This document shows positions 1-64,000 of a DNA stretch of 64,000 nucleotides, piece by piece (the first letter of the stretch is position 1; the number at the start of each line of letters is the position of its first letter). A program made the translations under genes and the position numbers. Under the pieces are notes generated by a model that was not told the origin of the DNA, did not search any database, and worked only from the letters and a program-made list of their open reading frames with translations. Source of the stretch: Candidatus Saccharimonadota bacterium (lineage in GTDB: Bacteria; Patescibacteriota; Saccharimonadia; Saccharimonadales; Saccharimonadaceae); the NCBI GenBank assembly GCA_015655045.1, contig JAATFU010000005.1, forward strand, positions 1-64,000, written 5' to 3'.

Positions 1-188
1 TGCTTTGAAGCATTGTCAAGATCTGAAGAAAGAGAAGAAACAATGGCTCTTTGGGAGATACCCCGATAGGCTACGATAGTTATAGCTGCCAGGATGGCAA
101 TAACCACAATAACGACGAGGAGCTCGATGATGGTGAAACCACGATTCTTATCTCGTGGCCTAGGATTTACTTGTTCGCTCTGAGACAT
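1..188 (-). CDS. Type IV pilin-like protein, N-terminal part (truncated by window edge)
   Basis: Reverse complement reads MSQSEQVNPRPRDKNRGFTIIELLVVIVVIAILAAITIVAYRGISQRA: classic prepilin G|FTxxE motif plus hydrophobic helix; not in the ORF track because truncated. Confidence 0.9.
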   Translation of the reverse strand, partial: MSQSEQVNPRPRDKNRGFTIIELLVVIVVIAILAAITIVAYRGISQRAIVSSLSSDLDNASK

Positions 189-417
189 AGGCCCCCCTGT
201 TTAGTAACTTGCAAACCTAGCGCGAGATACACAAAACCCGTCGCTAGGCGGACCTTTCGGCCCCACAGAAGTTTCCAACCATGACCAGAAAAAGATACCT
301 GAACGACGGGTTCAATATTTTTTCTGGATTTTTCAACCATGCCTTTTGCGTGAGCTACTCAGGTTAGGTTGGTTTTGCCGAATTGTTGGCGCATACGAAG
401 TGATACTACCTATGCTT
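189..417 (-). ncRNA. Candidate structured leader upstream of the pilin at 1-188
   Basis: ~230 nt leader from TACAAT -10 (424-429, minus); stems 216-222/242-248 (CCTAGCG/CGCTAGG) and 285-293/319-327 (CCAGAAAAA/TTTTTCTGG); their loops carry complementary AACCCGTCG (235-243) and CGACGGGTT (304-312). Confidence 0.45.
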
Positions 418-523
418 AAAGAAATTGTAGCATAGTGTCATATCACGACACCAGCGCATACTTTGTCGCGAAGTGTTGGGCAGCTTCCCGTAGCTGCTCC
501 ACCCTGACCACCCGACTCGATTC

Positions 524-1075
524 TTATTGCAGCTGAACCGTGCATTGCGTCACAGAGCTACCTTCGGTCACTGCCGTTGCACCCGCAATTGAGCAATTTT
601 GATTCACTCCTTGTAAGTAGAAAACTAGCTTGCCATCACTTGAGTGATACAAGGCACCACCTCTCATATTGTTGCCGATCCCAATCGAGAAAAGACTGGT
701 TACTAAGACTGGTTTTTGTGGCAGATACTGAGCGAGGACTGCATCAAGCGCAGGATTTGTCTGATATGCACCGCTGTCACCCTGCCAGCAATATCCACCT
801 GGATAGTTCGCACCTAAACAGCCTGTCTGCGTGGGATACCCAGAATTATCAGCTTTATACAAACCAAATACTTTAACGTATGACTCTACACCAGAGATAA
901 CTCGTGCATTATTTGCCCGTTGGGTAATGCCACCATAGGCGACGATCGTAATAGCCGCTAGGATTGCAATCACGACAATAACGACTAGGAGTTCAACGAT
1001 GGTGAAACCACGAGCGCGAGAACGATGCGAAGAAGAAGTTATCATGTGATGTAAGGGTTCCTTCGGGCACAACAT
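524..1075 (-). CDS. Type IV pilin-like protein (start may be 1045)
   Basis: RARGFTIVELLVVIVVIAILAAITIVAYGGITQRA prepilin signature, Cys-containing variable C-terminus. Confidence 0.9.
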   Translation of the reverse strand: MLCPKEPLHHMITSSSHRSRARGFTIVELLVVIVVIAILAAITIVAYGGITQRANNARVISGVESYVKVFGLYKADNSGYPTQTGCLGANYPGGYCWQGDSGAYQTNPALDAVLAQYLPQKPVLVTSLFSIGIGNNMRGGALYHSSDGKLVFYLQGVNQNCSIAGATAVTEGSSVTQCTVQLQ

Positions 1076-1252
1076 ATTAGTGTATGTAGCTTATGCTTAG
1101 GGAAATTGTAGCATGACATAGCACTACCGCACTAGACGCGTCAAAACATATGCCTCTGATGAGATCACATACATCTTATTAACTTGCCTAGACTCAAACA
1201 CCGAAGATGTTCGCACCTCTTTAGTGGAGCGTAACTGGCTTATCTATTGAAC

Positions 1253-1819
1253 TTATAAATATAAACCGAGCCTATGAAGCTCAGCGCGAGTTAAGTCGGA
1301 AATCCGAGCTTTCAGGGCATCCATTGACTCGACCAAAATTGAAACATGCGTGTCCTCGGCAAGACCGAGAAATTCTACAAGGCTCTCGCTGAAGCGACCC
1401 ACCATCGCTTTAGTCGCTGAGCTGTCATTTGCTACCCGGAACATGAGTTGCAACTCTCCGTCGTCCACAAATACTGAAGGAATGCGTCCTTCGAGATGGG
1501 CAGCAATGGAAGTTGTAGTAGAGGGAAGCATGTGGACGCCTTCCCTTCCATTAAACGGAATTGTCAAGACGGCGCGAATCGGATATCCCACCAAGTGTTC
1601 ACCGGGCTCAAGAGCCAGGCTTAGAAGCGAAGGACGACTCTCCACCATGTCCGGCCTATAGGATGTTTCGAAAACCGAGATAGTGGCGCCGCCTATAGAA
1701 CGAGTCTTTTCTCGATCAACTTGCGGCTCGGAAGACCGAGGCTCAGATTGTATATCTACAGGAACTCGCTCGGAGTGCTCTCTGATATAATCATTCTCAG
1801 TTGGCGGAATACTATCCAT
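1253..1819 (-). CDS. Hypothetical protein
   Basis: 188-aa ORF, no recognisable domain. Confidence 0.55.
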   Translation of the reverse strand: MDSIPPTENDYIREHSERVPVDIQSEPRSSEPQVDREKTRSIGGATISVFETSYRPDMVESRPSLLSLALEPGEHLVGYPIRAVLTIPFNGREGVHMLPSTTTSIAAHLEGRIPSVFVDDGELQLMFRVANDSSATKAMVGRFSESLVEFLGLAEDTHVSILVESMDALKARISDLTRAELHRLGLYL

Positions 1820-1950
1820 ATAGACCTATTGTACCATCCGATAAAGGAATTCCTGCACCGGCGCTAAAGGCCTCATACAGTGTTCACCCCTGGAAGTGTA
1901 TCTGCACCTTGCATTTGAATAGACTTCCATAGATTGACGTGGCAGTAGGA

Positions 1951-2346
1951 CTATTTCTTTTCGAAGCCCGGCATCGCTAAACGACCAATCTGTCGTAGGT
2001 AAGCACTAGTCCGATGTAGAAATCCGGGCTCCTTTTCCACCACTGGTACTACTAGCCCATGGGTAAGAATGTTGCGTCGAACCGTTGGATCCTGAAACGC
2101 GCTAGCTAAAACATCAGCTACGTCGACCGAAAGATCAGATTCATTCAAGATCTTACGAATAGGACGCGTAAATTCCGTCGCAAATGGAGAACTCCCACCA
2201 TCGACATAGTAGCCTGCACGGGGTGGGATTGATCTGCGCGAGAATGCAGCTAGAGGGTCTTCTCCGTCTACTGGCTTTCGGTAGCCTTCGGGTAATTCAA
2301 TATCGTTACGCTTCCTCCGTGTACTGGGCGTTAAACACCCTAACAA
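1951..2346 (-). CDS. Hypothetical protein
   Basis: 131-aa ORF, no recognisable domain. Confidence 0.45.
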   Translation of the reverse strand: MLGCLTPSTRRKRNDIELPEGYRKPVDGEDPLAAFSRRSIPPRAGYYVDGGSSPFATEFTRPIRKILNESDLSVDVADVLASAFQDPTVRRNILTHGLVVPVVEKEPGFLHRTSAYLRQIGRLAMPGFEKK

Positions 2347-2431
2347 TAGAGTATAGCTAGAGATTTTTCAATATTAAGTTGTTGCCAGACCCCGATAGCT
2401 ATCGGTTTTCATTAAAAATATATATTCGCTA

Positions 2432-2508
2432 TGGTGGAGCTAGAGGGACTCAAACCCTCGACTTCTTCCATGCCATGGAAGCACTCTAATCAACTGAGCT
2501 ATAGCCCC
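2432..2508 (-). tRNA. tRNA-Ala (GGC)
   Basis: Cloverleaf GGGGCTATAGCTCAG...CTTCC-ATGGCAT-GGAAG...GGTTTGAGTCC...CCA. Confidence 0.93.
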
Positions 2509-2525
2509 ATATCTATTGGAGTATA

Positions 2526-2556
2526 TCAAAAACTCATCCCCGTCGCCAGGGATGAG
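2526..2556 (-). terminator. Intrinsic terminator (minus strand) upstream of tRNA-Ala
   Basis: CTCATCCC-TGGCGACG-GGGATGAG-TTTTTG on minus strand. Confidence 0.7.
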
Positions 2557-2890
2557 CCTTCTTGCTGCTACGCGCCCACCCGGGGCACTTTTTGTGAACG
2601 TGTTTGTTTTACTTTGCGCAAAGGTTACCCCTTTTGCGCACCAGCAATACCCCCAGTATGCCCGAGTTTATACTCAAACACAAGCATATTTGTCGTATTT
2701 ATTGTTCTTATACTAGTAATTACAACCAATGTATGCTTAAATAATAGCGTTCAGAAGCACACGCGTATTAAGGCAAAAGGCGGGCGCTTACCTCTTAAAC
2801 AGGTAAACTCTCTTCTTCGCAATCAATCGCTAGAGCGGTCGGTCTGACGATAATTTAGAATCAGATAAGAAGAAAAGAGTACCTACATTT

Positions 2891-3229
2891 ATGGCACAGC
2901 AAAATCTATTCATCGGTAGCCTAGCCTACGCTACTACTGATGACACACTAAAAGCTTTTTTTGAGCAAATTGGTGAAGTTGAAAGCGCACGAGTAATCAC
3001 TGACCGCGACAGCGGTCGTTCAAAAGGCTTCGGCTTTGTTGAATTCAAAAACGAAGCAGATAACCAAAAGGCTGTTGATCAGCTTGATGGCAAAGAGCTT
3101 GATGGTCGCGCAATCAGCGTTGGCCTAGCCCGACCAAAGGAAGATCGACCTCGTCGTGACTTCGGCGGCGGCAACGACCGTGGCGGTAGCAGCAACGGCG
3201 GCGGTTCATTCCGTCAGCGTAGCTGGTAA
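2891..3229 (+). CDS. RRM-type RNA-binding protein with glycine-rich tail
   Basis: RNP motifs LFIGSL and SKGFGFVEF; Gly/Arg-rich C-terminus. Confidence 0.95.
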   Translation: MAQQNLFIGSLAYATTDDTLKAFFEQIGEVESARVITDRDSGRSKGFGFVEFKNEADNQKAVDQLDGKELDGRAISVGLARPKEDRPRRDFGGGNDRGGSSNGGGSFRQRSW

Positions 3230-3250
3230 TTTATTACCACACCTCACTCA

Positions 3251-3284
3251 AATACCTCGCCCTTAACAAGCGAGGTATTTTTGT
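3251..3284 (+). terminator. Intrinsic terminator after RRM gene
   Basis: AATACCTCGC-CCTTAACAA-GCGAGGTATTTTTG. Confidence 0.8.
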
Positions 3285-3375
3285 TGCGGACTCGATGAGA
3301 TACGAGCACTGACAAGAAGAGGCGGTCTGCCTCTTCTTGCATATCATATAGTAAGCCCTTAGGCCCTCGCTCGTC

Positions 3376-4026
3376 TTATGCCTTTGGCGGTGTCGTATCG
3401 ATCTGACGAATCTCTTTCTTGATTACCTTCCCCTCTGGGTCAACGTGGTAGAGCAAGATTTGGCCAAAGCCCATCTCGACATTAGCAATCTCATCCTCAT
3501 GAATATCTTCAAGGTGCTTAATCAAGGCACGAATTGAGTTACCGTGGGCAACCAGTAATACGTTCTCACCAGCTTGCAAGCGTGGCAATAGTTCGGTTTC
3601 AAAGAATGGCACTACCCGAGCATGTACGTCCTTAAGGGTCTCGCCACCAGGTACGGGGTAGTCCCAACCACGACGAATACCCTTAAAGGCCTCATCGCCA
3701 ATCTCGGTCTGGACTTCCCATTTGTTCTTGCCCGTCAGTTCACCGTAATCACGCTCGTTCACGGCACCGCGAACCTGTTTCATAACATCTGGATAGTTGG
3801 CACCGGCCAGGATACCCTCGAGCGTTTGATGGGTACGCTTCTGTTCAGACACGTAGGCGACATCAAACTTAATTTCTTTTAATAGTTCCCCGACCATGCG
3901 GGCTTCTTTATGACCTTTTTCGGTCAAACTAACATCGGTCAGCCCTGTCCATTTGCCGAGGAGATTCCACTCTGATTCAGTGTGACGACTAATAACTAAT
4001 AGGCCTGTTTTTGGTTGTATACTCAT
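3376..4026 (-). CDS. gpmA: 2,3-bisphosphoglycerate-dependent phosphoglycerate mutase
   Basis: SRHTESEWN phosphohistidine motif, NERDYGELTG, LLVAHGNSIRAL. Confidence 0.93.
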   Translation of the reverse strand: MSIQPKTGLLVISRHTESEWNLLGKWTGLTDVSLTEKGHKEARMVGELLKEIKFDVAYVSEQKRTHQTLEGILAGANYPDVMKQVRGAVNERDYGELTGKNKWEVQTEIGDEAFKGIRRGWDYPVPGGETLKDVHARVVPFFETELLPRLQAGENVLLVAHGNSIRALIKHLEDIHEDEIANVEMGFGQILLYHVDPEGKVIKKEIRQIDTTPPKA

Positions 4027-4083
4027 AAATTTCAGTATGCGCCCACCTAGTCTGAAATTCAAGACAGGTGTAGACTAGTAGGT

Positions 4084-5367
4084 ATGAGTACTTTTCCTAT
4101 TTCAAAAATCATTGGACGACAAATTATTGACTCGCGAGGTAACCCAACGGTTGAAGCCGATGTCTACCTCGAAGACGGCACCTTCGGCCGCGCTGCGGTA
4201 CCAAGTGGTGCTAGCACCGGTTCGGGCGAAGCCCTCGAGCTTCGTGACGGCGATGCTGCCTACGGCGGTAAGGGTGTTTCCCAAGCCGTTGCCCACATTA
4301 ACAACGAAATTAAAGACCGCCTGATTGGCTGGGATGCGGCTGATCAAGCAGGACTTGATAAGGCCCTGATTGAACTCGATGGCACCGACAATAAAGCCAG
4401 CCTTGGCGCCAACGCGATCCTCGCTGTCAGCCTAGCTGCCGCAAAAGCCGTGGCCAACACTCGTCACCTTCCCCTCCACCACTACATTGCTGAGCTCACT
4501 GGTACTACAAACCAAAGTTTACCGCTGCCTATGATGAATGTCATGAACGGTGGACAGCACGCCGCCGGTAGCACCGACGTACAAGAATACATGATTATCC
4601 CTGTCGGAGCGGAGACATTTGCTGATGCTATCCGCATCGGTACCGAAGTCTTCCACGCCCTCGCTAAGGTCTTAAAAGAAGCCGGCTACGGCACGACAGT
4701 AGGTGACGAAGGTGGCTATGCCCCAGCCGTTCGAACTGGCAACCGTGAACCACTCGAACTCATTAGCAAAGCAGTTGAAAAGGCCGGTTACAGCCTCGGT
4801 ACCGACGTAGCCCTCGCCCTTGACGTTGCCTCTAGCGAGCTGTACGAAGATGGAGTCTATAATCTCACCACCGAAGGCAAGAAAGTAAGCGCCGAAGAAC
4901 TAATTAGCTGGTACGAGCAACTCAGTACCGACTTCCCTATCGTCTCAATTGAAGATGGCCTCGATGAGAACGACTGGGCTAACTGGACAGAACTCAATAG
5001 CCGCCTCGGGAGTCGTATGCAACTGGTTGGCGACGACTTACTCGTTACCAACACCAAGCTTTTAAAGCGTGGAATTGAAGATAAGGCCGCCAACGCGATT
5101 TTAATCAAGCCCAACCAAATTGGTACCCTAAGCGAAACGATTGAAGCCGTGAAGATTGCCCAAGCTGCTGGCTGGAACACCGTCATGTCACACCGTAGTG
5201 GTGAGACTGAAGATGTCACCATTGCCCACCTAGCCGTGGGTCTTGGCTGTGGTCAAATTAAGACTGGTTCACTCTCTCGTACTGATCGGATCGCAAAGTA
5301 CAATGAATTGCTCCGAATTGCCGAAGCTGCTCCTGAACTCCGCCTTGCGAAACCATTCACTAAGTAG
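4084..5367 (+). CDS. eno: Enolase
   Basis: Full-length enolase: [41 protein letters not shown]. Confidence 0.98.
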
Positions 5368-5381
5368 TAGTTCTCTACTCC

Positions 5382-5421
5382 AAAAAATAACGTCATTTCT
5401 CTACGAGATGACGTTATTTTA
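5382..5421. terminator. Bidirectional terminator between eno and ABC transporter
   Basis: AAAATAACGTCAT...ATGACGTTATTTT. Confidence 0.75.
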
Positions 5422-5436
5422 TAACAGACAAATAAA

Positions 5437-7233
5437 CTATAGTTGGGATTCAAACATGGTGTAGTAGGCACCTTTATTCGCGACTAGTTCCTGGTGCGTG
5501 CCTCGTTCAACGACGTGGCCGTTCTCAAGCATGAAAATAATGTCAGCTTTCTTGACGGTCGTGAGGCGATGGCTAATAGTAATCACGGTCTTATCTTTAG
5601 CTTCAAAAAGATGCGTAAATATTCTCGACTCGGCCAATGCATCAATTGCCGAGGTTGGCTCATCAAGGATAATAACTGGGCTGTCCCGATAAAAATTACG
5701 AGCTAGAGCCAATCGTTGCCATTGCCCGCCCGAAAGATCAACACCCTTATTACCCGCCTCGTCTTCCATCCACGTAATCACGTAGTTATCAACGCCTTGA
5801 GGGAGTTTTTGTAAGAATGTCCGCGCTTCAGCCCAATCTAGTGCCTGGTCAAAACGCTTCTGGTCAAACGGCGCACTGACATCACCGAAGTAGATGTTGT
5901 CACGAGCCGTGGCAAAACCATACGTCGTATAGTTTTGACTCAGCATTCCTAAGTGACGATGCCACGAACCAATCTCAAACTCTGGTAGTGGCGTCCCATC
6001 AAGCAACACCGTCCCTTCTGTCGGTTGGTATAAACCTGTAAGAAGCTTAATTAATGTCGTCTTTCCCGCTCCATTTTCGCCGACAATTGCCACGTGTTGC
6101 TGTTTGGTGATCTCAAGTGAGATATCCTGAAGCACCATAATATCGCTTTGCGGATAGTGAAACGAGACATGATCAAATCGAATCGAGTGAGGCACCCCGC
6201 GTAGCCTCGCCCCATTCCCTTCGGCTTCTGGAAGCTCCATAAAGAATTGGTAATCAACGAGGTTAGCGAGATCCTCATCGACCGAGTTAATAGCCGACAC
6301 AAAGCCACTCGCACCACCAAGCGCGCGCGAGACAATCTGTTGCACGTAGAGGAATTGACCAATCGGCAGCGCGTGATGAATAATTTGCGAAACCGTCCAG
6401 AGCAAGGCAATCACTTCGGCTGCTGCTTCGAGGATATCCGCTCCTAAACGCTTGAAGATAAAGCTTCGCTCGAAGTCAATCTGTTCTTTCTCATCCGCCT
6501 CTCGAAACTTCAGCCGCAAATCTAATAAGTGACGCACCACACCATATAGTCGAAGCTCTGCCATATGATCTGGCTGCAATAAGTTCCACTCAATCATACT
6601 GCGCGACCGTCTATCTTCGACATGTGTATTCCAATGACGTGTCTGAGCCCGAGAAAGCCGAAACTGAATAATAATTCCCGGAATCACCGCTGCTAGCAAG
6701 ATAAGACCAAGCCACCAACTCACTAAAATTAGGGCCACTAACCCAGCTAGTAAAGCGATAAACTGACTAATGACAGTTGCTAAACGATCAAACACATACG
6801 GAAAGAAGCTCGCAAAACGCGAGGCTTTGTCGTACGTATCAATTGTCTGTTTATCATCATAACGCCAGAAATCGAGCTTTAAGAAGTGCTCATACATGCG
6901 ATCACTCACAGCTGCTTCTACCCGGTAGCGCATCGACTTGCTCATATATTGTTGCACGCTCGACCATGCAGTCATCACAATCCCTAGCAGCGCAGTAATA
7001 ATAACGTATGTAATAGCCCGAGATCCTGCCGTAGGATTACCCGTAAAGGCCTCGGCGAGTGCGGTGGTCGTAAGAGCCGCAAAGTACGTGGTCACAATCG
7101 GCAGAACCGCATTAATAATTGAGCCACTCACTTCAACTACTACCGCCAGCGGAGCTGCCTGATAAGTAATCTTGGCAACGCGAGCAATGGCGACAAATCG
7201 CTGTCTTGTTGAGAGATGTACTACTTCCGCCAT
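5437..7233 (-). CDS. ABC transporter, fused permease/ATPase
   Basis: Walker A GENGAGKTT, signature LSGGQWQRLALAR, Walker B VIILDEPT, six-TM N-terminal half. Confidence 0.95.
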   Translation of the reverse strand: MAEVVHLSTRQRFVAIARVAKITYQAAPLAVVVEVSGSIINAVLPIVTTYFAALTTTALAEAFTGNPTAGSRAITYVIITALLGIVMTAWSSVQQYMSKSMRYRVEAAVSDRMYEHFLKLDFWRYDDKQTIDTYDKASRFASFFPYVFDRLATVISQFIALLAGLVALILVSWWLGLILLAAVIPGIIIQFRLSRAQTRHWNTHVEDRRSRSMIEWNLLQPDHMAELRLYGVVRHLLDLRLKFREADEKEQIDFERSFIFKRLGADILEAAAEVIALLWTVSQIIHHALPIGQFLYVQQIVSRALGGASGFVSAINSVDEDLANLVDYQFFMELPEAEGNGARLRGVPHSIRFDHVSFHYPQSDIMVLQDISLEITKQQHVAIVGENGAGKTTLIKLLTGLYQPTEGTVLLDGTPLPEFEIGSWHRHLGMLSQNYTTYGFATARDNIYFGDVSAPFDQKRFDQALDWAEARTFLQKLPQGVDNYVITWMEDEAGNKGVDLSGGQWQRLALARNFYRDSPVIILDEPTSAIDALAESRIFTHLFEAKDKTVITISHRLTTVKKADIIFMLENGHVVERGTHQELVANKGAYYTMFESQL

Positions 7234-7281
7234 AACTGTATCATTCTACTACGTTTGGTGGCCAGAAACGACCCCTAATTG

Positions 7282-7644
7282 CTAGTGGAGAAGTGGCGAG
7301 TTGAGCCAATCCAATCCAAGATGTAAGAATCGATTCGTTGCGCCAAAACCATTAATCAGCCAAATGGTCAGCACCACAACAATACCAGTTAAGAGTAAGA
7401 TGGCAATCCTAAGAAGCATAGGCTGGCGCTTCAGCCACTGTTGCCAGGTAGTATAGATCTTTCGAAGCGCATCCCGCCACCGCTTGGCAAACTCAAATTC
7501 AGTCGCTAGAATGGCAAGACCAGCAAAAATAATCAACCACCCAGGCCCCGGGTAGGGCACAAGGGCGAGTCCAATCAAGACCACTAACCCGCCTGCCAAT
7601 GCGACGAGTACTCGTTTACTATGACGGCGGAATTGGTACTTCAT
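7282..7644 (-). CDS. PGPGW-motif membrane protein (TIGR02611-like)
   Basis: VPYPGPGWLIIFAGLAILATEFEFAKRW. Confidence 0.8.
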   Translation of the reverse strand: MKYQFRRHSKRVLVALAGGLVVLIGLALVPYPGPGWLIIFAGLAILATEFEFAKRWRDALRKIYTTWQQWLKRQPMLLRIAILLLTGIVVVLTIWLINGFGATNRFLHLGLDWLNSPLLH

Positions 7645-7669
7645 TGGTGCCTCCTCTTAAGTGTCGTGC

Positions 7670-8338
7670 TTAGTCTCGTTTCTTGAACCGAGGTATGGAT
7701 TGTCCCTCTATACTAATCATATCAGTAAAGAGAGCATATGGCCGCGCCCAAAATGGCACGTCACTTTCATATAGTGGTTTGTAGATAACCAGCGGCTCAA
7801 GATTCTCACTCTGCAATGCCACCCCCAACACCTCATACTGTTGACCTTTATAGTGTTCATATTGCCCTAGCTCAATAGAGGGTACCTCAAAGGCCTCGCT
7901 TTTACCGCTTTTAGCTGACTGCGTCATCAGCTGCGGATGGATATAGAATCCGATTGGCTCGCGGCCATCTTCTAACTTTAAGGAGTGTCGTTTTGTTATC
8001 CCGATGGATGAGCTATTGCTTATTACCCACTCATCGGCCACATAAAAACCAATGTGTTCGTCCCACACCACCACGGCCCCTTCAACTGGAGCATCGATTT
8101 GGTACCAACCCGTTTGGTGCATTCTCTCGAGCGTTGTTCGTACTGTTGCATGTGGCATATCAATAAGCTGAAAAATCGTCAACACACTCGAGACCATATA
8201 GGCACAGGAGAGTTCGCCATTATTCATCACGTCCTGCTCTATCCCATCCGTATCAACTACATACAGGTGTTGCCACATCGCACTACCTGGGAGTGCGTGA
8301 ATAAAACTCAAATAGTTTTTCAATCTAAGGCGTTTCAC
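7670..8338 (-). CDS. Hypothetical protein, possible NlpC/P60-like fold
   Basis: SCAYMVSSVL (Cys) followed by DEHIGFYVADEWVISNS (His) spacing reminiscent of NlpC/P60. Confidence 0.4.
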   Translation of the reverse strand: MKRLRLKNYLSFIHALPGSAMWQHLYVVDTDGIEQDVMNNGELSCAYMVSSVLTIFQLIDMPHATVRTTLERMHQTGWYQIDAPVEGAVVVWDEHIGFYVADEWVISNSSSIGITKRHSLKLEDGREPIGFYIHPQLMTQSAKSGKSEAFEVPSIELGQYEHYKGQQYEVLGVALQSENLEPLVIYKPLYESDVPFWARPYALFTDMISIEGQSIPRFKKRD

Positions 8339-10353
8339 GAGATAAGTAACTCCCTTAGTTTTGCTTCATCAATAATCTCCGTGCCATAGGCTTGAGCTTT
8401 CTTGAGCTTACTTGCTCCCACCTTCCCGCCAACCACTAAATAAGTTGTATCCTTAGCCACCGCTGTTTGGAAGGTGCCACCTAATGCCCGGATTCGATCA
8501 GCTGCCTCATCGCGTGACAGTGTCTCAAGTGTACCGGTAATCACAAAAGCCTGTCCACGTAACGCGCCTTTCTTCTGCTCGAAGGACGGTTCCACCCCGA
8601 GCGCCTTGAATTTCTGGAGCAATGCTTCATTATCTGGATCAGCAAACCAAGCAATAATGCTTTCCGCTACGACCACGCCAATACCCTCGACTGCCTCGAG
8701 TTCATCAATCGTAGCCTTTGCGAGTGCCTCAATTGATTGGAATTGATTCGCAAGATCAATCGCAGTTTGGGTACCGACATGACGAATCCCTAGTCCTAAA
8801 ATGAACTTTTCAAGCGTTGGGTGTTTCTTCTCGGCAATGGCATCAATGAGCTTTTTAGCTGAGATAGCCGCAAACCGATCAAGCTTTAAGATATCCTCTA
8901 CTTGCAAGGTATAAATGTCGGCTAAATCCTTCACCAGTCCCGCCTCAACCAGAGCTGCCACATTCTTTTCCCCTAAGGTATCAATATCAAGCGCTGCCTT
9001 AGAGGCAAAGTACTCGACTGAACGCTTTAGAATCAGTTCGCTACTCGCACCCACGACCCGGTACACCACATCCTCACCCTGACGTTCAAACTGAAGTTCT
9101 GGATATTGCTCGGCGAGTAATGTGGTATAGTCGATTGGCTCAGCAGTTTTAGGGCGTAGTTCCGTGACAACCGATTCAACCTGAGGAATAATATCCCCGG
9201 CCTTAAAGACGACCACAGTATCCCCTCGTCGCACATCAAGCCGCGCAATCTCATCGGCATTATGCAGACTGGCGTGCTGGACGGTGGTTCCCGCTACGAC
9301 CACTGGGTCAAACACGGCTACGGGTGTTGCCGCACCGGTGCGACCAATGCTAATTACTATATCTCGTACGATCGTGGTAGCCTGTTCAGCGGCGTACTTA
9401 TAGGCGACCGCTGCCCGCGGTTGTTTGCCTACAATACCGAGCGCTCGAAACTGGGCTCGATCATTGACCTTAATGACTAGGCCATCGGTATTAAAGTCCA
9501 GCGCATGACGCTTCTGATCCCATTCATCAACAAACTGCATAACTTCGTTAACCGTCGTAAAGACTGATGCTTGCGGATTACGCGTGAGCCCCAAGGCACT
9601 TATAGCTTGGTAGGCAAACATATTAGTGGGTACCTCGTTTGGCTCATCACGCAGTAGATCGTAGGCTCGGAAATGGAGTTTACGCTCTGCCACCAGTTGA
9701 GGGTTAAGCTGACGAATTGTCCCAGCGGCTAAGTTACGAGGATTTGCAAAAACAGGTTTACCGGCGGCTCGTTGGCGTTCATTTAACGACTCGAAGTCGC
9801 GTTTGAGCATCACAATCTCACCTCGTATTTCCGTCCGGCCCTGTAGGAACTGGGTGTAGCCTGCTTCAGTACGCAAACGCAGAGGGACATTCTTAATCGT
9901 ACGGACATTGGCTGTCACGTCCTCACCAATGAAGCTATCGCCTCTGGTGATTGCCTGGGTAAAGACGCCATCTTGGTAAACAAGTGCGCATGCGAGGCCA
10001 TCCATCTTAATATCAGCGAAGAATTCATGGGTGCGACCAGGTAGTGCCTTATTCATTCGGACCACCCAAGCTTCTACCTCAGCTCGGTCAAACACGTCGT
10101 TGAGACTGAGCATGCGCGAACTATGCTGGACCTTCTGAAAACCGCCGAGTAATTCATTCCCAACTCGTTGGGTAGGGCTATCTGGCGTAACCCACTCTGG
10201 GTGGGCGGCCTCGAGGTGCTTGAGCTCGCTAAATAAGCTGTCGTAAACGGCATCACTAACTGTCGGGCTATCATGGACGTGATACTGATAACTATAGCTA
10301 TTAATGAGTTCCCGAAGCTCCGTAAGGCGCGTCTTAGGCTGGCTCTGTGTCAT
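8335..10353 (-). CDS. ligA: NAD-dependent DNA ligase
   Basis: KMDGLACALVYQDG active site, HhH repeats, C-terminal BRCT. Confidence 0.97.
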   Translation of the reverse strand: MTQSQPKTRLTELRELINSYSYQYHVHDSPTVSDAVYDSLFSELKHLEAAHPEWVTPDSPTQRVGNELLGGFQKVQHSSRMLSLNDVFDRAEVEAWVVRMNKALPGRTHEFFADIKMDGLACALVYQDGVFTQAITRGDSFIGEDVTANVRTIKNVPLRLRTEAGYTQFLQGRTEIRGEIVMLKRDFESLNERQRAAGKPVFANPRNLAAGTIRQLNPQLVAERKLHFRAYDLLRDEPNEVPTNMFAYQAISALGLTRNPQASVFTTVNEVMQFVDEWDQKRHALDFNTDGLVIKVNDRAQFRALGIVGKQPRAAVAYKYAAEQATTIVRDIVISIGRTGAATPVAVFDPVVVAGTTVQHASLHNADEIARLDVRRGDTVVVFKAGDIIPQVESVVTELRPKTAEPIDYTTLLAEQYPELQFERQGEDVVYRVVGASSELILKRSVEYFASKAALDIDTLGEKNVAALVEAGLVKDLADIYTLQVEDILKLDRFAAISAKKLIDAIAEKKHPTLEKFILGLGIRHVGTQTAIDLANQFQSIEALAKATIDELEAVEGIGVVVAESIIAWFADPDNEALLQKFKALGVEPSFEQKKGALRGQAFVITGTLETLSRDEAADRIRALGGTFQTAVAKDTTYLVVGGKVGASKLKKAQAYGTEIIDEAKLRELLIS

Positions 10354-11419
10354 CGGCGACCACCTTTCGATACAGTAAGTAGATATAGCTGGTCGCTCCA
10401 ACCAGCGTCAGCGAACTCATGACAAGCAGCGCAACCGGTACGAGTGGAAGCCAATTGATCCCTGGCCAGATGCTCTTTAGCCAGCTATCCAGTAAAATAA
10501 TCGGAATCATAATCACGACCCAAATAAGCACAATCAAGAGTGCTAGCCACAAAATACGTAAGAGAATGCGCAGACGACGGCCAATCACGAGATCCCCTGC
10601 GGTTTTTAAGGCCCGTAACGGATACATACCAGGCAGCGTTACAATAACCAATGCAAAGAACGTGCTGGTTATCCAATAGAGCGACAGCACCACCAACAGC
10701 CCCGCGGCTGCCCAAAATAACATGGCCTCTACGCCATTAGTGAGTAACCCAGTCGATGAAGCGGCACTATAGCCAATGAGTGCCAAGGCTAGTGGGAGCA
10801 GCTGAACAATAAAGACCAGGCCAACCAGAAACGTTGCTAGGATGGGAGCCCCGCTACTATATAAGCCATCACGCAGTTTTACCTTGTGACCCGCGAGGAC
10901 GTTTCGAAGTAGCCAGATAGTCGTCAGCCACGTAAGGAGGCCGAGGATAACTGCATAGACCTGCTGGACTTCCGTTAAGTTCTGCGATAGTGACCCTGAC
11001 ACGGTTGTGGCCAAAAGAAGCGAAGCTTGACCCAGTGCCCCTAGACCCCCACTGAGCACACCACCACTAGTCGACGACAGGGTATCTGTCAGGGTGGTAT
11101 AGGTATCTTGCGAGCCGATCCCTACCATTAGAGCTATCAGCAGGGCATAGATTGCGGTAAGACCTAAAAAGAGCTTACGGTGCTGCCATAAAGTTCGACG
11201 CACGCTATGGGTAAACGCCCAGTAGCCAGGTAGCGCAAGGGTGCGAACATAGTCACGTCGCCGGGTGCGACGAAAACTTCGATGGGGTCGACGAGCCAAG
11301 AACGCATCCCTACGTTGGCGCCACGTTCGACGACGCGCGGGAACGGCGGGTGTTGGGGTCGCGACGTGAGATGCGGCAGTTGGTTTCTTAGGCTTAGGAA
11401 GTGGTTTTTTGGTCGCCAT
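10334..11419 (-). CDS. Multi-TM membrane protein
   Basis: Several hydrophobic helices with basic N-terminus; overlaps ligA start. Confidence 0.8.
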   Translation of the reverse strand: MATKKPLPKPKKPTAASHVATPTPAVPARRRTWRQRRDAFLARRPHRSFRRTRRRDYVRTLALPGYWAFTHSVRRTLWQHRKLFLGLTAIYALLIALMVGIGSQDTYTTLTDTLSSTSGGVLSGGLGALGQASLLLATTVSGSLSQNLTEVQQVYAVILGLLTWLTTIWLLRNVLAGHKVKLRDGLYSSGAPILATFLVGLVFIVQLLPLALALIGYSAASSTGLLTNGVEAMLFWAAAGLLVVLSLYWITSTFFALVIVTLPGMYPLRALKTAGDLVIGRRLRILLRILWLALLIVLIWVVIMIPIILLDSWLKSIWPGINWLPLVPVALLVMSSLTLVGATSYIYLLYRKVVADDTEPA

Positions 11420-11443
11420 AACAGGAAGATGCACCTTTTTAGA

Positions 11444-12322
11444 TTAGAATTTATTCGCGTTCGTCCGCAATCGAGCAATGCGATCCGCAAGCGGTGGGTG
11501 GGTGCTAAACAAGCGGTTGAATACACCTGGTTTTAGTGGATCGTTGATATATAAGTGAGCTGAGGCGGTGTTTTGTTTTTTCATCGGTCGACCAAACTGT
11601 TGAAGCTTCTCAAGTGCCGAGGCGAGGCCTTCGGGATCACGGGTCGTCAGGGCTCCCGTTGCATCTGCGAGGTATTCACGCTGTCGACTCACTGCCAGTT
11701 GGATGATCGTAGCCAGAATCGGCGCCAAGATAATAGCAATAATACCGATCACCAGTATGACAGGTGACATATTATTATCTCGACGGTCATTACCAAAGAA
11801 GAACATGCGCAAAATAATATCAGTCAGTAGGCCAATCGCGCTCACCAAGCCAAAGGCAATCATACTGACACGAATATCATAGTTTTGGACGTGCCCCATC
11901 TCGTGGGCAATCACAGCTTCAAGTTCTCGATCATCCATAATCTCAAGTAGACCAGACGTGGCAGCGACGACAGCATGTTTGGGATCACGTCCGGTGGCAA
12001 AGGCGTTAGGGGCAGGATCGTTAATGATATAGACTTTGGGTGTCTGAATACCAGTAGTAATTGCTAGATTCTCGACGATTCGATACAAACGTGGATTATC
12101 GCTCTTGGTAATCTCCTCGGCTCCACTCATGCTAATAAGAAGTTTACTGGCAATAAAGTATTGGATGAGGGCATAAATGACGGCGATGCCGAGCACATAA
12201 TAGGTAATGTCAACGTTACCATAGTAATAACTCACGATCCACCCAATTGCCCCAATAATAGCCACGAACACGGCCATGATAAAAAAAGTATTCCGTTTAT
12301 TGGCAGCAATAGCTCTATACAT
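11444..12322 (-). CDS. htpX: Zinc metalloprotease HtpX
   Basis: VIAHEMGHVQNYDIR, NAFATGRDPKHA, STHPPLADRI. Confidence 0.96.
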   Translation of the reverse strand: MYRAIAANKRNTFFIMAVFVAIIGAIGWIVSYYYGNVDITYYVLGIAVIYALIQYFIASKLLISMSGAEEITKSDNPRLYRIVENLAITTGIQTPKVYIINDPAPNAFATGRDPKHAVVAATSGLLEIMDDRELEAVIAHEMGHVQNYDIRVSMIAFGLVSAIGLLTDIILRMFFFGNDRRDNNMSPVILVIGIIAIILAPILATIIQLAVSRQREYLADATGALTTRDPEGLASALEKLQQFGRPMKKQNTASAHLYINDPLKPGVFNRLFSTHPPLADRIARLRTNANKF

Positions 12323-12402
12323 GTTCCTATTATAGTAGTTTTAGGGGTAAAAAACTACTATGCTAACTCCTTATGCGTTGTCAGGTAAACCACTCGGTTA
12401 CG

Positions 12403-12966
12403 CTAGAACTTTACGTCAACTGGATTTTGGACAGCTGCTTGGGCAGCGTCATCAAGCTCAAAGAATTCACGGCCCTCAAAATGGAACATACCGGCCACGA
12501 CATTACTAGGAAAGCTTTGAATCTTCGTGTTCAGATCGCGTACGCCACCGTTATAGAAGCGACGAGATGCCTGGATCTTATCCTCGGTATCAACTAACTC
12601 ACCTTGCAGTTGAAGGAAGTTCTGGTTAGCTTTCAGATCAGGGTAGGCTTCAGCAACAGCAAACAATGATTTAAGCGCCCCAGAGAGTTGGTTCTCAGCT
12701 GCGGCGGTTTCTTTCACGCCCTTCGCACCAACCATGTTAGCTCGGGCAGCGGTCACAGCTTCAAAGACACCACTCTCATGAGCAGCATAGCCCTTGACGC
12801 TATTAACTAGGTTCGGAATCAGATCAGCCCGACGCTTGAGCTGGACGGTAATATCACTCCAAGCTTCATCAACTCGGTTTTTCAGTGTCACCAGGCCGTT
12901 AAATGTCGCCCAGACAAAGAGCGCTACGATCACAACGATTGCTACGATAATCCATACTACTGTCAT
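12403..12966 (-). CDS. lemA: LemA family protein
   Basis: FNGLVTLKNRVDEAWSDITVQLKRRADLIPNLVNSVKGYAAHE. Confidence 0.96.
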   Translation of the reverse strand: MTVVWIIVAIVVIVALFVWATFNGLVTLKNRVDEAWSDITVQLKRRADLIPNLVNSVKGYAAHESGVFEAVTAARANMVGAKGVKETAAAENQLSGALKSLFAVAEAYPDLKANQNFLQLQGELVDTEDKIQASRRFYNGGVRDLNTKIQSFPSNVVAGMFHFEGREFFELDDAAQAAVQNPVDVKF

Positions 12967-13052
12967 ATGTTCCCCTTATTGCTTATATTCTGCTATCTTT
13001 AGTATACCAAAATCTTTCTAAATCGGTGAGTACTCATCTTCCGCAAAGTTCA

Positions 13053-13080
13053 AAGGAGCCTCAATGAAAGGCTCCTTGAT
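13053..13080. terminator. Terminator hairpin
   Basis: AAGGAGCC-TCAATGAAA-GGCTCCTT. Confidence 0.55.
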
Positions 13081-13102
13081 TTAACCCAACTTGAGCTACG
13101 GG

Positions 13103-13360
13103 TTAGTTGTGACTGTAACGAATGCCAGTTTGCTTTGCAGCACGGGCAATCCAGTCTTCGTGACGATCCACCTCAACAGTGAGGGACTGCCGTTCAAGCT
13201 CGTCTGTATCGAGCATACCAACAACACGATCAAGTGTGATCTGAAGCTGGTGAATATCCTCTTTATTTGAAGTTGTTGCTTTATCAATCTTATCATTCAA
13301 AGTAACCATCATTTGGAATAGACGGTCGAACTTCTCGGATTCGTTTTTGACGTTACTCAT
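13103..13360 (-). CDS. Hypothetical coiled-coil protein
   Basis: 85-aa ORF with heptad-like NDKIDKATTSNKEDIHQLQITLDRVVG. Confidence 0.6.
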   Translation of the reverse strand: MSNVKNESEKFDRLFQMMVTLNDKIDKATTSNKEDIHQLQITLDRVVGMLDTDELERQSLTVEVDRHEDWIARAAKQTGIRYSHN

Positions 13361-14058
13361 TACTAACTCTAGTATGCACCAATGTCATGGCTTGTGTAAA
13401 GCTTACCGCCTACAGTTCCCGCGGAGGCGACATGCATAACACGAGATAACTATGAGATGAAGCTATACCAATGCAAACACGACCTCCCTTTTTGATTTTT
13501 GGAGAAGTCCGAACCTTATTGCTCTCCTAATAGTTATTTAGAAGATAATTTTCAAGGAAGCGTGCTTGCGGAGGAATCATATTCTCAAGAACTCGTTTGA
13601 AGCATTTAACAACTCCCCCGTAATCACTTTTGTCAGTTCACCCGATACAATAATCGTTCGAATACCGTATCTACTGGCCACTCTCGCTCATCAGACGCTA
13701 GAAGCTCGAGGTAGGCGATGTACCTAAGATTTTCTCCAACCGCTACCACTACCTCCGCTTTTGCTACTCGTGCAGTAGCAGCGCCAAGCCAAATCCTGGC
13801 ATACAAAAAACTCGTCTATACCCTACGTCGCTATCGACAAATCTGCAAGAAACAACGCGAATAACGTCATTGTAGAGCTGTGGACTATAACAAGTATTGG
13901 TGAGATTGTGGGTAGGGGTAAGTGAGATAGTAGCCCTGTTATTAGAAATACTACGTGAGATAATACTTGTATTATACCCAAAACAAAATAGGTTATATTA
14001 GAGATGATCGATGGCTTTTAACTTATTGCCGTGAATCCTCGGGCAAAAGACAAGATAC

Positions 14059-14093
14059 AAAAAGGCTCTTTCCAAACTAGGAAAGAGCCTTTT
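14059..14093. terminator. Bidirectional terminator downstream of tRNA-Leu
   Basis: AAAAGGCTCTTTCC-AAACTA-GGAAAGAGCCTTTT. Confidence 0.85.
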
Positions 14094-14122
14094 GCTACGC
14101 TGATACATCAGCTCATTAATTC

Positions 14123-14210
14123 TGGTGCGCAGAGCGGGACTTGAACCCGCACGACCGTAAGGCCAAGAGATTTTAAGTCTCTCGTGTCTACCAAATTCCA
14201 CCATCCGCGC
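14123..14210 (-). tRNA. tRNA-Leu (TAA)
   Basis: Class II tRNA, anticodon loop CTTAAAA, acceptor GCGCGGA, encoded CCA. Confidence 0.92.
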
Positions 14211-14227
14211 AAATTGTTAATGATATA

Positions 14228-14301
14228 TGGAGGCACGTACGGGAGTTGCACCCGTCTACGCGGTTTTGCAGACCGCTGCGTAACTGCTCCGCCAACGCGC
14301 C
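14228..14301 (-). tRNA. tRNA-Cys (GCA)
   Basis: GGCGCGTTGGCGGAG...GCGGT-CTGCAAA-ACCGC...TCCA. Confidence 0.92.
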
Positions 14302-14373
14302 ATATATCGCCTATTATAGCAGAGCAATTCGTATCTCACCCTACTCTCAGCTCGAAGGTTTATACTAATTATT

Positions 14374-15267
14374 GTGTCAAAAACCACCATACTCGTAAAT
14401 GCTACCATTTTCTCGCTTATCCTTGCCGCTGGAATTGTTATTATTTATCATACCAAAACAACCAATGACCAGGCGGTTGCCCAGGTGCAAGCAGGGGTTA
14501 TTCAAGCTAAAAAGACGGCCGATAGTGCTGCCTCAACCGCTGACTTAAAAGCCATTCTTGATCCCTTGGCAGCCGCCAACGGCACGAATGTGGGTGTGGT
14601 CGTAACTGATCTATCTAATGGCGCCTCGACCAGTGCGAATGCCGATCAGCCCTTTGTGAGTGCAAGTCTCTATAAGCTCTTTGTTGCCTACGCTATGTAC
14701 AAGAAGATCGACAGCGGATCAATCACTCAGGATCAATCATTGACGGCCGCCGGTATGCCCACGACGGTCGGCGATTGTCTGAATCGTATGATCACTCTAT
14801 CAGATAATGATTGTGGCGTGGCCCTCGGTGATCTGGTTGGCTGGGCTTCGCTTGATACCCTTCTCACCAGTGAAGGCTATACCCAGACGATGCTTAATAA
14901 CTACGACGCTCGAGGTAACGTCAGTGGCGATAAGATGACCAGCGCCCACGACGTCGCGCAACTGCTTACAAAGCTCTACGGCGGCACACTTCTGTCTCAA
15001 GTTTCCACCGATGCCTTCTTAGGTCTGCTCAAGGCCCAGACGATCAACGACCGCTTGCCTACTGGTTTGCCGACCGGAACTGTGATTGCCCATAAAACAG
15101 GTGATTTATATGGCTATCTCCACGATGCCGGTATCATCTATAGCTCCAAAAAGGATGTCTTAGTTGTGCTACTTACGGGTGATTGGAACGAGCCCCAGCT
15201 AGAAGGCATTCCCCTATTTACAAGTCTTGCAAGCTCAATCTGGTCATATATGCAAACTCCTGCCTAG
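14374..15267 (+). CDS. Class A beta-lactamase-like serine hydrolase (membrane-anchored)
   Basis: SxxK = SLYK, SDN = SDND, KTG = HKTGD in order; N-terminal TM; GTG start. Confidence 0.85.
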   Translation: MSKTTILVNATIFSLILAAGIVIIYHTKTTNDQAVAQVQAGVIQAKKTADSAASTADLKAILDPLAAANGTNVGVVVTDLSNGASTSANADQPFVSASLYKLFVAYAMYKKIDSGSITQDQSLTAAGMPTTVGDCLNRMITLSDNDCGVALGDLVGWASLDTLLTSEGYTQTMLNNYDARGNVSGDKMTSAHDVAQLLTKLYGGTLLSQVSTDAFLGLLKAQTINDRLPTGLPTGTVIAHKTGDLYGYLHDAGIIYSSKKDVLVVLLTGDWNEPQLEGIPLFTSLASSIWSYMQTPA

Positions 15268-15325
15268 CCGTAACGCCCAGAACCTTGCATTTGCCACCGT
15301 TCTCCCCTATAATCTGTCAACGTAC

Positions 15326-15402
15326 GCGGGTGTAGCTCAGTTGTTTAGAGCGCTTCCTTGCCAAGGAAGAGGTCGAGAGTTAGAGTCTCTTCACCCGCAC
15401 CA
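15326..15402 (+). tRNA. tRNA-Gly (GCC); element insertion site
   Basis: GCGGGTGTAGCTCAG...TTCCTTGCCAAGGAA...CACCCGCACCA. Confidence 0.93.
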
Positions 15403-17039
15403 AGAACGAAATCATTGGCATTAACGAACCCTTCCCAGGGTTCGTTTAATTTATAGCTAACCGTTGACCCCTTAAACGAGCCTTTTATGGCAGGAAGAAT
15501 AGTAAAGTTAGAGAAGAAAATACGGAGTAGTGCATCCATCGTCTCCATGTCGCGTATTTTGCCTAAAGCAATGGGGGTGGATTGTAAAAGTTTAAGATAT
15601 TCTTCAAAAGTCGGAATTGCAGCCTTTATGTTGTCACGTTGTTTCATTGCACGTTTCGAGTCAATCTTGAGCTTATCTATTTCTTTAGCGTGTTTATCAA
15701 GGCTATAGTGTTCTTTCAGTTCAGGGTTCTTAAGGATAAGTTGTTTCGTTTCGTCATACACCCGCTCTTTATTTGCAATGAGCACCTTCGATTTTGCTAT
15801 GATGCTATCAAACTCGGCAGATTTCTTCTTAGCCTCTATGTCGGCTTGTTTCAAATATTCTTTATAATTACTTTCTGTAACAAAGAGGTAATGCATGAAG
15901 AACTCCTGTGCCTTGTCGATTACAAACTTAGCTCTCGCAGACTTACCGTACATGGAGCAGCCTTCAGTTTCGCATTTGTAGTAATAACGATACTCTTTGA
16001 CTTCTAGAGTGCCTTTAACATACTTCGGTAGTAGCATTGATGTCAGCGTTTTATTGCATTCTCCGCAGTAGACTTTTCCTCGTAACATATCAGCTTTTGT
16101 CTCACCGCCACGAGGGCTGTGCATTGCTAATATCTTCGCATTGTCTAGGCTATCAATCTTATTTATTGTGAGGAACTCATCAACCGTAAGTACGGGTTTA
16201 AAATCATATTTTTCAGTAAGGTCTGTATGGTTTATGCCCCACTTGTGTACTCCCACATAGTGAGGGTCTCGGAGAAGCTTCGAGACGTCGTCTTTATCCC
16301 ATACGTGAGTCACATGTTTCTCTCCCTGACGCTTCTGGACCGTGTATGCCTGCTCATTGATCCAAAGGCGTATATCTTTCTGTGATTTGCCAGAAAGCGC
16401 CATCTCGAACATGTGTTCAATCTTCGGGAAGTTCAATGGGTCTGGTCGGAAGTAGCGATTAATATCTAGCACGTAGCCATGCTTGAATTTACCAATAAAC
16501 TCACCATCTTCAATAGCGCGCTTATTGCCCCTGCCTACGCTTTCGGCAAGATGTTCAGAATATTCCTTTGCCATAACAAAAGTAATGCCTAAGAGCATTT
16601 TTCCGGCAGGTGTGTTTTCAAATGTAAACGTTGCGAATTGAAGGTCTCTCACTGCGCCTCTGTCGACGAGGTCAATGATTGCGCCTGCCTCTTTCATGTT
16701 GCGGGATAGTCTGTCTGGATGCCACGCAATAATACCATCGATATTACCGCTTTCAATCTCTTTGACCATGGCATTGAATTGATCGCGTAAGTCGGCTACT
16801 TTTGCGGAGTAACTTTCTTGATATACCTTAACAACATTTAAGCCATTAGGAATAATAACTTTTTCGTAGCAATCATCAACTTGGTCTTCAATTGAAGATG
16901 CTTGTCTATCCTCACTTGTCGTTGATTTCCGTGTATAAAGAGCATAGCGAACAGTCGAGGTATCAACATCTCTTGGTGCATTAGGTTGAGCTGCCTGTAA
17001 AATCTCCAGTAAGTCCTGCGTGCTTTTAAGTTCCGACAT
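15345..17039 (-). CDS. Large serine recombinase/integrase
   Basis: YALYTRKSTTSEDRQASSIEDQ resolvase N-terminus, IDGIIAWHPDRLSRN, recombinase and zinc-ribbon (CGEC) domains; 3' end runs antisense through tRNA-Gly. Confidence 0.95.
   Translation of the reverse strand: MSELKSTQDLLEILQAAQPNAPRDVDTSTVRYALYTRKSTTSEDRQASSIEDQVDDCYEKVIIPNGLNVVKVYQESYSAKVADLRDQFNAMVKEIESGNIDGIIAWHPDRLSRNMKEAGAIIDLVDRGAVRDLQFATFTFENTPAGKMLLGITFVMAKEYSEHLAESVGRGNKRAIEDGEFIGKFKHGYVLDINRYFRPDPLNFPKIEHMFEMALSGKSQKDIRLWINEQAYTVQKRQGEKHVTHVWDKDDVSKLLRDPHYVGVHKWGINHTDLTEKYDFKPVLTVDEFLTINKIDSLDNAKILAMHSPRGGETKADMLRGKVYCGECNKTLTSMLLPKYVKGTLEVKEYRYYYKCETEGCSMYGKSARAKFVIDKAQEFFMHYLFVTESNYKEYLKQADIEAKKKSAEFDSIIAKSKVLIANKERVYDETKQLILKNPELKEHYSLDKHAKEIDKLKIDSKRAMKQRDNIKAAIPTFEEYLKLLQSTPIALGKIRDMETMDALLRIFFSNFTILPAIKGSFKGSTVSYKLNEPWEGFVNANDFVLGAGEETLTLDLFLGKEAL
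15423..15452 (+). terminator. tRNA-Gly terminator embedded in recombinase 3' coding region
   Basis: TAACGAACCCT-TCCC-AGGGTTCGTTTAATTT. Confidence 0.65.
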
Positions 17040-17204
17040 GTAACCATTATATAATCAATGGTCGAATAGTTAGAGCTACTTTAGGTTGAGTATTAAAAGA
17101 TGATTTTTAAGTCATTTTTTATCAAATACGGCTTTGGCTGCGCTTCGGCTTCGGCGTATACAGTAAGGATAGTTAGTAAAGTTACTAGCTTTAAATTAGA
17201 GCTT

Positions 17205-17395
17205 TTTAAAAGAGGTACGGGCATCACGAATGACTCCTTGAAGCATAGCTTCAGTTAGTCGCGTGTAAGCCCGTTTTATGCCGAGTCGTCCTCGTAATTA
17301 CTTACATTGCATGTAATTGTGCTGCCCCAGTCTTTTTAGCGGGTCGTCTCCGTTTTGGCTGCTACATGAAATACGATAGTTTTGTTAATTGTATT
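17205..17395 (-). ncRNA. Candidate noncoding RNA between lipoprotein-like gene and recombinase
   Basis: No ORF; terminal hairpin CGGGC(17218-17222)/GCCCG(17269-17273) with nested TGAAGC-ATA-GCTTCA; minus-strand CCTCTTTT follows; TATACT box upstream. Confidence 0.35.
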
Positions 17396-17413
17396 TCCAG
17401 TATAGCGCACTTT

Positions 17414-17833
17414 TCAGTTAGATGACTTAGCAATAGTTAGGGTTGCGTTATCGCCATCTTGCGTTAGGTTGCCTACAACAAATGAGTCAACAGACTGCTT
17501 GTCATCAGCCTTACTTGGATCAAGCGGCTCAAATAAATCGGATGCCTTACCGTTTATATCGGTCAGAGCTTGGTTCTCGAATGCAGCGTCAACCTTGTAG
17601 CCCTTAGCCTTTAGTTCCTTATAAACAACTAGACCTTCTTTGCCTTTATAGTCGTCAGCATTGAGCTTAGGTAATGTAGCGGTGCTAGTACTGTCGTTAG
17701 CACTATCTGTGTTGCTCGTAGTGCGAGTAGGATTGCTGTTGTCGCTCTGACCCAGTGAGCCAATTGCTCCGAGTACAATGACAGCAACAATTACCCAGAA
17801 CCACCATTTTTTAAATATTTTCTTGTCTTTCAC
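17414..17833 (-). CDS. Membrane-anchored extracytoplasmic protein (unknown)
   Basis: KKWWFWVIVAVIVLGAIGSLG anchor, S/T-rich linker, soluble domain; GGAGG SD and GTG start. Confidence 0.75.
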   Translation of the reverse strand: MKDKKIFKKWWFWVIVAVIVLGAIGSLGQSDNSNPTRTTSNTDSANDSTSTATLPKLNADDYKGKEGLVVYKELKAKGYKVDAAFENQALTDINGKASDLFEPLDPSKADDKQSVDSFVVGNLTQDGDNATLTIAKSSN

Positions 17834-17872
17834 GGTATGGACCTCCGTTTAATTATTGTTAAGCGGTGTCCA

Positions 17873-17997
17873 TAAAAAAGGACGACCCGCAGGTCGTCTA
17901 AAACCAGTACCAGCTTACGCCGAATACTTTTACGCGAGTCGCCCATTTTTTGGCATAAACACGCAAAAATGCGATGAATTGATACTGGTTTTAGACA
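17873..17997 (-). ncRNA. Compact ncRNA / transcription attenuator upstream of 17414-17833
   Basis: Minus strand: TATAAT (18004-18009), 14-bp closing stem GTCTAAAACCAGTA (17896-17909)/TACTGGTTTTAGAC (17983-17996), then terminator GACGACC-TGCG-GGTCGTC-CTTTTTT. Confidence 0.6.
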
Positions 17998-18352
17998 ATA
18001 CTGATTATATAGTTTCTTGCTCAGACAAGCCATAGCGTACTTTTGTATGAAGAGTTGGTCATTTGAGACACAGAGACAAATATTCGGCATTACTCATTTT
18101 TACGAAAAAAACGTTGGTGATTTTGCTCCCGGAAATAGAGTATATATACGGCGGAGTCGCATTTTACAGAGGTCGAGGGCGACTACCCCCCCACTCATCA
18201 GGATCTTCGTCGTTAATTTTTTAATTAGTTTTTATAAGAAAAAACTATGAAAATTGCATCATATTTAGTTATTTTTTCTATTGTTTTCTATTGTTTTTAT
18301 ACTGTTTCCACGCATTTTTGTTGTATTCCATTGTACAATAATGGTAGCTAAT

Positions 18353-18535
18353 ATGAATGAGGAACAACCGGAATATTTAACCCTTATGCAAGTCAGTGAA
18401 TTACTGAAAGTTCATCCGAACACGCTCCGAAATTGGGACAAAAGCGGAGAGCTAAAAGCATTAAGGATCGGTACTCGCAAGTTAAGACGATACAAGAAGT
18501 CTGACGTACTCAAATTCATAGAAAAAGAAGACTAG
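18353..18535 (+). CDS. Excisionase/MerR-type HTH DNA-binding protein
   Basis: YLTLMQVSELLKVHPNTLRNWDKSGELKALRIGTRKLRRYKKSDVLKF. Confidence 0.85.
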   Translation: MNEEQPEYLTLMQVSELLKVHPNTLRNWDKSGELKALRIGTRKLRRYKKSDVLKFIEKED

Positions 18536-18560
18536 CTTAAAAAGGAAGTGAAATAAAATT

Positions 18561-20504
18561 ATGGCATTACAGACGAACATACTATCCAAACTCACCAACC
18601 TAATAGAGGCTAGTACGAACTATCTGGTAGAGGGAATGGTCAATAAGAACCTACTCGCTGCAGACGCGCGCAAATACGACTCAAACCTTTTAAATATACT
18701 TCTGAAGGAAGCTGATATTAAGAAGCATTTTTTTACAGATACCGAAGCCGGACTGGTGTTTAGAAAAGATATATTTCTACAATTCATTAGTAATAAAGAG
18801 TTTTTGCCAGACAGCTACACAAAGTACAAGATTAAAATCGGACTTGGCTCTGAAGATGGTTCTTTGCTCTCAGAAAACGGTGATGTCGTACTAAATTGGC
18901 CTTTTAAGGACACGATCCTTGAAGGAGGTCAAGAAAAAGAAGATCAAAAACGTAGCGAACTATTCTTCAACGAAATTCTTTCTCCGGATCAAATAACACG
19001 CCTTTTAGACAATAAGGTATTCACGAGTTGGACGCGATACAGTGAAACAGGTAGCAATAAGCTCGATGAGCTTAAAGATAACGACAATCTTATAATCAAG
19101 GGTAATAATCTCGTAGTACTTCATAGCCTCAAGAAGCGATATACCGGTAAGGTGAAATTGATTTATATTGATCCACCATACAACACTGGAAGTGATAGCT
19201 TCGGATACAATGATAGCTTTAATCATTCGACATGGCTTACGTTTATGAAGAACCGTCTTGAAGTAGCAAAAAGCCTGCTCTCAAGTGACGGAGTCATAAT
19301 AGTTCATTGCAGTTTTCACGAACATGCATATTTGAATGTACTCATGGACGAAGTATTTTCAATAAAAAGTCATAAGCTTACGTTTAACGCATTAGTTCGT
19401 CACCCGGAAAGAATTTTAACCGGTGACAAGGAATTTAATGATGTCGTGGAGTACGCTCTGGTATATAGCAAGAACCCAGAATATAAAATGCCGAAAATCA
19501 TCAAAGAGAAAAGTGACGAAGAATATACCTACACAATAGAAGAATTAGCACCCGGCGAAGAGGTTGATTTCGACGGAAGAAAAGCAACTATATTCACTCC
19601 TGATAAATATAAGATCGTTAAATCTGATATAGGAAATCTTAAAACACATTCGATACGAGGTAGTCTTCGCGAGAAAAATAGCAGTGGTCGCTTTTACGTA
19701 AAGTATCTCGAGCCAACATCAGGAGATTTTCCCACTGAAACAATATTTAAAGTCGAAAACATTGGTGACGATGGTTTAGGCTATAGATATTTTCAAACTC
19801 CAAGAGCGGGCAATAAAAACGGCGTTTACTTCCAAGGTATGCCTCAGTCTTCTAACGTTACAGAAAAGCCGTACTCAAATTACTTAGATTTTGTCCAGGA
19901 GTACAACACTGTAAATAGTGAAGGTGGTACTTCATTTAGAAATGGGAAAAAGCCCGAGGAGTTAATAAAATTCTTTATTGATATATTTACTGATAGCGAA
20001 AAGGATATTGTTCTAGATTACCATCTAGGCTCTGGGACTACTGCCGCCGTTGCTCATAAGATGGGACGCCAATATATAGGGATTGAACAGCTATATTATG
20101 GAGATAATGATCCTACTGTGAGATTGGAAAATGTTATAAATGGTGACCAAACGGGTATAAGTAAATCTATCGACTGGCAAGGCGGTGGCTCGTTTGTATA
20201 CATGAATATTATGAATAACTCCAATAAGTTCCGTACTCGTGTAGAACATGCAAAAACTGATACGGACTACATAGACCTTCTTGCGGAAGCCACATCGTCT
20301 TCTTTCTTGAGTTACCGAGTTGATCCTAAAAAGCTAAATGAGGATGAGTTCAGACGGCTCAGTAGTGCGGAAAAGCGCCGCCTTCTTCTTGAGCTGATAG
20401 ATAACAATACTTTGTTCGTCAATTACGAAGATATAAATGATCCTATATTCAAAATTAGTGAAGAAGATAAAGAGTTCACTAAGAAACTCTATGAAAAGAA
20501 ATAG
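18561..20504 (+). CDS. mod: Type III restriction-modification, modification methyltransferase (Mod)
   Basis: IYIDPPYNTGSDSFGYNDSFNHSTW (DPPY) ... DYHLGSGTTAAVAHKMGRQYIGIE (motif I). Confidence 0.95.
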   Translation: MALQTNILSKLTNLIEASTNYLVEGMVNKNLLAADARKYDSNLLNILLKEADIKKHFFTDTEAGLVFRKDIFLQFISNKEFLPDSYTKYKIKIGLGSEDGSLLSENGDVVLNWPFKDTILEGGQEKEDQKRSELFFNEILSPDQITRLLDNKVFTSWTRYSETGSNKLDELKDNDNLIIKGNNLVVLHSLKKRYTGKVKLIYIDPPYNTGSDSFGYNDSFNHSTWLTFMKNRLEVAKSLLSSDGVIIVHCSFHEHAYLNVLMDEVFSIKSHKLTFNALVRHPERILTGDKEFNDVVEYALVYSKNPEYKMPKIIKEKSDEEYTYTIEELAPGEEVDFDGRKATIFTPDKYKIVKSDIGNLKTHSIRGSLREKNSSGRFYVKYLEPTSGDFPTETIFKVENIGDDGLGYRYFQTPRAGNKNGVYFQGMPQSSNVTEKPYSNYLDFVQEYNTVNSEGGTSFRNGKKPEELIKFFIDIFTDSEKDIVLDYHLGSGTTAAVAHKMGRQYIGIEQLYYGDNDPTVRLENVINGDQTGISKSIDWQGGGSFVYMNIMNNSNKFRTRVEHAKTDTDYIDLLAEATSSSFLSYRVDPKKLNEDEFRRLSSAEKRRLLLELIDNNTLFVNYEDINDPIFKISEEDKEFTKKLYEKK

Positions 20505-20522
20505 AGTTGAGGATAATGCAAA

Positions 20523-23168
20523 ATGAATAATAATCCTCAAGACAAAATGCTCCTCGATGACATGTACCAAATTTATAGTCGAATGCAAGGCGGCTTCACG
20601 TCTGTGCCTGACCATATATCATTAAATTTGAAGCACGAGCTACGTCCCTATCAAAACGAAGCTCTGGGGCGCTATTTCCACTATTACGACAAAGACCAGA
20701 GCCGAGATCAAGCACGCGGACCGCAACTTCTATTCAATATGGCTACGGGTTCAGGTAAGACCATGATCATGGCATCGTTGTTACTGGATTTGTATAAGCG
20801 TGGTTACAACAAGGTTATCTTTTTCGTGAATACAACTAACATCATAGAAAAAACACGAGAGAACTTCCTCGATAGCTCGTCCAGTAAGTATTTATTCGCG
20901 GACAAGATAAGTATCGATGGCTCAATCGTAGAGCTTCGTGAGGCTACTGACTTTTCGGACGCAAGGGATGATGCGATTAATATCGTGTTCTCCACAATAC
21001 AAGGTTTACATACTACGCTTAAATCTCCTAAAGAAAACGGACTTACTTACGAGGACCTAGCAGAGCATGGACTTGTGCTTTTAAGTGATGAGGCACACCA
21101 TTTAAACGGTGATACAAAAGCCCTTAACACCGACGAGAAGAAGGATAATACATCATGGGAGAGTACGATCAATACAATCATGGGCGGCAATCCCAGAAAC
21201 GCACTCTTTGAATTTACTGCTACGATTGATCTCGACGACAAAGAGATATTCTACAAATACAAAGACCGAGTTATATATCGATACGATCTTCGAGCCTTCC
21301 GAGAAGACGGATACAGTAAAGACGTCTGGATATATGATGTTGCTGCTGAGCTTATGGACCGTGCTATTCAAGCAATAGTTATATCGCAGTATAGAAAAAA
21401 ATTGGCGCTTGCTGCCGGTATATGGTTGAAGCCAGTGGTATTATTTAAGTCATTTCGTATCGCAGATGCTAATGACTTCTATGACGAATTTATCTTAAAG
21501 ATAAAAACACTATCAGCTGGGGACATTGAGCGCCAGAGAAACCTCGCTACAGGTATATTAGAGCGCGCCTACGGCTACTTTGACACTGAAGATGTAAGCA
21601 TGTCGGACCTTGCCGAGGAGCTACGCTCAGACTTCGCAGAAGAACGATTGATCTCGGTCACTAAGAAGGCTATCACACCGCAGGATCAACAAAGGCTTAA
21701 CTCCCTAGAGGATCGCGAGAACGAAATCCGCGCCGTGTTTGCAGTCAATGTACTCGACGAAGGCTGGGATGTGCTAAATCTTTTCGATATCGTTCGTCTA
21801 TACGACACTCGTGATAGTAAAAGCGGACGTCCAGGTAAAACGACTATGGCGGAGGCTCAGCTTATCGGACGAGGCGCACGATATTACCCGTTCGTATTAG
21901 ATGATGAGGATCGTCGTTTCGTTCGTAAATTTGATGAAAATGAACTTGAACCGCTTCGAGTCATCGAGCAACTACACTATCATTCAGCGAGCAATCCGAA
22001 ATACATTCAAGAGATAAGACAGACACTTCGTGAAACGGGTATTATGGCGGATATAAACACAGTTAAGCGTGAAATTAACTTAAAGGAATCATTCAAAAAT
22101 ACACGTACTTATCAGCACGGCTTCGTCTGGAAGAACGATCAGGTTGAGTCTGCTGCCATCCCAGAGCAGATAGCTTTACTGGGAGGTCCGGGATATCGAC
22201 TTCAAGAGATATATGAGATAGCCGTGCCTGTTGGTATATCTCATGATCGGCAAATCTTTGAGGATAACAGCGATCTTGAAGCTCAATCTCGAAGTGAGGA
22301 ATACACATTTAATGTCAGCTTTGGTCGTTTTCCGAAGAACCTTGTACGGCACGCTGTAGATCGTAACAAGAAGCTTCGATACGATATCGTCGCAGAGAAG
22401 ATTAGTGGTCTCAGCAGCCTTGAAGGTTTCTTGACTGGAGAGAAGCAATTAGGAAGAGTAAAGTTAGCCGTTACAGCTGGCGTTGATAAATATGAAAAGC
22501 TCACGACAGAAGAGCGTTTATTTGTAGTAGAAAAACTCCTTGGAATGGTGGCAAACGATATCGCGCTTAACGAAAAAAGCTTCGAGGGAACAAAGGAATT
22601 CAAAAAGTATCCTATCAATGAAGTTTTTGACGAACGTATCCTTCGAAACTACACTATTACAAATAATGATGCCGAATTTGGTATATCTCAGTCCCATCCT
22701 GGCAGCTTCGATCAAAGAGGAAGTCAGTACTATCTAGACCTCACAAAAGAAAACTGGCACGCGTATGATGACAACTTCGGAACGTCAGAAGAGAAGAAAC
22801 TCGTTATATTAATTAAAAACCTCGTTGATGATCTTAGAGAAAAATGGGATGACGTGTATCTCTTAAGAAATGAAGGTGCATTCAAGATCTACGAGTTCGG
22901 TAAGCCTGGACGAGCATTTGAGCCGGATTATGTACTGTTTGCCAACGACAAGATAGATGCATCGGTAAGCTGGCAGATATTTATTGAGCCGAAAGGTGGT
23001 CATCTTCTAGAGCATGACAAATGGAAGCAAGACTTCCTTTTGAAAATTAGCGATGAGTCACGAGTTGTGGGCGAAGACGGCAATATCCGTATCATCGGCG
23101 TGCCTTTCTTTAATAGCGACATCGAGTCTCAATCGCATACGGTGGACGCATCTCTAAGGTCGTTGTAG
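20523..23168 (+). CDS. res: Type III restriction-modification, restriction subunit (Res)
   Basis: TGSGKT, SDEAHHL helicase motifs; C-terminal FEPDYV...FIEPKGG PD-(D/E)XK motif. Confidence 0.93.
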   Translation: MNNNPQDKMLLDDMYQIYSRMQGGFTSVPDHISLNLKHELRPYQNEALGRYFHYYDKDQSRDQARGPQLLFNMATGSGKTMIMASLLLDLYKRGYNKVIFFVNTTNIIEKTRENFLDSSSSKYLFADKISIDGSIVELREATDFSDARDDAINIVFSTIQGLHTTLKSPKENGLTYEDLAEHGLVLLSDEAHHLNGDTKALNTDEKKDNTSWESTINTIMGGNPRNALFEFTATIDLDDKEIFYKYKDRVIYRYDLRAFREDGYSKDVWIYDVAAELMDRAIQAIVISQYRKKLALAAGIWLKPVVLFKSFRIADANDFYDEFILKIKTLSAGDIERQRNLATGILERAYGYFDTEDVSMSDLAEELRSDFAEERLISVTKKAITPQDQQRLNSLEDRENEIRAVFAVNVLDEGWDVLNLFDIVRLYDTRDSKSGRPGKTTMAEAQLIGRGARYYPFVLDDEDRRFVRKFDENELEPLRVIEQLHYHSASNPKYIQEIRQTLRETGIMADINTVKREINLKESFKNTRTYQHGFVWKNDQVESAAIPEQIALLGGPGYRLQEIYEIAVPVGISHDRQIFEDNSDLEAQSRSEEYTFNVSFGRFPKNLVRHAVDRNKKLRYDIVAEKISGLSSLEGFLTGEKQLGRVKLAVTAGVDKYEKLTTEERLFVVEKLLGMVANDIALNEKSFEGTKEFKKYPINEVFDERILRNYTITNNDAEFGISQSHPGSFDQRGSQYYLDLTKENWHAYDDNFGTSEEKKLVILIKNLVDDLREKWDDVYLLRNEGAFKIYEFGKPGRAFEPDYVLFANDKIDASVSWQIFIEPKGGHLLEHDKWKQDFLLKISDESRVVGEDGNIRIIGVPFFNSDIESQSHTVDASLRSL

Positions 23169-23169
23169 T

Positions 23170-24594
23170 ATGTATATCTCTTCTGCAAAAATATCAAACT
23201 ACAGAGTATTTAAATCTACCTTTGATCTAGGGGGTGAGCATATAGCTATTCCTGATGGAGTTAACGAAGGATCGGGATTAACAGTTATCGTGGGTGAGAA
23301 TGGTGTTGGAAAAAGTAGTATCTTGGAGGCTATGTCCATACCACTCGTGTCATATAAGGCCGATGCTGTAGACATGCTTGATTTCACAAACATCAAAGAA
23401 CCTATCGACATAGTCTTAAGCTCTAATGAACCTTTTTCTGTTAAAAAAGCTATCAGTGGAGAGTTTCAAGCAGGTGGTTTTAAATATACAGCAAAGTTGC
23501 GTACCCAAAATTCTACTCAATACTCAGTAGGGACATTAGTTAGTGATACTTACTTCATTGCGACGGGTAGTGGCGCACCTGCCGAGAATAGTCCGGATTT
23601 GCGAACAGCCGTAAATAATCCCTTCGCTGGACCTAGGTTCAAAGAAAATGACTATGTGTTCATCGATAAAAATCGCATAAAATCACTTGAGTCAGGTACA
23701 TACTCGCAAACACGTTTTGATAGAATATTAGACAACCTAAATTTCCAGTATTTGAAGGCTTACGGCAACGAACCCTTAGATCTTCATTCAGTTGTTAATG
23801 ATGCAATCAATGCCGAAGATATCAATGTGACCAACGGACCGCTCAATGAGGCGTTTACGTACTTCAAGGATATAACTGGGTACGAGGTTAGCATGGGTAT
23901 TGTTAATAACCAACAACCCTATAAAAAAGCTTTCCTTGGATTTAAAGATTTAAACCATGCACAGATACCCATTGAACGGATAGGTAGTGGTTATCAAATG
24001 TTTCTTGCACTTATCTGCCAGCATAAGATTAGCGCACAGTCTAGAAAGAAGTTAATAATCTTTATCGATGAGGTCGAGCTAAACTTGCATCCTCGTCTAC
24101 AAAAGTCTTTAGTCGATCTATTACTTGAGATTTCAAAAGATAGCCAGGTTATCATTACGTCTCATTCCCCGGAACTCCTGAAGGATTTACAAAAAAATAA
24201 GCATCATAAAATTAATGCCATTCTGCGTAATGGTGAAGAAATAATGATCAACCCCATAGAAGAGTTCGTTCTCCCTATGCCAACTGTAAGTGAAACGAAC
24301 TATGTAGCTTTCGGTCTCGCATCAATGGAGTACTTCATAGAATTATACAATCAGTTTGGGGAGAAAAATGGGCAAGATAGTATTGCCGGAATAGATCGAG
24401 CAATCGGAGCTCCCGAAGCTGAAAAGATAGACTGGGAGCGAGAGGACGGTACAACACAGAAACTCTCGAAGTACTCCTGTATCAGAAATAAGTTTCACCA
24501 TCCGGCTAATAGAAGAAATGATGCAAATATAGATATCAGCTATGAGGCAATCGATGAGGCTACTAGGTTTTTTAGGGGAAAGCTTTCATCGTAG
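23170..24594 (+). CDS. OLD/RecF-like AAA ATPase with C-terminal RNxxxH (HEPN-like) motif
   Basis: Walker A VGENGVGKSS, GSGYQ signature, Walker B LIIFIDEVELNLHP, H-loop SHSPE; C-terminus CIRNKFHHPANRRND; starts 1 nt after res stop. Confidence 0.85.
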   Translation: MYISSAKISNYRVFKSTFDLGGEHIAIPDGVNEGSGLTVIVGENGVGKSSILEAMSIPLVSYKADAVDMLDFTNIKEPIDIVLSSNEPFSVKKAISGEFQAGGFKYTAKLRTQNSTQYSVGTLVSDTYFIATGSGAPAENSPDLRTAVNNPFAGPRFKENDYVFIDKNRIKSLESGTYSQTRFDRILDNLNFQYLKAYGNEPLDLHSVVNDAINAEDINVTNGPLNEAFTYFKDITGYEVSMGIVNNQQPYKKAFLGFKDLNHAQIPIERIGSGYQMFLALICQHKISAQSRKKLIIFIDEVELNLHPRLQKSLVDLLLEISKDSQVIITSHSPELLKDLQKNKHHKINAILRNGEEIMINPIEEFVLPMPTVSETNYVAFGLASMEYFIELYNQFGEKNGQDSIAGIDRAIGAPEAEKIDWEREDGTTQKLSKYSCIRNKFHHPANRRNDANIDISYEAIDEATRFFRGKLSS

Positions 24595-24618
24595 GCTAAT
24601 GCAAACACATTACTGATA

Positions 24619-25146
24619 TTATTTTTGCACTCTGTATTCCTTAATAATCAATCCAAGATCTGGATTTTCTTTTCTTAGAAAAATCATCGGACCATTAGGG
24701 ATAATCCTGGGCTTTAAGCGCCCTTCTCTCACCAGCTTACTGATTGTTTGACGATGTAGTCCGAACTTCCATGCAAGCTGAGAGTCTGTTATGTGTCTAT
24801 TATTATCCCTGTCTCTTAAGATATATCCGGGAAACAGCTTCTTGCTAAATGCTTCCTGGCAGTTTGCGCATTTTAATCCCCATTTATCGAACCAGATTTG
24901 ACCATGTACATTCGTGTGGCATACATAGCAAGTTCGACCCTCGCTATCAAGCCAGAACCCTTGCGGGTCTTTCTCTAAGCGTTTTTTCCAACTAAGTTGT
25001 TCTTGGGCAAGTTCGTAACTTAGTTTAACGAAACTGTAGAGATTGCGCGCAGCCTCTTTGTACTCCTCCTCGCTATCATATTCGATACCATCTTTCTCGC
25101 AGATATCCTTGAATGATTTGAATTCTTTTTCCGTTAGTTCATACAT
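24619..25146 (-). CDS. Zinc-ribbon + HTH protein
   Basis: CYVC...CANC zinc knuckle; DSQLAWKFGLHRQTISKLVREGRLKPRII helix-turn-helix. Confidence 0.75.
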   Translation of the reverse strand: MYELTEKEFKSFKDICEKDGIEYDSEEEYKEAARNLYSFVKLSYELAQEQLSWKKRLEKDPQGFWLDSEGRTCYVCHTNVHGQIWFDKWGLKCANCQEAFSKKLFPGYILRDRDNNRHITDSQLAWKFGLHRQTISKLVREGRLKPRIIPNGPMIFLRKENPDLGLIIKEYRVQK

Positions 25147-25211
25147 AAATAGTTACCCCCCAAACCTAATTATGCGCCTGAGTAATATTGATTACTGTTA
25201 TCATAGGATTA

Positions 25212-26603
25212 ATGGATAAAGATGCTTCTGATACGCCTAAAAAGGATAAGCCACCTACGCCGATAGTCAAGCAGGACCTTAAGGATCGAAGCCCTGGAGA
25301 TCAGCTGGCTACTCTAATTATAAGAGCTGGCGCACAGCTGCGTAAGCATATTAAATGGTCCAACGATAGTTACCATATGGTCTATGGGGCAAATAGTGGC
25401 GACCCTAAAGGCTATTACCTATACGGCGTACTCAATGAGGTTGAGAAGGCATGTTTCTCTATGATGCAAGCTGCTGATTGGGTTAAGGAAAGCGAAGAAA
25501 GCTATAATTCTAAAGAATTCAACGAAGAAGAGCAGCGGATAAACGATAATTTACTCCAGTCTAAAATAGATGAACTTTCAGTTTGGGAGCGAAAAATGAC
25601 TGAGCTGATAGTAGCTCTAGTAGGCTTCCGTAATTCTAATGAGGAGAACTATTACAGGCATTTTCTAGCTGTTCACGAATTACAAAACTTAACGTATTCC
25701 CAAAATGACCTTTCAGAATACTATGGCATGCAGAGCGAGAACTATGCTTACCAACAGCGGGAACTGCATGATGTAATTGACCGAATTGCGGCAGAGCTTG
25801 ATGTCGCTAAAACCTGGTATGTTGAAAAGACTCGCGGGGGAGTACTTAAGCGCAAGCTGCAAAATTTTAATAAGCGTTTTGAATATGCATTCGAAATGAT
25901 GGAAGAGCAACTACGGGCTACCCTAAGGACGCAGTACTTATCTTTTGGAAGTCAAAGTAGCCACATCCATGTCGGCACGGTTTCACACGATAGAAATTTA
26001 GATTTGAAGGATGTTTCGGCACATGTGGGCAGGATAGGAATGCTCACAATGCACGTAGTTGTGCTTGTGAAAGAATTGCTTGGTGCAGAGGGTGACGGCG
26101 GTGCGATTAAAACTTGTACTCGTATTATCAATGAGAATGACTACCCAGTAAACCTCCACCGAAGAAGGACCAATCCGGACGTGACTATTGGTGATTTTGT
26201 CGTAGCAGGCGGAGATTTAGCACAAGTAGTAAATGTTAATACTAGCGAAAAATACGGCTTTAAATCTTTTAGAGTTTGCTTCCTAGAGCGTGAGCCATTG
26301 CCGGGGATTACTGAAGATGAGTTTGTGGGAGAGCATATTCGTAAAATATTCCGTGGCGAAGATTTAATAAAACAAACAGCTGAAATGACTAAAAAGTTAA
26401 ATCCAGATGCCAAGCCGTCAGACGAAGAAATAAATCAGTTGATGCGTGAAGGCATAGTACTCGAATGGAATAATGGCTTGAAGGAGTACGCGCTTAATCA
26501 GCCTGGTGGTAAAGAAAAGCTGGAAGCATTCCGCTATGAGATGAACAAACAGGTCGCTCCAATAAAGGACTTTATAGAAAACACCAAGAAACAAAATGAT
26601 TAG
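25212..26603 (+). CDS. Unknown protein of the island
   Basis: 464-aa ORF with its own promoter (TATCAT 7-8 nt before ATG); helical; LSFGSQSSHIHVG motif weakly reminiscent of DUF5677-like proteins. Confidence 0.7.
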   Translation: MDKDASDTPKKDKPPTPIVKQDLKDRSPGDQLATLIIRAGAQLRKHIKWSNDSYHMVYGANSGDPKGYYLYGVLNEVEKACFSMMQAADWVKESEESYNSKEFNEEEQRINDNLLQSKIDELSVWERKMTELIVALVGFRNSNEENYYRHFLAVHELQNLTYSQNDLSEYYGMQSENYAYQQRELHDVIDRIAAELDVAKTWYVEKTRGGVLKRKLQNFNKRFEYAFEMMEEQLRATLRTQYLSFGSQSSHIHVGTVSHDRNLDLKDVSAHVGRIGMLTMHVVVLVKELLGAEGDGGAIKTCTRIINENDYPVNLHRRRTNPDVTIGDFVVAGGDLAQVVNVNTSEKYGFKSFRVCFLEREPLPGITEDEFVGEHIRKIFRGEDLIKQTAEMTKKLNPDAKPSDEEINQLMREGIVLEWNNGLKEYALNQPGGKEKLEAFRYEMNKQVAPIKDFIENTKKQND

Positions 26604-26717
26604 TAAATAATTAGCTCTTTAATCTTATTTAATGAAGGAGTGGTAGCTATAGCGGGAACGCTGGTTAAACTGCCGTCTATTAGCGCGAAAAAAAGTTTAA
26701 GTAGGTTCTGTAGCTCC

Positions 26718-26756
26718 GCACCAGATTTTCGTTATACATAAAAAGTCCCACGACAG
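26718..26756 (+). repeat. Direct repeat copy 1, tRNA-end-like att-type sequence
   Basis: GCACCAGATTTTCGTTATACATAAAAAGTCCCACGACAG. Confidence 0.7.
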
Positions 26757-26780
26757 AGGACTTTTTGCTATCATTAGGCA

Positions 26781-27740
26781 ATGGATAGAATCTTAAACTC
26801 AGTGGAGCAAGTTGTTGGAAGAAGTAGACACGTCTCAATTAACCAACGTGCACTCGAAGCATTTGCAGATACTATAAAACCCGAAGAGTTAGCAGATGTG
26901 CCACCGTTCTTTGAGAAAGATGACAATCTTTCACTTGAGCAAAGTATCGCCTTCGGATTCGTATACAATGCAGTCAACTTTTCTTATTGGGGCAACCCAA
27001 AATGGACGATTAATATAGATAGTGAAGATTATGATGGCGGCAGTGCAATGTTGCGAGCTGTTCAACGTGGAATCAAATCTGGGTATGATTTACTATCCGC
27101 TGAGTATCTGCGTACGATTTCAGAGGAAGACTTGCAACACATTCTTCAAGCCAACATTGAGATTCCTTTATTTTCTGAAAGACTCGCACGACTTCGAGCA
27201 CTCGGTGAGCATATAGCGACGCATTACGATGGTTCTTTTACGGCATTTGTCGATAATGCCGAATGGGATGCGGTGAAGCTAGTTGAGCATCTCGCTGACG
27301 AGATGCCTGCGGTCTATAACGACGAAGAGAGCTATAAGAGCTTGCTAGTAAAGTTCTATAAACGAGCACAACTTCTGCCTTCGCACTTACATGAATTAAA
27401 GCAACTCGGTATATCTACACATGATGTGACAAGTATGGATAAGTTAACTGCCCTTGCGGACTACAAAATCCCGCAGCTACTCAGAAAATATGATGTGCTT
27501 CAATACACCCCCGATTTGGCTAGTAGAATAAATAACTTAACAGAAATACCTGCTGGAAGCGAAGAAGAGGTTGAGATTCGAGCAATGACCGTATGGGCGG
27601 TTGAACTCCTTGCTCGACATTTGAAGGACAATGCTCTACCTGTAACTGCTATTCAGATAGATCACATGTTATGGCTTCGTGGTCAGCAAAAATTACCTGA
27701 TGACAAGCCTTATCATCGTACGAGAACTACCGCATACTAA
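26781..27740 (+). CDS. Queuosine salvage protein, DUF2419 / queuosine-5'-phosphate N-glycosidase (Qng1)-like
   Basis: FGFVYNAVNFSYWGNPKWTI, GGSAMLRAVQRGIKSGYDLLSAEYLRTISEEDLQHILQANIEIPLFSERLARLRALG match the family pattern. Confidence 0.82.
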   Translation: MDRILNSVEQVVGRSRHVSINQRALEAFADTIKPEELADVPPFFEKDDNLSLEQSIAFGFVYNAVNFSYWGNPKWTINIDSEDYDGGSAMLRAVQRGIKSGYDLLSAEYLRTISEEDLQHILQANIEIPLFSERLARLRALGEHIATHYDGSFTAFVDNAEWDAVKLVEHLADEMPAVYNDEESYKSLLVKFYKRAQLLPSHLHELKQLGISTHDVTSMDKLTALADYKIPQLLRKYDVLQYTPDLASRINNLTEIPAGSEEEVEIRAMTVWAVELLARHLKDNALPVTAIQIDHMLWLRGQQKLPDDKPYHRTRTTAY

Positions 27741-27742
27741 TC

Positions 27743-27865
27743 CTTTTTAATCTAATAAATTATCACCGTTATCTTTTCTGGCAGCTTCAACATCTCGGCG
27801 TGATTGATACCCGGTAACTCAAATGGATTCTTAAGAAGGTAATCAAAAAGTTTGAGAAGATTCTA
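27743..27865 (-). pseudogene. Truncated C-terminal remnant of an unidentified gene
   Basis: Minus-strand reading LLKLFDYLLKNPFELPGINHAEMLKLPEKITVIIY* with a stop and direct repeat copy 2 immediately upstream. Confidence 0.4.
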
Positions 27866-27872
27866 TTTCGCT

Positions 27873-27909
27873 GCACCAATTTTCGTTATACATAAGGAGT
27901 CCCGACAGT
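27873..27909 (+). repeat. Direct repeat copy 2, tRNA-end-like att-type sequence
   Basis: GCACCAATTTTCGTTATACATAAGGAGTCCCGACAG; matches copy 1 almost throughout. Confidence 0.7.
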
Positions 27910-27972
27910 GAAGGCTTCTCGTATTCGTAGGTGCTCATGCTTGCAAAAATAACTCAAATCCCTCATAAATAG

Positions 27973-28003
27973 CGGTAATCTCCACATCGTGTGGAGATTA
28001 CCG
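27973..28003. repeat. 14-bp perfect inverted repeat with 3-nt loop
   Basis: CGGTAATCTCCACA-TCG-TGTGGAGATTACCG. Confidence 0.85.
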
Positions 28004-28038
28004 AGGAATCGGGTGAACCTCAAGAGAGAGGTGATGGC

Positions 28039-28566
28039 ATGACCATCAAATTAGTACCGATTAGCGCCAACCGCATCGATGTCTCGGGCATCACAGACAT
28101 CGAGCGAGAACGCCTGAAGGTTACGTTCAAGGACGGCCGCGAACTTTACTTCCTCTACGATCCTCACTCGACCAGCATCGTTGTCGACGTCGATCCGTTC
28201 AAGACGGGTCTCGGTGATGCACGCAGGCTCAACAAGGAGCTGTTCGAACGGTTCCGCGTTCGCTATGCCCGAAACCGGATGAAGCGACTGGTCGACGGAC
28301 TCCACAAGTTCTTCGACCCAAACTTTCACGTACCGTTCGACAGGTGGACGATCGATCGGCTCTTCAGCGAGTTCCGCATCGAACTTGGTCTCGGCAACGA
28401 GGTCCGCGACTGCGGTCTCGCGGTCGGCGTTCACCTGTGGGTGACGTACGGTACCCGCTACAGCGACCCGATACCGGACTTTATCCCCTGGGGAAAAGTC
28501 GAATCGATCGAGTCCGTCATGCTCGAACCCACCCCAGTAAACCTGGCGGTGCGGAACTACGCATGA
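28039..28566 (+). CDS. Hypothetical protein, high-GC, likely foreign
   Basis: MTIKLVPISANRIDVSGITDIERERLKVTFKDGRELYFLYDP; SD GAGAGAGGTGAT; codon usage GC-rich relative to surroundings. Confidence 0.75.
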   Translation: MTIKLVPISANRIDVSGITDIERERLKVTFKDGRELYFLYDPHSTSIVVDVDPFKTGLGDARRLNKELFERFRVRYARNRMKRLVDGLHKFFDPNFHVPFDRWTIDRLFSEFRIELGLGNEVRDCGLAVGVHLWVTYGTRYSDPIPDFIPWGKVESIESVMLEPTPVNLAVRNYA

Positions 28567-28588
28567 CAAGCCCGCACCCGTGGATGAG

Positions 28589-28641
28589 AGAGCCCGACAG
28601 AATTTGTCGATGAGCCGCTCATCGATGGGTCGGGCTCTTTT
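28589..28641 (+). terminator. Intrinsic terminator of high-GC gene
   Basis: AGAGCCCGAC...GTCGGGCTCTTTT. Confidence 0.85.
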
Positions 28642-28674
28642 CATATCAAAGCATCTCCCGCTATTTCTTTGTGT

Positions 28675-29616
28675 CTAAAGCAGTTCTTTTCTCAGCCACG
28701 CCTGGCTCTTGGCAATATAGGTTTGAACAAATTGAGTATTCCAAGCAAGGCTTTCAAACCCATGGAAGGCTCCCGGGACTACCTCGATAGCAACTTTGCA
28801 ACCACTTTGTTCGAGCCTCTTCGCGTACTTTATATCTTCGTCAAAGAAGAGCTCTATATCCCCCGCGCCTATCCAGGTTGGAGGAAAATATTCGAGATTC
28901 GCACGATGAGCAGGAACGGCATATTCGGCTAAGTGGCCCGTACCTGGTTCGGTTCCTAGGTAGGATTTCCATCCAACATAATTTTGCTTATTATTCCATA
29001 CTGTATGCTTTATAGCATCGAGCCGATGGTCCGTAGCAGTGAGGTCATCTAACATTGGACTAAATATCCACTGGGCAATAGGTTGGATCTCTTCTACGTC
29101 ATGAACTCTTTGAACTAGACTTGCTGCTAGTCCCCCGCCTGCACTTTGGCCTCCTATGGCAACCTTGTGGATATTCACCTTAAGACTTGGTGCCGACTGT
29201 TGCAGCCACTTCCACGCAGCCAAGCAATCATCAAGCGCCGCTGGAAAAGATGACTCTGGTGAAAGCCGATATTCAACCGATACAATAATAATGCCGAGCT
29301 TTTTTGCAGTACTCACACATAGCCTATCATCCTGAATGGCGCCACCGATGACAAAGCCCCCTCCGTGAATCCATAATAATGCGCTATCTGAAGTTCTCTT
29401 GTGGGGTATGTATACACGAACCATATTATTGCCGACGGGTCTTTTTTCGATAGTCACACCCTCATACTGTCTATCCGACAGTCCAATCTTAAATAGCGTT
29501 CGCATAAACCAGCGCCCCATACGGCTCCCAATTGGCAAAGCTGGAATCAACCTTGCCGCCTTTCGTAACTCGGGTGCTATTTGTAATAATGTCATCTTTT
29601 TGTATGATGCTTGCAT
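28675..29616 (-). CDS. Alpha/beta hydrolase (HSL-type esterase)
   Basis: IHGGGFVIGG oxyanion motif, GGQSAGGGLA nucleophile elbow; ATG at 29616 preceded by TATAAT. Confidence 0.92.
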   Translation of the reverse strand: MQASYKKMTLLQIAPELRKAARLIPALPIGSRMGRWFMRTLFKIGLSDRQYEGVTIEKRPVGNNMVRVYIPHKRTSDSALLWIHGGGFVIGGAIQDDRLCVSTAKKLGIIIVSVEYRLSPESSFPAALDDCLAAWKWLQQSAPSLKVNIHKVAIGGQSAGGGLAASLVQRVHDVEEIQPIAQWIFSPMLDDLTATDHRLDAIKHTVWNNKQNYVGWKSYLGTEPGTGHLAEYAVPAHRANLEYFPPTWIGAGDIELFFDEDIKYAKRLEQSGCKVAIEVVPGAFHGFESLAWNTQFVQTYIAKSQAWLRKELL

Positions 29617-29745
29617 GTGGATGATTATACAGGAGTTGGTCGATGCGCAGATGCTACGAATAAAATTACATGCTTCGTCTAGTTTTATAGGGCCGCCCAT
29701 CCCCTGCGGTTGTTGCACCTCACCTGGGTATGCTTTAATAGTGAC

Positions 29746-30213
29746 ATGAAACAAGTGTGGGCAAAACAAAAAGGTTTCACTATTGTTGAATTGTTAGTCG
29801 TTATTGTCGTGATTGCAATCCTGGCTGCGATTACGATTGTGGCGTATGGAGGGATATCGGAGCGCGCAAAAGTTGCGCGTGCAAATGATGACTTAACCCA
29901 ACTCAGTAAGGCAATCCAAGTTGCTCGACTCAACACAAATCAAACTCTCATACAATTGACAGGCAACAGTTGTACACGGTGTGGAGATACGGACGGTACA
30001 CGTATAGCTGCGTCGATTGCAAAGATTGAGGCCGCTTCAGGTACGAACCTGAGTAGCCTCAAGGTAGGAGATCCATGGGGTAACCCTTACTATATGGACG
30101 AGAACGAAGGGGAGAACGGCAGTTGTGCAAATCATGATTCTATCTCGCTGACAGTTACACATACTGGCGTTAGTGGAATCTCCATACCCTTTTATTCCTG
30201 CCCTGGTGGCTAA
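29746..30213 (+). CDS. Type IV pilin-like protein (copy A of shared N-terminal module)
   Basis: MKQVWAKQKGFTIVELLVVIVVIAILAAITIVAYGGISERA; TATGCTTTAAT just before ATG. Confidence 0.92.
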   Translation: MKQVWAKQKGFTIVELLVVIVVIAILAAITIVAYGGISERAKVARANDDLTQLSKAIQVARLNTNQTLIQLTGNSCTRCGDTDGTRIAASIAKIEAASGTNLSSLKVGDPWGNPYYMDENEGENGSCANHDSISLTVTHTGVSGISIPFYSCPGG

Positions 30214-30282
30214 TAGTCACATATGTATCCACTCCTCAGTCTTATTTCCTGATTTTGACCATGCTATAATGAACATTCGTAC

Positions 30283-30359
30283 GGGTGATTAGCTCAGTTG
30301 GCTAGAGCGCACGATTCACATTCGTGAGGTCACAGGTTCAAGCCCTGTATCGCCCACCA
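30283..30359 (+). tRNA. tRNA-Val (CAC)
   Basis: GGGTGATTAGCTCAGTTGG...CACGA-TTCACAT-TCGTG...CGCCCACCA; TGCTATAAT upstream. Confidence 0.92.
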
Positions 30360-30390
30360 CGTAGACATATGAAACAGTATTGAATTATTC

Positions 30391-30424
30391 TATACACTTC
30401 CTTTAACCCAGGAAGTGTATATTT
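30391..30424. terminator. Terminator
   Basis: ATACACTTCCT-TTAACCC-AGGAAGTGTATATTTT. Confidence 0.75.
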
Positions 30425-30444
30425 TGTCCGACGGTTGTGCGAAG

Positions 30445-30906
30445 CTATTTCGAAGCAACAATAACACTTTTAAGAGTCGTGGCGAGATGCTCAAGACTCT
30501 CGTGTAATTTTATCAGCTGGTCATTGTCCCATGTGCCCAAGGCTTCATGCATCATCTTTTGACGCGCACTAGCTACTTGCTTAACAATCGCAAGTCCCTG
30601 CTTGGTGAGTATTACTTGTCGTATGCGTTTATCAGATACTTTATGTGAAGCCACAACAAGACCACCAGCGATTAACTTATCTACCTGGCGACTAATCGTC
30701 GAGTAATCTCGATCAACTTGATCCGCCAGCTCTCCGATACTAAGTGAAATATGCACATGTATGCGCATTAGAAGTGGGAACAAGGCAGTATCAAGCGAGA
30801 CGCCGGCACGTTTAAGGAGTACCTTATCTTGCTTAGGTCGATTGAAAAAGCTAACTATTTCAAATAATGAGGTGTATATATCGTCATGCATTGCTTGCAT
30901 TATCAT
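30445..30906 (-). CDS. MarR family regulator (start set from homology; ORF extends upstream)
   Basis: SIGELADQVDRDYSTISRQVDKLIAGGLV wHTH; divergent from FMN reductase. Confidence 0.87.
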   Translation of the reverse strand: MIMQAMHDDIYTSLFEIVSFFNRPKQDKVLLKRAGVSLDTALFPLLMRIHVHISLSIGELADQVDRDYSTISRQVDKLIAGGLVVASHKVSDKRIRQVILTKQGLAIVKQVASARQKMMHEALGTWDNDQLIKLHESLEHLATTLKSVIVASK

Positions 30907-30963
30907 ACCATACACGCTACGATTATGTGTATTATGCACGTAATTGAGAGGGGCGAGAAACCT

Positions 30964-31554
30964 ATGATCCACACCACAGATAAACCAAAGATCGGCATTA
31001 TCATCGGCAGCAATCGCCCCGCGCGTGTCTGTCAGGCGGTAGCTGAGTGGGCGATGCAGACAATGGCAGATAATCAGCTCACATATGAGCTGATTGATCT
31101 CGCAGAAATAGATCTCCCTTTTCTTGACGAGCCAGATATACCCGCTCGTCATCACTATACCAAGGCCCACACTAAGCAATGGAGCGATATAATTAGTAAC
31201 TACGACGGGTTCGTACTCGTATTCCCTCAATACAACTGGGGGTATCCAGCCGTATTAAAAAATGCCTTAGACTTTTTATATGACGAATGGTCGGGAAAGC
31301 CTGTCAGTATTATGTGCTACGGTGGCCACGGCGGCTTTCAAGCAACCCTTGCCATGAAGCTCGTTACCCAAGGCCTTCACATGTATAATATGTCGAGTAA
31401 TCCGCCGCTTGATATTGACGAAGAGATGTTCGACGAACATGGCCAATTCAAGGATATCGAAGCTGCATTTGGATGTTACACCATCCCCCTCCAAGCTGTT
31501 TCAGCTGAGTTTCGGAGCCTGCTCTTGAGTCCTTCAACCACGACCCAGGCATAG
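30964..31554 (+). CDS. NADPH-dependent FMN reductase family protein
   Basis: KIGIIIGSNRPARVCQAVAEW, FPQYNWGYPAVLKNALDFLYDEW. Confidence 0.93.
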   Translation: MIHTTDKPKIGIIIGSNRPARVCQAVAEWAMQTMADNQLTYELIDLAEIDLPFLDEPDIPARHHYTKAHTKQWSDIISNYDGFVLVFPQYNWGYPAVLKNALDFLYDEWSGKPVSIMCYGGHGGFQATLAMKLVTQGLHMYNMSSNPPLDIDEEMFDEHGQFKDIEAAFGCYTIPLQAVSAEFRSLLLSPSTTTQA

Positions 31555-31620
31555 CTACTCTTTTTTGCCAGAGGGGGGTTAGCCTCAACTAGCTGTGACT
31601 CATTGTGTATTTAGGGCAAT

Positions 31621-32403
31621 ATGCTTATGATGAAGACAATGAGTAAATCTATTAGCCTCCACGGACTTCGTACTTTCAACTTTTACATGGCTGCCTTTCA
31701 TGGGATTCAGGGCATCATCATCCTGCTGCTGAGCCGATCTTTTACCATCCCCATCTCAGGCAGCTACCTGACATACAATCGAATACTGCAGACACTCGAG
31801 CCAGCCACAGCTCATTTATTTGACCTCTCAATCCCTTTACTCATCGCTCTCTTCTTCTTCGTTTCAGCTGCCGCTCATCTCTTTATCGCAACTATTTACA
31901 ACAAGAGGTATAACCAAGATCTTGGACGGGGTATTAATAAGGTTCGTTGGATCGAGTATGCCATCTCTGCCAGTATCATGATGGTGGCTATTGCTACGCT
32001 TGTGGGTGTCTATGATTCCATGAACCTTCTGATGATATTTAGTCTGGTTGCAATCATGAACCTACTTGGTCTAGTTATGGAGATCCACAACCAGACAACA
32101 CGTACCACCAACTGGCTAAGCTATTGGATTGGCTGTTTTGCTGGCCTTATTCCCTGGGTAGTGATTGGTTTTTGTTTCTGGCTCTCAGCCGACAAAGGCA
32201 GTGCTCCACCTGCCTTTGTCTATTGGATTTTTGTTTCCATTTTTGTCTTCTTTAGCTGCTTTGCCATCAATATGCTCTTACAGTATAAGAAGGTTGGCCC
32301 ATGGAAAGACTATCTATACGGCGAACGGGTCTATATTATCTTAAGCTTAGTCGCAAAAACCCTCCTAGCATGGCAAGTTTTTGCTGGCACCTTACAACCG
32401 TAA
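31621..32403 (+). CDS. Heliorhodopsin
   Basis: 7-TM; RWIEYAISASIMMVAIATLVGVYD, MNLLGLVMEIHN, FAINMLLQYKKVGPWKDYLYGERVYIILSLVAKTLLAWQVFAGTL with retinal-binding Lys in TM7. Confidence 0.92.
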   Translation: MLMMKTMSKSISLHGLRTFNFYMAAFHGIQGIIILLLSRSFTIPISGSYLTYNRILQTLEPATAHLFDLSIPLLIALFFFVSAAAHLFIATIYNKRYNQDLGRGINKVRWIEYAISASIMMVAIATLVGVYDSMNLLMIFSLVAIMNLLGLVMEIHNQTTRTTNWLSYWIGCFAGLIPWVVIGFCFWLSADKGSAPPAFVYWIFVSIFVFFSCFAINMLLQYKKVGPWKDYLYGERVYIILSLVAKTLLAWQVFAGTLQP

Positions 32404-32438
32404 CAAAAACTTTTACATTTATTTGCTATCATACAACT

Positions 32439-33149
32439 ATGCAACCTTCTCTCCCCTCACCACACCCTACAGAACATCACCGTTCCCAGCGCTCTAACTG
32501 GCTTCGTGCAGCTGTCTTAGGCGTCGATGATGGCCTGGTCTCCACTTCAAGCCTCATGATTGGCGTATTGGCTGCTCACGCAAGCTATTCCACTATCCTT
32601 ACTACGGGTATCGCTGGGCTTGTGGCTGGTGCTTTGTCAATGGCAGCCGGAGAATACGTCTCAGTCAGCTCCCAACGAGACGCTGAGCGCACCGATATCG
32701 ATATCGAACGCCGAGCCCTCCAGAATAATCCTAAGGGGGAACTCGCCGAACTGGCTGCTATTTACCAGCAACGAGGCCTCAGCAAGGACTTGTCACTTGA
32801 GGTGGCTCGTCAGCTCCAAGCCCGTGATGCTGTGGGCGCGCATGCTCGAGATGAGCTAGGCATTACCGTGGCAACTCACCCCAATCCCCTACAAGCAGCC
32901 ATCGCGTCAGCTATTGCCTTTGCTGGTGGCTCGTTTGTACCAATCCTAGCTACGCTGCTTAGTAAAACTGGCGAGAACGCTTTTGTCATCGTGGTTGCCA
33001 CCTTGATTGCGTTAGCTATTTCAGGAGCCATTGGTGCCTCTATTGGAGGCGGTAATAGGTTCGTCGCCGGTTGCCGCGTGTTACTTGGTGGCGGTATTGC
33101 CATGGCGGTGACTGCCCTTATTGGCCATCTGATTGGAACCACTCTCTAG
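32439..33149 (+). CDS. VIT1/CCC1 family Fe2+/Mn2+ transporter
   Basis: LRAAVLGVDDGLVSTSSLMIGV, AGALSMAAGEYVSVSSQRDAE. Confidence 0.93.
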   Translation: MQPSLPSPHPTEHHRSQRSNWLRAAVLGVDDGLVSTSSLMIGVLAAHASYSTILTTGIAGLVAGALSMAAGEYVSVSSQRDAERTDIDIERRALQNNPKGELAELAAIYQQRGLSKDLSLEVARQLQARDAVGAHARDELGITVATHPNPLQAAIASAIAFAGGSFVPILATLLSKTGENAFVIVVATLIALAISGAIGASIGGGNRFVAGCRVLLGGGIAMAVTALIGHLIGTTL

Positions 33150-33168
33150 GTTTTTAAGTACGCCGACT

Positions 33169-33570
33169 ATGCATACCCTCCGACTCACTCTCTCGAAACG
33201 CGAAATCTGGCTCAGCCTCTGCCTTATTTTTCTTGCTCTGGGCGGTATTATCGGTGGTATTTTGATGCTTATACAACCAGATGGCTCGCTACTTGGCCTA
33301 TCGCCCGATCTCCTACGCAGTGCACCAGTCCATACCTATGTGTGGCCGGGTATTTTCTTGGTAAGCGCGATGGGGCTTTGGCCGAGCCTGAACCTGTGCG
33401 GCCTCCTTCAGCATAGACAGTGGGTACAACTCTCGAATAGAATCCTTGGCGCCACCACCCTTGTATGGGTTGTCTATGAGGTCATGACGATCCACAGCTT
33501 GAGTCCACTGCAGCCGCTTATTGGCCTCATTGGTATCGTTCTCTTGCTACACTCCACTCGACGTACGTAA
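33169..33570 (+). CDS. Small membrane protein
   Basis: Four predicted hydrophobic helices; close downstream of VIT gene. Confidence 0.7.
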   Translation: MHTLRLTLSKREIWLSLCLIFLALGGIIGGILMLIQPDGSLLGLSPDLLRSAPVHTYVWPGIFLVSAMGLWPSLNLCGLLQHRQWVQLSNRILGATTLVWVVYEVMTIHSLSPLQPLIGLIGIVLLLHSTRRT

Positions 33571-33589
33571 AGAATAGCCACGCACATTT

Positions 33590-33620
33590 AAAAACCGACC
33601 TCTCAATGTGCCGGTTTTTA
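33590..33620. terminator. Terminator
   Basis: AAAAACCG...CGGTTTTTAG. Confidence 0.6.
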
Positions 33621-33647
33621 GCTATACGTCGTTAAGTTCCTACTACT

Positions 33648-33851
33648 TCAAGAGAGCAGTTGTCGTAATCGAGTGGTGTGGTGATTTCTAAAGAGCTTGC
33701 CGAGTTGTTCACGCTCTTCAACAACCTTCCACCTACGTTGTTGTAATTGTTTAGCTTTTGATCGCCAGCCATCCTTGTCGAGTTCTTGGTAGAGCTCGTC
33801 GGCGTCAAATTCAGATACTTTTGTTGGTCTTGAGAATAGTCGCCTACTCAT
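33648..33851 (-). CDS. Small basic hypothetical protein
   Basis: 67 aa, charged; SD-like AGGAGG upstream. Confidence 0.6.
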   Translation of the reverse strand: MSRRLFSRPTKVSEFDADELYQELDKDGWRSKAKQLQQRRWKVVEEREQLGKLFRNHHTTRLRQLLS

Positions 33852-33962
33852 TTCACACCTCCTTCGTTATCTTGTAACTATATTCTAAAGAAGGACCTAG
33901 TGTCAGTCTGTGATCTTTCTTACAAATATTGAAGTTTCTTCTAGTAGCGTCTATTCGCTACA

Positions 33963-35852
33963 TTATCCTCTGTAAGGTGTTATGGATTTAGCCACACCAT
34001 TCTGATTAACATAAAGAGGGCCAAGAGGCAACAAGATGGACGCTGATGCCTGCAGCCATAGTCGTGCCAACGAGTGCACACCCTGAACCTTTGGATGTAC
34101 CCCGTCGACAAGCTCATTCTGATGATTTGCAAAATATTGATATGCTTTAGTATCGCCTAGATATACAGACGTGCCATTTATTAGCGTAAGAAGCTGTGTT
34201 GCGTAAGACTGAATCCGTGCAGTGCTCATTTCGGAAAAATCATTACTAAATGACCCTGGTAGGGTATAGGTTGGCATATTTAAAATGACCTTGAAACCGC
34301 TAGCGGTGAGATTACCCACGATACTTGTCATATTTGACAGGTATGTCGTCGGACTAATCGACAGGCTATCCTTAGAGTCATTCGCCCCTAACATAATAAA
34401 GACGTGCGTAACCCCCATGCTAGTAAATGCCGTCTTTGCATTAATAAATTGTGACGTTGCCGGTAACCAATTCGCTGTTGTTTGCCCACTTGCTGCCGCA
34501 TTAACAAGAGTTACATTTCGTGAGCCAGCTATAATACTTAGCATATTCTGCAAGGCACTTGATGGATTGATAGTTCCCCCTGTCGTCGCCAGTTCTGTGG
34601 GCGTATAGATACTAATTGAGTCACCAATAAATCCAAGGGTTAATGACAGCGCATCTGCCCGTGTGTTAATTGCATATTGGCCTGTCGTGGCAGTTACCGA
34701 CAGCGAATCAGTAACTCGTAATTTATAGAAATACAATGTATCGGCTAGCAAGTTCGAGTCTGACAATATTAAGCTAGTCGCAGATGAGATGATATTATCA
34801 GCTCCCGGTGTAAAACTTGCTACCGTGCTACGATACCACTGATACGTCAATGTACCCGTACCGCCACTTGCGGCCGTAGCAGAAAGAGAAATTAAGGTTG
34901 GCCCTTGCGAGACCGTACTAATTGTCCCAATGACAAGTTGTTGAGCCGATGCCGTATAGCTTATTGATGAAGGATCGGTAAGTCCTCCATTATTACTCGT
35001 CGAGAGAGTCTTCATACCACTTGTACTCGGAGTATACGTTACTGTTACTTGTTGAGTGCTTGAACTTAGCTGGATGGAAGAGGGGCTAAAGGAACCCCCG
35101 CCTCCATTATCGGTGGGTGTGAATATCGTCGGGTCGACAGGAGGAATAGAGCCCGCAGGGGTTAAGGCAAGTGTAAAGGGGGCTGAGGCTGTATTTACAA
35201 TTCCACTCGTTGGACCAATAAAGGTGTACCCTGTTGAGGTTGGGGCACTTTCATTGTACGTAATAACTTGATCGTGCGTTACGGCAAACGAGTGAGAAAG
35301 TCCGAAGGACCCCATAGTAAGAGCTGTGTCTACGATACTCACCGTCTGGATAGCTGCTCCGTCCGGATAGTTGGTCGCAATGTAACACGAGACGGTGAGA
35401 GTTGTTCCAACAACCTTTGCATCAAGTACGTACTGCGTACCTTGAACAAAGGACACGCCCGTATCACTCCCCTGTAGAAGTGTTGTTGAAGTTTGCGCCG
35501 ATCCGTTATACCTATAGATAAAACAACGACGGTTGCCATTTATATACGAGAAGGCATACGCATCGTATGTCGAGGAGTTAGCGCGTAGAAGAATTAGTGG
35601 AACTACCCCACTCGATGCAAAGGTGAACTTGACGACCATACGCTGGTCTGTGCAGTCCTCGCTCGCAGGACGTAAGAGCCAATTGCGAAACACGTTATTG
35701 GTATTTGCTGCATTTAACTTATTGCTCACAATATTATATTGAGAGCCGGCAACGTCCGTCCAGTTATTGCCTACTCCGGTCGTCGTACCTGCTGCACCCA
35801 CACTTGTGTTTGCGCGGCTAAATGTATCATTAATAATCTGAAGTTCAGTCAT
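33963..35852 (-). CDS. SGNH/GDSL hydrolase with N-terminal jelly-roll-like and Ig-like regions, no obvious signal peptide
   Basis: GFIGDSIS, MLGANDSKDS, DGVHPKVQG motifs; N-terminus MTELQIINDTFSRAN. Confidence 0.82.
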   Translation of the reverse strand: MTELQIINDTFSRANTSVGAAGTTTGVGNNWTDVAGSQYNIVSNKLNAANTNNVFRNWLLRPASEDCTDQRMVVKFTFASSGVVPLILLRANSSTYDAYAFSYINGNRRCFIYRYNGSAQTSTTLLQGSDTGVSFVQGTQYVLDAKVVGTTLTVSCYIATNYPDGAAIQTVSIVDTALTMGSFGLSHSFAVTHDQVITYNESAPTSTGYTFIGPTSGIVNTASAPFTLALTPAGSIPPVDPTIFTPTDNGGGGSFSPSSIQLSSSTQQVTVTYTPSTSGMKTLSTSNNGGLTDPSSISYTASAQQLVIGTISTVSQGPTLISLSATAASGGTGTLTYQWYRSTVASFTPGADNIISSATSLILSDSNLLADTLYFYKLRVTDSLSVTATTGQYAINTRADALSLTLGFIGDSISIYTPTELATTGGTINPSSALQNMLSIIAGSRNVTLVNAAASGQTTANWLPATSQFINAKTAFTSMGVTHVFIMLGANDSKDSLSISPTTYLSNMTSIVGNLTASGFKVILNMPTYTLPGSFSNDFSEMSTARIQSYATQLLTLINGTSVYLGDTKAYQYFANHQNELVDGVHPKVQGVHSLARLWLQASASILLPLGPLYVNQNGVAKSITPYRG

Positions 35853-35856
35853 GAGC

Positions 35857-36177
35857 TTAGGCCTTTAGCCAAATATCACCAGATAGCCAGTGGAGTGGCT
35901 GTGTCGAACACTGCCAATACACCACTGGAAGTTCAGTGGGACGGACTGCGGAAGCATTTGTTATAGGGTTATTCGCTGTTCCTAAACCGCGATATCGCGC
36001 GTCGAGTGTTGCCAGTGAGCCTGTCAATTTCTCGTCTAGTGCATTTATTAAGCCAGTTATTTTAGATTGTGGAATATCCCTTAGGCTACCGTCGCCATTA
36101 TGAGCTTCTGAAAGATAGTCATTGAGTATTTGACCCCACGTACCCTGATCTTGGCCTGGCTGTGGAAGGCGAGCCAT
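35857..36177 (-). CDS. Tail-fibre-like adaptor protein (MARLPQPG family)
   Basis: MARLPQPGQDQGTWGQILNDYLSEAHNGDGSLRDIPQSKITGL shared with 49684-51021; ends 5 nt before the SGNH gene. Confidence 0.65.
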   Translation of the reverse strand: MARLPQPGQDQGTWGQILNDYLSEAHNGDGSLRDIPQSKITGLINALDEKLTGSLATLDARYRGLGTANNPITNASAVRPTELPVVYWQCSTQPLHWLSGDIWLKA

Positions 36178-36385
36178 CAGTGGCTCTCTCTGTGGCTATT
36201 AAAGAGGGGTTCGGATAGTGCTAAATTTCTCCGCTTCTTCGTCCATAACGTCCGATGTGATCGTGCCATTGGGCTAATATTCCTTCTCTTACTCGTAGCT
36301 TACTATCCATAGCATAAGGGAGATAGCATAGAGTGTCAAGAACCAGTAACCTCTTATACTCCTCTGGCTATTAGACTTACTGGGC

Positions 36386-36426
36386 ATAAAAAGAAATATC
36401 CCCATCTTTCGATGAGGATATTTCTT
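36386..36426. terminator. Terminator downstream of tRNA-Phe
   Basis: AAAGAAATATCC...GGATATTTCTTT. Confidence 0.8.
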
Positions 36427-36502
36427 TGGTGGCTCCTCCCAGACTTGAACTGGGGACACAAGGCTCTTCAAGCCTCTGCTCTACCAACTGAGCTAAAGAG
36501 CC
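36427..36502 (-). tRNA. tRNA-Phe (GAA)
   Basis: GGCTCTTTAGCTCAGTTGG...AGGC-TTGAAGA-GCCT...CCA. Confidence 0.93.
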
Positions 36503-36583
36503 ACGCTTTGGTGTATGTGTTACAATACTCCGCCTATTGTAGGTGAAAAGTGCCTTCTTTTCAAGCGCTGTATAGAGAGGCTC

Positions 36584-37327
36584 TTACTTGATAATTGATT
36601 TGATGTTGTCAACTAAATCGGCCGGAATGACAAAGACGGTCTTCTGACTTGGCTCAACTGCAATCTTCTCAAGTGTTTGCAGGGTGCGAATACTGATTCC
36701 CCCGGCAACCTTACTCAGCATTTCAGCTGCATCGGCAACCGATTGCGCTGCAGATTTCTCACCCTCAGCGGTGATAATTACTGCTCGTCGCTCTCGTTCA
36801 GCTTCAGCCTGCTTGGCCATCGCCCGCTTCATGTCTTGGGGCAGCTCGATGTTCTGTAACTTCACATTCTCAACGTCAATACCCCACTTTTCAGTCTGAA
36901 TATCAACAATGGCCTTAATCTGGTCACTGACCTCGTCTCGTTTACCAAGCAGCGAATCAAGCTCAATATTGCCCGTTACATCACGAAGGGCTGCCTGGGC
37001 AAACTGGCTCGTAGCATAGATATAATTCGTTGTTTCAAGCACTGCCTTCTTAGCATCGAGTACTCGGAAGTAAACGACCGCATCAACATTGACCGTGACG
37101 TTATCCTTCGTAATAACTTCTTGTTTCGGGATATCAATAGTATTGGTACGAGTATCAACCTTAATCATGCGCTGGAAGATAGGCACCACGACGCGAAGAC
37201 CAGCGTCACGAATGCCCGTGAATCGTCCCAACGTGAGCACCAGACCTCGTTCATATTGGTTTACGACCCGAAGACCGCTCAAGATCAGAATAATAACAAT
37301 GATAATGATAAATATGGCAAATCCCAT
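36584..37327 (-). CDS. SPFH/band-7 (slipin/stomatin) protein
   Basis: VVNQYERGLVLTLGRFTG...AMAKQAEAERERRAVIITAEGEKSAA. Confidence 0.95.
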   Translation of the reverse strand: MGFAIFIIIIVIILILSGLRVVNQYERGLVLTLGRFTGIRDAGLRVVVPIFQRMIKVDTRTNTIDIPKQEVITKDNVTVNVDAVVYFRVLDAKKAVLETTNYIYATSQFAQAALRDVTGNIELDSLLGKRDEVSDQIKAIVDIQTEKWGIDVENVKLQNIELPQDMKRAMAKQAEAERERRAVIITAEGEKSAAQSVADAAEMLSKVAGGISIRTLQTLEKIAVEPSQKTVFVIPADLVDNIKSIIK

Positions 37328-37339
37328 GAAACTCTCCTT

Positions 37340-38362
37340 TTAACGCGCTAAGTCGATTAATGTATCGATAAGTTCACTATACCCTATTCCAGCCTCGCGC
37401 CATAGCTTTGGGTACATACTCATATTGGTAAAACCCGGAAGGGTATTGATCTCATTGACGAAAACCTCTTGAGTTTCTTCATTATAAAAGAAATCAATAC
37501 GCGCTAATCCCCGTCCTTCAAGGACGTGGAAGACTTGACGTGTCATGGCCTTTACTTGCTCGGCGATTACATCGGGAATATGCGCCGGAACGATCACCTT
37601 CGTATGACTAGTGATTGAATACTTCGCCTCATAGGTATAAAACTCATCTTCTGGTTGGACTTCACCAATACCGCTGACTCGAAAGTTGGGAGGATTGCCC
37701 AGTACCGCCACCTCCAGTTCTCGGCCAACTACACACTGTTCGATGAGTATCTTCGTATCAAGTACAAGTGCGGCCTGAAGCGCAGCTTTATAGCCTGCTT
37801 CGTCATAGACTTTGGTTACCCCTACAGACGAACCAAGGTGTGCTGGCTTTATAAATAATGGTGTCCCCAGCTTTTGGGTTACTTCTGAAAAATCAGGTGG
37901 AGTCATACCTTTGCGATGAACTAGATAGGGAATAATAGGAATGTCCGCTTGGGTCAGTAGCTGCTTGGTGAGGTCTTTATCTATGCCGAGGACCGAGCCA
38001 ACAATACCAGCCCCTACAATCGGAATGTGCAGCAGATCTGCTAGTCCCTGAACTGATCCATCTTCGCCATGCTCTCCATGAAGAACCGGGAGGATAACTG
38101 TCGGGTAGATAATAGTTGTACTGGGAAGCGTCATAAAACTCTTCGTACCAAGCAGTGGGATAAGTTGTGGTGCGCCCGTAATGTCCATAGGCTGCTCGAC
38201 CGCATCAACTAACCACCATTTGCCACTTGTATCGATAAAACCAAGACTAATATCATACTTTGCATCATCGAGCGCCGCAAAGACATTATGCGCCGAAGAA
38301 ATCGAGACTTCATGCTCAGACGATTCACCGCCAAAAAGAAGTAAAACGGTCGTTTGTTGCAT
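37340..38362 (-). CDS. ddl: D-alanine--D-alanine ligase
   Basis: LLFGGESSEHEVSISSA, HGEHGEDGSVQG, KPAHLGSSVGV, FVNEINTLPGFT. Confidence 0.97.
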   Translation of the reverse strand: MQQTTVLLLFGGESSEHEVSISSAHNVFAALDDAKYDISLGFIDTSGKWWLVDAVEQPMDITGAPQLIPLLGTKSFMTLPSTTIIYPTVILPVLHGEHGEDGSVQGLADLLHIPIVGAGIVGSVLGIDKDLTKQLLTQADIPIIPYLVHRKGMTPPDFSEVTQKLGTPLFIKPAHLGSSVGVTKVYDEAGYKAALQAALVLDTKILIEQCVVGRELEVAVLGNPPNFRVSGIGEVQPEDEFYTYEAKYSITSHTKVIVPAHIPDVIAEQVKAMTRQVFHVLEGRGLARIDFFYNEETQEVFVNEINTLPGFTNMSMYPKLWREAGIGYSELIDTLIDLAR

Positions 38363-38388
38363 CCTGCCCTTATAATAGCGCAGGTTGC

Positions 38389-38898
38389 TTAATTAGCCCA
38401 ATTCCACCCATTGCCACTCCCGGTATAGCCCCAGTTATTTGTGTAGCCTGCAGTATTACTAAGTATATTACAGGTTGAACTAGTCGTGCTACTCCAAGTC
38501 GGTGTGTATGGCTGGAGTCCGCGAATCGAGCTATAGGAGTACGCCGCCCCAGATTTAGACAGGGCAACCAACACGTACTCAGTAGCATCACCCGATAAAC
38601 AATAAGCCAAGTTATTTATGCCGGCTCCAGTTGAGTAGGCTGATTTAGTAAACTCCATGGTTGACTTAGATGCGAATACTGCTGAAGTAGGATACGTATT
38701 GGAGGTCGTATCGATACGAATAAGCTCCATCTGCTTCCCAAAGTTCTCGAGGTCACTTTTGACCGCCGTGTCATTTGCGCGACCAGATATCCCTCCATAC
38801 GCCACAATCGTAATCGCAGCTAGGATTGCAATCACAACAATAACGACCAGCAGTTCAACAATAGTGAAACCTTTTTGTTTTGCCCACACTTGTTTCAT
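38389..38898 (-). CDS. Type IV pilin-like protein (copy B of shared N-terminal module)
   Basis: MKQVWAKQKGFTIVELLVVIVVIAILAAITIVAYGGISGRA; same promoter/start context as 29746. Confidence 0.92.
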   Translation of the reverse strand: MKQVWAKQKGFTIVELLVVIVVIAILAAITIVAYGGISGRANDTAVKSDLENFGKQMELIRIDTTSNTYPTSAVFASKSTMEFTKSAYSTGAGINNLAYCLSGDATEYVLVALSKSGAAYSYSSIRGLQPYTPTWSSTTSSTCNILSNTAGYTNNWGYTGSGNGWNWAN

Positions 38899-38956
38899 GT
38901 CACTATTAAAGCATACCTCTGAGGGATACCACAACTGAACAGGGTATAATAAGAGT

Positions 38957-40129
38957 ATGCAACGAATTCCCCTAGCCGAACGCATGCGCCCGACGACACT
39001 CGATGAAGTGATCGGCCAAACCCACCTCCTCGGGGACGGTGAAATTCTTCGTCAAATCGTCAAGAATAAGGAGCCAGTCAGCCTTATCTTATGGGGCCCA
39101 CCAGGAAGTGGTAAGACTACCCTCGCTCGTATTATTGCCCGGGAAGTAGAAGCTGAATTTATTGAACTCTCGGCAGTGACGAGCGGAAAAAAAGACGTCG
39201 AGCGCGTAATAGAGCATGCCCGTCAGAACTGGAATCTCCAACTTCGCACTATCTTATTTGTCGATGAAATCCACCGCTTCAATAAGGCACAACAAGACGC
39301 TTTCCTCCCCCACGTCGAGTCTGGTCTTATCACCCTGATTGGGGCCACCACCGAAAACCCTAGTTTTGAAGTCATTAACCCACTCCTTTCACGGAGTCGC
39401 GTGCTCGTACTTGAGCCCCTTAACAAAGATGAAATTATTACCATTCTCCAGCATGCATTAACCGAGCAGAAAGCCATCAAGAAGGTTACAAAGGAAGCTC
39501 TTGATTATCTAGCCGAGCTCTCTGGTGGTGATGCGCGCGTCGCCCTGGGTAACTTAGAGCTAGCACTTAGTATGAGTCAAAAAGTGACGCCAGACATTGT
39601 CAAGGTAGCTGCTCAAAAACGCGTTCCTGGCTATGACAAGAAAGGTGAGATGCACTATAATGTCATTAGTGCCTTCATTAAAAGTATGCGCGGCAGTAAT
39701 GTCGACGGTACTCTTTATTATTTAGCTCGTATGATAGATGCTGGCGAGGACGCCAAGTTTATTGCTCGCCGTATGGTTATCTTTGCCAGCGAAGACATTG
39801 GTCTTGCTGGTAATGGCGCTCTCGGACTCGCCCTCAATGCCTTTCAGGCCGTTGAGCGGATTGGCATGCCAGAATCAAGCTATATCCTTTTTCACGTCGC
39901 AACCGCCCTAGCAAAGAGCGAGAAGTCGCGACAAACCACCGAAGCGATGAACCGAGCCCAGAGCCTTGCAAAGCAATACCCCGATTCACCTGTTCCCCTC
40001 CACCTTCGTAATGCCCCCACCAAACTTATGAAAGACATTGGCTATGGTAAAGATTACAAATGGGAAGCTGACTTTAAGCCAGGTAAAGGTTTTCTTCCCG
40101 ACGAATTAAAAAATGAAAAAATTTTCTAG
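38957..40129 (+). CDS. rarA: Replication-associated recombination protein RarA/MgsA
   Basis: [38 protein letters not shown]-terminal MgsA domain. Confidence 0.96.
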
Positions 40130-40136
40130 CCCCTCT

Positions 40137-41315
40137 TTAGCCTGACCGTCGCATCGCTTCTTTGTATCGTTCAATGTAAGCTAAAGCCATTACGTCTGCT
40201 GAAAACTTTGCCTCAACCGAACGACGACATGCCTCTGGATCAATCTCATCAACCCGTTGCATATACTCGGCAAATTCTGCTTCCGTATGTGCCAAAAATC
40301 CATTTACCCCATGAGTAATGATCTCAGGCATTGCACCCCGACTCATAGCAACGACTGGCGTACCACTTGCTAAAGCTTCGATAACAGCCATACCAAATGG
40401 TTCTTCCCAGTCAATAGGAAAAAGGAGGGCCTTTGCATTTGATATAAGGGTTTGTTTACGCTTTCCGCTCACGTTTCCCAGAAACTGTATAAACGAATTC
40501 TTGATTGTATATGGCAGAATGTAATCACTGTAATAACGAAAATCAGATGCATTACGATATGGGCTGAGTGGATTAGCAACTTCCATTGCTAATTGTTTGG
40601 GCGAACTAATGCCAGCAACTGTACCAGCCATCTTGAGTTTGGCGCCTATTTGAGTACATAGTTTTGCCGCAATGTGCTGGCCTTTATCTCGAGAAAAACG
40701 GGCGAGCGTAAAGAAATAATCACTCTTCTTTGATTTAAAGATAAAATTGTTCGTATCAACTGCATTATAAACTGTGGGGAGGGTGTGTGCGCGAAGTGCT
40801 TTTGGAGCTGTCTGCATAAGTGCGTCAGAAATCCCTACCACGTAGAATCTATCGCTGAGCCCACATAGCTGTTCCCAAAACGGCCTGTTATCTGGCAGGT
40901 CCTGATCAAGCATTTGCTGATCTGAAAAAGGCGGCCCATGAATAGTATGGACTACTGGGGGTATTAGTTTATCATATGTTGCCCACCCAAGGACCTGTGG
41001 GCCGAGAAAACCATTATGATCATGGATAATATCAAAGTGCCCATCCTCTTTGATAAAGTTGAGTGCAAATTGGAGGTGCGCCGCTAAGATAGGTAATGAT
41101 TCATACATGGGTTTGTGAATATGATGATACTGTTCAGTTCTATATAATGAATGGATTTTTACGCCTGGCAGTTTTGTAGTTCCAACAGTGAAAAGTTCAA
41201 TTTCAATACCATGAAGCTTCAACCCGACAATTAAGCCATCGAGGACTGCCTCGATGCCACCGTAGCCTTTGGGCGGTATTGCAAGCCAGGGTGGTGCAAT
41301 GACAGCAACTCTCAT
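40137..41315 (-). CDS. GT4-family glycosyltransferase
   Basis: IPPKGYGGIEAVLDGL, DWEEPFGMAVIEALASGTPVVAMSRG. Confidence 0.93.
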   Translation of the reverse strand: MRVAVIAPPWLAIPPKGYGGIEAVLDGLIVGLKLHGIEIELFTVGTTKLPGVKIHSLYRTEQYHHIHKPMYESLPILAAHLQFALNFIKEDGHFDIIHDHNGFLGPQVLGWATYDKLIPPVVHTIHGPPFSDQQMLDQDLPDNRPFWEQLCGLSDRFYVVGISDALMQTAPKALRAHTLPTVYNAVDTNNFIFKSKKSDYFFTLARFSRDKGQHIAAKLCTQIGAKLKMAGTVAGISSPKQLAMEVANPLSPYRNASDFRYYSDYILPYTIKNSFIQFLGNVSGKRKQTLISNAKALLFPIDWEEPFGMAVIEALASGTPVVAMSRGAMPEIITHGVNGFLAHTEAEFAEYMQRVDEIDPEACRRSVEAKFSADVMALAYIERYKEAMRRSG

Positions 41316-41422
41316 TCTAGACTTTTAATTCTAATTTAAGGATTGTAGCGTGAGGATATTTACACATACGCTTCATACTGTGTAACAGTATAGCACACGG
41401 CTAGAAATGCTATACTGAACCC

Positions 41423-42955
41423 ATGAACCATAAGCAAGAATCGATCTCTTCCCCACCCGAGCTTGCGCCTTATATTCTGAAAGGTGAGTCTATTATTTCA
41501 ATAGTTGAATCGCCCGAGCGCCTTCCTTCGAGGCCCCCCTCAGAACTCCGTGAACTATACCGACTTGCCCAAGTTAAACTTCACGATGAGGTGGGAGAGT
41601 TTGGCCCTATTCTTGCTTCCATTTCACTTGAATCGGATACAGATACATCACTTGATCTTCACCGCTATGAAGCATTATTTGGCCGTGATGCTCTACGTGT
41701 TGCGATTGATCTTCTACCGCTCTATCCACGCTTAACTCGGGTGACTATTGTTACGCTGGCAAAACTCCAAGGGTTAACAACTGTTATTGCAAGTGAAGAA
41801 GAGCCGGGTCGTATTATTCACGAATCACGTGCCGAGGATGATCCAATTCGAATCCAATTAACAAAAGAGCTTGGATGGGGATGGCCCTACTATGGGTCTA
41901 TCGATGCCACCCCCGAGTTTATTCGAACGATCGCCGCCTATTGTGCCAGTGAGTACGAAGGGCCGTCATTTCTATTCCAAAAGTACCTCGATAAGCGCCA
42001 TCGTCCTCGTATTATAGCTGACGCGCTTACGTTCGCAGTTGATTGGATCTTACAGCGTCTCGACGAAAATCCCGAAGGGCTTTTAGAATCACACCGCAGT
42101 ACAGCTCGCGGAATCGAGAACCAGGTATGGAAGGATTCGTGGGATGCATACTTTCACCATAACGGAAAGATTGCCAACCACAGAAAGGGTGTGGCCTCAA
42201 TCGAGGTCCAAAGGGTTGCATATGACGCGCTTATTGATGCCGCAGGACTGTACGAATCTGTGCTCGGCCGTAAAAAGGAAGCTGTCCAACTTCGTCAACG
42301 TGCCGCCAAACTACAACACACAATATTGACATTATTTTGGACCGAAGAAAAGGGTGGTTACTTTATTCTTGGTACCGACCGTAGCCCACGTGGACATATC
42401 CGTAAGCTAAAAGTTCGCACGTCTAATATGGGTCATATGCTAAATTCTCGCTTACTCGAAGGGGACGATCCACACATTAAACGCCAGCGTGAAGCAATCA
42501 TTACCCACCTATTCTCACCCGAATTACTCGCACCTAGTGGTATTCGCACCTTGGCAAGTGATGAGATTCGATTCCGTCCAGGCGCCTATCATAATGGGTC
42601 TGTCTGGCTATGGGATACTTATTTTATTGTGCAGGGGCTACAACGACATGGTTACTACCGTCTGGCTGATGTATTGTCAGAACGTTTATTTCATATCATA
42701 AAAGTAACAAAAAAATTTCCTGAGTTCGTACGTGGAGACACACAGCGCGAACCTAACTTAAATATGCAAATTATTGATGTATGGGATTCGATTAACAAAC
42801 GAGTCAACCGAATCGAACAGCCCCCCCAAGAGGTTCAAGCCTGGTCGGTCGCGGCAATACTAGCGCTTAAGCACTATAAGGCTGTTAACTATAAGATTAG
42901 TCAACGCCCACCGAGTAGTACATTCGAATCAAAAATACTCGATACAATTGACTAG
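41423..42955 (+). CDS. Glycogen-debranching-like (alpha/alpha)6 glycoside hydrolase
   Basis: YEALFGRDALRVAIDLL, GAYHNGSVWLWDTYFIVQGLQRHG. Confidence 0.83.
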   Translation: MNHKQESISSPPELAPYILKGESIISIVESPERLPSRPPSELRELYRLAQVKLHDEVGEFGPILASISLESDTDTSLDLHRYEALFGRDALRVAIDLLPLYPRLTRVTIVTLAKLQGLTTVIASEEEPGRIIHESRAEDDPIRIQLTKELGWGWPYYGSIDATPEFIRTIAAYCASEYEGPSFLFQKYLDKRHRPRIIADALTFAVDWILQRLDENPEGLLESHRSTARGIENQVWKDSWDAYFHHNGKIANHRKGVASIEVQRVAYDALIDAAGLYESVLGRKKEAVQLRQRAAKLQHTILTLFWTEEKGGYFILGTDRSPRGHIRKLKVRTSNMGHMLNSRLLEGDDPHIKRQREAIITHLFSPELLAPSGIRTLASDEIRFRPGAYHNGSVWLWDTYFIVQGLQRHGYYRLADVLSERLFHIIKVTKKFPEFVRGDTQREPNLNMQIIDVWDSINKRVNRIEQPPQEVQAWSVAAILALKHYKAVNYKISQRPPSSTFESKILDTID

Positions 42956-44568
42956 CGGTCTTCTTCAAGAAGGGTAGCTAAGACCCCATTCGTCCAACCG
43001 AACCCATCTTGTAGTGGATACTCACCCCCTCCACCGATGCCACTTGCTGCTTCGACATTATACTTCTCAACGAGCTTGTGTTGCGTAGCAAATACTCTCA
43101 AATTGAGGTCTACCCAACGTTGCTTAATTTCATTTGCCAACCGGTGATAGCCATAGTTACGAAGTCCTTCAATCACAATATAGTGAAGCGGCGCCCACCC
43201 ATTTGGTCCGTCCCATTGCTGGCCCGTTATCTCAAGCGTTGTTGTAAGGCCGCCTTTTTTAAGAAAGTCTCGTTCAAGCACATAAGCAACTGCTGCTGCT
43301 TGAGCGGCTGTCGCAATTTTTGCATAAAGCGGAAAGACGCCAGCAAGGCTCAATCGCCCCGTCTTTTGACCATGATGAAAATTATAATCAACAAAGAAGC
43401 CTGCTGTTTCATCCCACAAATAAGTCGTGATAGTCGCCGCTCGATGATCAGCGAGTCGTTGAAACTTACGAAAAAGGAGCGGCTGTTTGATAAGTTGATA
43501 GGTCTGGGCAATAGTTATCTCAAGTTGGTATAGTAGCGAGTTTAGATCAACAGGAATGATATCGGCAGTATGGATGGTTCGGATATCGTCCTTGTCCATG
43601 AACCACCGGGAACTAAAGTCCCAGCCTGATTCAGCGCCGGCGCGCAGGTGGAGATATAATCTTCCCGCATCACGTTCAATGGTATGTTGAGCTGTCTCGG
43701 TATCCTCCAGAAGCGATTCAGGACGGGGGGTCATCTTATTATCGTAGTACCGATTTAGCAGTGAGCCATCCTTCATCTGAACGAGACGACCATAGGCGCG
43801 GTGTTCTTGCTGGGCCAGTTTTGTGCTCCCCTTCATCCAGAAACGATATTCAATCAAAAGATAGGGTAAATACTCAGCAAACACCGTATTACCTTTATGT
43901 CGAGCGAGTAAGCGTACCATTTGAGAAAAGAAGGGAGGTTGCGATCGACTCAAGAAGTAGGTTCGATTTGCGGTTGGGATATAGCCAAATTTGCGCATCA
44001 TGTAGGCGCAATTTTTAATCATACCTTCGATCATATCCCACTTCCCTTCAACCGCCAGTCCAAGCATAATGAAATAGCTATCCCAGTAAAATTGTTCTTC
44101 GAAACGACCGCCGGGAACAACATACGGATATGGTAATGCGATTAACGATCCTTTATCACGACGATTCCGTCGCTCCATCTCCGTCCATAGCCGTGAGATA
44201 TGCTCCGAGATAGTCTGTTTACTGTTTGAATGAAAAGCCGGCTTTAGACGAGTCGTTTCAAGTTCATAGAAATGACGAGTAATAAACTCGCTTAGGCTAA
44301 AGTTTGGATCTTCTTTCGCGAGAAGATACTCCTGCTGAATTGACTTGAGTCGTTTTTTCGGTACTAAGTCGACGAATGTTTTGCCATCAGTGTAGAGTTT
44401 TTGCTTCTGTACATCAGCAAATAACTGCCCAAGTAGTTCGTCGGGACTCTTTTGGGCACGCAGGAGCTGCCCTGTCGTGGAGACAAGTGAAGATTTTAGT
44501 CTATCTGTGTTTATTATTTTTTTAATCATTCTTCTATGTAGTATAGTGCGCTCAGCCAGTCCATACAA
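42952..44568 (-). CDS. Trehalase (GH37)
   Basis: PGGRFEEQFYWDSYFIMLGL signature and QQWDGPNGWAPLHY signature. Confidence 0.94.
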   Translation of the reverse strand: MYGLAERTILHRRMIKKIINTDRLKSSLVSTTGQLLRAQKSPDELLGQLFADVQKQKLYTDGKTFVDLVPKKRLKSIQQEYLLAKEDPNFSLSEFITRHFYELETTRLKPAFHSNSKQTISEHISRLWTEMERRNRRDKGSLIALPYPYVVPGGRFEEQFYWDSYFIMLGLAVEGKWDMIEGMIKNCAYMMRKFGYIPTANRTYFLSRSQPPFFSQMVRLLARHKGNTVFAEYLPYLLIEYRFWMKGSTKLAQQEHRAYGRLVQMKDGSLLNRYYDNKMTPRPESLLEDTETAQHTIERDAGRLYLHLRAGAESGWDFSSRWFMDKDDIRTIHTADIIPVDLNSLLYQLEITIAQTYQLIKQPLLFRKFQRLADHRAATITTYLWDETAGFFVDYNFHHGQKTGRLSLAGVFPLYAKIATAAQAAAVAYVLERDFLKKGGLTTTLEITGQQWDGPNGWAPLHYIVIEGLRNYGYHRLANEIKQRWVDLNLRVFATQHKLVEKYNVEAASGIGGGGEYPLQDGFGWTNGVLATLLEEDR

Positions 44569-44570
44569 CT

Positions 44571-44605
44571 AAAAAGACTTCGCTTTTTACAGCGAAGTCT
44601 TTTTA
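44571..44605. terminator. Bidirectional terminator
   Basis: AAAAAGACTTCGCT-TTTTAC-AGCGAAGTCTTTTT. Confidence 0.9.
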
Positions 44606-44606
44606 G

Positions 44607-46430
44607 TTATTTCTTTGAGTTACGCTTACGAAGGTTTGGATCGAGGAATCGTTTTCGAAGACGGAGGGATTTTGGCGTTACTTCTAGTAACTCGTCATTT
44701 TCAATGAAGTCAATCGACTGCTCAAGACTCAAATTCGTAAACGGCGTTAACTGAATGGCACCATCACTAGAAGACGTACGCATATTCGTTAGTTGCTTAC
44801 CACGACAGACGTTAATATCGAGGTCGCCTTGACGGTTATAGACACCGACGATCATACCTTGATAGACAGTCGTACCAGGTCCGACGAACAGCTCACCACG
44901 AGCGGCTGCGGCATCTAAGGCATACGCAGTCGTTGCCCCAGCTTCGGTTGCAATCAGGGCACCGTTACGGGTCTGCTGAAGCTTGGCACCAAGTGGCTGA
45001 TAGCCGTGAGGTAAACTATGCATAATAATCGTACCCTTCGTAGCAGTTAGCAGCAAATTACGCAGTCCAATCAGAGCTCGTGTTGGCATAATATAGGTGC
45101 TCCGCGTCGCACCGCTACTGGTTTGCTCTTGTTTGAGCATAATAGCCCGTCGCGTACCCAGCTCCTGACTCACTGCGCCGAAGTATTCAGGGGCAACCTC
45201 AACGAGCAGCTCTTCAACGGGTTCCATTGTTTGACCATCTTGTTCAATCGTCACTACTTGAGGGCGACCAACTTCAAACTCATAACCTTCACGACGAAGC
45301 GTCTCAATAAGAACAGACAAGTGGAGTTCACCACGACCTGATACAATATAGCCAATACCGTCTTCTTCAACACGGAGTGACACATTGGTTTCAAGTTCGC
45401 GTTGCAAACGATCACCAATTTGACGACTCGTACTAAAATCACCCTCTTTCCCCTTCAGCGGACTCGTATTTGGCCCGAGGTACATACTGAGCGTGGGTGC
45501 CTCAACGTCAATCACAGGTAAAGCTTCAGGCTGATCTTTATCGGCAATAGTCTCGCCAATATTCACATTTGAAATACCAGTCAGTGCGATAATATCACCT
45601 GCAACCGCTTCGTCGATTTCCTCGCGATTTAGGCCACGGTAGGCAAAGACTTTTTCAATCTTGCTTGGTACTTTTGAACCGTCTCGTTTGATCAAGATGA
45701 CCTGCTGACCTTTTTTAATGCTGCCACGTGACAGACGGCCAATGGCATACTTGCCAAGGAAGTTGTCATACTGTAATGCGGTAACTAAAAGTTGGAGTGG
45801 CTTGGTAGCGTCAACCGTTGGTGAAGGAATGTCGTTAATAATGGCATCGAAGATTGGTGTTAAATCACCAGCTTCATCAGAATTTTCAGGCAGGCTCTTC
45901 CAAGCTTTGCCGTCTCGGCCAATTGCAAAATAGGTCGGATAGTGGAGCTGACTATCATCCACCGCTAGCTCCAAGAAAAGATCAGCCACTTCATCTTCAA
46001 CTTCTAGAATACGACGAGATGGTTTGTCAATCTTATTAATCAGAACGATGGGCTTTAGTCCAAGTTCAAGCGCTTTTGAAAGTACAAACTTCGTTTGTGG
46101 CATTGGACCTTCTTGGGCATCTACTACCAAAATAACGCCATCGGCCATATTAAGCGTGCGTTCTACTTCACCACTAAAGTCGGCATGTCCCGGGGTATCG
46201 ATAATGTTGATTTTGTAGTCGCCATAGTATACAGAGGTTTGTTTGGCGGTAATCGTAATACCGCGTTCGTGTTCCTGATCCCCACTATCCATGATCAGAC
46301 TCTGATCCATTTCAGCTTGGTTCGAACGAAACGTATTACTCTGCTTTAAAAGACCATCAACAAGTGTGGTTTTTCCATGGTCAACGTGGGCGATAATCGC
46401 AATATTGCGAATGAATTTTGGGTCTTTCAT
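44607..46430 (-). CDS. typA: Translational GTPase TypA/BipA
   Basis: [38 protein letters not shown]. Confidence 0.97.
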
Positions 46431-46566
46431 AAAAATATACCCGACATTATTAAGTATTCGGGCTTCCTTATCTGTAATTATAGCAGATATTCGTACATAA
46501 TCAAGCGTAACCCTTTATTAAAAATTGCACGGACTAGGGCTCTCGTGTATAATACAGCCAAGGTAC

Positions 46567-46643
46567 GGGCGCTTAGCTCAGTTGGCTAGAGCACCTCGTT
46601 TACACCGAGGGGGTCGGGGGTTCGAGCCCCTCAGCGCCCACCA
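46567..46643 (+). tRNA. tRNA-Val (TAC)
   Basis: GGGCGCTTAGCTCAGTTGG...CCTCG-TTTACAC-CGAGG...GCGCCCACCA. Confidence 0.93.
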
Positions 46644-46650
46644 TACAAAC

Positions 46651-46678
46651 AGTCCGTCTTTGCGACGGGCTTTTTGTA
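46651..46678 (+). terminator. tRNA-Val terminator
   Basis: GTCCGTC-TTTGC-GACGGGC-TTTTTG. Confidence 0.8.
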
Positions 46679-46750
46679 TGCACACATACCCTATATTGCT
46701 TTTGTTTTTTGACTAGTGCATACTTAACTTACAAGGAGCGGAGATGTTGC

Positions 46751-47281
46751 ATGGTCGACAAGGTGAGAGCTTGGACTGACAATCTATCTGTACGTCAAAA
46801 GTTTCTATTTGCTTTTGTCTTTCTTGCAAGTATCCTTAGCCTCATTGGTCTGAGCCAAATCATGATAGTACACTACATTGAGCCACCAATCCCGACATCT
46901 TCTCATTCTCAAGAACATGTTTCAGCTGCTGAGACCCAGCAGGCCTATCCTATTTCGTCCATGACAGATTCATATAATTCAGATTCCAAGTCTTCCGAGG
47001 TTCAGCCATCTCCGGCGTCAAGTCAACTATCTCAGCTCCCACCCTCATCGAATACCGAAACCCTTAATACGACACCGTCGTCCACCACTCCAACGCCTCC
47101 CGCCCAATTAGCGAGTCCGGCGTCCCCTGCTTCCCTCGACACCCAAATCAAAATTGGAAGCACCGCTTCAATAAGCGTACAACTCAATACTGGGCTACAA
47201 ACCGATCCGCTACTTTCGGTCACTCTACATGGGTCAACGCATTGCCTGACGCTACTTATTGCCTCTATTTGTGGTGGGTAG
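46751..47281 (+). CDS. Single-TM protein with Ser/Thr/Pro-rich stalk
   Basis: VRQKFLFAFVFLASILSLIGLSQ TM followed by ~110-residue S/T/P-rich stretch; SD AAGGAGCGGAG. Confidence 0.65.
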   Translation: MVDKVRAWTDNLSVRQKFLFAFVFLASILSLIGLSQIMIVHYIEPPIPTSSHSQEHVSAAETQQAYPISSMTDSYNSDSKSSEVQPSPASSQLSQLPPSSNTETLNTTPSSTTPTPPAQLASPASPASLDTQIKIGSTASISVQLNTGLQTDPLLSVTLHGSTHCLTLLIASICGG

Positions 47282-47295
47282 CCTTAGCGGGGGCA

Positions 47296-49680
47296 CTATT
47301 CAGTTAATTTCCCTAAATATTCCCGATTCGACAAGGCGTCACATAAGACCGCCATTTCCTGCACGACAATCTTCTGGATAGAATCTCCTTGGCCGCCAGC
47401 ATCAACCGAGACAGCATCCGGTTCGCCCCCATAGGACCCGGACCGAGCGTAGACACGCACATACTGGGAGCTGATCACTTCATCTAACTTAATATCAAAG
47501 ATCCACTGCTCATCCCAAAATGTCTCACGCTGGGTGCCGGTGTTGAGATAACTATTCCCAAAAAGAAACGACGTAGGAGTCGGTCGGGTGACTGTCTTTC
47601 GAGTAGTCCAATCCGTACCGTTATTGCTTGTTTGGATATCAAAGTCAACAAGCGTTCCGGATACCTGCCACGACTGACCACACCAGAGAATGACTCGATC
47701 GAATCGAGTCGCCCGTTGCCACATCATAACGGCAGAATCGGGTAATGGGGTTGTCCCAAACGCATACCCGGAGTTGTCTCCATATTTGGTAGGCCATTGA
47801 CCATTTCCAAGCTCAGGAGCAGGTTTGCTTGATATTTGGCGATCAATTGCAGCCACAGACGAGCTTACCCATGAGCTTTGCGTCGAGACGGGTGGCCAGT
47901 CATTACAGGTATACACAGTGACGCTAATACCTACGGGCAATCTGAGGTAGACTGGAATATCTCGAACAGGAACTATTACTCTGCCGTTAGTAACGGTCAA
48001 CGTGCTCACATCTCCAAATGAATCTACGTATTCGAGTGCTGAGGCAGAGCCAGTTACTTGAAGTGTGACGGTACAGTTATCCATATGGGAAGCCGCAATA
48101 AAGACTGCCGTAGAGCCGGTCTCGTCACTATAGATATTTCCGACAAAGATTCTATCACCAAGATAGCCAAACGACAGAGCACGATCAAAGGGACGATTAA
48201 AAGTCTCTTCGGCAAGTACTCGCCACAAGGCGGCATCAGGGTTGAGGCTCGTGTCTCGATTAATCCACCACGTCGGAAAGGACCAATAGCCTTGACTCCG
48301 GTCATACCAATACGAATTACGCTCACGTGGAATGCCATACTGTTCCCAGACAAGTGCATGCATGAGTTTTACACGAACTCGGCGGGGGTGATAGATCGCA
48401 TAGACACTACTAAATGCGGCGCCGGCTTCTGTCTGCCAAAGCAATTTGTCTTGTTGCCCGAATTCAACCAGCAGAGCCAAAAACGCCGGGATTGAACTTC
48501 GTGCAATCGCAAGATCCCCGTTCGTCATCGAATTATAATCATGAAACGAGAATCCATCGCACCATGCCCCACCCCCTGCCGCTAAGAATGTACGCCACCC
48601 TGCCGCATCAATACTGACAGGACATGGCCCAATTGCTTGAGCAGCAGCATTACCCTGATGTACATAGCCCTGGAATAGTCGCATTCTCTGCACAGTCTCT
48701 ACGGTCAAACTAGGTTCGTTGATCGGACCTTCAAAGTAATGTACACCGGCAGGATAAAGAGTTTGGACAACCTGTTTCACACCCTGCTTATAAGCATCAC
48801 CAATAGCGGTCGCAGCGATCAGCGCAGCCGTACCATTGTTTCGAGTCCATACGCTAATGTAGGCACTTGCTGCATTGATCTTAGTCTGCGCAGCACCAGC
48901 GTCTGTTATAACGAGATTGTCATACGTCTCAACTGTGGTCGAAGCATCTGGAGACGAGACAGTCACCTTCACTCCCGAGATCGTGCCCGTGGAGAGGCTG
49001 ACAAATGTCGTTGCACCATTGACTTCAGGAGTTTTTGTAATAACATTCAACCAAACCTGTCCAGCCGAGTTGGGAATATTCATCTCATCGATAGTCCGAC
49101 CGGGAAAATTAACCCATTGTTCTCTTGGACGATTTGGCTCAGCAAATGCGGTGTGTACCGGGCTAGCCCAATAGTCGTTTCCATTCTGGATGTCGGTCAG
49201 AAGTGCAGCAATCGTCCCATTTCCAGTGGTTGGGGCATTGGCATTGGTAACCGAGAGACGAGACGTTCCCATGCCAAGTACACCCTTCCCGATAACCTCC
49301 CTTGATGGGTCGGCACTATCATAGAGCGTGCTAGGAGCAGGAAGCTGAGGAAACCGAGAGTCGGGACGAATTACCGAGAAGTTCGTTGCCGCATACGAGG
49401 TTCCGAAAACTGCGTCAGTAGTGGGGCCTGTGAAATAAATTCGATACCAACCAAGCGCCCAGCCTCCAACGGGAGCTATAGGAACAACCGTGACACCCGA
49501 GACAGCGCCTGAGGAAACGACATCACCCTCGTAGTTTCGAACTGTATACGCTGTAGGTCCTGATCCAGATAGGATAATTGTGGGTACGGAACCACCTTTA
49601 TAAAAAACGCCATTGCGGCTCGGGAATGAACAGGATCGATAGTAGGAGGGTACGGGGGCGAGGGGAAACGGAGAAGACAC
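47296..49680 (-). CDS. Clan GH-A-like glycoside hydrolase with C-terminal discoidin-like domain, no obvious signal peptide
   Basis: EGPINEPSL (acid/base), LLWQTEAGAAF (nucleophile); C-terminal WQRATRFDRVILWCGQ...DFDIQTSNNGTDW. Confidence 0.75.
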   Translation of the reverse strand: MSSPFPLAPVPSYYRSCSFPSRNGVFYKGGSVPTIILSGSGPTAYTVRNYEGDVVSSGAVSGVTVVPIAPVGGWALGWYRIYFTGPTTDAVFGTSYAATNFSVIRPDSRFPQLPAPSTLYDSADPSREVIGKGVLGMGTSRLSVTNANAPTTGNGTIAALLTDIQNGNDYWASPVHTAFAEPNRPREQWVNFPGRTIDEMNIPNSAGQVWLNVITKTPEVNGATTFVSLSTGTISGVKVTVSSPDASTTVETYDNLVITDAGAAQTKINAASAYISVWTRNNGTAALIAATAIGDAYKQGVKQVVQTLYPAGVHYFEGPINEPSLTVETVQRMRLFQGYVHQGNAAAQAIGPCPVSIDAAGWRTFLAAGGGAWCDGFSFHDYNSMTNGDLAIARSSIPAFLALLVEFGQQDKLLWQTEAGAAFSSVYAIYHPRRVRVKLMHALVWEQYGIPRERNSYWYDRSQGYWSFPTWWINRDTSLNPDAALWRVLAEETFNRPFDRALSFGYLGDRIFVGNIYSDETGSTAVFIAASHMDNCTVTLQVTGSASALEYVDSFGDVSTLTVTNGRVIVPVRDIPVYLRLPVGISVTVYTCNDWPPVSTQSSWVSSSVAAIDRQISSKPAPELGNGQWPTKYGDNSGYAFGTTPLPDSAVMMWQRATRFDRVILWCGQSWQVSGTLVDFDIQTSNNGTDWTTRKTVTRPTPTSFLFGNSYLNTGTQRETFWDEQWIFDIKLDEVISSQYVRVYARSGSYGGEPDAVSVDAGGQGDSIQKIVVQEMAVLCDALSNREYLGKLTE

Positions 49681-49683
49681 GCG

Positions 49684-51021
49684 TTACCACTCCGTCAGCA
49701 TAATGAGATACGTCGGAGCATTGTCAGTAACTGAGGCTGTGACTGCCACTCCAGCCGCTCCCGTGCCCGAACCCGCACCTGGAGTGCCGGGAGCTGCAAT
49801 ACACGTACCAGTCCAACCAGACTTGTCTGTGGTGTTGATCCAGATGGGAGCGGGAGCACCAGCTCCGCCACCGCCGGCATTCCCACCGGTTCCAGCAGCA
49901 CCATTGCCACCCGATGCATTAAATACACCTTCTCCCTTAAGAATACGCGCGTTAATAATCATGGCACCAGCTCCGCCACCGCCGCCACCACCGGCATTTG
50001 TCCCATCACCGCCGCCGCTTCCCCCGCCGTGACCAGCAGGAATACCACCGCGCTCCGTTCCCATAAGTCCATATCCAGTAAAACGAGTGAATGGGTCGGC
50101 CGTGGTTCCGATAAAGTCCCGCCATGGCTCGTTGTGCCCAATGCCCCCAGCAACCGCCCCTGCATTGCCCGCTCCACCAGCACCAGATCCATAAAGAGAT
50201 TGTGAACCTTGAAAAACGCCAACCGATGCCGATCCCTGAACGCCTGCACCCACTCCTCCGTTTGCTCCGGCACCCCCACCGAATGACGCAGGTACTCCGA
50301 CAGGACCAGCCACTCCACCGGTGGCTCCAACGGCATCTCCTCCACGAGTGGAGACGGTACCGTGATTGGTTAACGTACCAGATACTTGTATTCGGCCGTT
50401 GATAATAATAGTGACGCCCGCAAGCACCGTGAGGTCATGAAATTGTTGAGGACCAGCCCCACTTGCTACACCCGGACCTGCGGCTACTCCTGGGTTCGCG
50501 CCAAATGTATAAACCATACCATTTCGAGTATAGCCAGGAATTGTTGCCGTTCCATCGAAGATTACATCTCTTCCCGCGTGGCCATACCACATATATAGCC
50601 CATCTGCTGGGTGTACGTGATCAGCTCGAGCAGCAGTTCCTGCACTCCCAACATTAGCCGTACCAGCTGATACTGGCAACTCCGATGGTGTCTGGCCATC
50701 TTGTGCAAGGTGTACGAAGGTTGCATCGACCTCATCACGAGGGATAAACTCGGCATCCAAACCATCTCGTGTCGCAGTACTCAGGCCTGCAGGCTCAGCC
50801 CCCATGTCGGTTGCCGAGAGGACAACGTCCGAACTCAAGGGATGCCCCGCAACGGTACGCGTTGCCGGCACTTTCGCTCCAAGATCCGTGGTTAAATTAG
50901 TAACCTTGCCTTGTGGCACATCCTTAAGAGATCCGTCAGCATTATGGGCTTCGCCTAAAAACTCATTCAGGACCGTTCCCCACGTATCCTTATCGCCACC
51001 TGGTTGCGGAAGACGTGCCAC
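49684..51021 (-). CDS. Tail-fibre-like adaptor with glycine-rich distal region (MARLPQPG family)
   Basis: MARLPQPGGDKDTWGTVLNEFLGEAHNADGSLKDVPQGKVTNL; Gly-rich GGGSGGGDGTNAGGGGGGGAGAMI; GTG start, SD AGAAGAGG. Confidence 0.75.
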   Translation of the reverse strand: MARLPQPGGDKDTWGTVLNEFLGEAHNADGSLKDVPQGKVTNLTTDLGAKVPATRTVAGHPLSSDVVLSATDMGAEPAGLSTATRDGLDAEFIPRDEVDATFVHLAQDGQTPSELPVSAGTANVGSAGTAARADHVHPADGLYMWYGHAGRDVIFDGTATIPGYTRNGMVYTFGANPGVAAGPGVASGAGPQQFHDLTVLAGVTIIINGRIQVSGTLTNHGTVSTRGGDAVGATGGVAGPVGVPASFGGGAGANGGVGAGVQGSASVGVFQGSQSLYGSGAGGAGNAGAVAGGIGHNEPWRDFIGTTADPFTRFTGYGLMGTERGGIPAGHGGGSGGGDGTNAGGGGGGGAGAMIINARILKGEGVFNASGGNGAAGTGGNAGGGGAGAPAPIWINTTDKSGWTGTCIAAPGTPGAGSGTGAAGVAVTASVTDNAPTYLIMLTEW

Positions 51022-51198
51022 TTCTCTATTACCTCTTCTCTCTTAACATGCTTATGTAGTCTGGTGAAAATTATAAAGGGGTCAGACAGATTAGTCAATA
51101 TAGGTGCGCTGTGCGTACGGAGTTACATACTCTCAAAAAATGAAAAAGCTCCAGACTTATTGAGCAATGTGTACTCATAGTATCTGAAGCATTTTCAC

Positions 51199-51286
51199 TG
51201 GTGCGCGCGAGAGGACTTGAACCTCCACGTCCCGAAGGACACTAGCACCTCAAGCTAGCCTGGCTACCAAATTACAGCACGCGCGC
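51199..51286 (-). tRNA. tRNA-Leu (GAG)
   Basis: Class II tRNA; anticodon stem-loop CTAGC-TTGAGGT-GCTAG; acceptor GCGCGCG/CGCGCGC-A-CCA. Confidence 0.92.
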
Positions 51287-51320
51287 ATACGCGAAGGTAA
51301 CCAAGGTAGTATAGCTGAAT

Positions 51321-53108
51321 CTACGGTGTTTTGTAAACAGATCGCGTGCCGACAGACCAATTCAGTACATCACTATAGCGATCAACAGGCGAGACTAATA
51401 CATCTTTTGCGCTATAGGTCTGAATATTACGACTATAGACATACTGGGCAGTTGGTTGATACAGCCCAATTGCCGGGACATCACTCAACCACTGTTTCGC
51501 AAAGGTGATGTACTTTGCATTTCTGAGATTTGGCTCAAGTCGGGAGCGAGCGCTTGAGAGTGCGTCGTCGCTAATGCTACTGGCGTAGTTTGAGTAATTT
51601 AGTTGAGTCGTCTGCGATGAATGCCAGTACGCAAACACGTCTGGATCGGCCCCAATTGTAATTTGGTAAAGTAGCACATCGTAATTACGTGGCACTAAGA
51701 TATTCTGAAAGACGTCTTGTGTTACGTCATTTGGATCAACTATCTGGGTATCGACGGATACGCCGATTTGTCGCCACTGACCCGACAGAACCTCAAGGAC
51801 TCGCTCAAATTCACTATTTTTTGTGGTGACAACTGAGAGCTTCAACGTCTCCCCGTTCTTCTTGCGCACCGTCCCATCCAGCACCCAGCCGTCATCCGTC
51901 AATAGCTTGGCTGCGGCGTCTTTATTGTAAGCGGGAGCACTCGGTACATCGCCCGTGAGTTGTCCATTCGTAAAAGGTAAATCAAGTGATGGCGTGGCAA
52001 TTGGCAGAGCAGCTCGAATGGCTTTGGTATCAGTACCAACCTGTAAGGCTTGCCGAACTGTTTTATCGCTTAATAGTTGGCTCTTCGTATTCAGTAAAGC
52101 ATAGACACCACTAGCAATAGGGCTGCTCGTCGCGACGTAGTGACCCAGGTTGACATTCGAAAGGTCAGTTGGTGCGAGATCGGCAGCCGCATTCACTTCG
52201 GCTAAAGCCAGCGCCCGGACAATTGCATCGCGAGACTCGTAGACATGGAGTTGGAAACGGGCGAGTTTAGGTGTGCCGCCATAATAAGTATCATTTCGTG
52301 CTAACTGGACAATCTTTCGTCCCGCACTACTATCAACTGTTTGTGTAAAGCGAAATGTAAATGGACCGCTACCGATTGGGCTGTCGCCGAAACTATTCTC
52401 GCGAATACTCCCTGGGTCAACTGTCCCTAGAATGTGCTGCGGGACGATCGCAAAGGTCAAGGCATACTCGAAGGCGGCATACGGCGCTGGCAACGTAAAT
52501 TGAACGGTTGTATCATCAAGTGCGACTGCCTTAATATCACTCCATCCTGTGATTGTCGAGCGAACACTCGGGTTTTTCATTAAATTCACCGTAAAGGCTA
52601 CATCCTTAGCAGTCAGAGCCATCCCATCCTGCCATTTGGCATCGGGACGAATGGTCACTGTATAGACGGTATGGGTATCATTAATGGCCACTGTTCGAGC
52701 CAGGTCATTATTCAAATGTCCAGAGGTATCATATTGGAGCAAATGTGAAAATAGTAGATCACTGGCCGATTGCTCAGCGCTCGTACTTGCGAAGAGTGGG
52801 TCGAGCGTATTAAGAGGTCCAAGCACACCTTCGGCATAGGTTCCATCAGTTGCCTGGGTGGTATCCATGTAGGTTCGTTGAAACCACATGAGCTGCATAC
52901 CAGTTGCGGCAATCAATACCCCAATGGCAATAATCCAAATAATGATATGCTGGCGAACGTCGCGGACACTACTCCAACGCTTAATAATAAACTTATGAGC
53001 GTGTCGTACGGTCACGTTCTCAACCCGCTTCATGCGTTTTGAGAGATCGCGGCTTGTCAGGCTCAACTTCGGTAACCGATGCCACCCATGACGGTCATTC
53101 TCTGTCAC
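51321..53108 (-). CDS. ABC transporter substrate-binding protein, family 5 (peptide type)
   Basis: TM anchor then YAEGVLGPLNTLDPLFASTSAEQSASDLLFSHL..., KWQDGMALTAKDVAFTVNL. Confidence 0.93.
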   Translation of the reverse strand: MTENDRHGWHRLPKLSLTSRDLSKRMKRVENVTVRHAHKFIIKRWSSVRDVRQHIIIWIIAIGVLIAATGMQLMWFQRTYMDTTQATDGTYAEGVLGPLNTLDPLFASTSAEQSASDLLFSHLLQYDTSGHLNNDLARTVAINDTHTVYTVTIRPDAKWQDGMALTAKDVAFTVNLMKNPSVRSTITGWSDIKAVALDDTTVQFTLPAPYAAFEYALTFAIVPQHILGTVDPGSIRENSFGDSPIGSGPFTFRFTQTVDSSAGRKIVQLARNDTYYGGTPKLARFQLHVYESRDAIVRALALAEVNAAADLAPTDLSNVNLGHYVATSSPIASGVYALLNTKSQLLSDKTVRQALQVGTDTKAIRAALPIATPSLDLPFTNGQLTGDVPSAPAYNKDAAAKLLTDDGWVLDGTVRKKNGETLKLSVVTTKNSEFERVLEVLSGQWRQIGVSVDTQIVDPNDVTQDVFQNILVPRNYDVLLYQITIGADPDVFAYWHSSQTTQLNYSNYASSISDDALSSARSRLEPNLRNAKYITFAKQWLSDVPAIGLYQPTAQYVYSRNIQTYSAKDVLVSPVDRYSDVLNWSVGTRSVYKTP

Positions 53109-53119
53109 GCTTATATCCC

Positions 53120-53353
53120 TTATTTAAAGGCTGGTAACAATAAACCAGCAAGTATCGACAGGATAAATACCACTGCCAATACAATTGTTACTTCGAACAA
53201 ATTCTTATCGAGTCCACGACGTGTGGTATATAGCTCACCCGAACTCCCGAATCCAGCACCCAAAGAAGCACCACGTTGTTGAAGTAAAATAGCAATCACC
53301 ATGAGGATTGCTGAGCCAACCGTAATAAATTGTAAGATTCCATCAATATTCAT
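53120..53353 (-). CDS. secG: Preprotein translocase subunit SecG
   Basis: LLQQRGASLGAGFGSSGELYTTRRGLDK. Confidence 0.93.
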   Translation of the reverse strand: MNIDGILQFITVGSAILMVIAILLQQRGASLGAGFGSSGELYTTRRGLDKNLFEVTIVLAVVFILSILAGLLLPAFK

Positions 53354-53354
53354 T

Positions 53355-53747
53355 TTATAGGCCTTCCTTTGCACGGCTTGAACGTAAATCAAGTGCTGCA
53401 CTTACTATATAGTTTACCAGACTCAGCAGCATTCCCGTAAGGATTGAGTTAAAGAATGTCATCGACAGACCCGGCGCAAGTTTCAAAGAGAGATAGACCA
53501 TAAAACCATTCACCACTAAGACAAATAGGCCAAGGGTTAATAAAATGGCCGGCAATGACAAAATAGTAATGATTGGGCGTAGCACTGTGTTGACGATCGA
53601 GAAGATTAGTCCTGCAAACAGGAAGCCAATGATACCGACCGTGGCATGGACATTCTCGTACCCCGTTCCGAGCAAACGAACAGCCACCCATAAGCCAAGC
53701 GAGTTAAGGAGCCATCGAATAATAAATACACCAAATTGCTTTTTCAT
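53355..53747 (-). CDS. Phage holin family 4-like small membrane protein
   Basis: Four TM helices with GLIFSIVNTVLRPIITILSLPAILLTLGLFVLVVN. Confidence 0.9.
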   Translation of the reverse strand: MKKQFGVFIIRWLLNSLGLWVAVRLLGTGYENVHATVGIIGFLFAGLIFSIVNTVLRPIITILSLPAILLTLGLFVLVVNGFMVYLSLKLAPGLSMTFFNSILTGMLLSLVNYIVSAALDLRSSRAKEGL

Positions 53748-53765
53748 ACTGTTATGTTTAGTATA

Positions 53766-54965
53766 TCACAACCCTTTACTGAGTGCGCTGCTGAGGTTCG
53801 TGTGGCCCGTCTCGGTAATGAGAATATTGTCTTCGATTCGAACCCCAATACCCTCTTCTGGTACGTAGATACCCGGTTCAACCGTGAGGACCATTCCTGG
53901 CAAGAATTCTGTGGCTCGCCCCAGGCTATCATGCACATCTATTCCAAGCCCATGACTAATAGCGTGCGGAAAGTAACGGCGATAGTCATCGGCAGACGCG
54001 AGGAGATTAAGTTCCGCAAGAGCTGTCTTCATAATCTCATCCACTTGTTCATAATAGGTAGCTATGGAAGCATGTGGCTTTAGAAGCTTAATAATTTTCT
54101 CTTGGGCCTGTTGCACGGCAACATGAATAGCAAGTTGACGCTTCGTGGGTTCTCCATACGCATACGTACGCGATATGTCAGCAGCATAGCCATGGACCCG
54201 CGCACCAATATCAAGCAGCACGAGTTGGCGTGGCTTAAGCTTGGCATTGTTCTCGCCATAATGAAGCGTACAGGCATTAGCACCGCTAGCTACAATCGGA
54301 TCATACGCATGCCCCGTCGCACCACGACGACGAAAAGCATAGCTAAACTCCGCTTCGATCTCGTACTCGTAGTGAAACTCGGGAAGTAATACCTTCACAT
54401 CTGCAAAACTTTGCATTGTCAATTTAATAGCCTTTTTTATAGCCATAATCTCTTCGGGCTGTTTAATTGCACGAAGCTTCGCAAGATCCCATTGACAATC
54501 AAGTACATCTGCAAAGGTTCGCTCTAATAGCCGGTGGAGCTGACGCGGAGCGGGGTTAAGCGTAAAATCAATATATTCAATAAATGAAGGATCACCCAGC
54601 GTGTGAACAACCGTATGACGAGTTGCCAGGTCGTGTAAAAGCGTGGTTGCCTCATCGCGTGTAAGAATCGCCTCGATACCACTTACCGTCTGGGCTGCTT
54701 CGTAGGTCAAACTGCCATCAAAAATCTGATTAACTTCACTTACGTGCGGCGCAACGAGCCATGAGGTATGGCGAGCACCATCAATAATTACCCACCAATC
54801 TGGCGCATCGATTCCCGTCAGCCACCAAAAATTTGCTTCTTGCTCAAACGCAAAAGCGGCATCGGCGCCTCTTTGCATTTGGGTATATGCCGTGAGTATA
54901 ATCAAACCGCCGTGTAGGCTCTGGATTAAACTGTTTCGATTAGATTGGTGAAAGTTTTTTAACAT
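53766..54965 (-). CDS. pepP: Xaa-Pro aminopeptidase (M24)
   Basis: LLDIGARVHGYAADISRTYAYGEPT, HAISHGLGIDVHD, LTVEPGIYVPEEGIGVRIED. Confidence 0.95.
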   Translation of the reverse strand: MLKNFHQSNRNSLIQSLHGGLIILTAYTQMQRGADAAFAFEQEANFWWLTGIDAPDWWVIIDGARHTSWLVAPHVSEVNQIFDGSLTYEAAQTVSGIEAILTRDEATTLLHDLATRHTVVHTLGDPSFIEYIDFTLNPAPRQLHRLLERTFADVLDCQWDLAKLRAIKQPEEIMAIKKAIKLTMQSFADVKVLLPEFHYEYEIEAEFSYAFRRRGATGHAYDPIVASGANACTLHYGENNAKLKPRQLVLLDIGARVHGYAADISRTYAYGEPTKRQLAIHVAVQQAQEKIIKLLKPHASIATYYEQVDEIMKTALAELNLLASADDYRRYFPHAISHGLGIDVHDSLGRATEFLPGMVLTVEPGIYVPEEGIGVRIEDNILITETGHTNLSSALSKGL

Positions 54966-55003
54966 AGGTGTTTATACTATACCAGTTACTCAGTGTTGTT
55001 CTT

Positions 55004-55960
55004 CTACTTTTCGGGGGTTAAAGTACCAACCTCATTTGAAAATGCCGCATGCGTACTATCAAAGTCTGCCGTCACTGCTTTAACGTGATAATAATAGACG
55101 GTATGTGGCTTTAGTCCAGTTGACACACCGCCGGTAGCAGTTTGCGTGACATCCTTCTTGTCCTGGGTAAAGTTAATATCAGTTGCCCATTCAATTACAT
55201 AGCTCGTTGCTCCATTTACTGGCGACCATGAATACTCCACCGAAGTAGCGGAAAGAGGTTTTACCTTCAGATTAGTCGGCGAGGCAGATAAGAGAGTTGT
55301 CATCGCGAAGCGAGGTAATGACCAGGGACCTTCCCCCGAACTGTTATTAGCCTTCACTCTTAGGTAGTAGCCCGTACCAGCCTTAAGGTTATTACAACTG
55401 TTTGTTAATTCTGCTGATGTTCTAGTTGATACTATCTCACTAAAATTTTTATCAATTGCACATTGAGTAGTGTAGCTGGCGGTATTATCTGTTGCGAGCC
55501 AGCTTACCCCAATTTGTGTCCCATTAATAAAAGCAATTGTAGGCTTGGGAGCAACTGTCGGCTTAGCAATAGCCGGAATAGCGGGGCAGCTTCCTGGTTG
55601 AGGTACGGATGAGGAGGAAGTAACATAATATTTAATTGACTGATTGGCAATTAAACTTCCTGACACACAGTAAACTGTTCCATCGAATGTTCCTCCGCCA
55701 TCAAGGCGTACTCGACTATCAAACTTGACGTCATTGGGCAACTTGACTGGATATCCATTTCCGTCCTTATCACTTGCTGCGGTCATCGCCGTAGGAATAG
55801 ACCTAAGGACACTCTTCACTTGGTTGATTTGGTCAAGGTGATGTAGTAGGAGTACCATTGCAATTGCTATAACAATTACCACAATGCCGCTTGCAATGCC
55901 TAGAAAGATCTTCTTACGAGAAACTCGTTGAGGTGGCGGAGATTGAAGTGTATATTCCAT
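55004..55960 (-). CDS. Membrane-anchored protein with pilin-head-like region and two FN3-like domains
   Basis: KKIFLGIASGIVVIVIAIAMVLLL TM; CxxGSL...; two FN3-type repeats (GTGYYLRVKANNSSGEGPWS, PHTVYYYHVKAV). Confidence 0.75.
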   Translation of the reverse strand: MEYTLQSPPPQRVSRKKIFLGIASGIVVIVIAIAMVLLLHHLDQINQVKSVLRSIPTAMTAASDKDGNGYPVKLPNDVKFDSRVRLDGGGTFDGTVYCVSGSLIANQSIKYYVTSSSSVPQPGSCPAIPAIAKPTVAPKPTIAFINGTQIGVSWLATDNTASYTTQCAIDKNFSEIVSTRTSAELTNSCNNLKAGTGYYLRVKANNSSGEGPWSLPRFAMTTLLSASPTNLKVKPLSATSVEYSWSPVNGATSYVIEWATDINFTQDKKDVTQTATGGVSTGLKPHTVYYYHVKAVTADFDSTHAAFSNEVGTLTPEK

Positions 55961-55978
55961 ATGGGTCCTTTCGTGGGA

Positions 55979-57450
55979 TTAGTATTTTATAAGACTCAGC
56001 TTCACAATCGATGGTTGGATAATATTAAAGGCTTGTCCTCCACCGGTTGAGCCAGTGACGTCGCCCGTATTATAGGCACCCGGCCCATCACCCGGCGGAT
56101 ACTGCCCAACTGTCGTATAACCTGTAAAGTTTTGATCATCGACCGTTCCGATGGTAAGCGTATGGCTATGCGAAGGCATCTCTGCAATTGTCAGGGTGTG
56201 TGTTTTTTCACCATACTTTTCCCCTATCGTATTAAACTCTGGATCGCTAGAGCTTAAATTAACTGACACTCTTCCTCGTGAATCGGGTAGATTAAATGTT
56301 GTCGAGCCATTGCCTGCACCGTAGGTCGTACCAATAACTGCAAACAAATTAGCGTAGGTCGTCCGCGATACGGCAGATCCATCTTCTGGAAGATAGCCAG
56401 CTTGGGTAGAATTCCAATAGCCCTCAACGGAAGTACCGACCGCTACAGCAGGGTCTGCCGCAACTACGGCTGGTGTTAGCTTAATAGCAACTTTCTCAAC
56501 AATCGACGGTTGAATAGTATTAAATGACTGCCCCCCTCCTGTCGAGCCATAAGTATTAGTAGTTGCATATTGACTTCCCGCATCGGCTGGCGGATACTGG
56601 CCAGCCCCCCCATAGCCTCCCCAGTTCTTATCGTCAGCCGTTCCAATAGGTACTACATGAGAGTGGGCTGGCATCTCGTTAATTGTAAGAATATGGGCAG
56701 TTTCACCATACTTTTCCCCCATCGTATTAAACTCTGGATCCGAAGGACTCAAATTAACCGACGCGTCTCCACGTGAGTTGGGTAGACTAAAAAGAGTCAC
56801 ACCATCACCACCGTCACCATAGGTTTCGCCAATAAGCGCAAATAAATCCGCGTAGGTCGTCCTCGAAACAGCCGCTCCATCCTCAAAAGCATATCCTGCG
56901 GGCGCCGCTGTCCAATATCCATGAATCGAGGTACCTACCGGTAAGGTTGAGACAGTTGGATCAATTGGTTGGTATTTAATGGCAAATTGCTTCACGATTG
57001 ATGGTTGGATATTATTATGTGCTTGATCTCCACCTGTAGCGAGGGTTGTGAGTCCTGGTGCATATGCTCCTGGCCCATCCGATGGAGGATACTGTCCAGC
57101 TATCGTATAGCCTGTAAAGTTTTTGTCATCAACATTACCGATAATCATTTGATGGTTATGCGAAGGTAGTTGAGCCACGGTAAGCGCCACCGTCTTTGCA
57201 CCCACTTTTTGTCCAAGTGTAGCAAAAGAAGAGCCAGGATATGATTGATTTACGACCGTACGGCCCCGCGAATCTGGCAAATTAAAAGTTGTTGAGCCGT
57301 CCCCTGCACCGTATGTTGTGCCGATGACCGCAAACAGGTCAGCATACGTCTGACGAGATACGGCCGAACCGTCTTCTAGCAAAAAACCCTGCGGTGGCGT
57401 TGTCCAGTAGCCTTCAATTGAGGTAGCAATCGGGAGTGATCCGTAAGCGT
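55979..57450 (-). repeat. Three diverged in-frame tail-collar repeats (~0.47-0.5 kb each)
   Basis: Approximate units 56960-57450, 56470-56955, 55979-56445; each ends IIQPSIV and contains an HxH (SHNH, AHSH, SHSH). Confidence 0.85.
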
Positions 57451-58153
57451 TTGTTGTGGTCGTACTGCCATTGTCAGTTGACCCTGTCGACGTGGTTGTC
57501 CAGCCACTCGTACCACTGGCATTTTTTGCATTTACTCGACACCAATAGGTAGTTGTTAATGTCAGCCCAGTTAAGGTTGTGGTCACAGTTGGTGCCGTCA
57601 CGGTAGCAGACTGAAGATTGGTGATAAAACCAGCATCCGAAGCACACTGGACAGTATAGGTTAACGGACTGTTTGTCGAGGCACCCCAAGTAAGGGTTAT
57701 GTTTGTTCCGTTAATATTGGTTATTGCAAGGTTAGACGGTGCACTTGGAGCTGGTGCGTTCGGACGGCTTGCACACATGCCAGTCTGTGCTCCCTTTGAG
57801 CTTGTTTGTGAATCAATATAAAACTTCAAAGTGGTGAGCTGGACATTAGCTGCATCCACACAGTATGTTTTTCCACCATCACTACTGCCACCCGTTAGCG
57901 TATCACCACTACTTGGCGTGAAGGTGGAAGGAACTGTAGCAGGATAAACATTATTGAATGTTCGATAACTTTCCATTGCCTGGGCAGCACCATTTAAATC
58001 ACTCTTGAGCTGGGCGGTAATAGTTTGACTTTTCCAGTTCCCAAAAGACAGGATCGTAATACCCGCGAGAATGCCGATGATAGTAATAACAATGATGAGC
58101 TCTACAATCGTAAAACCAGAGGATTTTGTATGCGAATGATAAAAGCTACTCAT
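55979..58153 (-). CDS. Type IV pilin N-terminus + FN3 + three tandem phage tail-collar domains
   Basis: SSGFTIVELIIVITIIGILAGITILSFGNWKSQ; FN3; three repeats of GTSxEGYW...EDGSAVSRTTYADLFAVIGTTYGAGDGSTTFNLPDSRGR...MPSHSHTLTIG...GGGQAFNIIQPSIV. Confidence 0.9.
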   Translation of the reverse strand: MSSFYHSHTKSSGFTIVELIIVITIIGILAGITILSFGNWKSQTITAQLKSDLNGAAQAMESYRTFNNVYPATVPSTFTPSSGDTLTGGSSDGGKTYCVDAANVQLTTLKFYIDSQTSSKGAQTGMCASRPNAPAPSAPSNLAITNINGTNITLTWGASTNSPLTYTVQCASDAGFITNLQSATVTAPTVTTTLTGLTLTTTYWCRVNAKNASGTSGWTTTSTGSTDNGSTTTTNAYGSLPIATSIEGYWTTPPQGFLLEDGSAVSRQTYADLFAVIGTTYGAGDGSTTFNLPDSRGRTVVNQSYPGSSFATLGQKVGAKTVALTVAQLPSHNHQMIIGNVDDKNFTGYTIAGQYPPSDGPGAYAPGLTTLATGGDQAHNNIQPSIVKQFAIKYQPIDPTVSTLPVGTSIHGYWTAAPAGYAFEDGAAVSRTTYADLFALIGETYGDGGDGVTLFSLPNSRGDASVNLSPSDPEFNTMGEKYGETAHILTINEMPAHSHVVPIGTADDKNWGGYGGAGQYPPADAGSQYATTNTYGSTGGGQSFNTIQPSIVEKVAIKLTPAVVAADPAVAVGTSVEGYWNSTQAGYLPEDGSAVSRTTYANLFAVIGTTYGAGNGSTTFNLPDSRGRVSVNLSSSDPEFNTIGEKYGEKTHTLTIAEMPSHSHTLTIGTVDDQNFTGYTTVGQYPPGDGPGAYNTGDVTGSTGGGQAFNIIQPSIVKLSLIKY

Positions 58154-58208
58154 AGGTGTATTGTGTGTATTTTCTTATTATGAAGTTAGTGTAACTTTAC
58201 CATAAGTG

Positions 58209-59690
58209 TTACAGGGTTTGCAAATAGGCGTGCAGCTGCTTTGCCCTAGCTGGACCTACAGTCGCTACAATATCGACCTCGGACGCACTTTTTAAGGCCC
58301 GGACACTGCCAAATTTCCGAATAAGCTTTGAGCGAGTCTTTGGACCAATGCCCGGGATATCTTCAAGACTACTAGCGGTTTGTTGAGCGCGTTTTAAGAC
58401 TGTGTGATAGCTCACGGCGAATCGATGCGATTCATCGCGTATCCGTTGTAAGAGCTTAATGATGTGCGTTGAATGTGGTACATTCACGAGCGTAAAGTCA
58501 TCCGTAATTGTCGTGTAGCCATCAAGCTCCTTGAGCTTCTCTTTGCTAAGCACAACGTTAGATCGATCGTGGCTAATAACGATCTGTTCTTCGCGTTTGG
58601 CAAGTCCAATAAAAGGAATAGTCTGCTCGCGTGCATCACGGGCCTTCAGCGCTGCATCGAGTTGCCCCTTGCCACCATCAATTAGAATGAGATCCGGCTT
58701 CCCCCAGGCTTTCAGATTCTTTTCACTGAGCCGACGCATCAAGGTTTCGTTCATATTATAAAAGTCGTTGTTATGTTCGATACGGGTTTTAAACTTCCGG
58801 TAATTTGCTCGGTCTGATACGCCGTTACTAAATACCACCATACTCGCAACCACATTCGTGCCACTCATATGCGAAATATCATACCCTTCGATTCGAGCTG
58901 GAATCTTCTTAAGACCTAGTAGGTCAACGAGATCGCTCAGCGCCTTATCCTTACTGATATCAAGAAATTCCCGATCACCAAACATAATTCGACGCTGCAA
59001 TTCTCGCAGATCATTGAGTTTATTGCGCAATCGAGCAGCATTTTCAAAGTCATGCAATTTCGCGGCAAGTTGCATCTCTTTTTCAATCTCACGTGCTAAG
59101 GCTTTGCGACCACCCTCCATATAGCGAATAAGCTTACGGAGTGTCGCTTTATACTCTTCACTTGCCGTACCCGGTCGAGGCGAAAGGCCCAAGTGAACAT
59201 CGAGGTCGGGACGATCCTTCGTGGGAGCTTTTGTATAATAGGGAAAGACTTTACGAAGGTAACGAAGCGCCTTCTTAACCGCATAGCCGTTATAATACGG
59301 TCCAAAATATTCAGCATTGTCATCGGCTGGGTTACGCGTAAAACTTACGTATGGCCATTCACTTTTCATATCAATACGCACAAACAATTGCGACTTATCG
59401 TCACGAAGTAAGATGTTAAACCTCGGCATGTAGCGCTTGACCATTTCACTTTCAAGAAACAATGCATCAATCTCACTTTCAGTTTCGATCCAGTCGGTAT
59501 CATGAATTTCCGCAACGAGGGCGCGGGTCTTTATGTCCATGTCGCGCGTACTCTGGAAATACTGCCGCACTCGGTTCTTCAGGACCGCCGCTTTGCCCAC
59601 GTAAATGATTTCACCACTTGCGGACTTATGAAAATAAACCCCCGGTGAACGAGGTAAAGTGGCTAATTTTTTCGATAAGGCACTATTCAT
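58209..59690 (-). CDS. uvrC: Excinuclease ABC subunit C
   Basis: GVYFHKSASGEIIYVGKAAVLKNRVRQYF GIY-YIG; C-terminal DISHMSG...LILIDGGKGQL and HhH. Confidence 0.96.
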   Translation of the reverse strand: MNSALSKKLATLPRSPGVYFHKSASGEIIYVGKAAVLKNRVRQYFQSTRDMDIKTRALVAEIHDTDWIETESEIDALFLESEMVKRYMPRFNILLRDDKSQLFVRIDMKSEWPYVSFTRNPADDNAEYFGPYYNGYAVKKALRYLRKVFPYYTKAPTKDRPDLDVHLGLSPRPGTASEEYKATLRKLIRYMEGGRKALAREIEKEMQLAAKLHDFENAARLRNKLNDLRELQRRIMFGDREFLDISKDKALSDLVDLLGLKKIPARIEGYDISHMSGTNVVASMVVFSNGVSDRANYRKFKTRIEHNNDFYNMNETLMRRLSEKNLKAWGKPDLILIDGGKGQLDAALKARDAREQTIPFIGLAKREEQIVISHDRSNVVLSKEKLKELDGYTTITDDFTLVNVPHSTHIIKLLQRIRDESHRFAVSYHTVLKRAQQTASSLEDIPGIGPKTRSKLIRKFGSVRALKSASEVDIVATVGPARAKQLHAYLQTL

Positions 59691-59764
59691 ACTCTCTTTA
59701 TTATACTGCTTTTATCCGCTACTTATTGACAAGGTTATTCACTGCTGTTAAAAATAGCTACTAA

Positions 59765-59887
59765 GTACATGCCTTCGTCTTCGGGTAGACGACAGCGTGT
59801 GCCAGCAGCGAGCTGGGAGCTTCGGGTACGCCTCCCTTGCTGCGCCGTCCGCCAACTTGTTTTCTTTTTTAGAGACAGTTGGCGGAC
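59765..59887. other. Structured intergenic element / terminator
   Basis: CGTCCGCCAACT...AGTTGGCGGACG 12-bp stem plus nested GCAGCGA..GGGAG..CTCCC..TTGCTGC and GTCTTCGGGTAGAC hairpins. Confidence 0.5.
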
Positions 59888-59897
59888 GTTTAACTTT

Positions 59898-62318
59898 TTA
59901 AAGCTTTGGTTCTTTTGTTGATTCAGTCAGTTCTTCGCCTTCAATGGAAACGTGTGGCAATATCTTATCGAGCCATTTCGGCACCCACCACGCACTTTTT
60001 CCCAGCAATGTCATGACTGCAGGTACAATCGTCATGCGAACAATAAAGGCATCGATTAGCACGCCAAGAGCTAGGCCAAAACCAATTGATTGAATCGTCA
60101 CATCATGGTTGGATATAAAGCCAGCAAACACCGATACCATAATCACGCCCGCCGCGGTTACTACTTTACTTCCTAGACCAAAGCCGTCAATAACTGCTCG
60201 TCGTGCATCACCAGTACGATGATAGGCTTCGTGCATACTCGAGACTAAGAAGAACTCGTAGTCCATGGCAAGCCCAAACAAAATTCCAATGGCGATAATA
60301 GGAACAAAGCTAATAATTGGACCCTCGCTAGCCGCAATACCAAACCAACCCCATTGAAAGACTGCCACAAGGGCACCAAACATAGCAAGAACTGAAAGTA
60401 AGAAACCGAGCGTAGCTTTAATAGGGATAAGAATCGATCGGAACGCGATCACAAGCAAGATAAAGGAGAGTCCTACAATAACCGCCAAGTAAATTGGAAG
60501 CGCATCTGACATCTTCTTGTTAATATCCGTTTGTAGCGGTGTTGAACCGGTAATAGCATAGGTTACCCCGCTTGTACGCGCAAACTGAGCTTGCTCACTT
60601 GGATCGCGTAAACGATTAATTAAATCGATCGTTTGGCTATCTGCTGGTGCCGTTTGGGGCACAATTTGAATCACACCCTTGGTGCCATCATCTGTCGCTA
60701 GGGATGCCGTCGCCTGTGCGACGCCCTTTTCTTTTGCAATTTGAGCGGCCACAAGACTCAACTGATGAAGCTTGCCGTACTGCTGGGCTGTTGCATCTAT
60801 TTGCGCAAGCGCGGCTTGTTTTTGAGCCTCACCAGCTGCCGTAGCAGTCTTAATATCCGCTTGGAGTTGCGTGGCCTGTTGGGCCGTCTTGACAGCCGCT
60901 GCTCGTTTCTGGAAGGCAGCCTGTTGGCTCGCAGTCTGTTGGGCAACCTGCTGGTTGAATTGAGCGAGAAGTGGTTCGCGAATTGCTGTTTTATCCGCTT
61001 CGGTTACTTGCGGAAGGTTCTCAACAACCACGAGAAGTTGACCATTGAACCCCACGCCGAACCCCTTAGAAAGCAGGTCGTATGCTTTTCGCTGAGTTGT
61101 ATCCTTAGCAGCGTACTCATCAGTCGGAAGTCCGAGTGAAAGACTTCGAGCAGGCAGCGCGATAGCAGCGACGATAATAACCGCGCTTATGAGAATGACA
61201 ATTGGGTGTCGAGTAATACCCGCGCCCCATTTATACCAGATCGTGCGTTTACTGAGCGCGTGCAATTCGTGTGGCCCTTTTGCCTGAGCTTCTTTAATGG
61301 CTCGTCTCGTCTTTCCACGAAAGACCTTGTCACCCGCTACACCTAGGAGGGCAGGGATTAAACTAATCGAAATAAGTGCGGCACACGCCACTGTGGCAGC
61401 TCCGGCCAGTCCCATGGTACTCATAAAGGGAATTCGCACCACGGTTAGAGCAGAAAGCGCAATCACCACGGTTGCGGCGGCAAAGATAACGGCATTGCCG
61501 GCAGTACCAATTGCCTTACCAGCCGCAAGCTTGTTATCGTAACCTTCAAGCAAATAACTACGATATTTACTAATAATAAAGAGAGAGTAGTCAATCCCCA
61601 CGGCAAGACCCAACATAACACCCAGCACTGGCGTCGTCGAACTAATGGTAATGACATGACTTAAGGCAAATAGGCCAGCCGTACTGACCCCAATACTAAC
61701 GAGTGCTGTGGCAATTGGCATACCCGCGGCCACAAGAGAGCCGAGCGTCATAACGAGAACAAGCAAGGCCAACACGACACCGGCAACTTCACCGATACCG
61801 AGAATCTCACCCGGTACCTTTTGCACCACATCTCCACCCATTTCTACTGTCAGGCCCGTTTGACGAGCAGCAGCAACTTGATCGGTCACGCCTGAAATTG
61901 TTGCATCTGTTACATCGCCACTCTCTTGTTTGAGTTGGACTTGAATGTAGGCAATAGTCCCATCCTCGGAAATAGCCTTCGTATTCACAAACGGACTCAC
62001 GACGCCGCTCACGCCATCGACTTTCTGAAGCTTGGTCATAAGGTCGTTCACCTGTGGTGTATAGTCCTTAATAGTTTTCGAAGCTGGCGCCTCAATGACA
62101 ATGCGAGCCGAGCCCTTTCCGGCGTCTGGGAATAGTTCCCCAAAACGCGTTAAGGCTTTTTGAGCTTCGGTACCGGGAATACTGACCGAACTACTCGTAG
62201 GTAGCATAAACTGAAAAGCAAGCACTCCCGCAACAAGCAAGATGAGTATCCACCCACTGATTACTCTCCATTTATGTGCAAACGCAAAAATACCAAGTTT
62301 ATGTAAGAGTGGCGCCAT
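59898..62318 (-). CDS. MMPL/RND-family transporter
   Basis: 12-TM, two MMPL halves (GLAVGIDYSLFIISKYR; GLAMDYEFFLVSSMHEAY). Confidence 0.95.
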   Translation of the reverse strand: MAPLLHKLGIFAFAHKWRVISGWILILLVAGVLAFQFMLPTSSSVSIPGTEAQKALTRFGELFPDAGKGSARIVIEAPASKTIKDYTPQVNDLMTKLQKVDGVSGVVSPFVNTKAISEDGTIAYIQVQLKQESGDVTDATISGVTDQVAAARQTGLTVEMGGDVVQKVPGEILGIGEVAGVVLALLVLVMTLGSLVAAGMPIATALVSIGVSTAGLFALSHVITISSTTPVLGVMLGLAVGIDYSLFIISKYRSYLLEGYDNKLAAGKAIGTAGNAVIFAAATVVIALSALTVVRIPFMSTMGLAGAATVACAALISISLIPALLGVAGDKVFRGKTRRAIKEAQAKGPHELHALSKRTIWYKWGAGITRHPIVILISAVIIVAAIALPARSLSLGLPTDEYAAKDTTQRKAYDLLSKGFGVGFNGQLLVVVENLPQVTEADKTAIREPLLAQFNQQVAQQTASQQAAFQKRAAAVKTAQQATQLQADIKTATAAGEAQKQAALAQIDATAQQYGKLHQLSLVAAQIAKEKGVAQATASLATDDGTKGVIQIVPQTAPADSQTIDLINRLRDPSEQAQFARTSGVTYAITGSTPLQTDINKKMSDALPIYLAVIVGLSFILLVIAFRSILIPIKATLGFLLSVLAMFGALVAVFQWGWFGIAASEGPIISFVPIIAIGILFGLAMDYEFFLVSSMHEAYHRTGDARRAVIDGFGLGSKVVTAAGVIMVSVFAGFISNHDVTIQSIGFGLALGVLIDAFIVRMTIVPAVMTLLGKSAWWVPKWLDKILPHVSIEGEELTESTKEPKL

Positions 62319-62412
62319 ATAGATTTTCTCTCCTTATGTGTATGTTAGAGTTAGCTACTTAACTACAAGATAGTATAGCAAGGACAAGCAGCTTGGGCTA
62401 GAGGCTGTTTAG

Positions 62413-63318
62413 TCAAGCCGTTTGCGCAAGATGGGCCTGAGCCCGACATACTTGACTATGATACAAGAGGTCAGGGTTCTGTTTGCATTGAAGACAAATC
62501 AGGACGAGTTCATTGCAATTTGCCCAGGCACAGTTTTCATAGTTATTCGTCGGTCCACCGCAGTGAGAACAGGCACCGATAACCTTTGCGTGGTCACTAA
62601 AGTCAACTATCATGCGATCATCAAACACCCGTAAGCTTCCCTCCCACAAACCGTCATCACCATACGCTTCACCATATTTCACGATACCGCCATCAATCTG
62701 GTAGACTTCTTTGAAGCCACGGTTAATCATGAGAGAACTTAAGATTTCACAGCGGACGCCACCGGTGCAATACGTTACGATTGGCTTATCTTTTAACTCA
62801 TCGTACTTACCGCTCTCAAGTTCAGTAATAAAATCCCGTGATGTATGTGTATCGGGTACAATGGCATTTTTAAATTTGCCGATTGCCGCTTCATGAGCAT
62901 TGCGACCGTCAAAAAAGACAACCTCTTCACCGCGCTCTTCGACGAGTTGGTTTACCTGTTGGGGTTTGAGATGTACACCACCACCGACTACACCCTGTTC
63001 ATCAACCCGTAGTTCGTCGGCCGCATCAAAAGCGACAATTTCAGGGCGAACCTTCACGCTCATTCGAGGGAAGTTCTCCCGTCCACCATCGCTCCATTTA
63101 AAGACAATATCCTTAAAACCGACGAATTCCTTTGTCATCTTGATATAGTGCCTCAACTCATCTATATCGCCACCGACCGTCCCATTTATACCGTGGGGTG
63201 AAATGAGGATGCGCCCTCGCAACTGGAGACTATCGGCAAGCGTTTTTTGCCATAAGCGAACTGCAGCCGCATCTTTAATCGGCGTAAATTTATAATAAAG
63301 AAGAATCTTTTGCATCAA
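62413..63318 (-). CDS. trhO: tRNA uridine(34) hydroxylase (rhodanese-like; TrhO)
   Basis: [37 protein letters not shown]. Confidence 0.94.
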
Positions 63319-63445
63319 TCTTTATTATACTATATAATTTTTATTACTATGATCTGTTAAGATCCTCTATGCGCACACGTTTGGACGGCCAAACCAATTG
63401 CGATGATCTCATCAAAAAAATCTTTTTAAACTAATAGGGAGCCCT

Positions 63446-64000
63446 ATGTCGCAACCACACTCATCAAAACGTATCGTACAATTTCTATTTGGTCTATGGA
63501 AAGTGACACCTGCACTCTCATGGTCAATGATCGGTGCGCAAGTTATCTTTGCCATCTTAACAACCACGATTGCCCCGATCTTTGTCTCGCAGCTGCTCAC
63601 TCAAGTGGCTAATGGCTCGGCCTCTCTGCATGCAAGTGTTGGTCTATTGGTTGGCTACGCGGTCATTCTTGTTCTCGGTGATGTTATCGCTGTTCGAGTC
63701 ACAATTGCAATGGCTTATCTTTCTGAATCTCGTATGCAAGCTTCCGTCGCTGCCCACGTTCTTAATCATCTGACCCATAAAAGCATGAGCTACCATGGCA
63801 ATAACATGAGTGGTGGCATTGTTTCAAATGCAAGCAAGCTCAATGGCTCGATTGAACGCTTTTGGGATACCCTTGTTTTTACCGCAGTTCCAATCGTCAC
63901 GACTATCGTATCTGTCTGCGTCGCTTTAGGCTTTATCTTTTGGCAATACGGACTCGTCCTTGGAATACTTTCAATTGCTATTATCACACTCATTGTGAAG
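63446..64000 (+). CDS. ABC transporter permease/ATPase, N-terminal TM domain (truncated by window edge)
   Basis: IVQFLFGLWKVTPALSWSMIGAQVIFAIL... continuous ORF to window end. Confidence 0.85.
   Translation, partial: MSQPHSSKRIVQFLFGLWKVTPALSWSMIGAQVIFAILTTTIAPIFVSQLLTQVANGSASLHASVGLLVGYAVILVLGDVIAVRVTIAMAYLSESRMQASVAAHVLNHLTHKSMSYHGNNMSGGIVSNASKLNGSIERFWDTLVFTAVPIVTTIVSVCVALGFIFWQYGLVLGILSIAIITLIVK

Follow-up and report, generated by a model that had tools for sequence, protein, structure and literature searches.

How Patescibacteria choose and hold a host is largely unknown, and the locus described here puts that question in a concrete form: what is a gene that begins as a type IV pilin and ends in phage tail domains doing between housekeeping genes on a Saccharibacteria chromosome? 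The answer that we favor, and which we hold to be probable, is that it encodes a modular type IV minor pilin displaying a phage-type receptor-binding knob on the pilus of an epibiont.

The gene occupies positions 55979 to 58153 of the window (the whole 64,000-nucleotide stretch of DNA that was analysed). It lies on the minus strand, running from 58153 down to 55979 as a single open frame of 724 aa from ATG to stop; read on the plus strand, the same interval holds many stops. All parts of the gene given below are likewise on the minus strand. The product has a class III prepilin signal, a pilin head, an FN3 domain and three phage tail-collar domains in this order, and the Pfam N_methyl, fn3 and Collar matches bear out what a sequence-only reading had claimed. 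The signal and the start of the hydrophobic helix (58055 to 58126, residues 10–33) match both Pfam N_methyl (E=4e-6) and NCBIfam TIGR02532, each above its cut-off, and cleavage by a prepilin peptidase is expected from the sequence after G13, between SSG and FTIVE, with Glu at +5. The helix and beta-sheet head follow (57755 to 58054, residues 34–133). AlphaFold2 (AF2) modeled this part as a helix at 16–67 and strands at 84–114, with pLDDT mostly 81–93, in agreement with the pilin head proposed earlier; related heads occur at the locus in 54 other genomes. By sequence, the pilin part matches pilins in the PDB, with geopilins/PilA as solved relatives of the N-terminus. The FN3 domain (57485 to 57745, residues 137–223) is recognized by Pfam fn3 at 6.8e-11, by AF2 with pLDDT mostly 93–96 and by FN3 matches in Foldseek.

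The remainder of the protein consists largely of collar repeat 1 (56993 to 57412, residues 248–387), repeat 2 (56498 to 56920, residues 412–552) and repeat 3 (56003 to 56425, residues 577–717), each matched by Pfam Collar and Gp10_C. Collar (PF07484) covers three stretches at 3.3e-50 and 168 bits against a cut-off of 24, and single repeats searched alone still score 57–74 bits each. Gp10_C covers three stretches in the same places (E=1e-20), and tail protein families in PHROGs match the protein with a best E of 2.8e-101. The tail-collar identity of the repeats thus holds, with profile matches far above chance level. Pfam gave no RCC1 match in this protein. Every repeat carries an HxH motif, as had been claimed: SHNH in repeat 1 (57152 to 57160, residues 332–334, H332-x-H334), after which a variable loop begins, AHSH in repeat 2 (56657 to 56665, residues 497–499, H497-x-H499) and SHSH in repeat 3 (56162 to 56170, residues 662–664, H662-x-H664). 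The ending IIQPSIV, previously ascribed to all three repeats, is found in repeat 3 only; the actual endings are NIQPSIV, TIQPSIV and IIQPSIV. The repeats are spaced 495 nt apart and are not a recent duplication, since their DNA is only 62–74% alike. For most of the collar part, the AF2 model has a pLDDT below 50 (a monomer model built from a shallow alignment), and a Foldseek search with it returned FN3 proteins only. The predicted structure supports the pilin and FN3 parts only, not the collar knob.

Could such a fusion have arisen during assembly? The source genome is a multi-contig assembly, a point in favor of a chimera. However, the same architecture and flanks recur in independent genomes of two genera, which argues that the fusion is no chimera, and we give this explanation a negligible chance. 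A frameshift or assembly join between the pilin and collar parts is excluded, as the gene is one frame inside a 332-kb contig and recurs in independent genomes. Collars are present in 18 of 295 genomes of the same family, 17 as pilin fusions and one (G099) on a phage-like contig. Most of the 17 share both the domain order (prepilin, FN3, three collars) and the site, which reads uvrC, pilin, partner, pepP. This count includes the incomplete genes of G148 and G221 (both truncated at a contig end) and of G164 (N gap inside). Left out of the set were G099 (contig L042), G480 (a short contig with a collar frame lacking the pilin part), the long surface proteins of G330 and G359, which have no prepilin signal, and G619, G735 and G749, which have no pilin part. 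Within the source genome (848 kb), the pilin-collar protein is the sole collar protein.

The collar is not a general trait of Saccharibacteria, an idea that was rejected because any collar at all was found in just 17 of 393 genomes of a class-wide sample and 7 of 380 of a phylum-wide sample, several of them in proteins other than pilins. A scan of a genome collection reached four close relatives, a pilin from Omnitrophica and one protein that is not a pilin. Collars are also joined to a different pilin scaffold in G196 and G135. For example, a minor pilin operon of G135 (L045:9309-13430) encodes a PilX-like pilin with one collar as well as a PilW-like pilin with phage minor-tail modules plus LamG. 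The Candidatus Omnitrophica protein (L174:3482-4429) is a prepilin with one C-terminal collar (Pfam Collar 2.5e-23), in which N_methyl falls just under its cut-off and TIGR02532 lies above its own. This separate fusion indicates that pilins met collars more than once. Frames upstream of the Omnitrophica gene resemble, by reading, pilus ATPase and platform genes.

Most of the fusion loci share one gene order: trhO and uvrC come first, pilin-collar and its partner next, and pepP is then followed by genes for a small membrane protein and a solute-binding-like protein. In the window, uvrC (58209 to 59690) forms the upstream border of the locus and a pepP-like M24 peptidase (53766 to 54965, function by reading) the downstream border; both serve as synteny anchors, as do the small membrane protein (53355 to 53747) and the solute-binding-like protein (51321 to 53108), conserved further downstream. 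The partner gene (55004 to 55960, 318 aa) begins 18 nt downstream of the pilin-collar gene, and all five lie on the minus strand. The partner protein starts with a non-canonical hydrophobic helix, which leads into a pilin-like head and then two FN3 domains (Pfam fn3 twice), and 11 of its members from collar loci were aligned. AF2 predicts a helix, a beta head and two FN3 domains at a mean pLDDT of 86, and Foldseek matches of this model are FN3 proteins only.

This neighborhood bears directly on a phage-directed role, in which the protein would act as a decoy or would be what is left of a prophage tail gene captured by a pilin, and would play no part in host binding. In its favor, the collars are phage tail domains and their matches are phage tail proteins. 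However, no phage structural or lysis genes stand beside the gene, its neighbors are housekeeping genes conserved over many genera, the three-copy design and the HxH motifs are kept, and the reading frame is not decaying. We consider a phage-directed role very improbable. A plain prophage gene was rejected for want of phage neighbors. There are also no inverted repeats at the gene, so that shufflon-type inversion was rejected, and no recombinase in the conserved neighborhood.

The same neighborhood contains no pilus machinery operon, either around the gene or next to it, which lends some weight to a membrane-held surface adhesin. Here the prepilin-like helix would serve as an anchor only (or build a short pseudopilus), and the collars would act at the cell surface without a pilus. 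The non-canonical signals of the downstream partner and of the PilX-like scaffolds point the same way. Set against this are the cleavage motif, which is canonical, has Glu at +5 and is conserved throughout the locus family, and the lollipop pilin fold predicted by AF2, and we regard a membrane-held adhesin as unlikely. F14, T15 and E18 are nearly invariant across this family. Elsewhere in the source genome there are four PF00437 matches above cut-off, two of them adjacent (pilus-type ATPases), and 27 prepilin motifs.

What the site holds in relatives turned out to be of more consequence than the single fusion. With uvrC as the anchor, the next 5–7 kb were inspected in most of 87 genomes, and a related pilin was found at the site in 54 genomes besides the source locus, with 14 plain short proteins (119–155 aa) and 31 of at least 300 aa. 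The long pilins end in many ways. Some carry three collars, while others carry an RCC1 propeller (G051, G065), LamG (G064, G072, G200), Gly_rich_2 (G156, G168 and, by reading, G132 and G180), InlB-type repeats (G186 and others), a Fib_succ_major-like domain (G203), an FGE-like domain assigned by reading (G101, G174), a phage minor-tail/receptor-binding module (the second pilin of G162, PHROGs down to 1e-31) or an unassigned domain (G124, G221). RCC1 propellers, LamG, Gly-rich domains, Fib_succ_major-like domains and phage minor-tail modules are recognition folds, and the collar tip is one of many exchangeable tips at a fixed site. A backbone tree of 80 genomes combined pepP with the solute-binding protein and the small membrane protein. 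On this tree, parsimony requires at least 19 changes of tip class, at least nine of them among 16 members of one genus, and at least six switches between collar and no collar, with classes assigned partly by eye. G212, for instance, has collars and is nested on very short branches with G124 and G221, which share another tip. The distances between pilin heads nevertheless track the backbone (Mantel rho 0.45 in 49 genomes, 0 of 2000 permutations), also within the two collar-bearing genera (rho 0.51, 0 of 2000). As the head tracks the backbone while the tips change, the pilin is inherited and its C-terminal end is replaced.

Exchange between close species also weighs on another possibility, namely a minor pilin that takes up DNA or holds on to solid surfaces and is not directed at host cells. 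Both roles are known for pilins in other systems, and there is a weak ComP_DUS match (E=0.008). This match is under the cut-off, the tips are carbohydrate- and protein-recognition folds whose turnover between close species is needless for uptake, and the second pilus of TM7x has no role in competence (PMC12206443). We therefore judge a role in uptake or surface sticking quite improbable, and return to the host-directed minor pilin.

The collar repeats were compared across 16 proteins, 43 repeats in all, each divided at HxH into a core (the part before the motif) and a loop (the part after it). HxH is present in all 43. Three repeats are found in 13 of the 16 proteins, two in one and one in two. 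Cores resemble one another about as much inside one protein (0.671) as they resemble cores at the matching position of other proteins (0.686), whereas loops are 0.574 alike within a protein against 0.312 between proteins. When the loops of repeats 2 and 3 were shuffled among proteins, the observed value for loops was reached in 0 of 20,000 shuffles, also within one genus, while the core statistic was near the null (539 of 20,000 with all 13 proteins and 5,733 of 20,000 within the genus). The nearest core was the one at the same position in another species in 24 of 39 cases and one from the same protein in 6 of 39, on which ground a fresh triplication in each species was rejected as the cause of the like loops. 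The sister species G036 and G198 illustrate the pattern: the N-terminal part up to the collars is 69% identical and the cores 70–86%, and each of the three loops is 24–33% identical. The loop type shared by G000 and G198 recurs in G196, on a different pilin scaffold (beginning GFALPTVLI, no canonical Glu) and in another genus. The behavior of cores and loops shows an old three-copy design whose three loops are replaced as a set, likely by gene conversion among the repeats. Together with the copy number, this suggests that the three loops form one binding surface, most simply as a pseudo-trimer. Alternatively, gene conversion could alone explain the likeness of the loops, with no pseudo-trimer.

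These observations can be assembled into a working model. A prepilin peptidase would cut the class III signal and the hydrophobic helix would be built into a type IV pilus, with the tip as the simplest position because a 600-residue extension would not fit the shaft. The FN3 domain would act as a spacer. The three tandem collars would fold into one knob, a pseudo-trimer as judged from copy number and loop behavior, in which the three HxH motifs would supply six histidines holding one metal ion, a site to which three separate chains contribute in phage fibers. The loop after each HxH may then contact a molecule on the host-cell surface, probably an actinobacterial glycan. The uvrC–pepP locus keeps the pilin and swaps the tip, and close species may differ in binding as a result; the exchange itself is shown above, and its link to host range would be an extension of it. 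The fuller proposal, to which we give somewhat less than an even chance, is that this fixed Saccharibacteria pilin site is a tip-exchange adhesin locus which recruits phage modules, and that the collar triplet is a pseudo-trimeric six-histidine knob whose loops are replaced together upon a change of host.

Where might the collars have come from? Saccharibacteria live on actinobacteria, and among phage sequences the strongest matches are to tail proteins from Arthrobacter and Microbacterium phages, approximately 44–50% identical over a collar. Borrowing from phages of the host actinobacteria would fit these matches, which are not proof of it because such phages are over-represented in the collection. 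The three phage relatives inspected have one collar per chain, and a long tail fiber, 8kec, is the solved relative of the collars.

Other features of the source genome are of interest in their own right. Prepilin genes at 29727 to 29870 and 38774 to 38917, and also at 927 to 1009 and 51 to 144, share near-identical 5' ends (144 nt, 94%) and have different heads, perhaps a dispersed pilin family that recombines. Several of the 27 prepilin motifs belong to short genes close to contig ends, so the assembly may break in prepilin repeats. Two long pilins end in FGE/C-type-lectin-like domains (L185:403-1644, assigned by a weak FGE-sulfatase match, and L198:371-1621, assigned by reading), and the source genome therefore has several differently tipped pilins. 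On the minus strand, 47296 to 51021 holds two adjacent surface-type ORFs, the second with a weak F5/8C match. The first opens with MARLPQPGGDKDTWGTVLNEFL, a tail-fiber-like start also present in L106 (G330); L210 (G619) has a similar form of this start joined to a collar. A surface-type protein with a GDSL lipase/esterase domain is encoded at 33963 to 35852 (minus strand). By reading, the region from about 15345 to 28600 holds a large serine recombinase beside tRNA-Gly, then type III restriction-modification-like genes and others, and looks like an integrated island.

For the study of host choice, the locus offers a specific gene whose site is fixed and easy to locate, and any genome sequence reveals its variable end. 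Sister species that have exchanged tips are predicted to differ in binding, and the exchange suggests a quickly changing hook for host choice. The protein would be a case in which a cellular parasite relies on a recognition module that phages also use, and possibly a one-chain version of a trimeric phage knob.

Modular pilins, in which an extra module is grafted on, have been described as a class: PMC8179133 gives 264 architectures, with FN3 and LamG-type PF13385 among the modules. This qualifies the earlier claim that the architecture had not been described. The literature search found no description of a fusion of a pilin to a tail collar, and the passages of PMC10743442 that mention the two do not describe one. 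The collar triplet, the concerted loops and the tip-exchanging uvrC–pepP site appear new in comparison with the text of PMC8179133.

A related system comes from Nanosynbacter lyticus TM7x, of the same bacterial class, in which the two minor pilins PilX1 and PilX2 carry additional domains at the C-terminus; normal host binding requires PilX2, whose tip is an RCC1 propeller (PMC12206443). Neither TM7x tip contains collars, one being a jelly roll and the other an RCC1 propeller, and these pilins have no predicted PilD signal, unlike the pilin-collar protein. An RCC1 tip like that of PilX2 is also found at the uvrC–pepP locus in G051 and G065. As this one site holds an RCC1-tipped pilin in some relatives and a collar-tipped one in others, the collar pilin is taken to serve the role of PilX2 with another hook. 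With the TM7x precedent and the tip exchange, a pilus-displayed phage-like tip for host attachment, as first suggested from the sequence, is the best-supported reading; assembly into a pilus and binding are what we infer from it.

On the phage side, T4 gp12 is a trimer (PMC3004832), and in trimeric fibers each of the three chains contributes an HxH motif to a metal site of six histidines (PMC6116203). These fibers and the Arthrobacter and Microbacterium phage tail proteins likewise show a collar, HxH and then a variable loop. Unlike the pilin-collar protein, the phage collar proteins that were examined are parts of virions, lack a pilin part and carry a single collar in each chain. Among pili, CofB and TcpB are minor pilins with extra C-terminal domains that form trimers at the pilus tip (PMC9565799, PMC5207764); their trimer is made of three chains, in contrast to three repeats of a phage collar domain in one chain. 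PilV of the IncI shufflon is likewise a type IV minor pilin, and its variable C-terminus sets which recipient cell is bound (PMC9045228). The PilV tip is changed by DNA inversion within one genome, whereas here the change is between species, with no inverted repeats. Finally, PilB and PilC of Streptococcus sanguinis both combine a prepilin with a grafted binding module and have a proposed tip location (PMC8179133), and the metal-dependent adhesion that may operate here can be likened to theirs. Compared with the modular pilins covered there, the module in the pilin-collar protein is a phage collar triplet, exchanged at one chromosomal site between close species.
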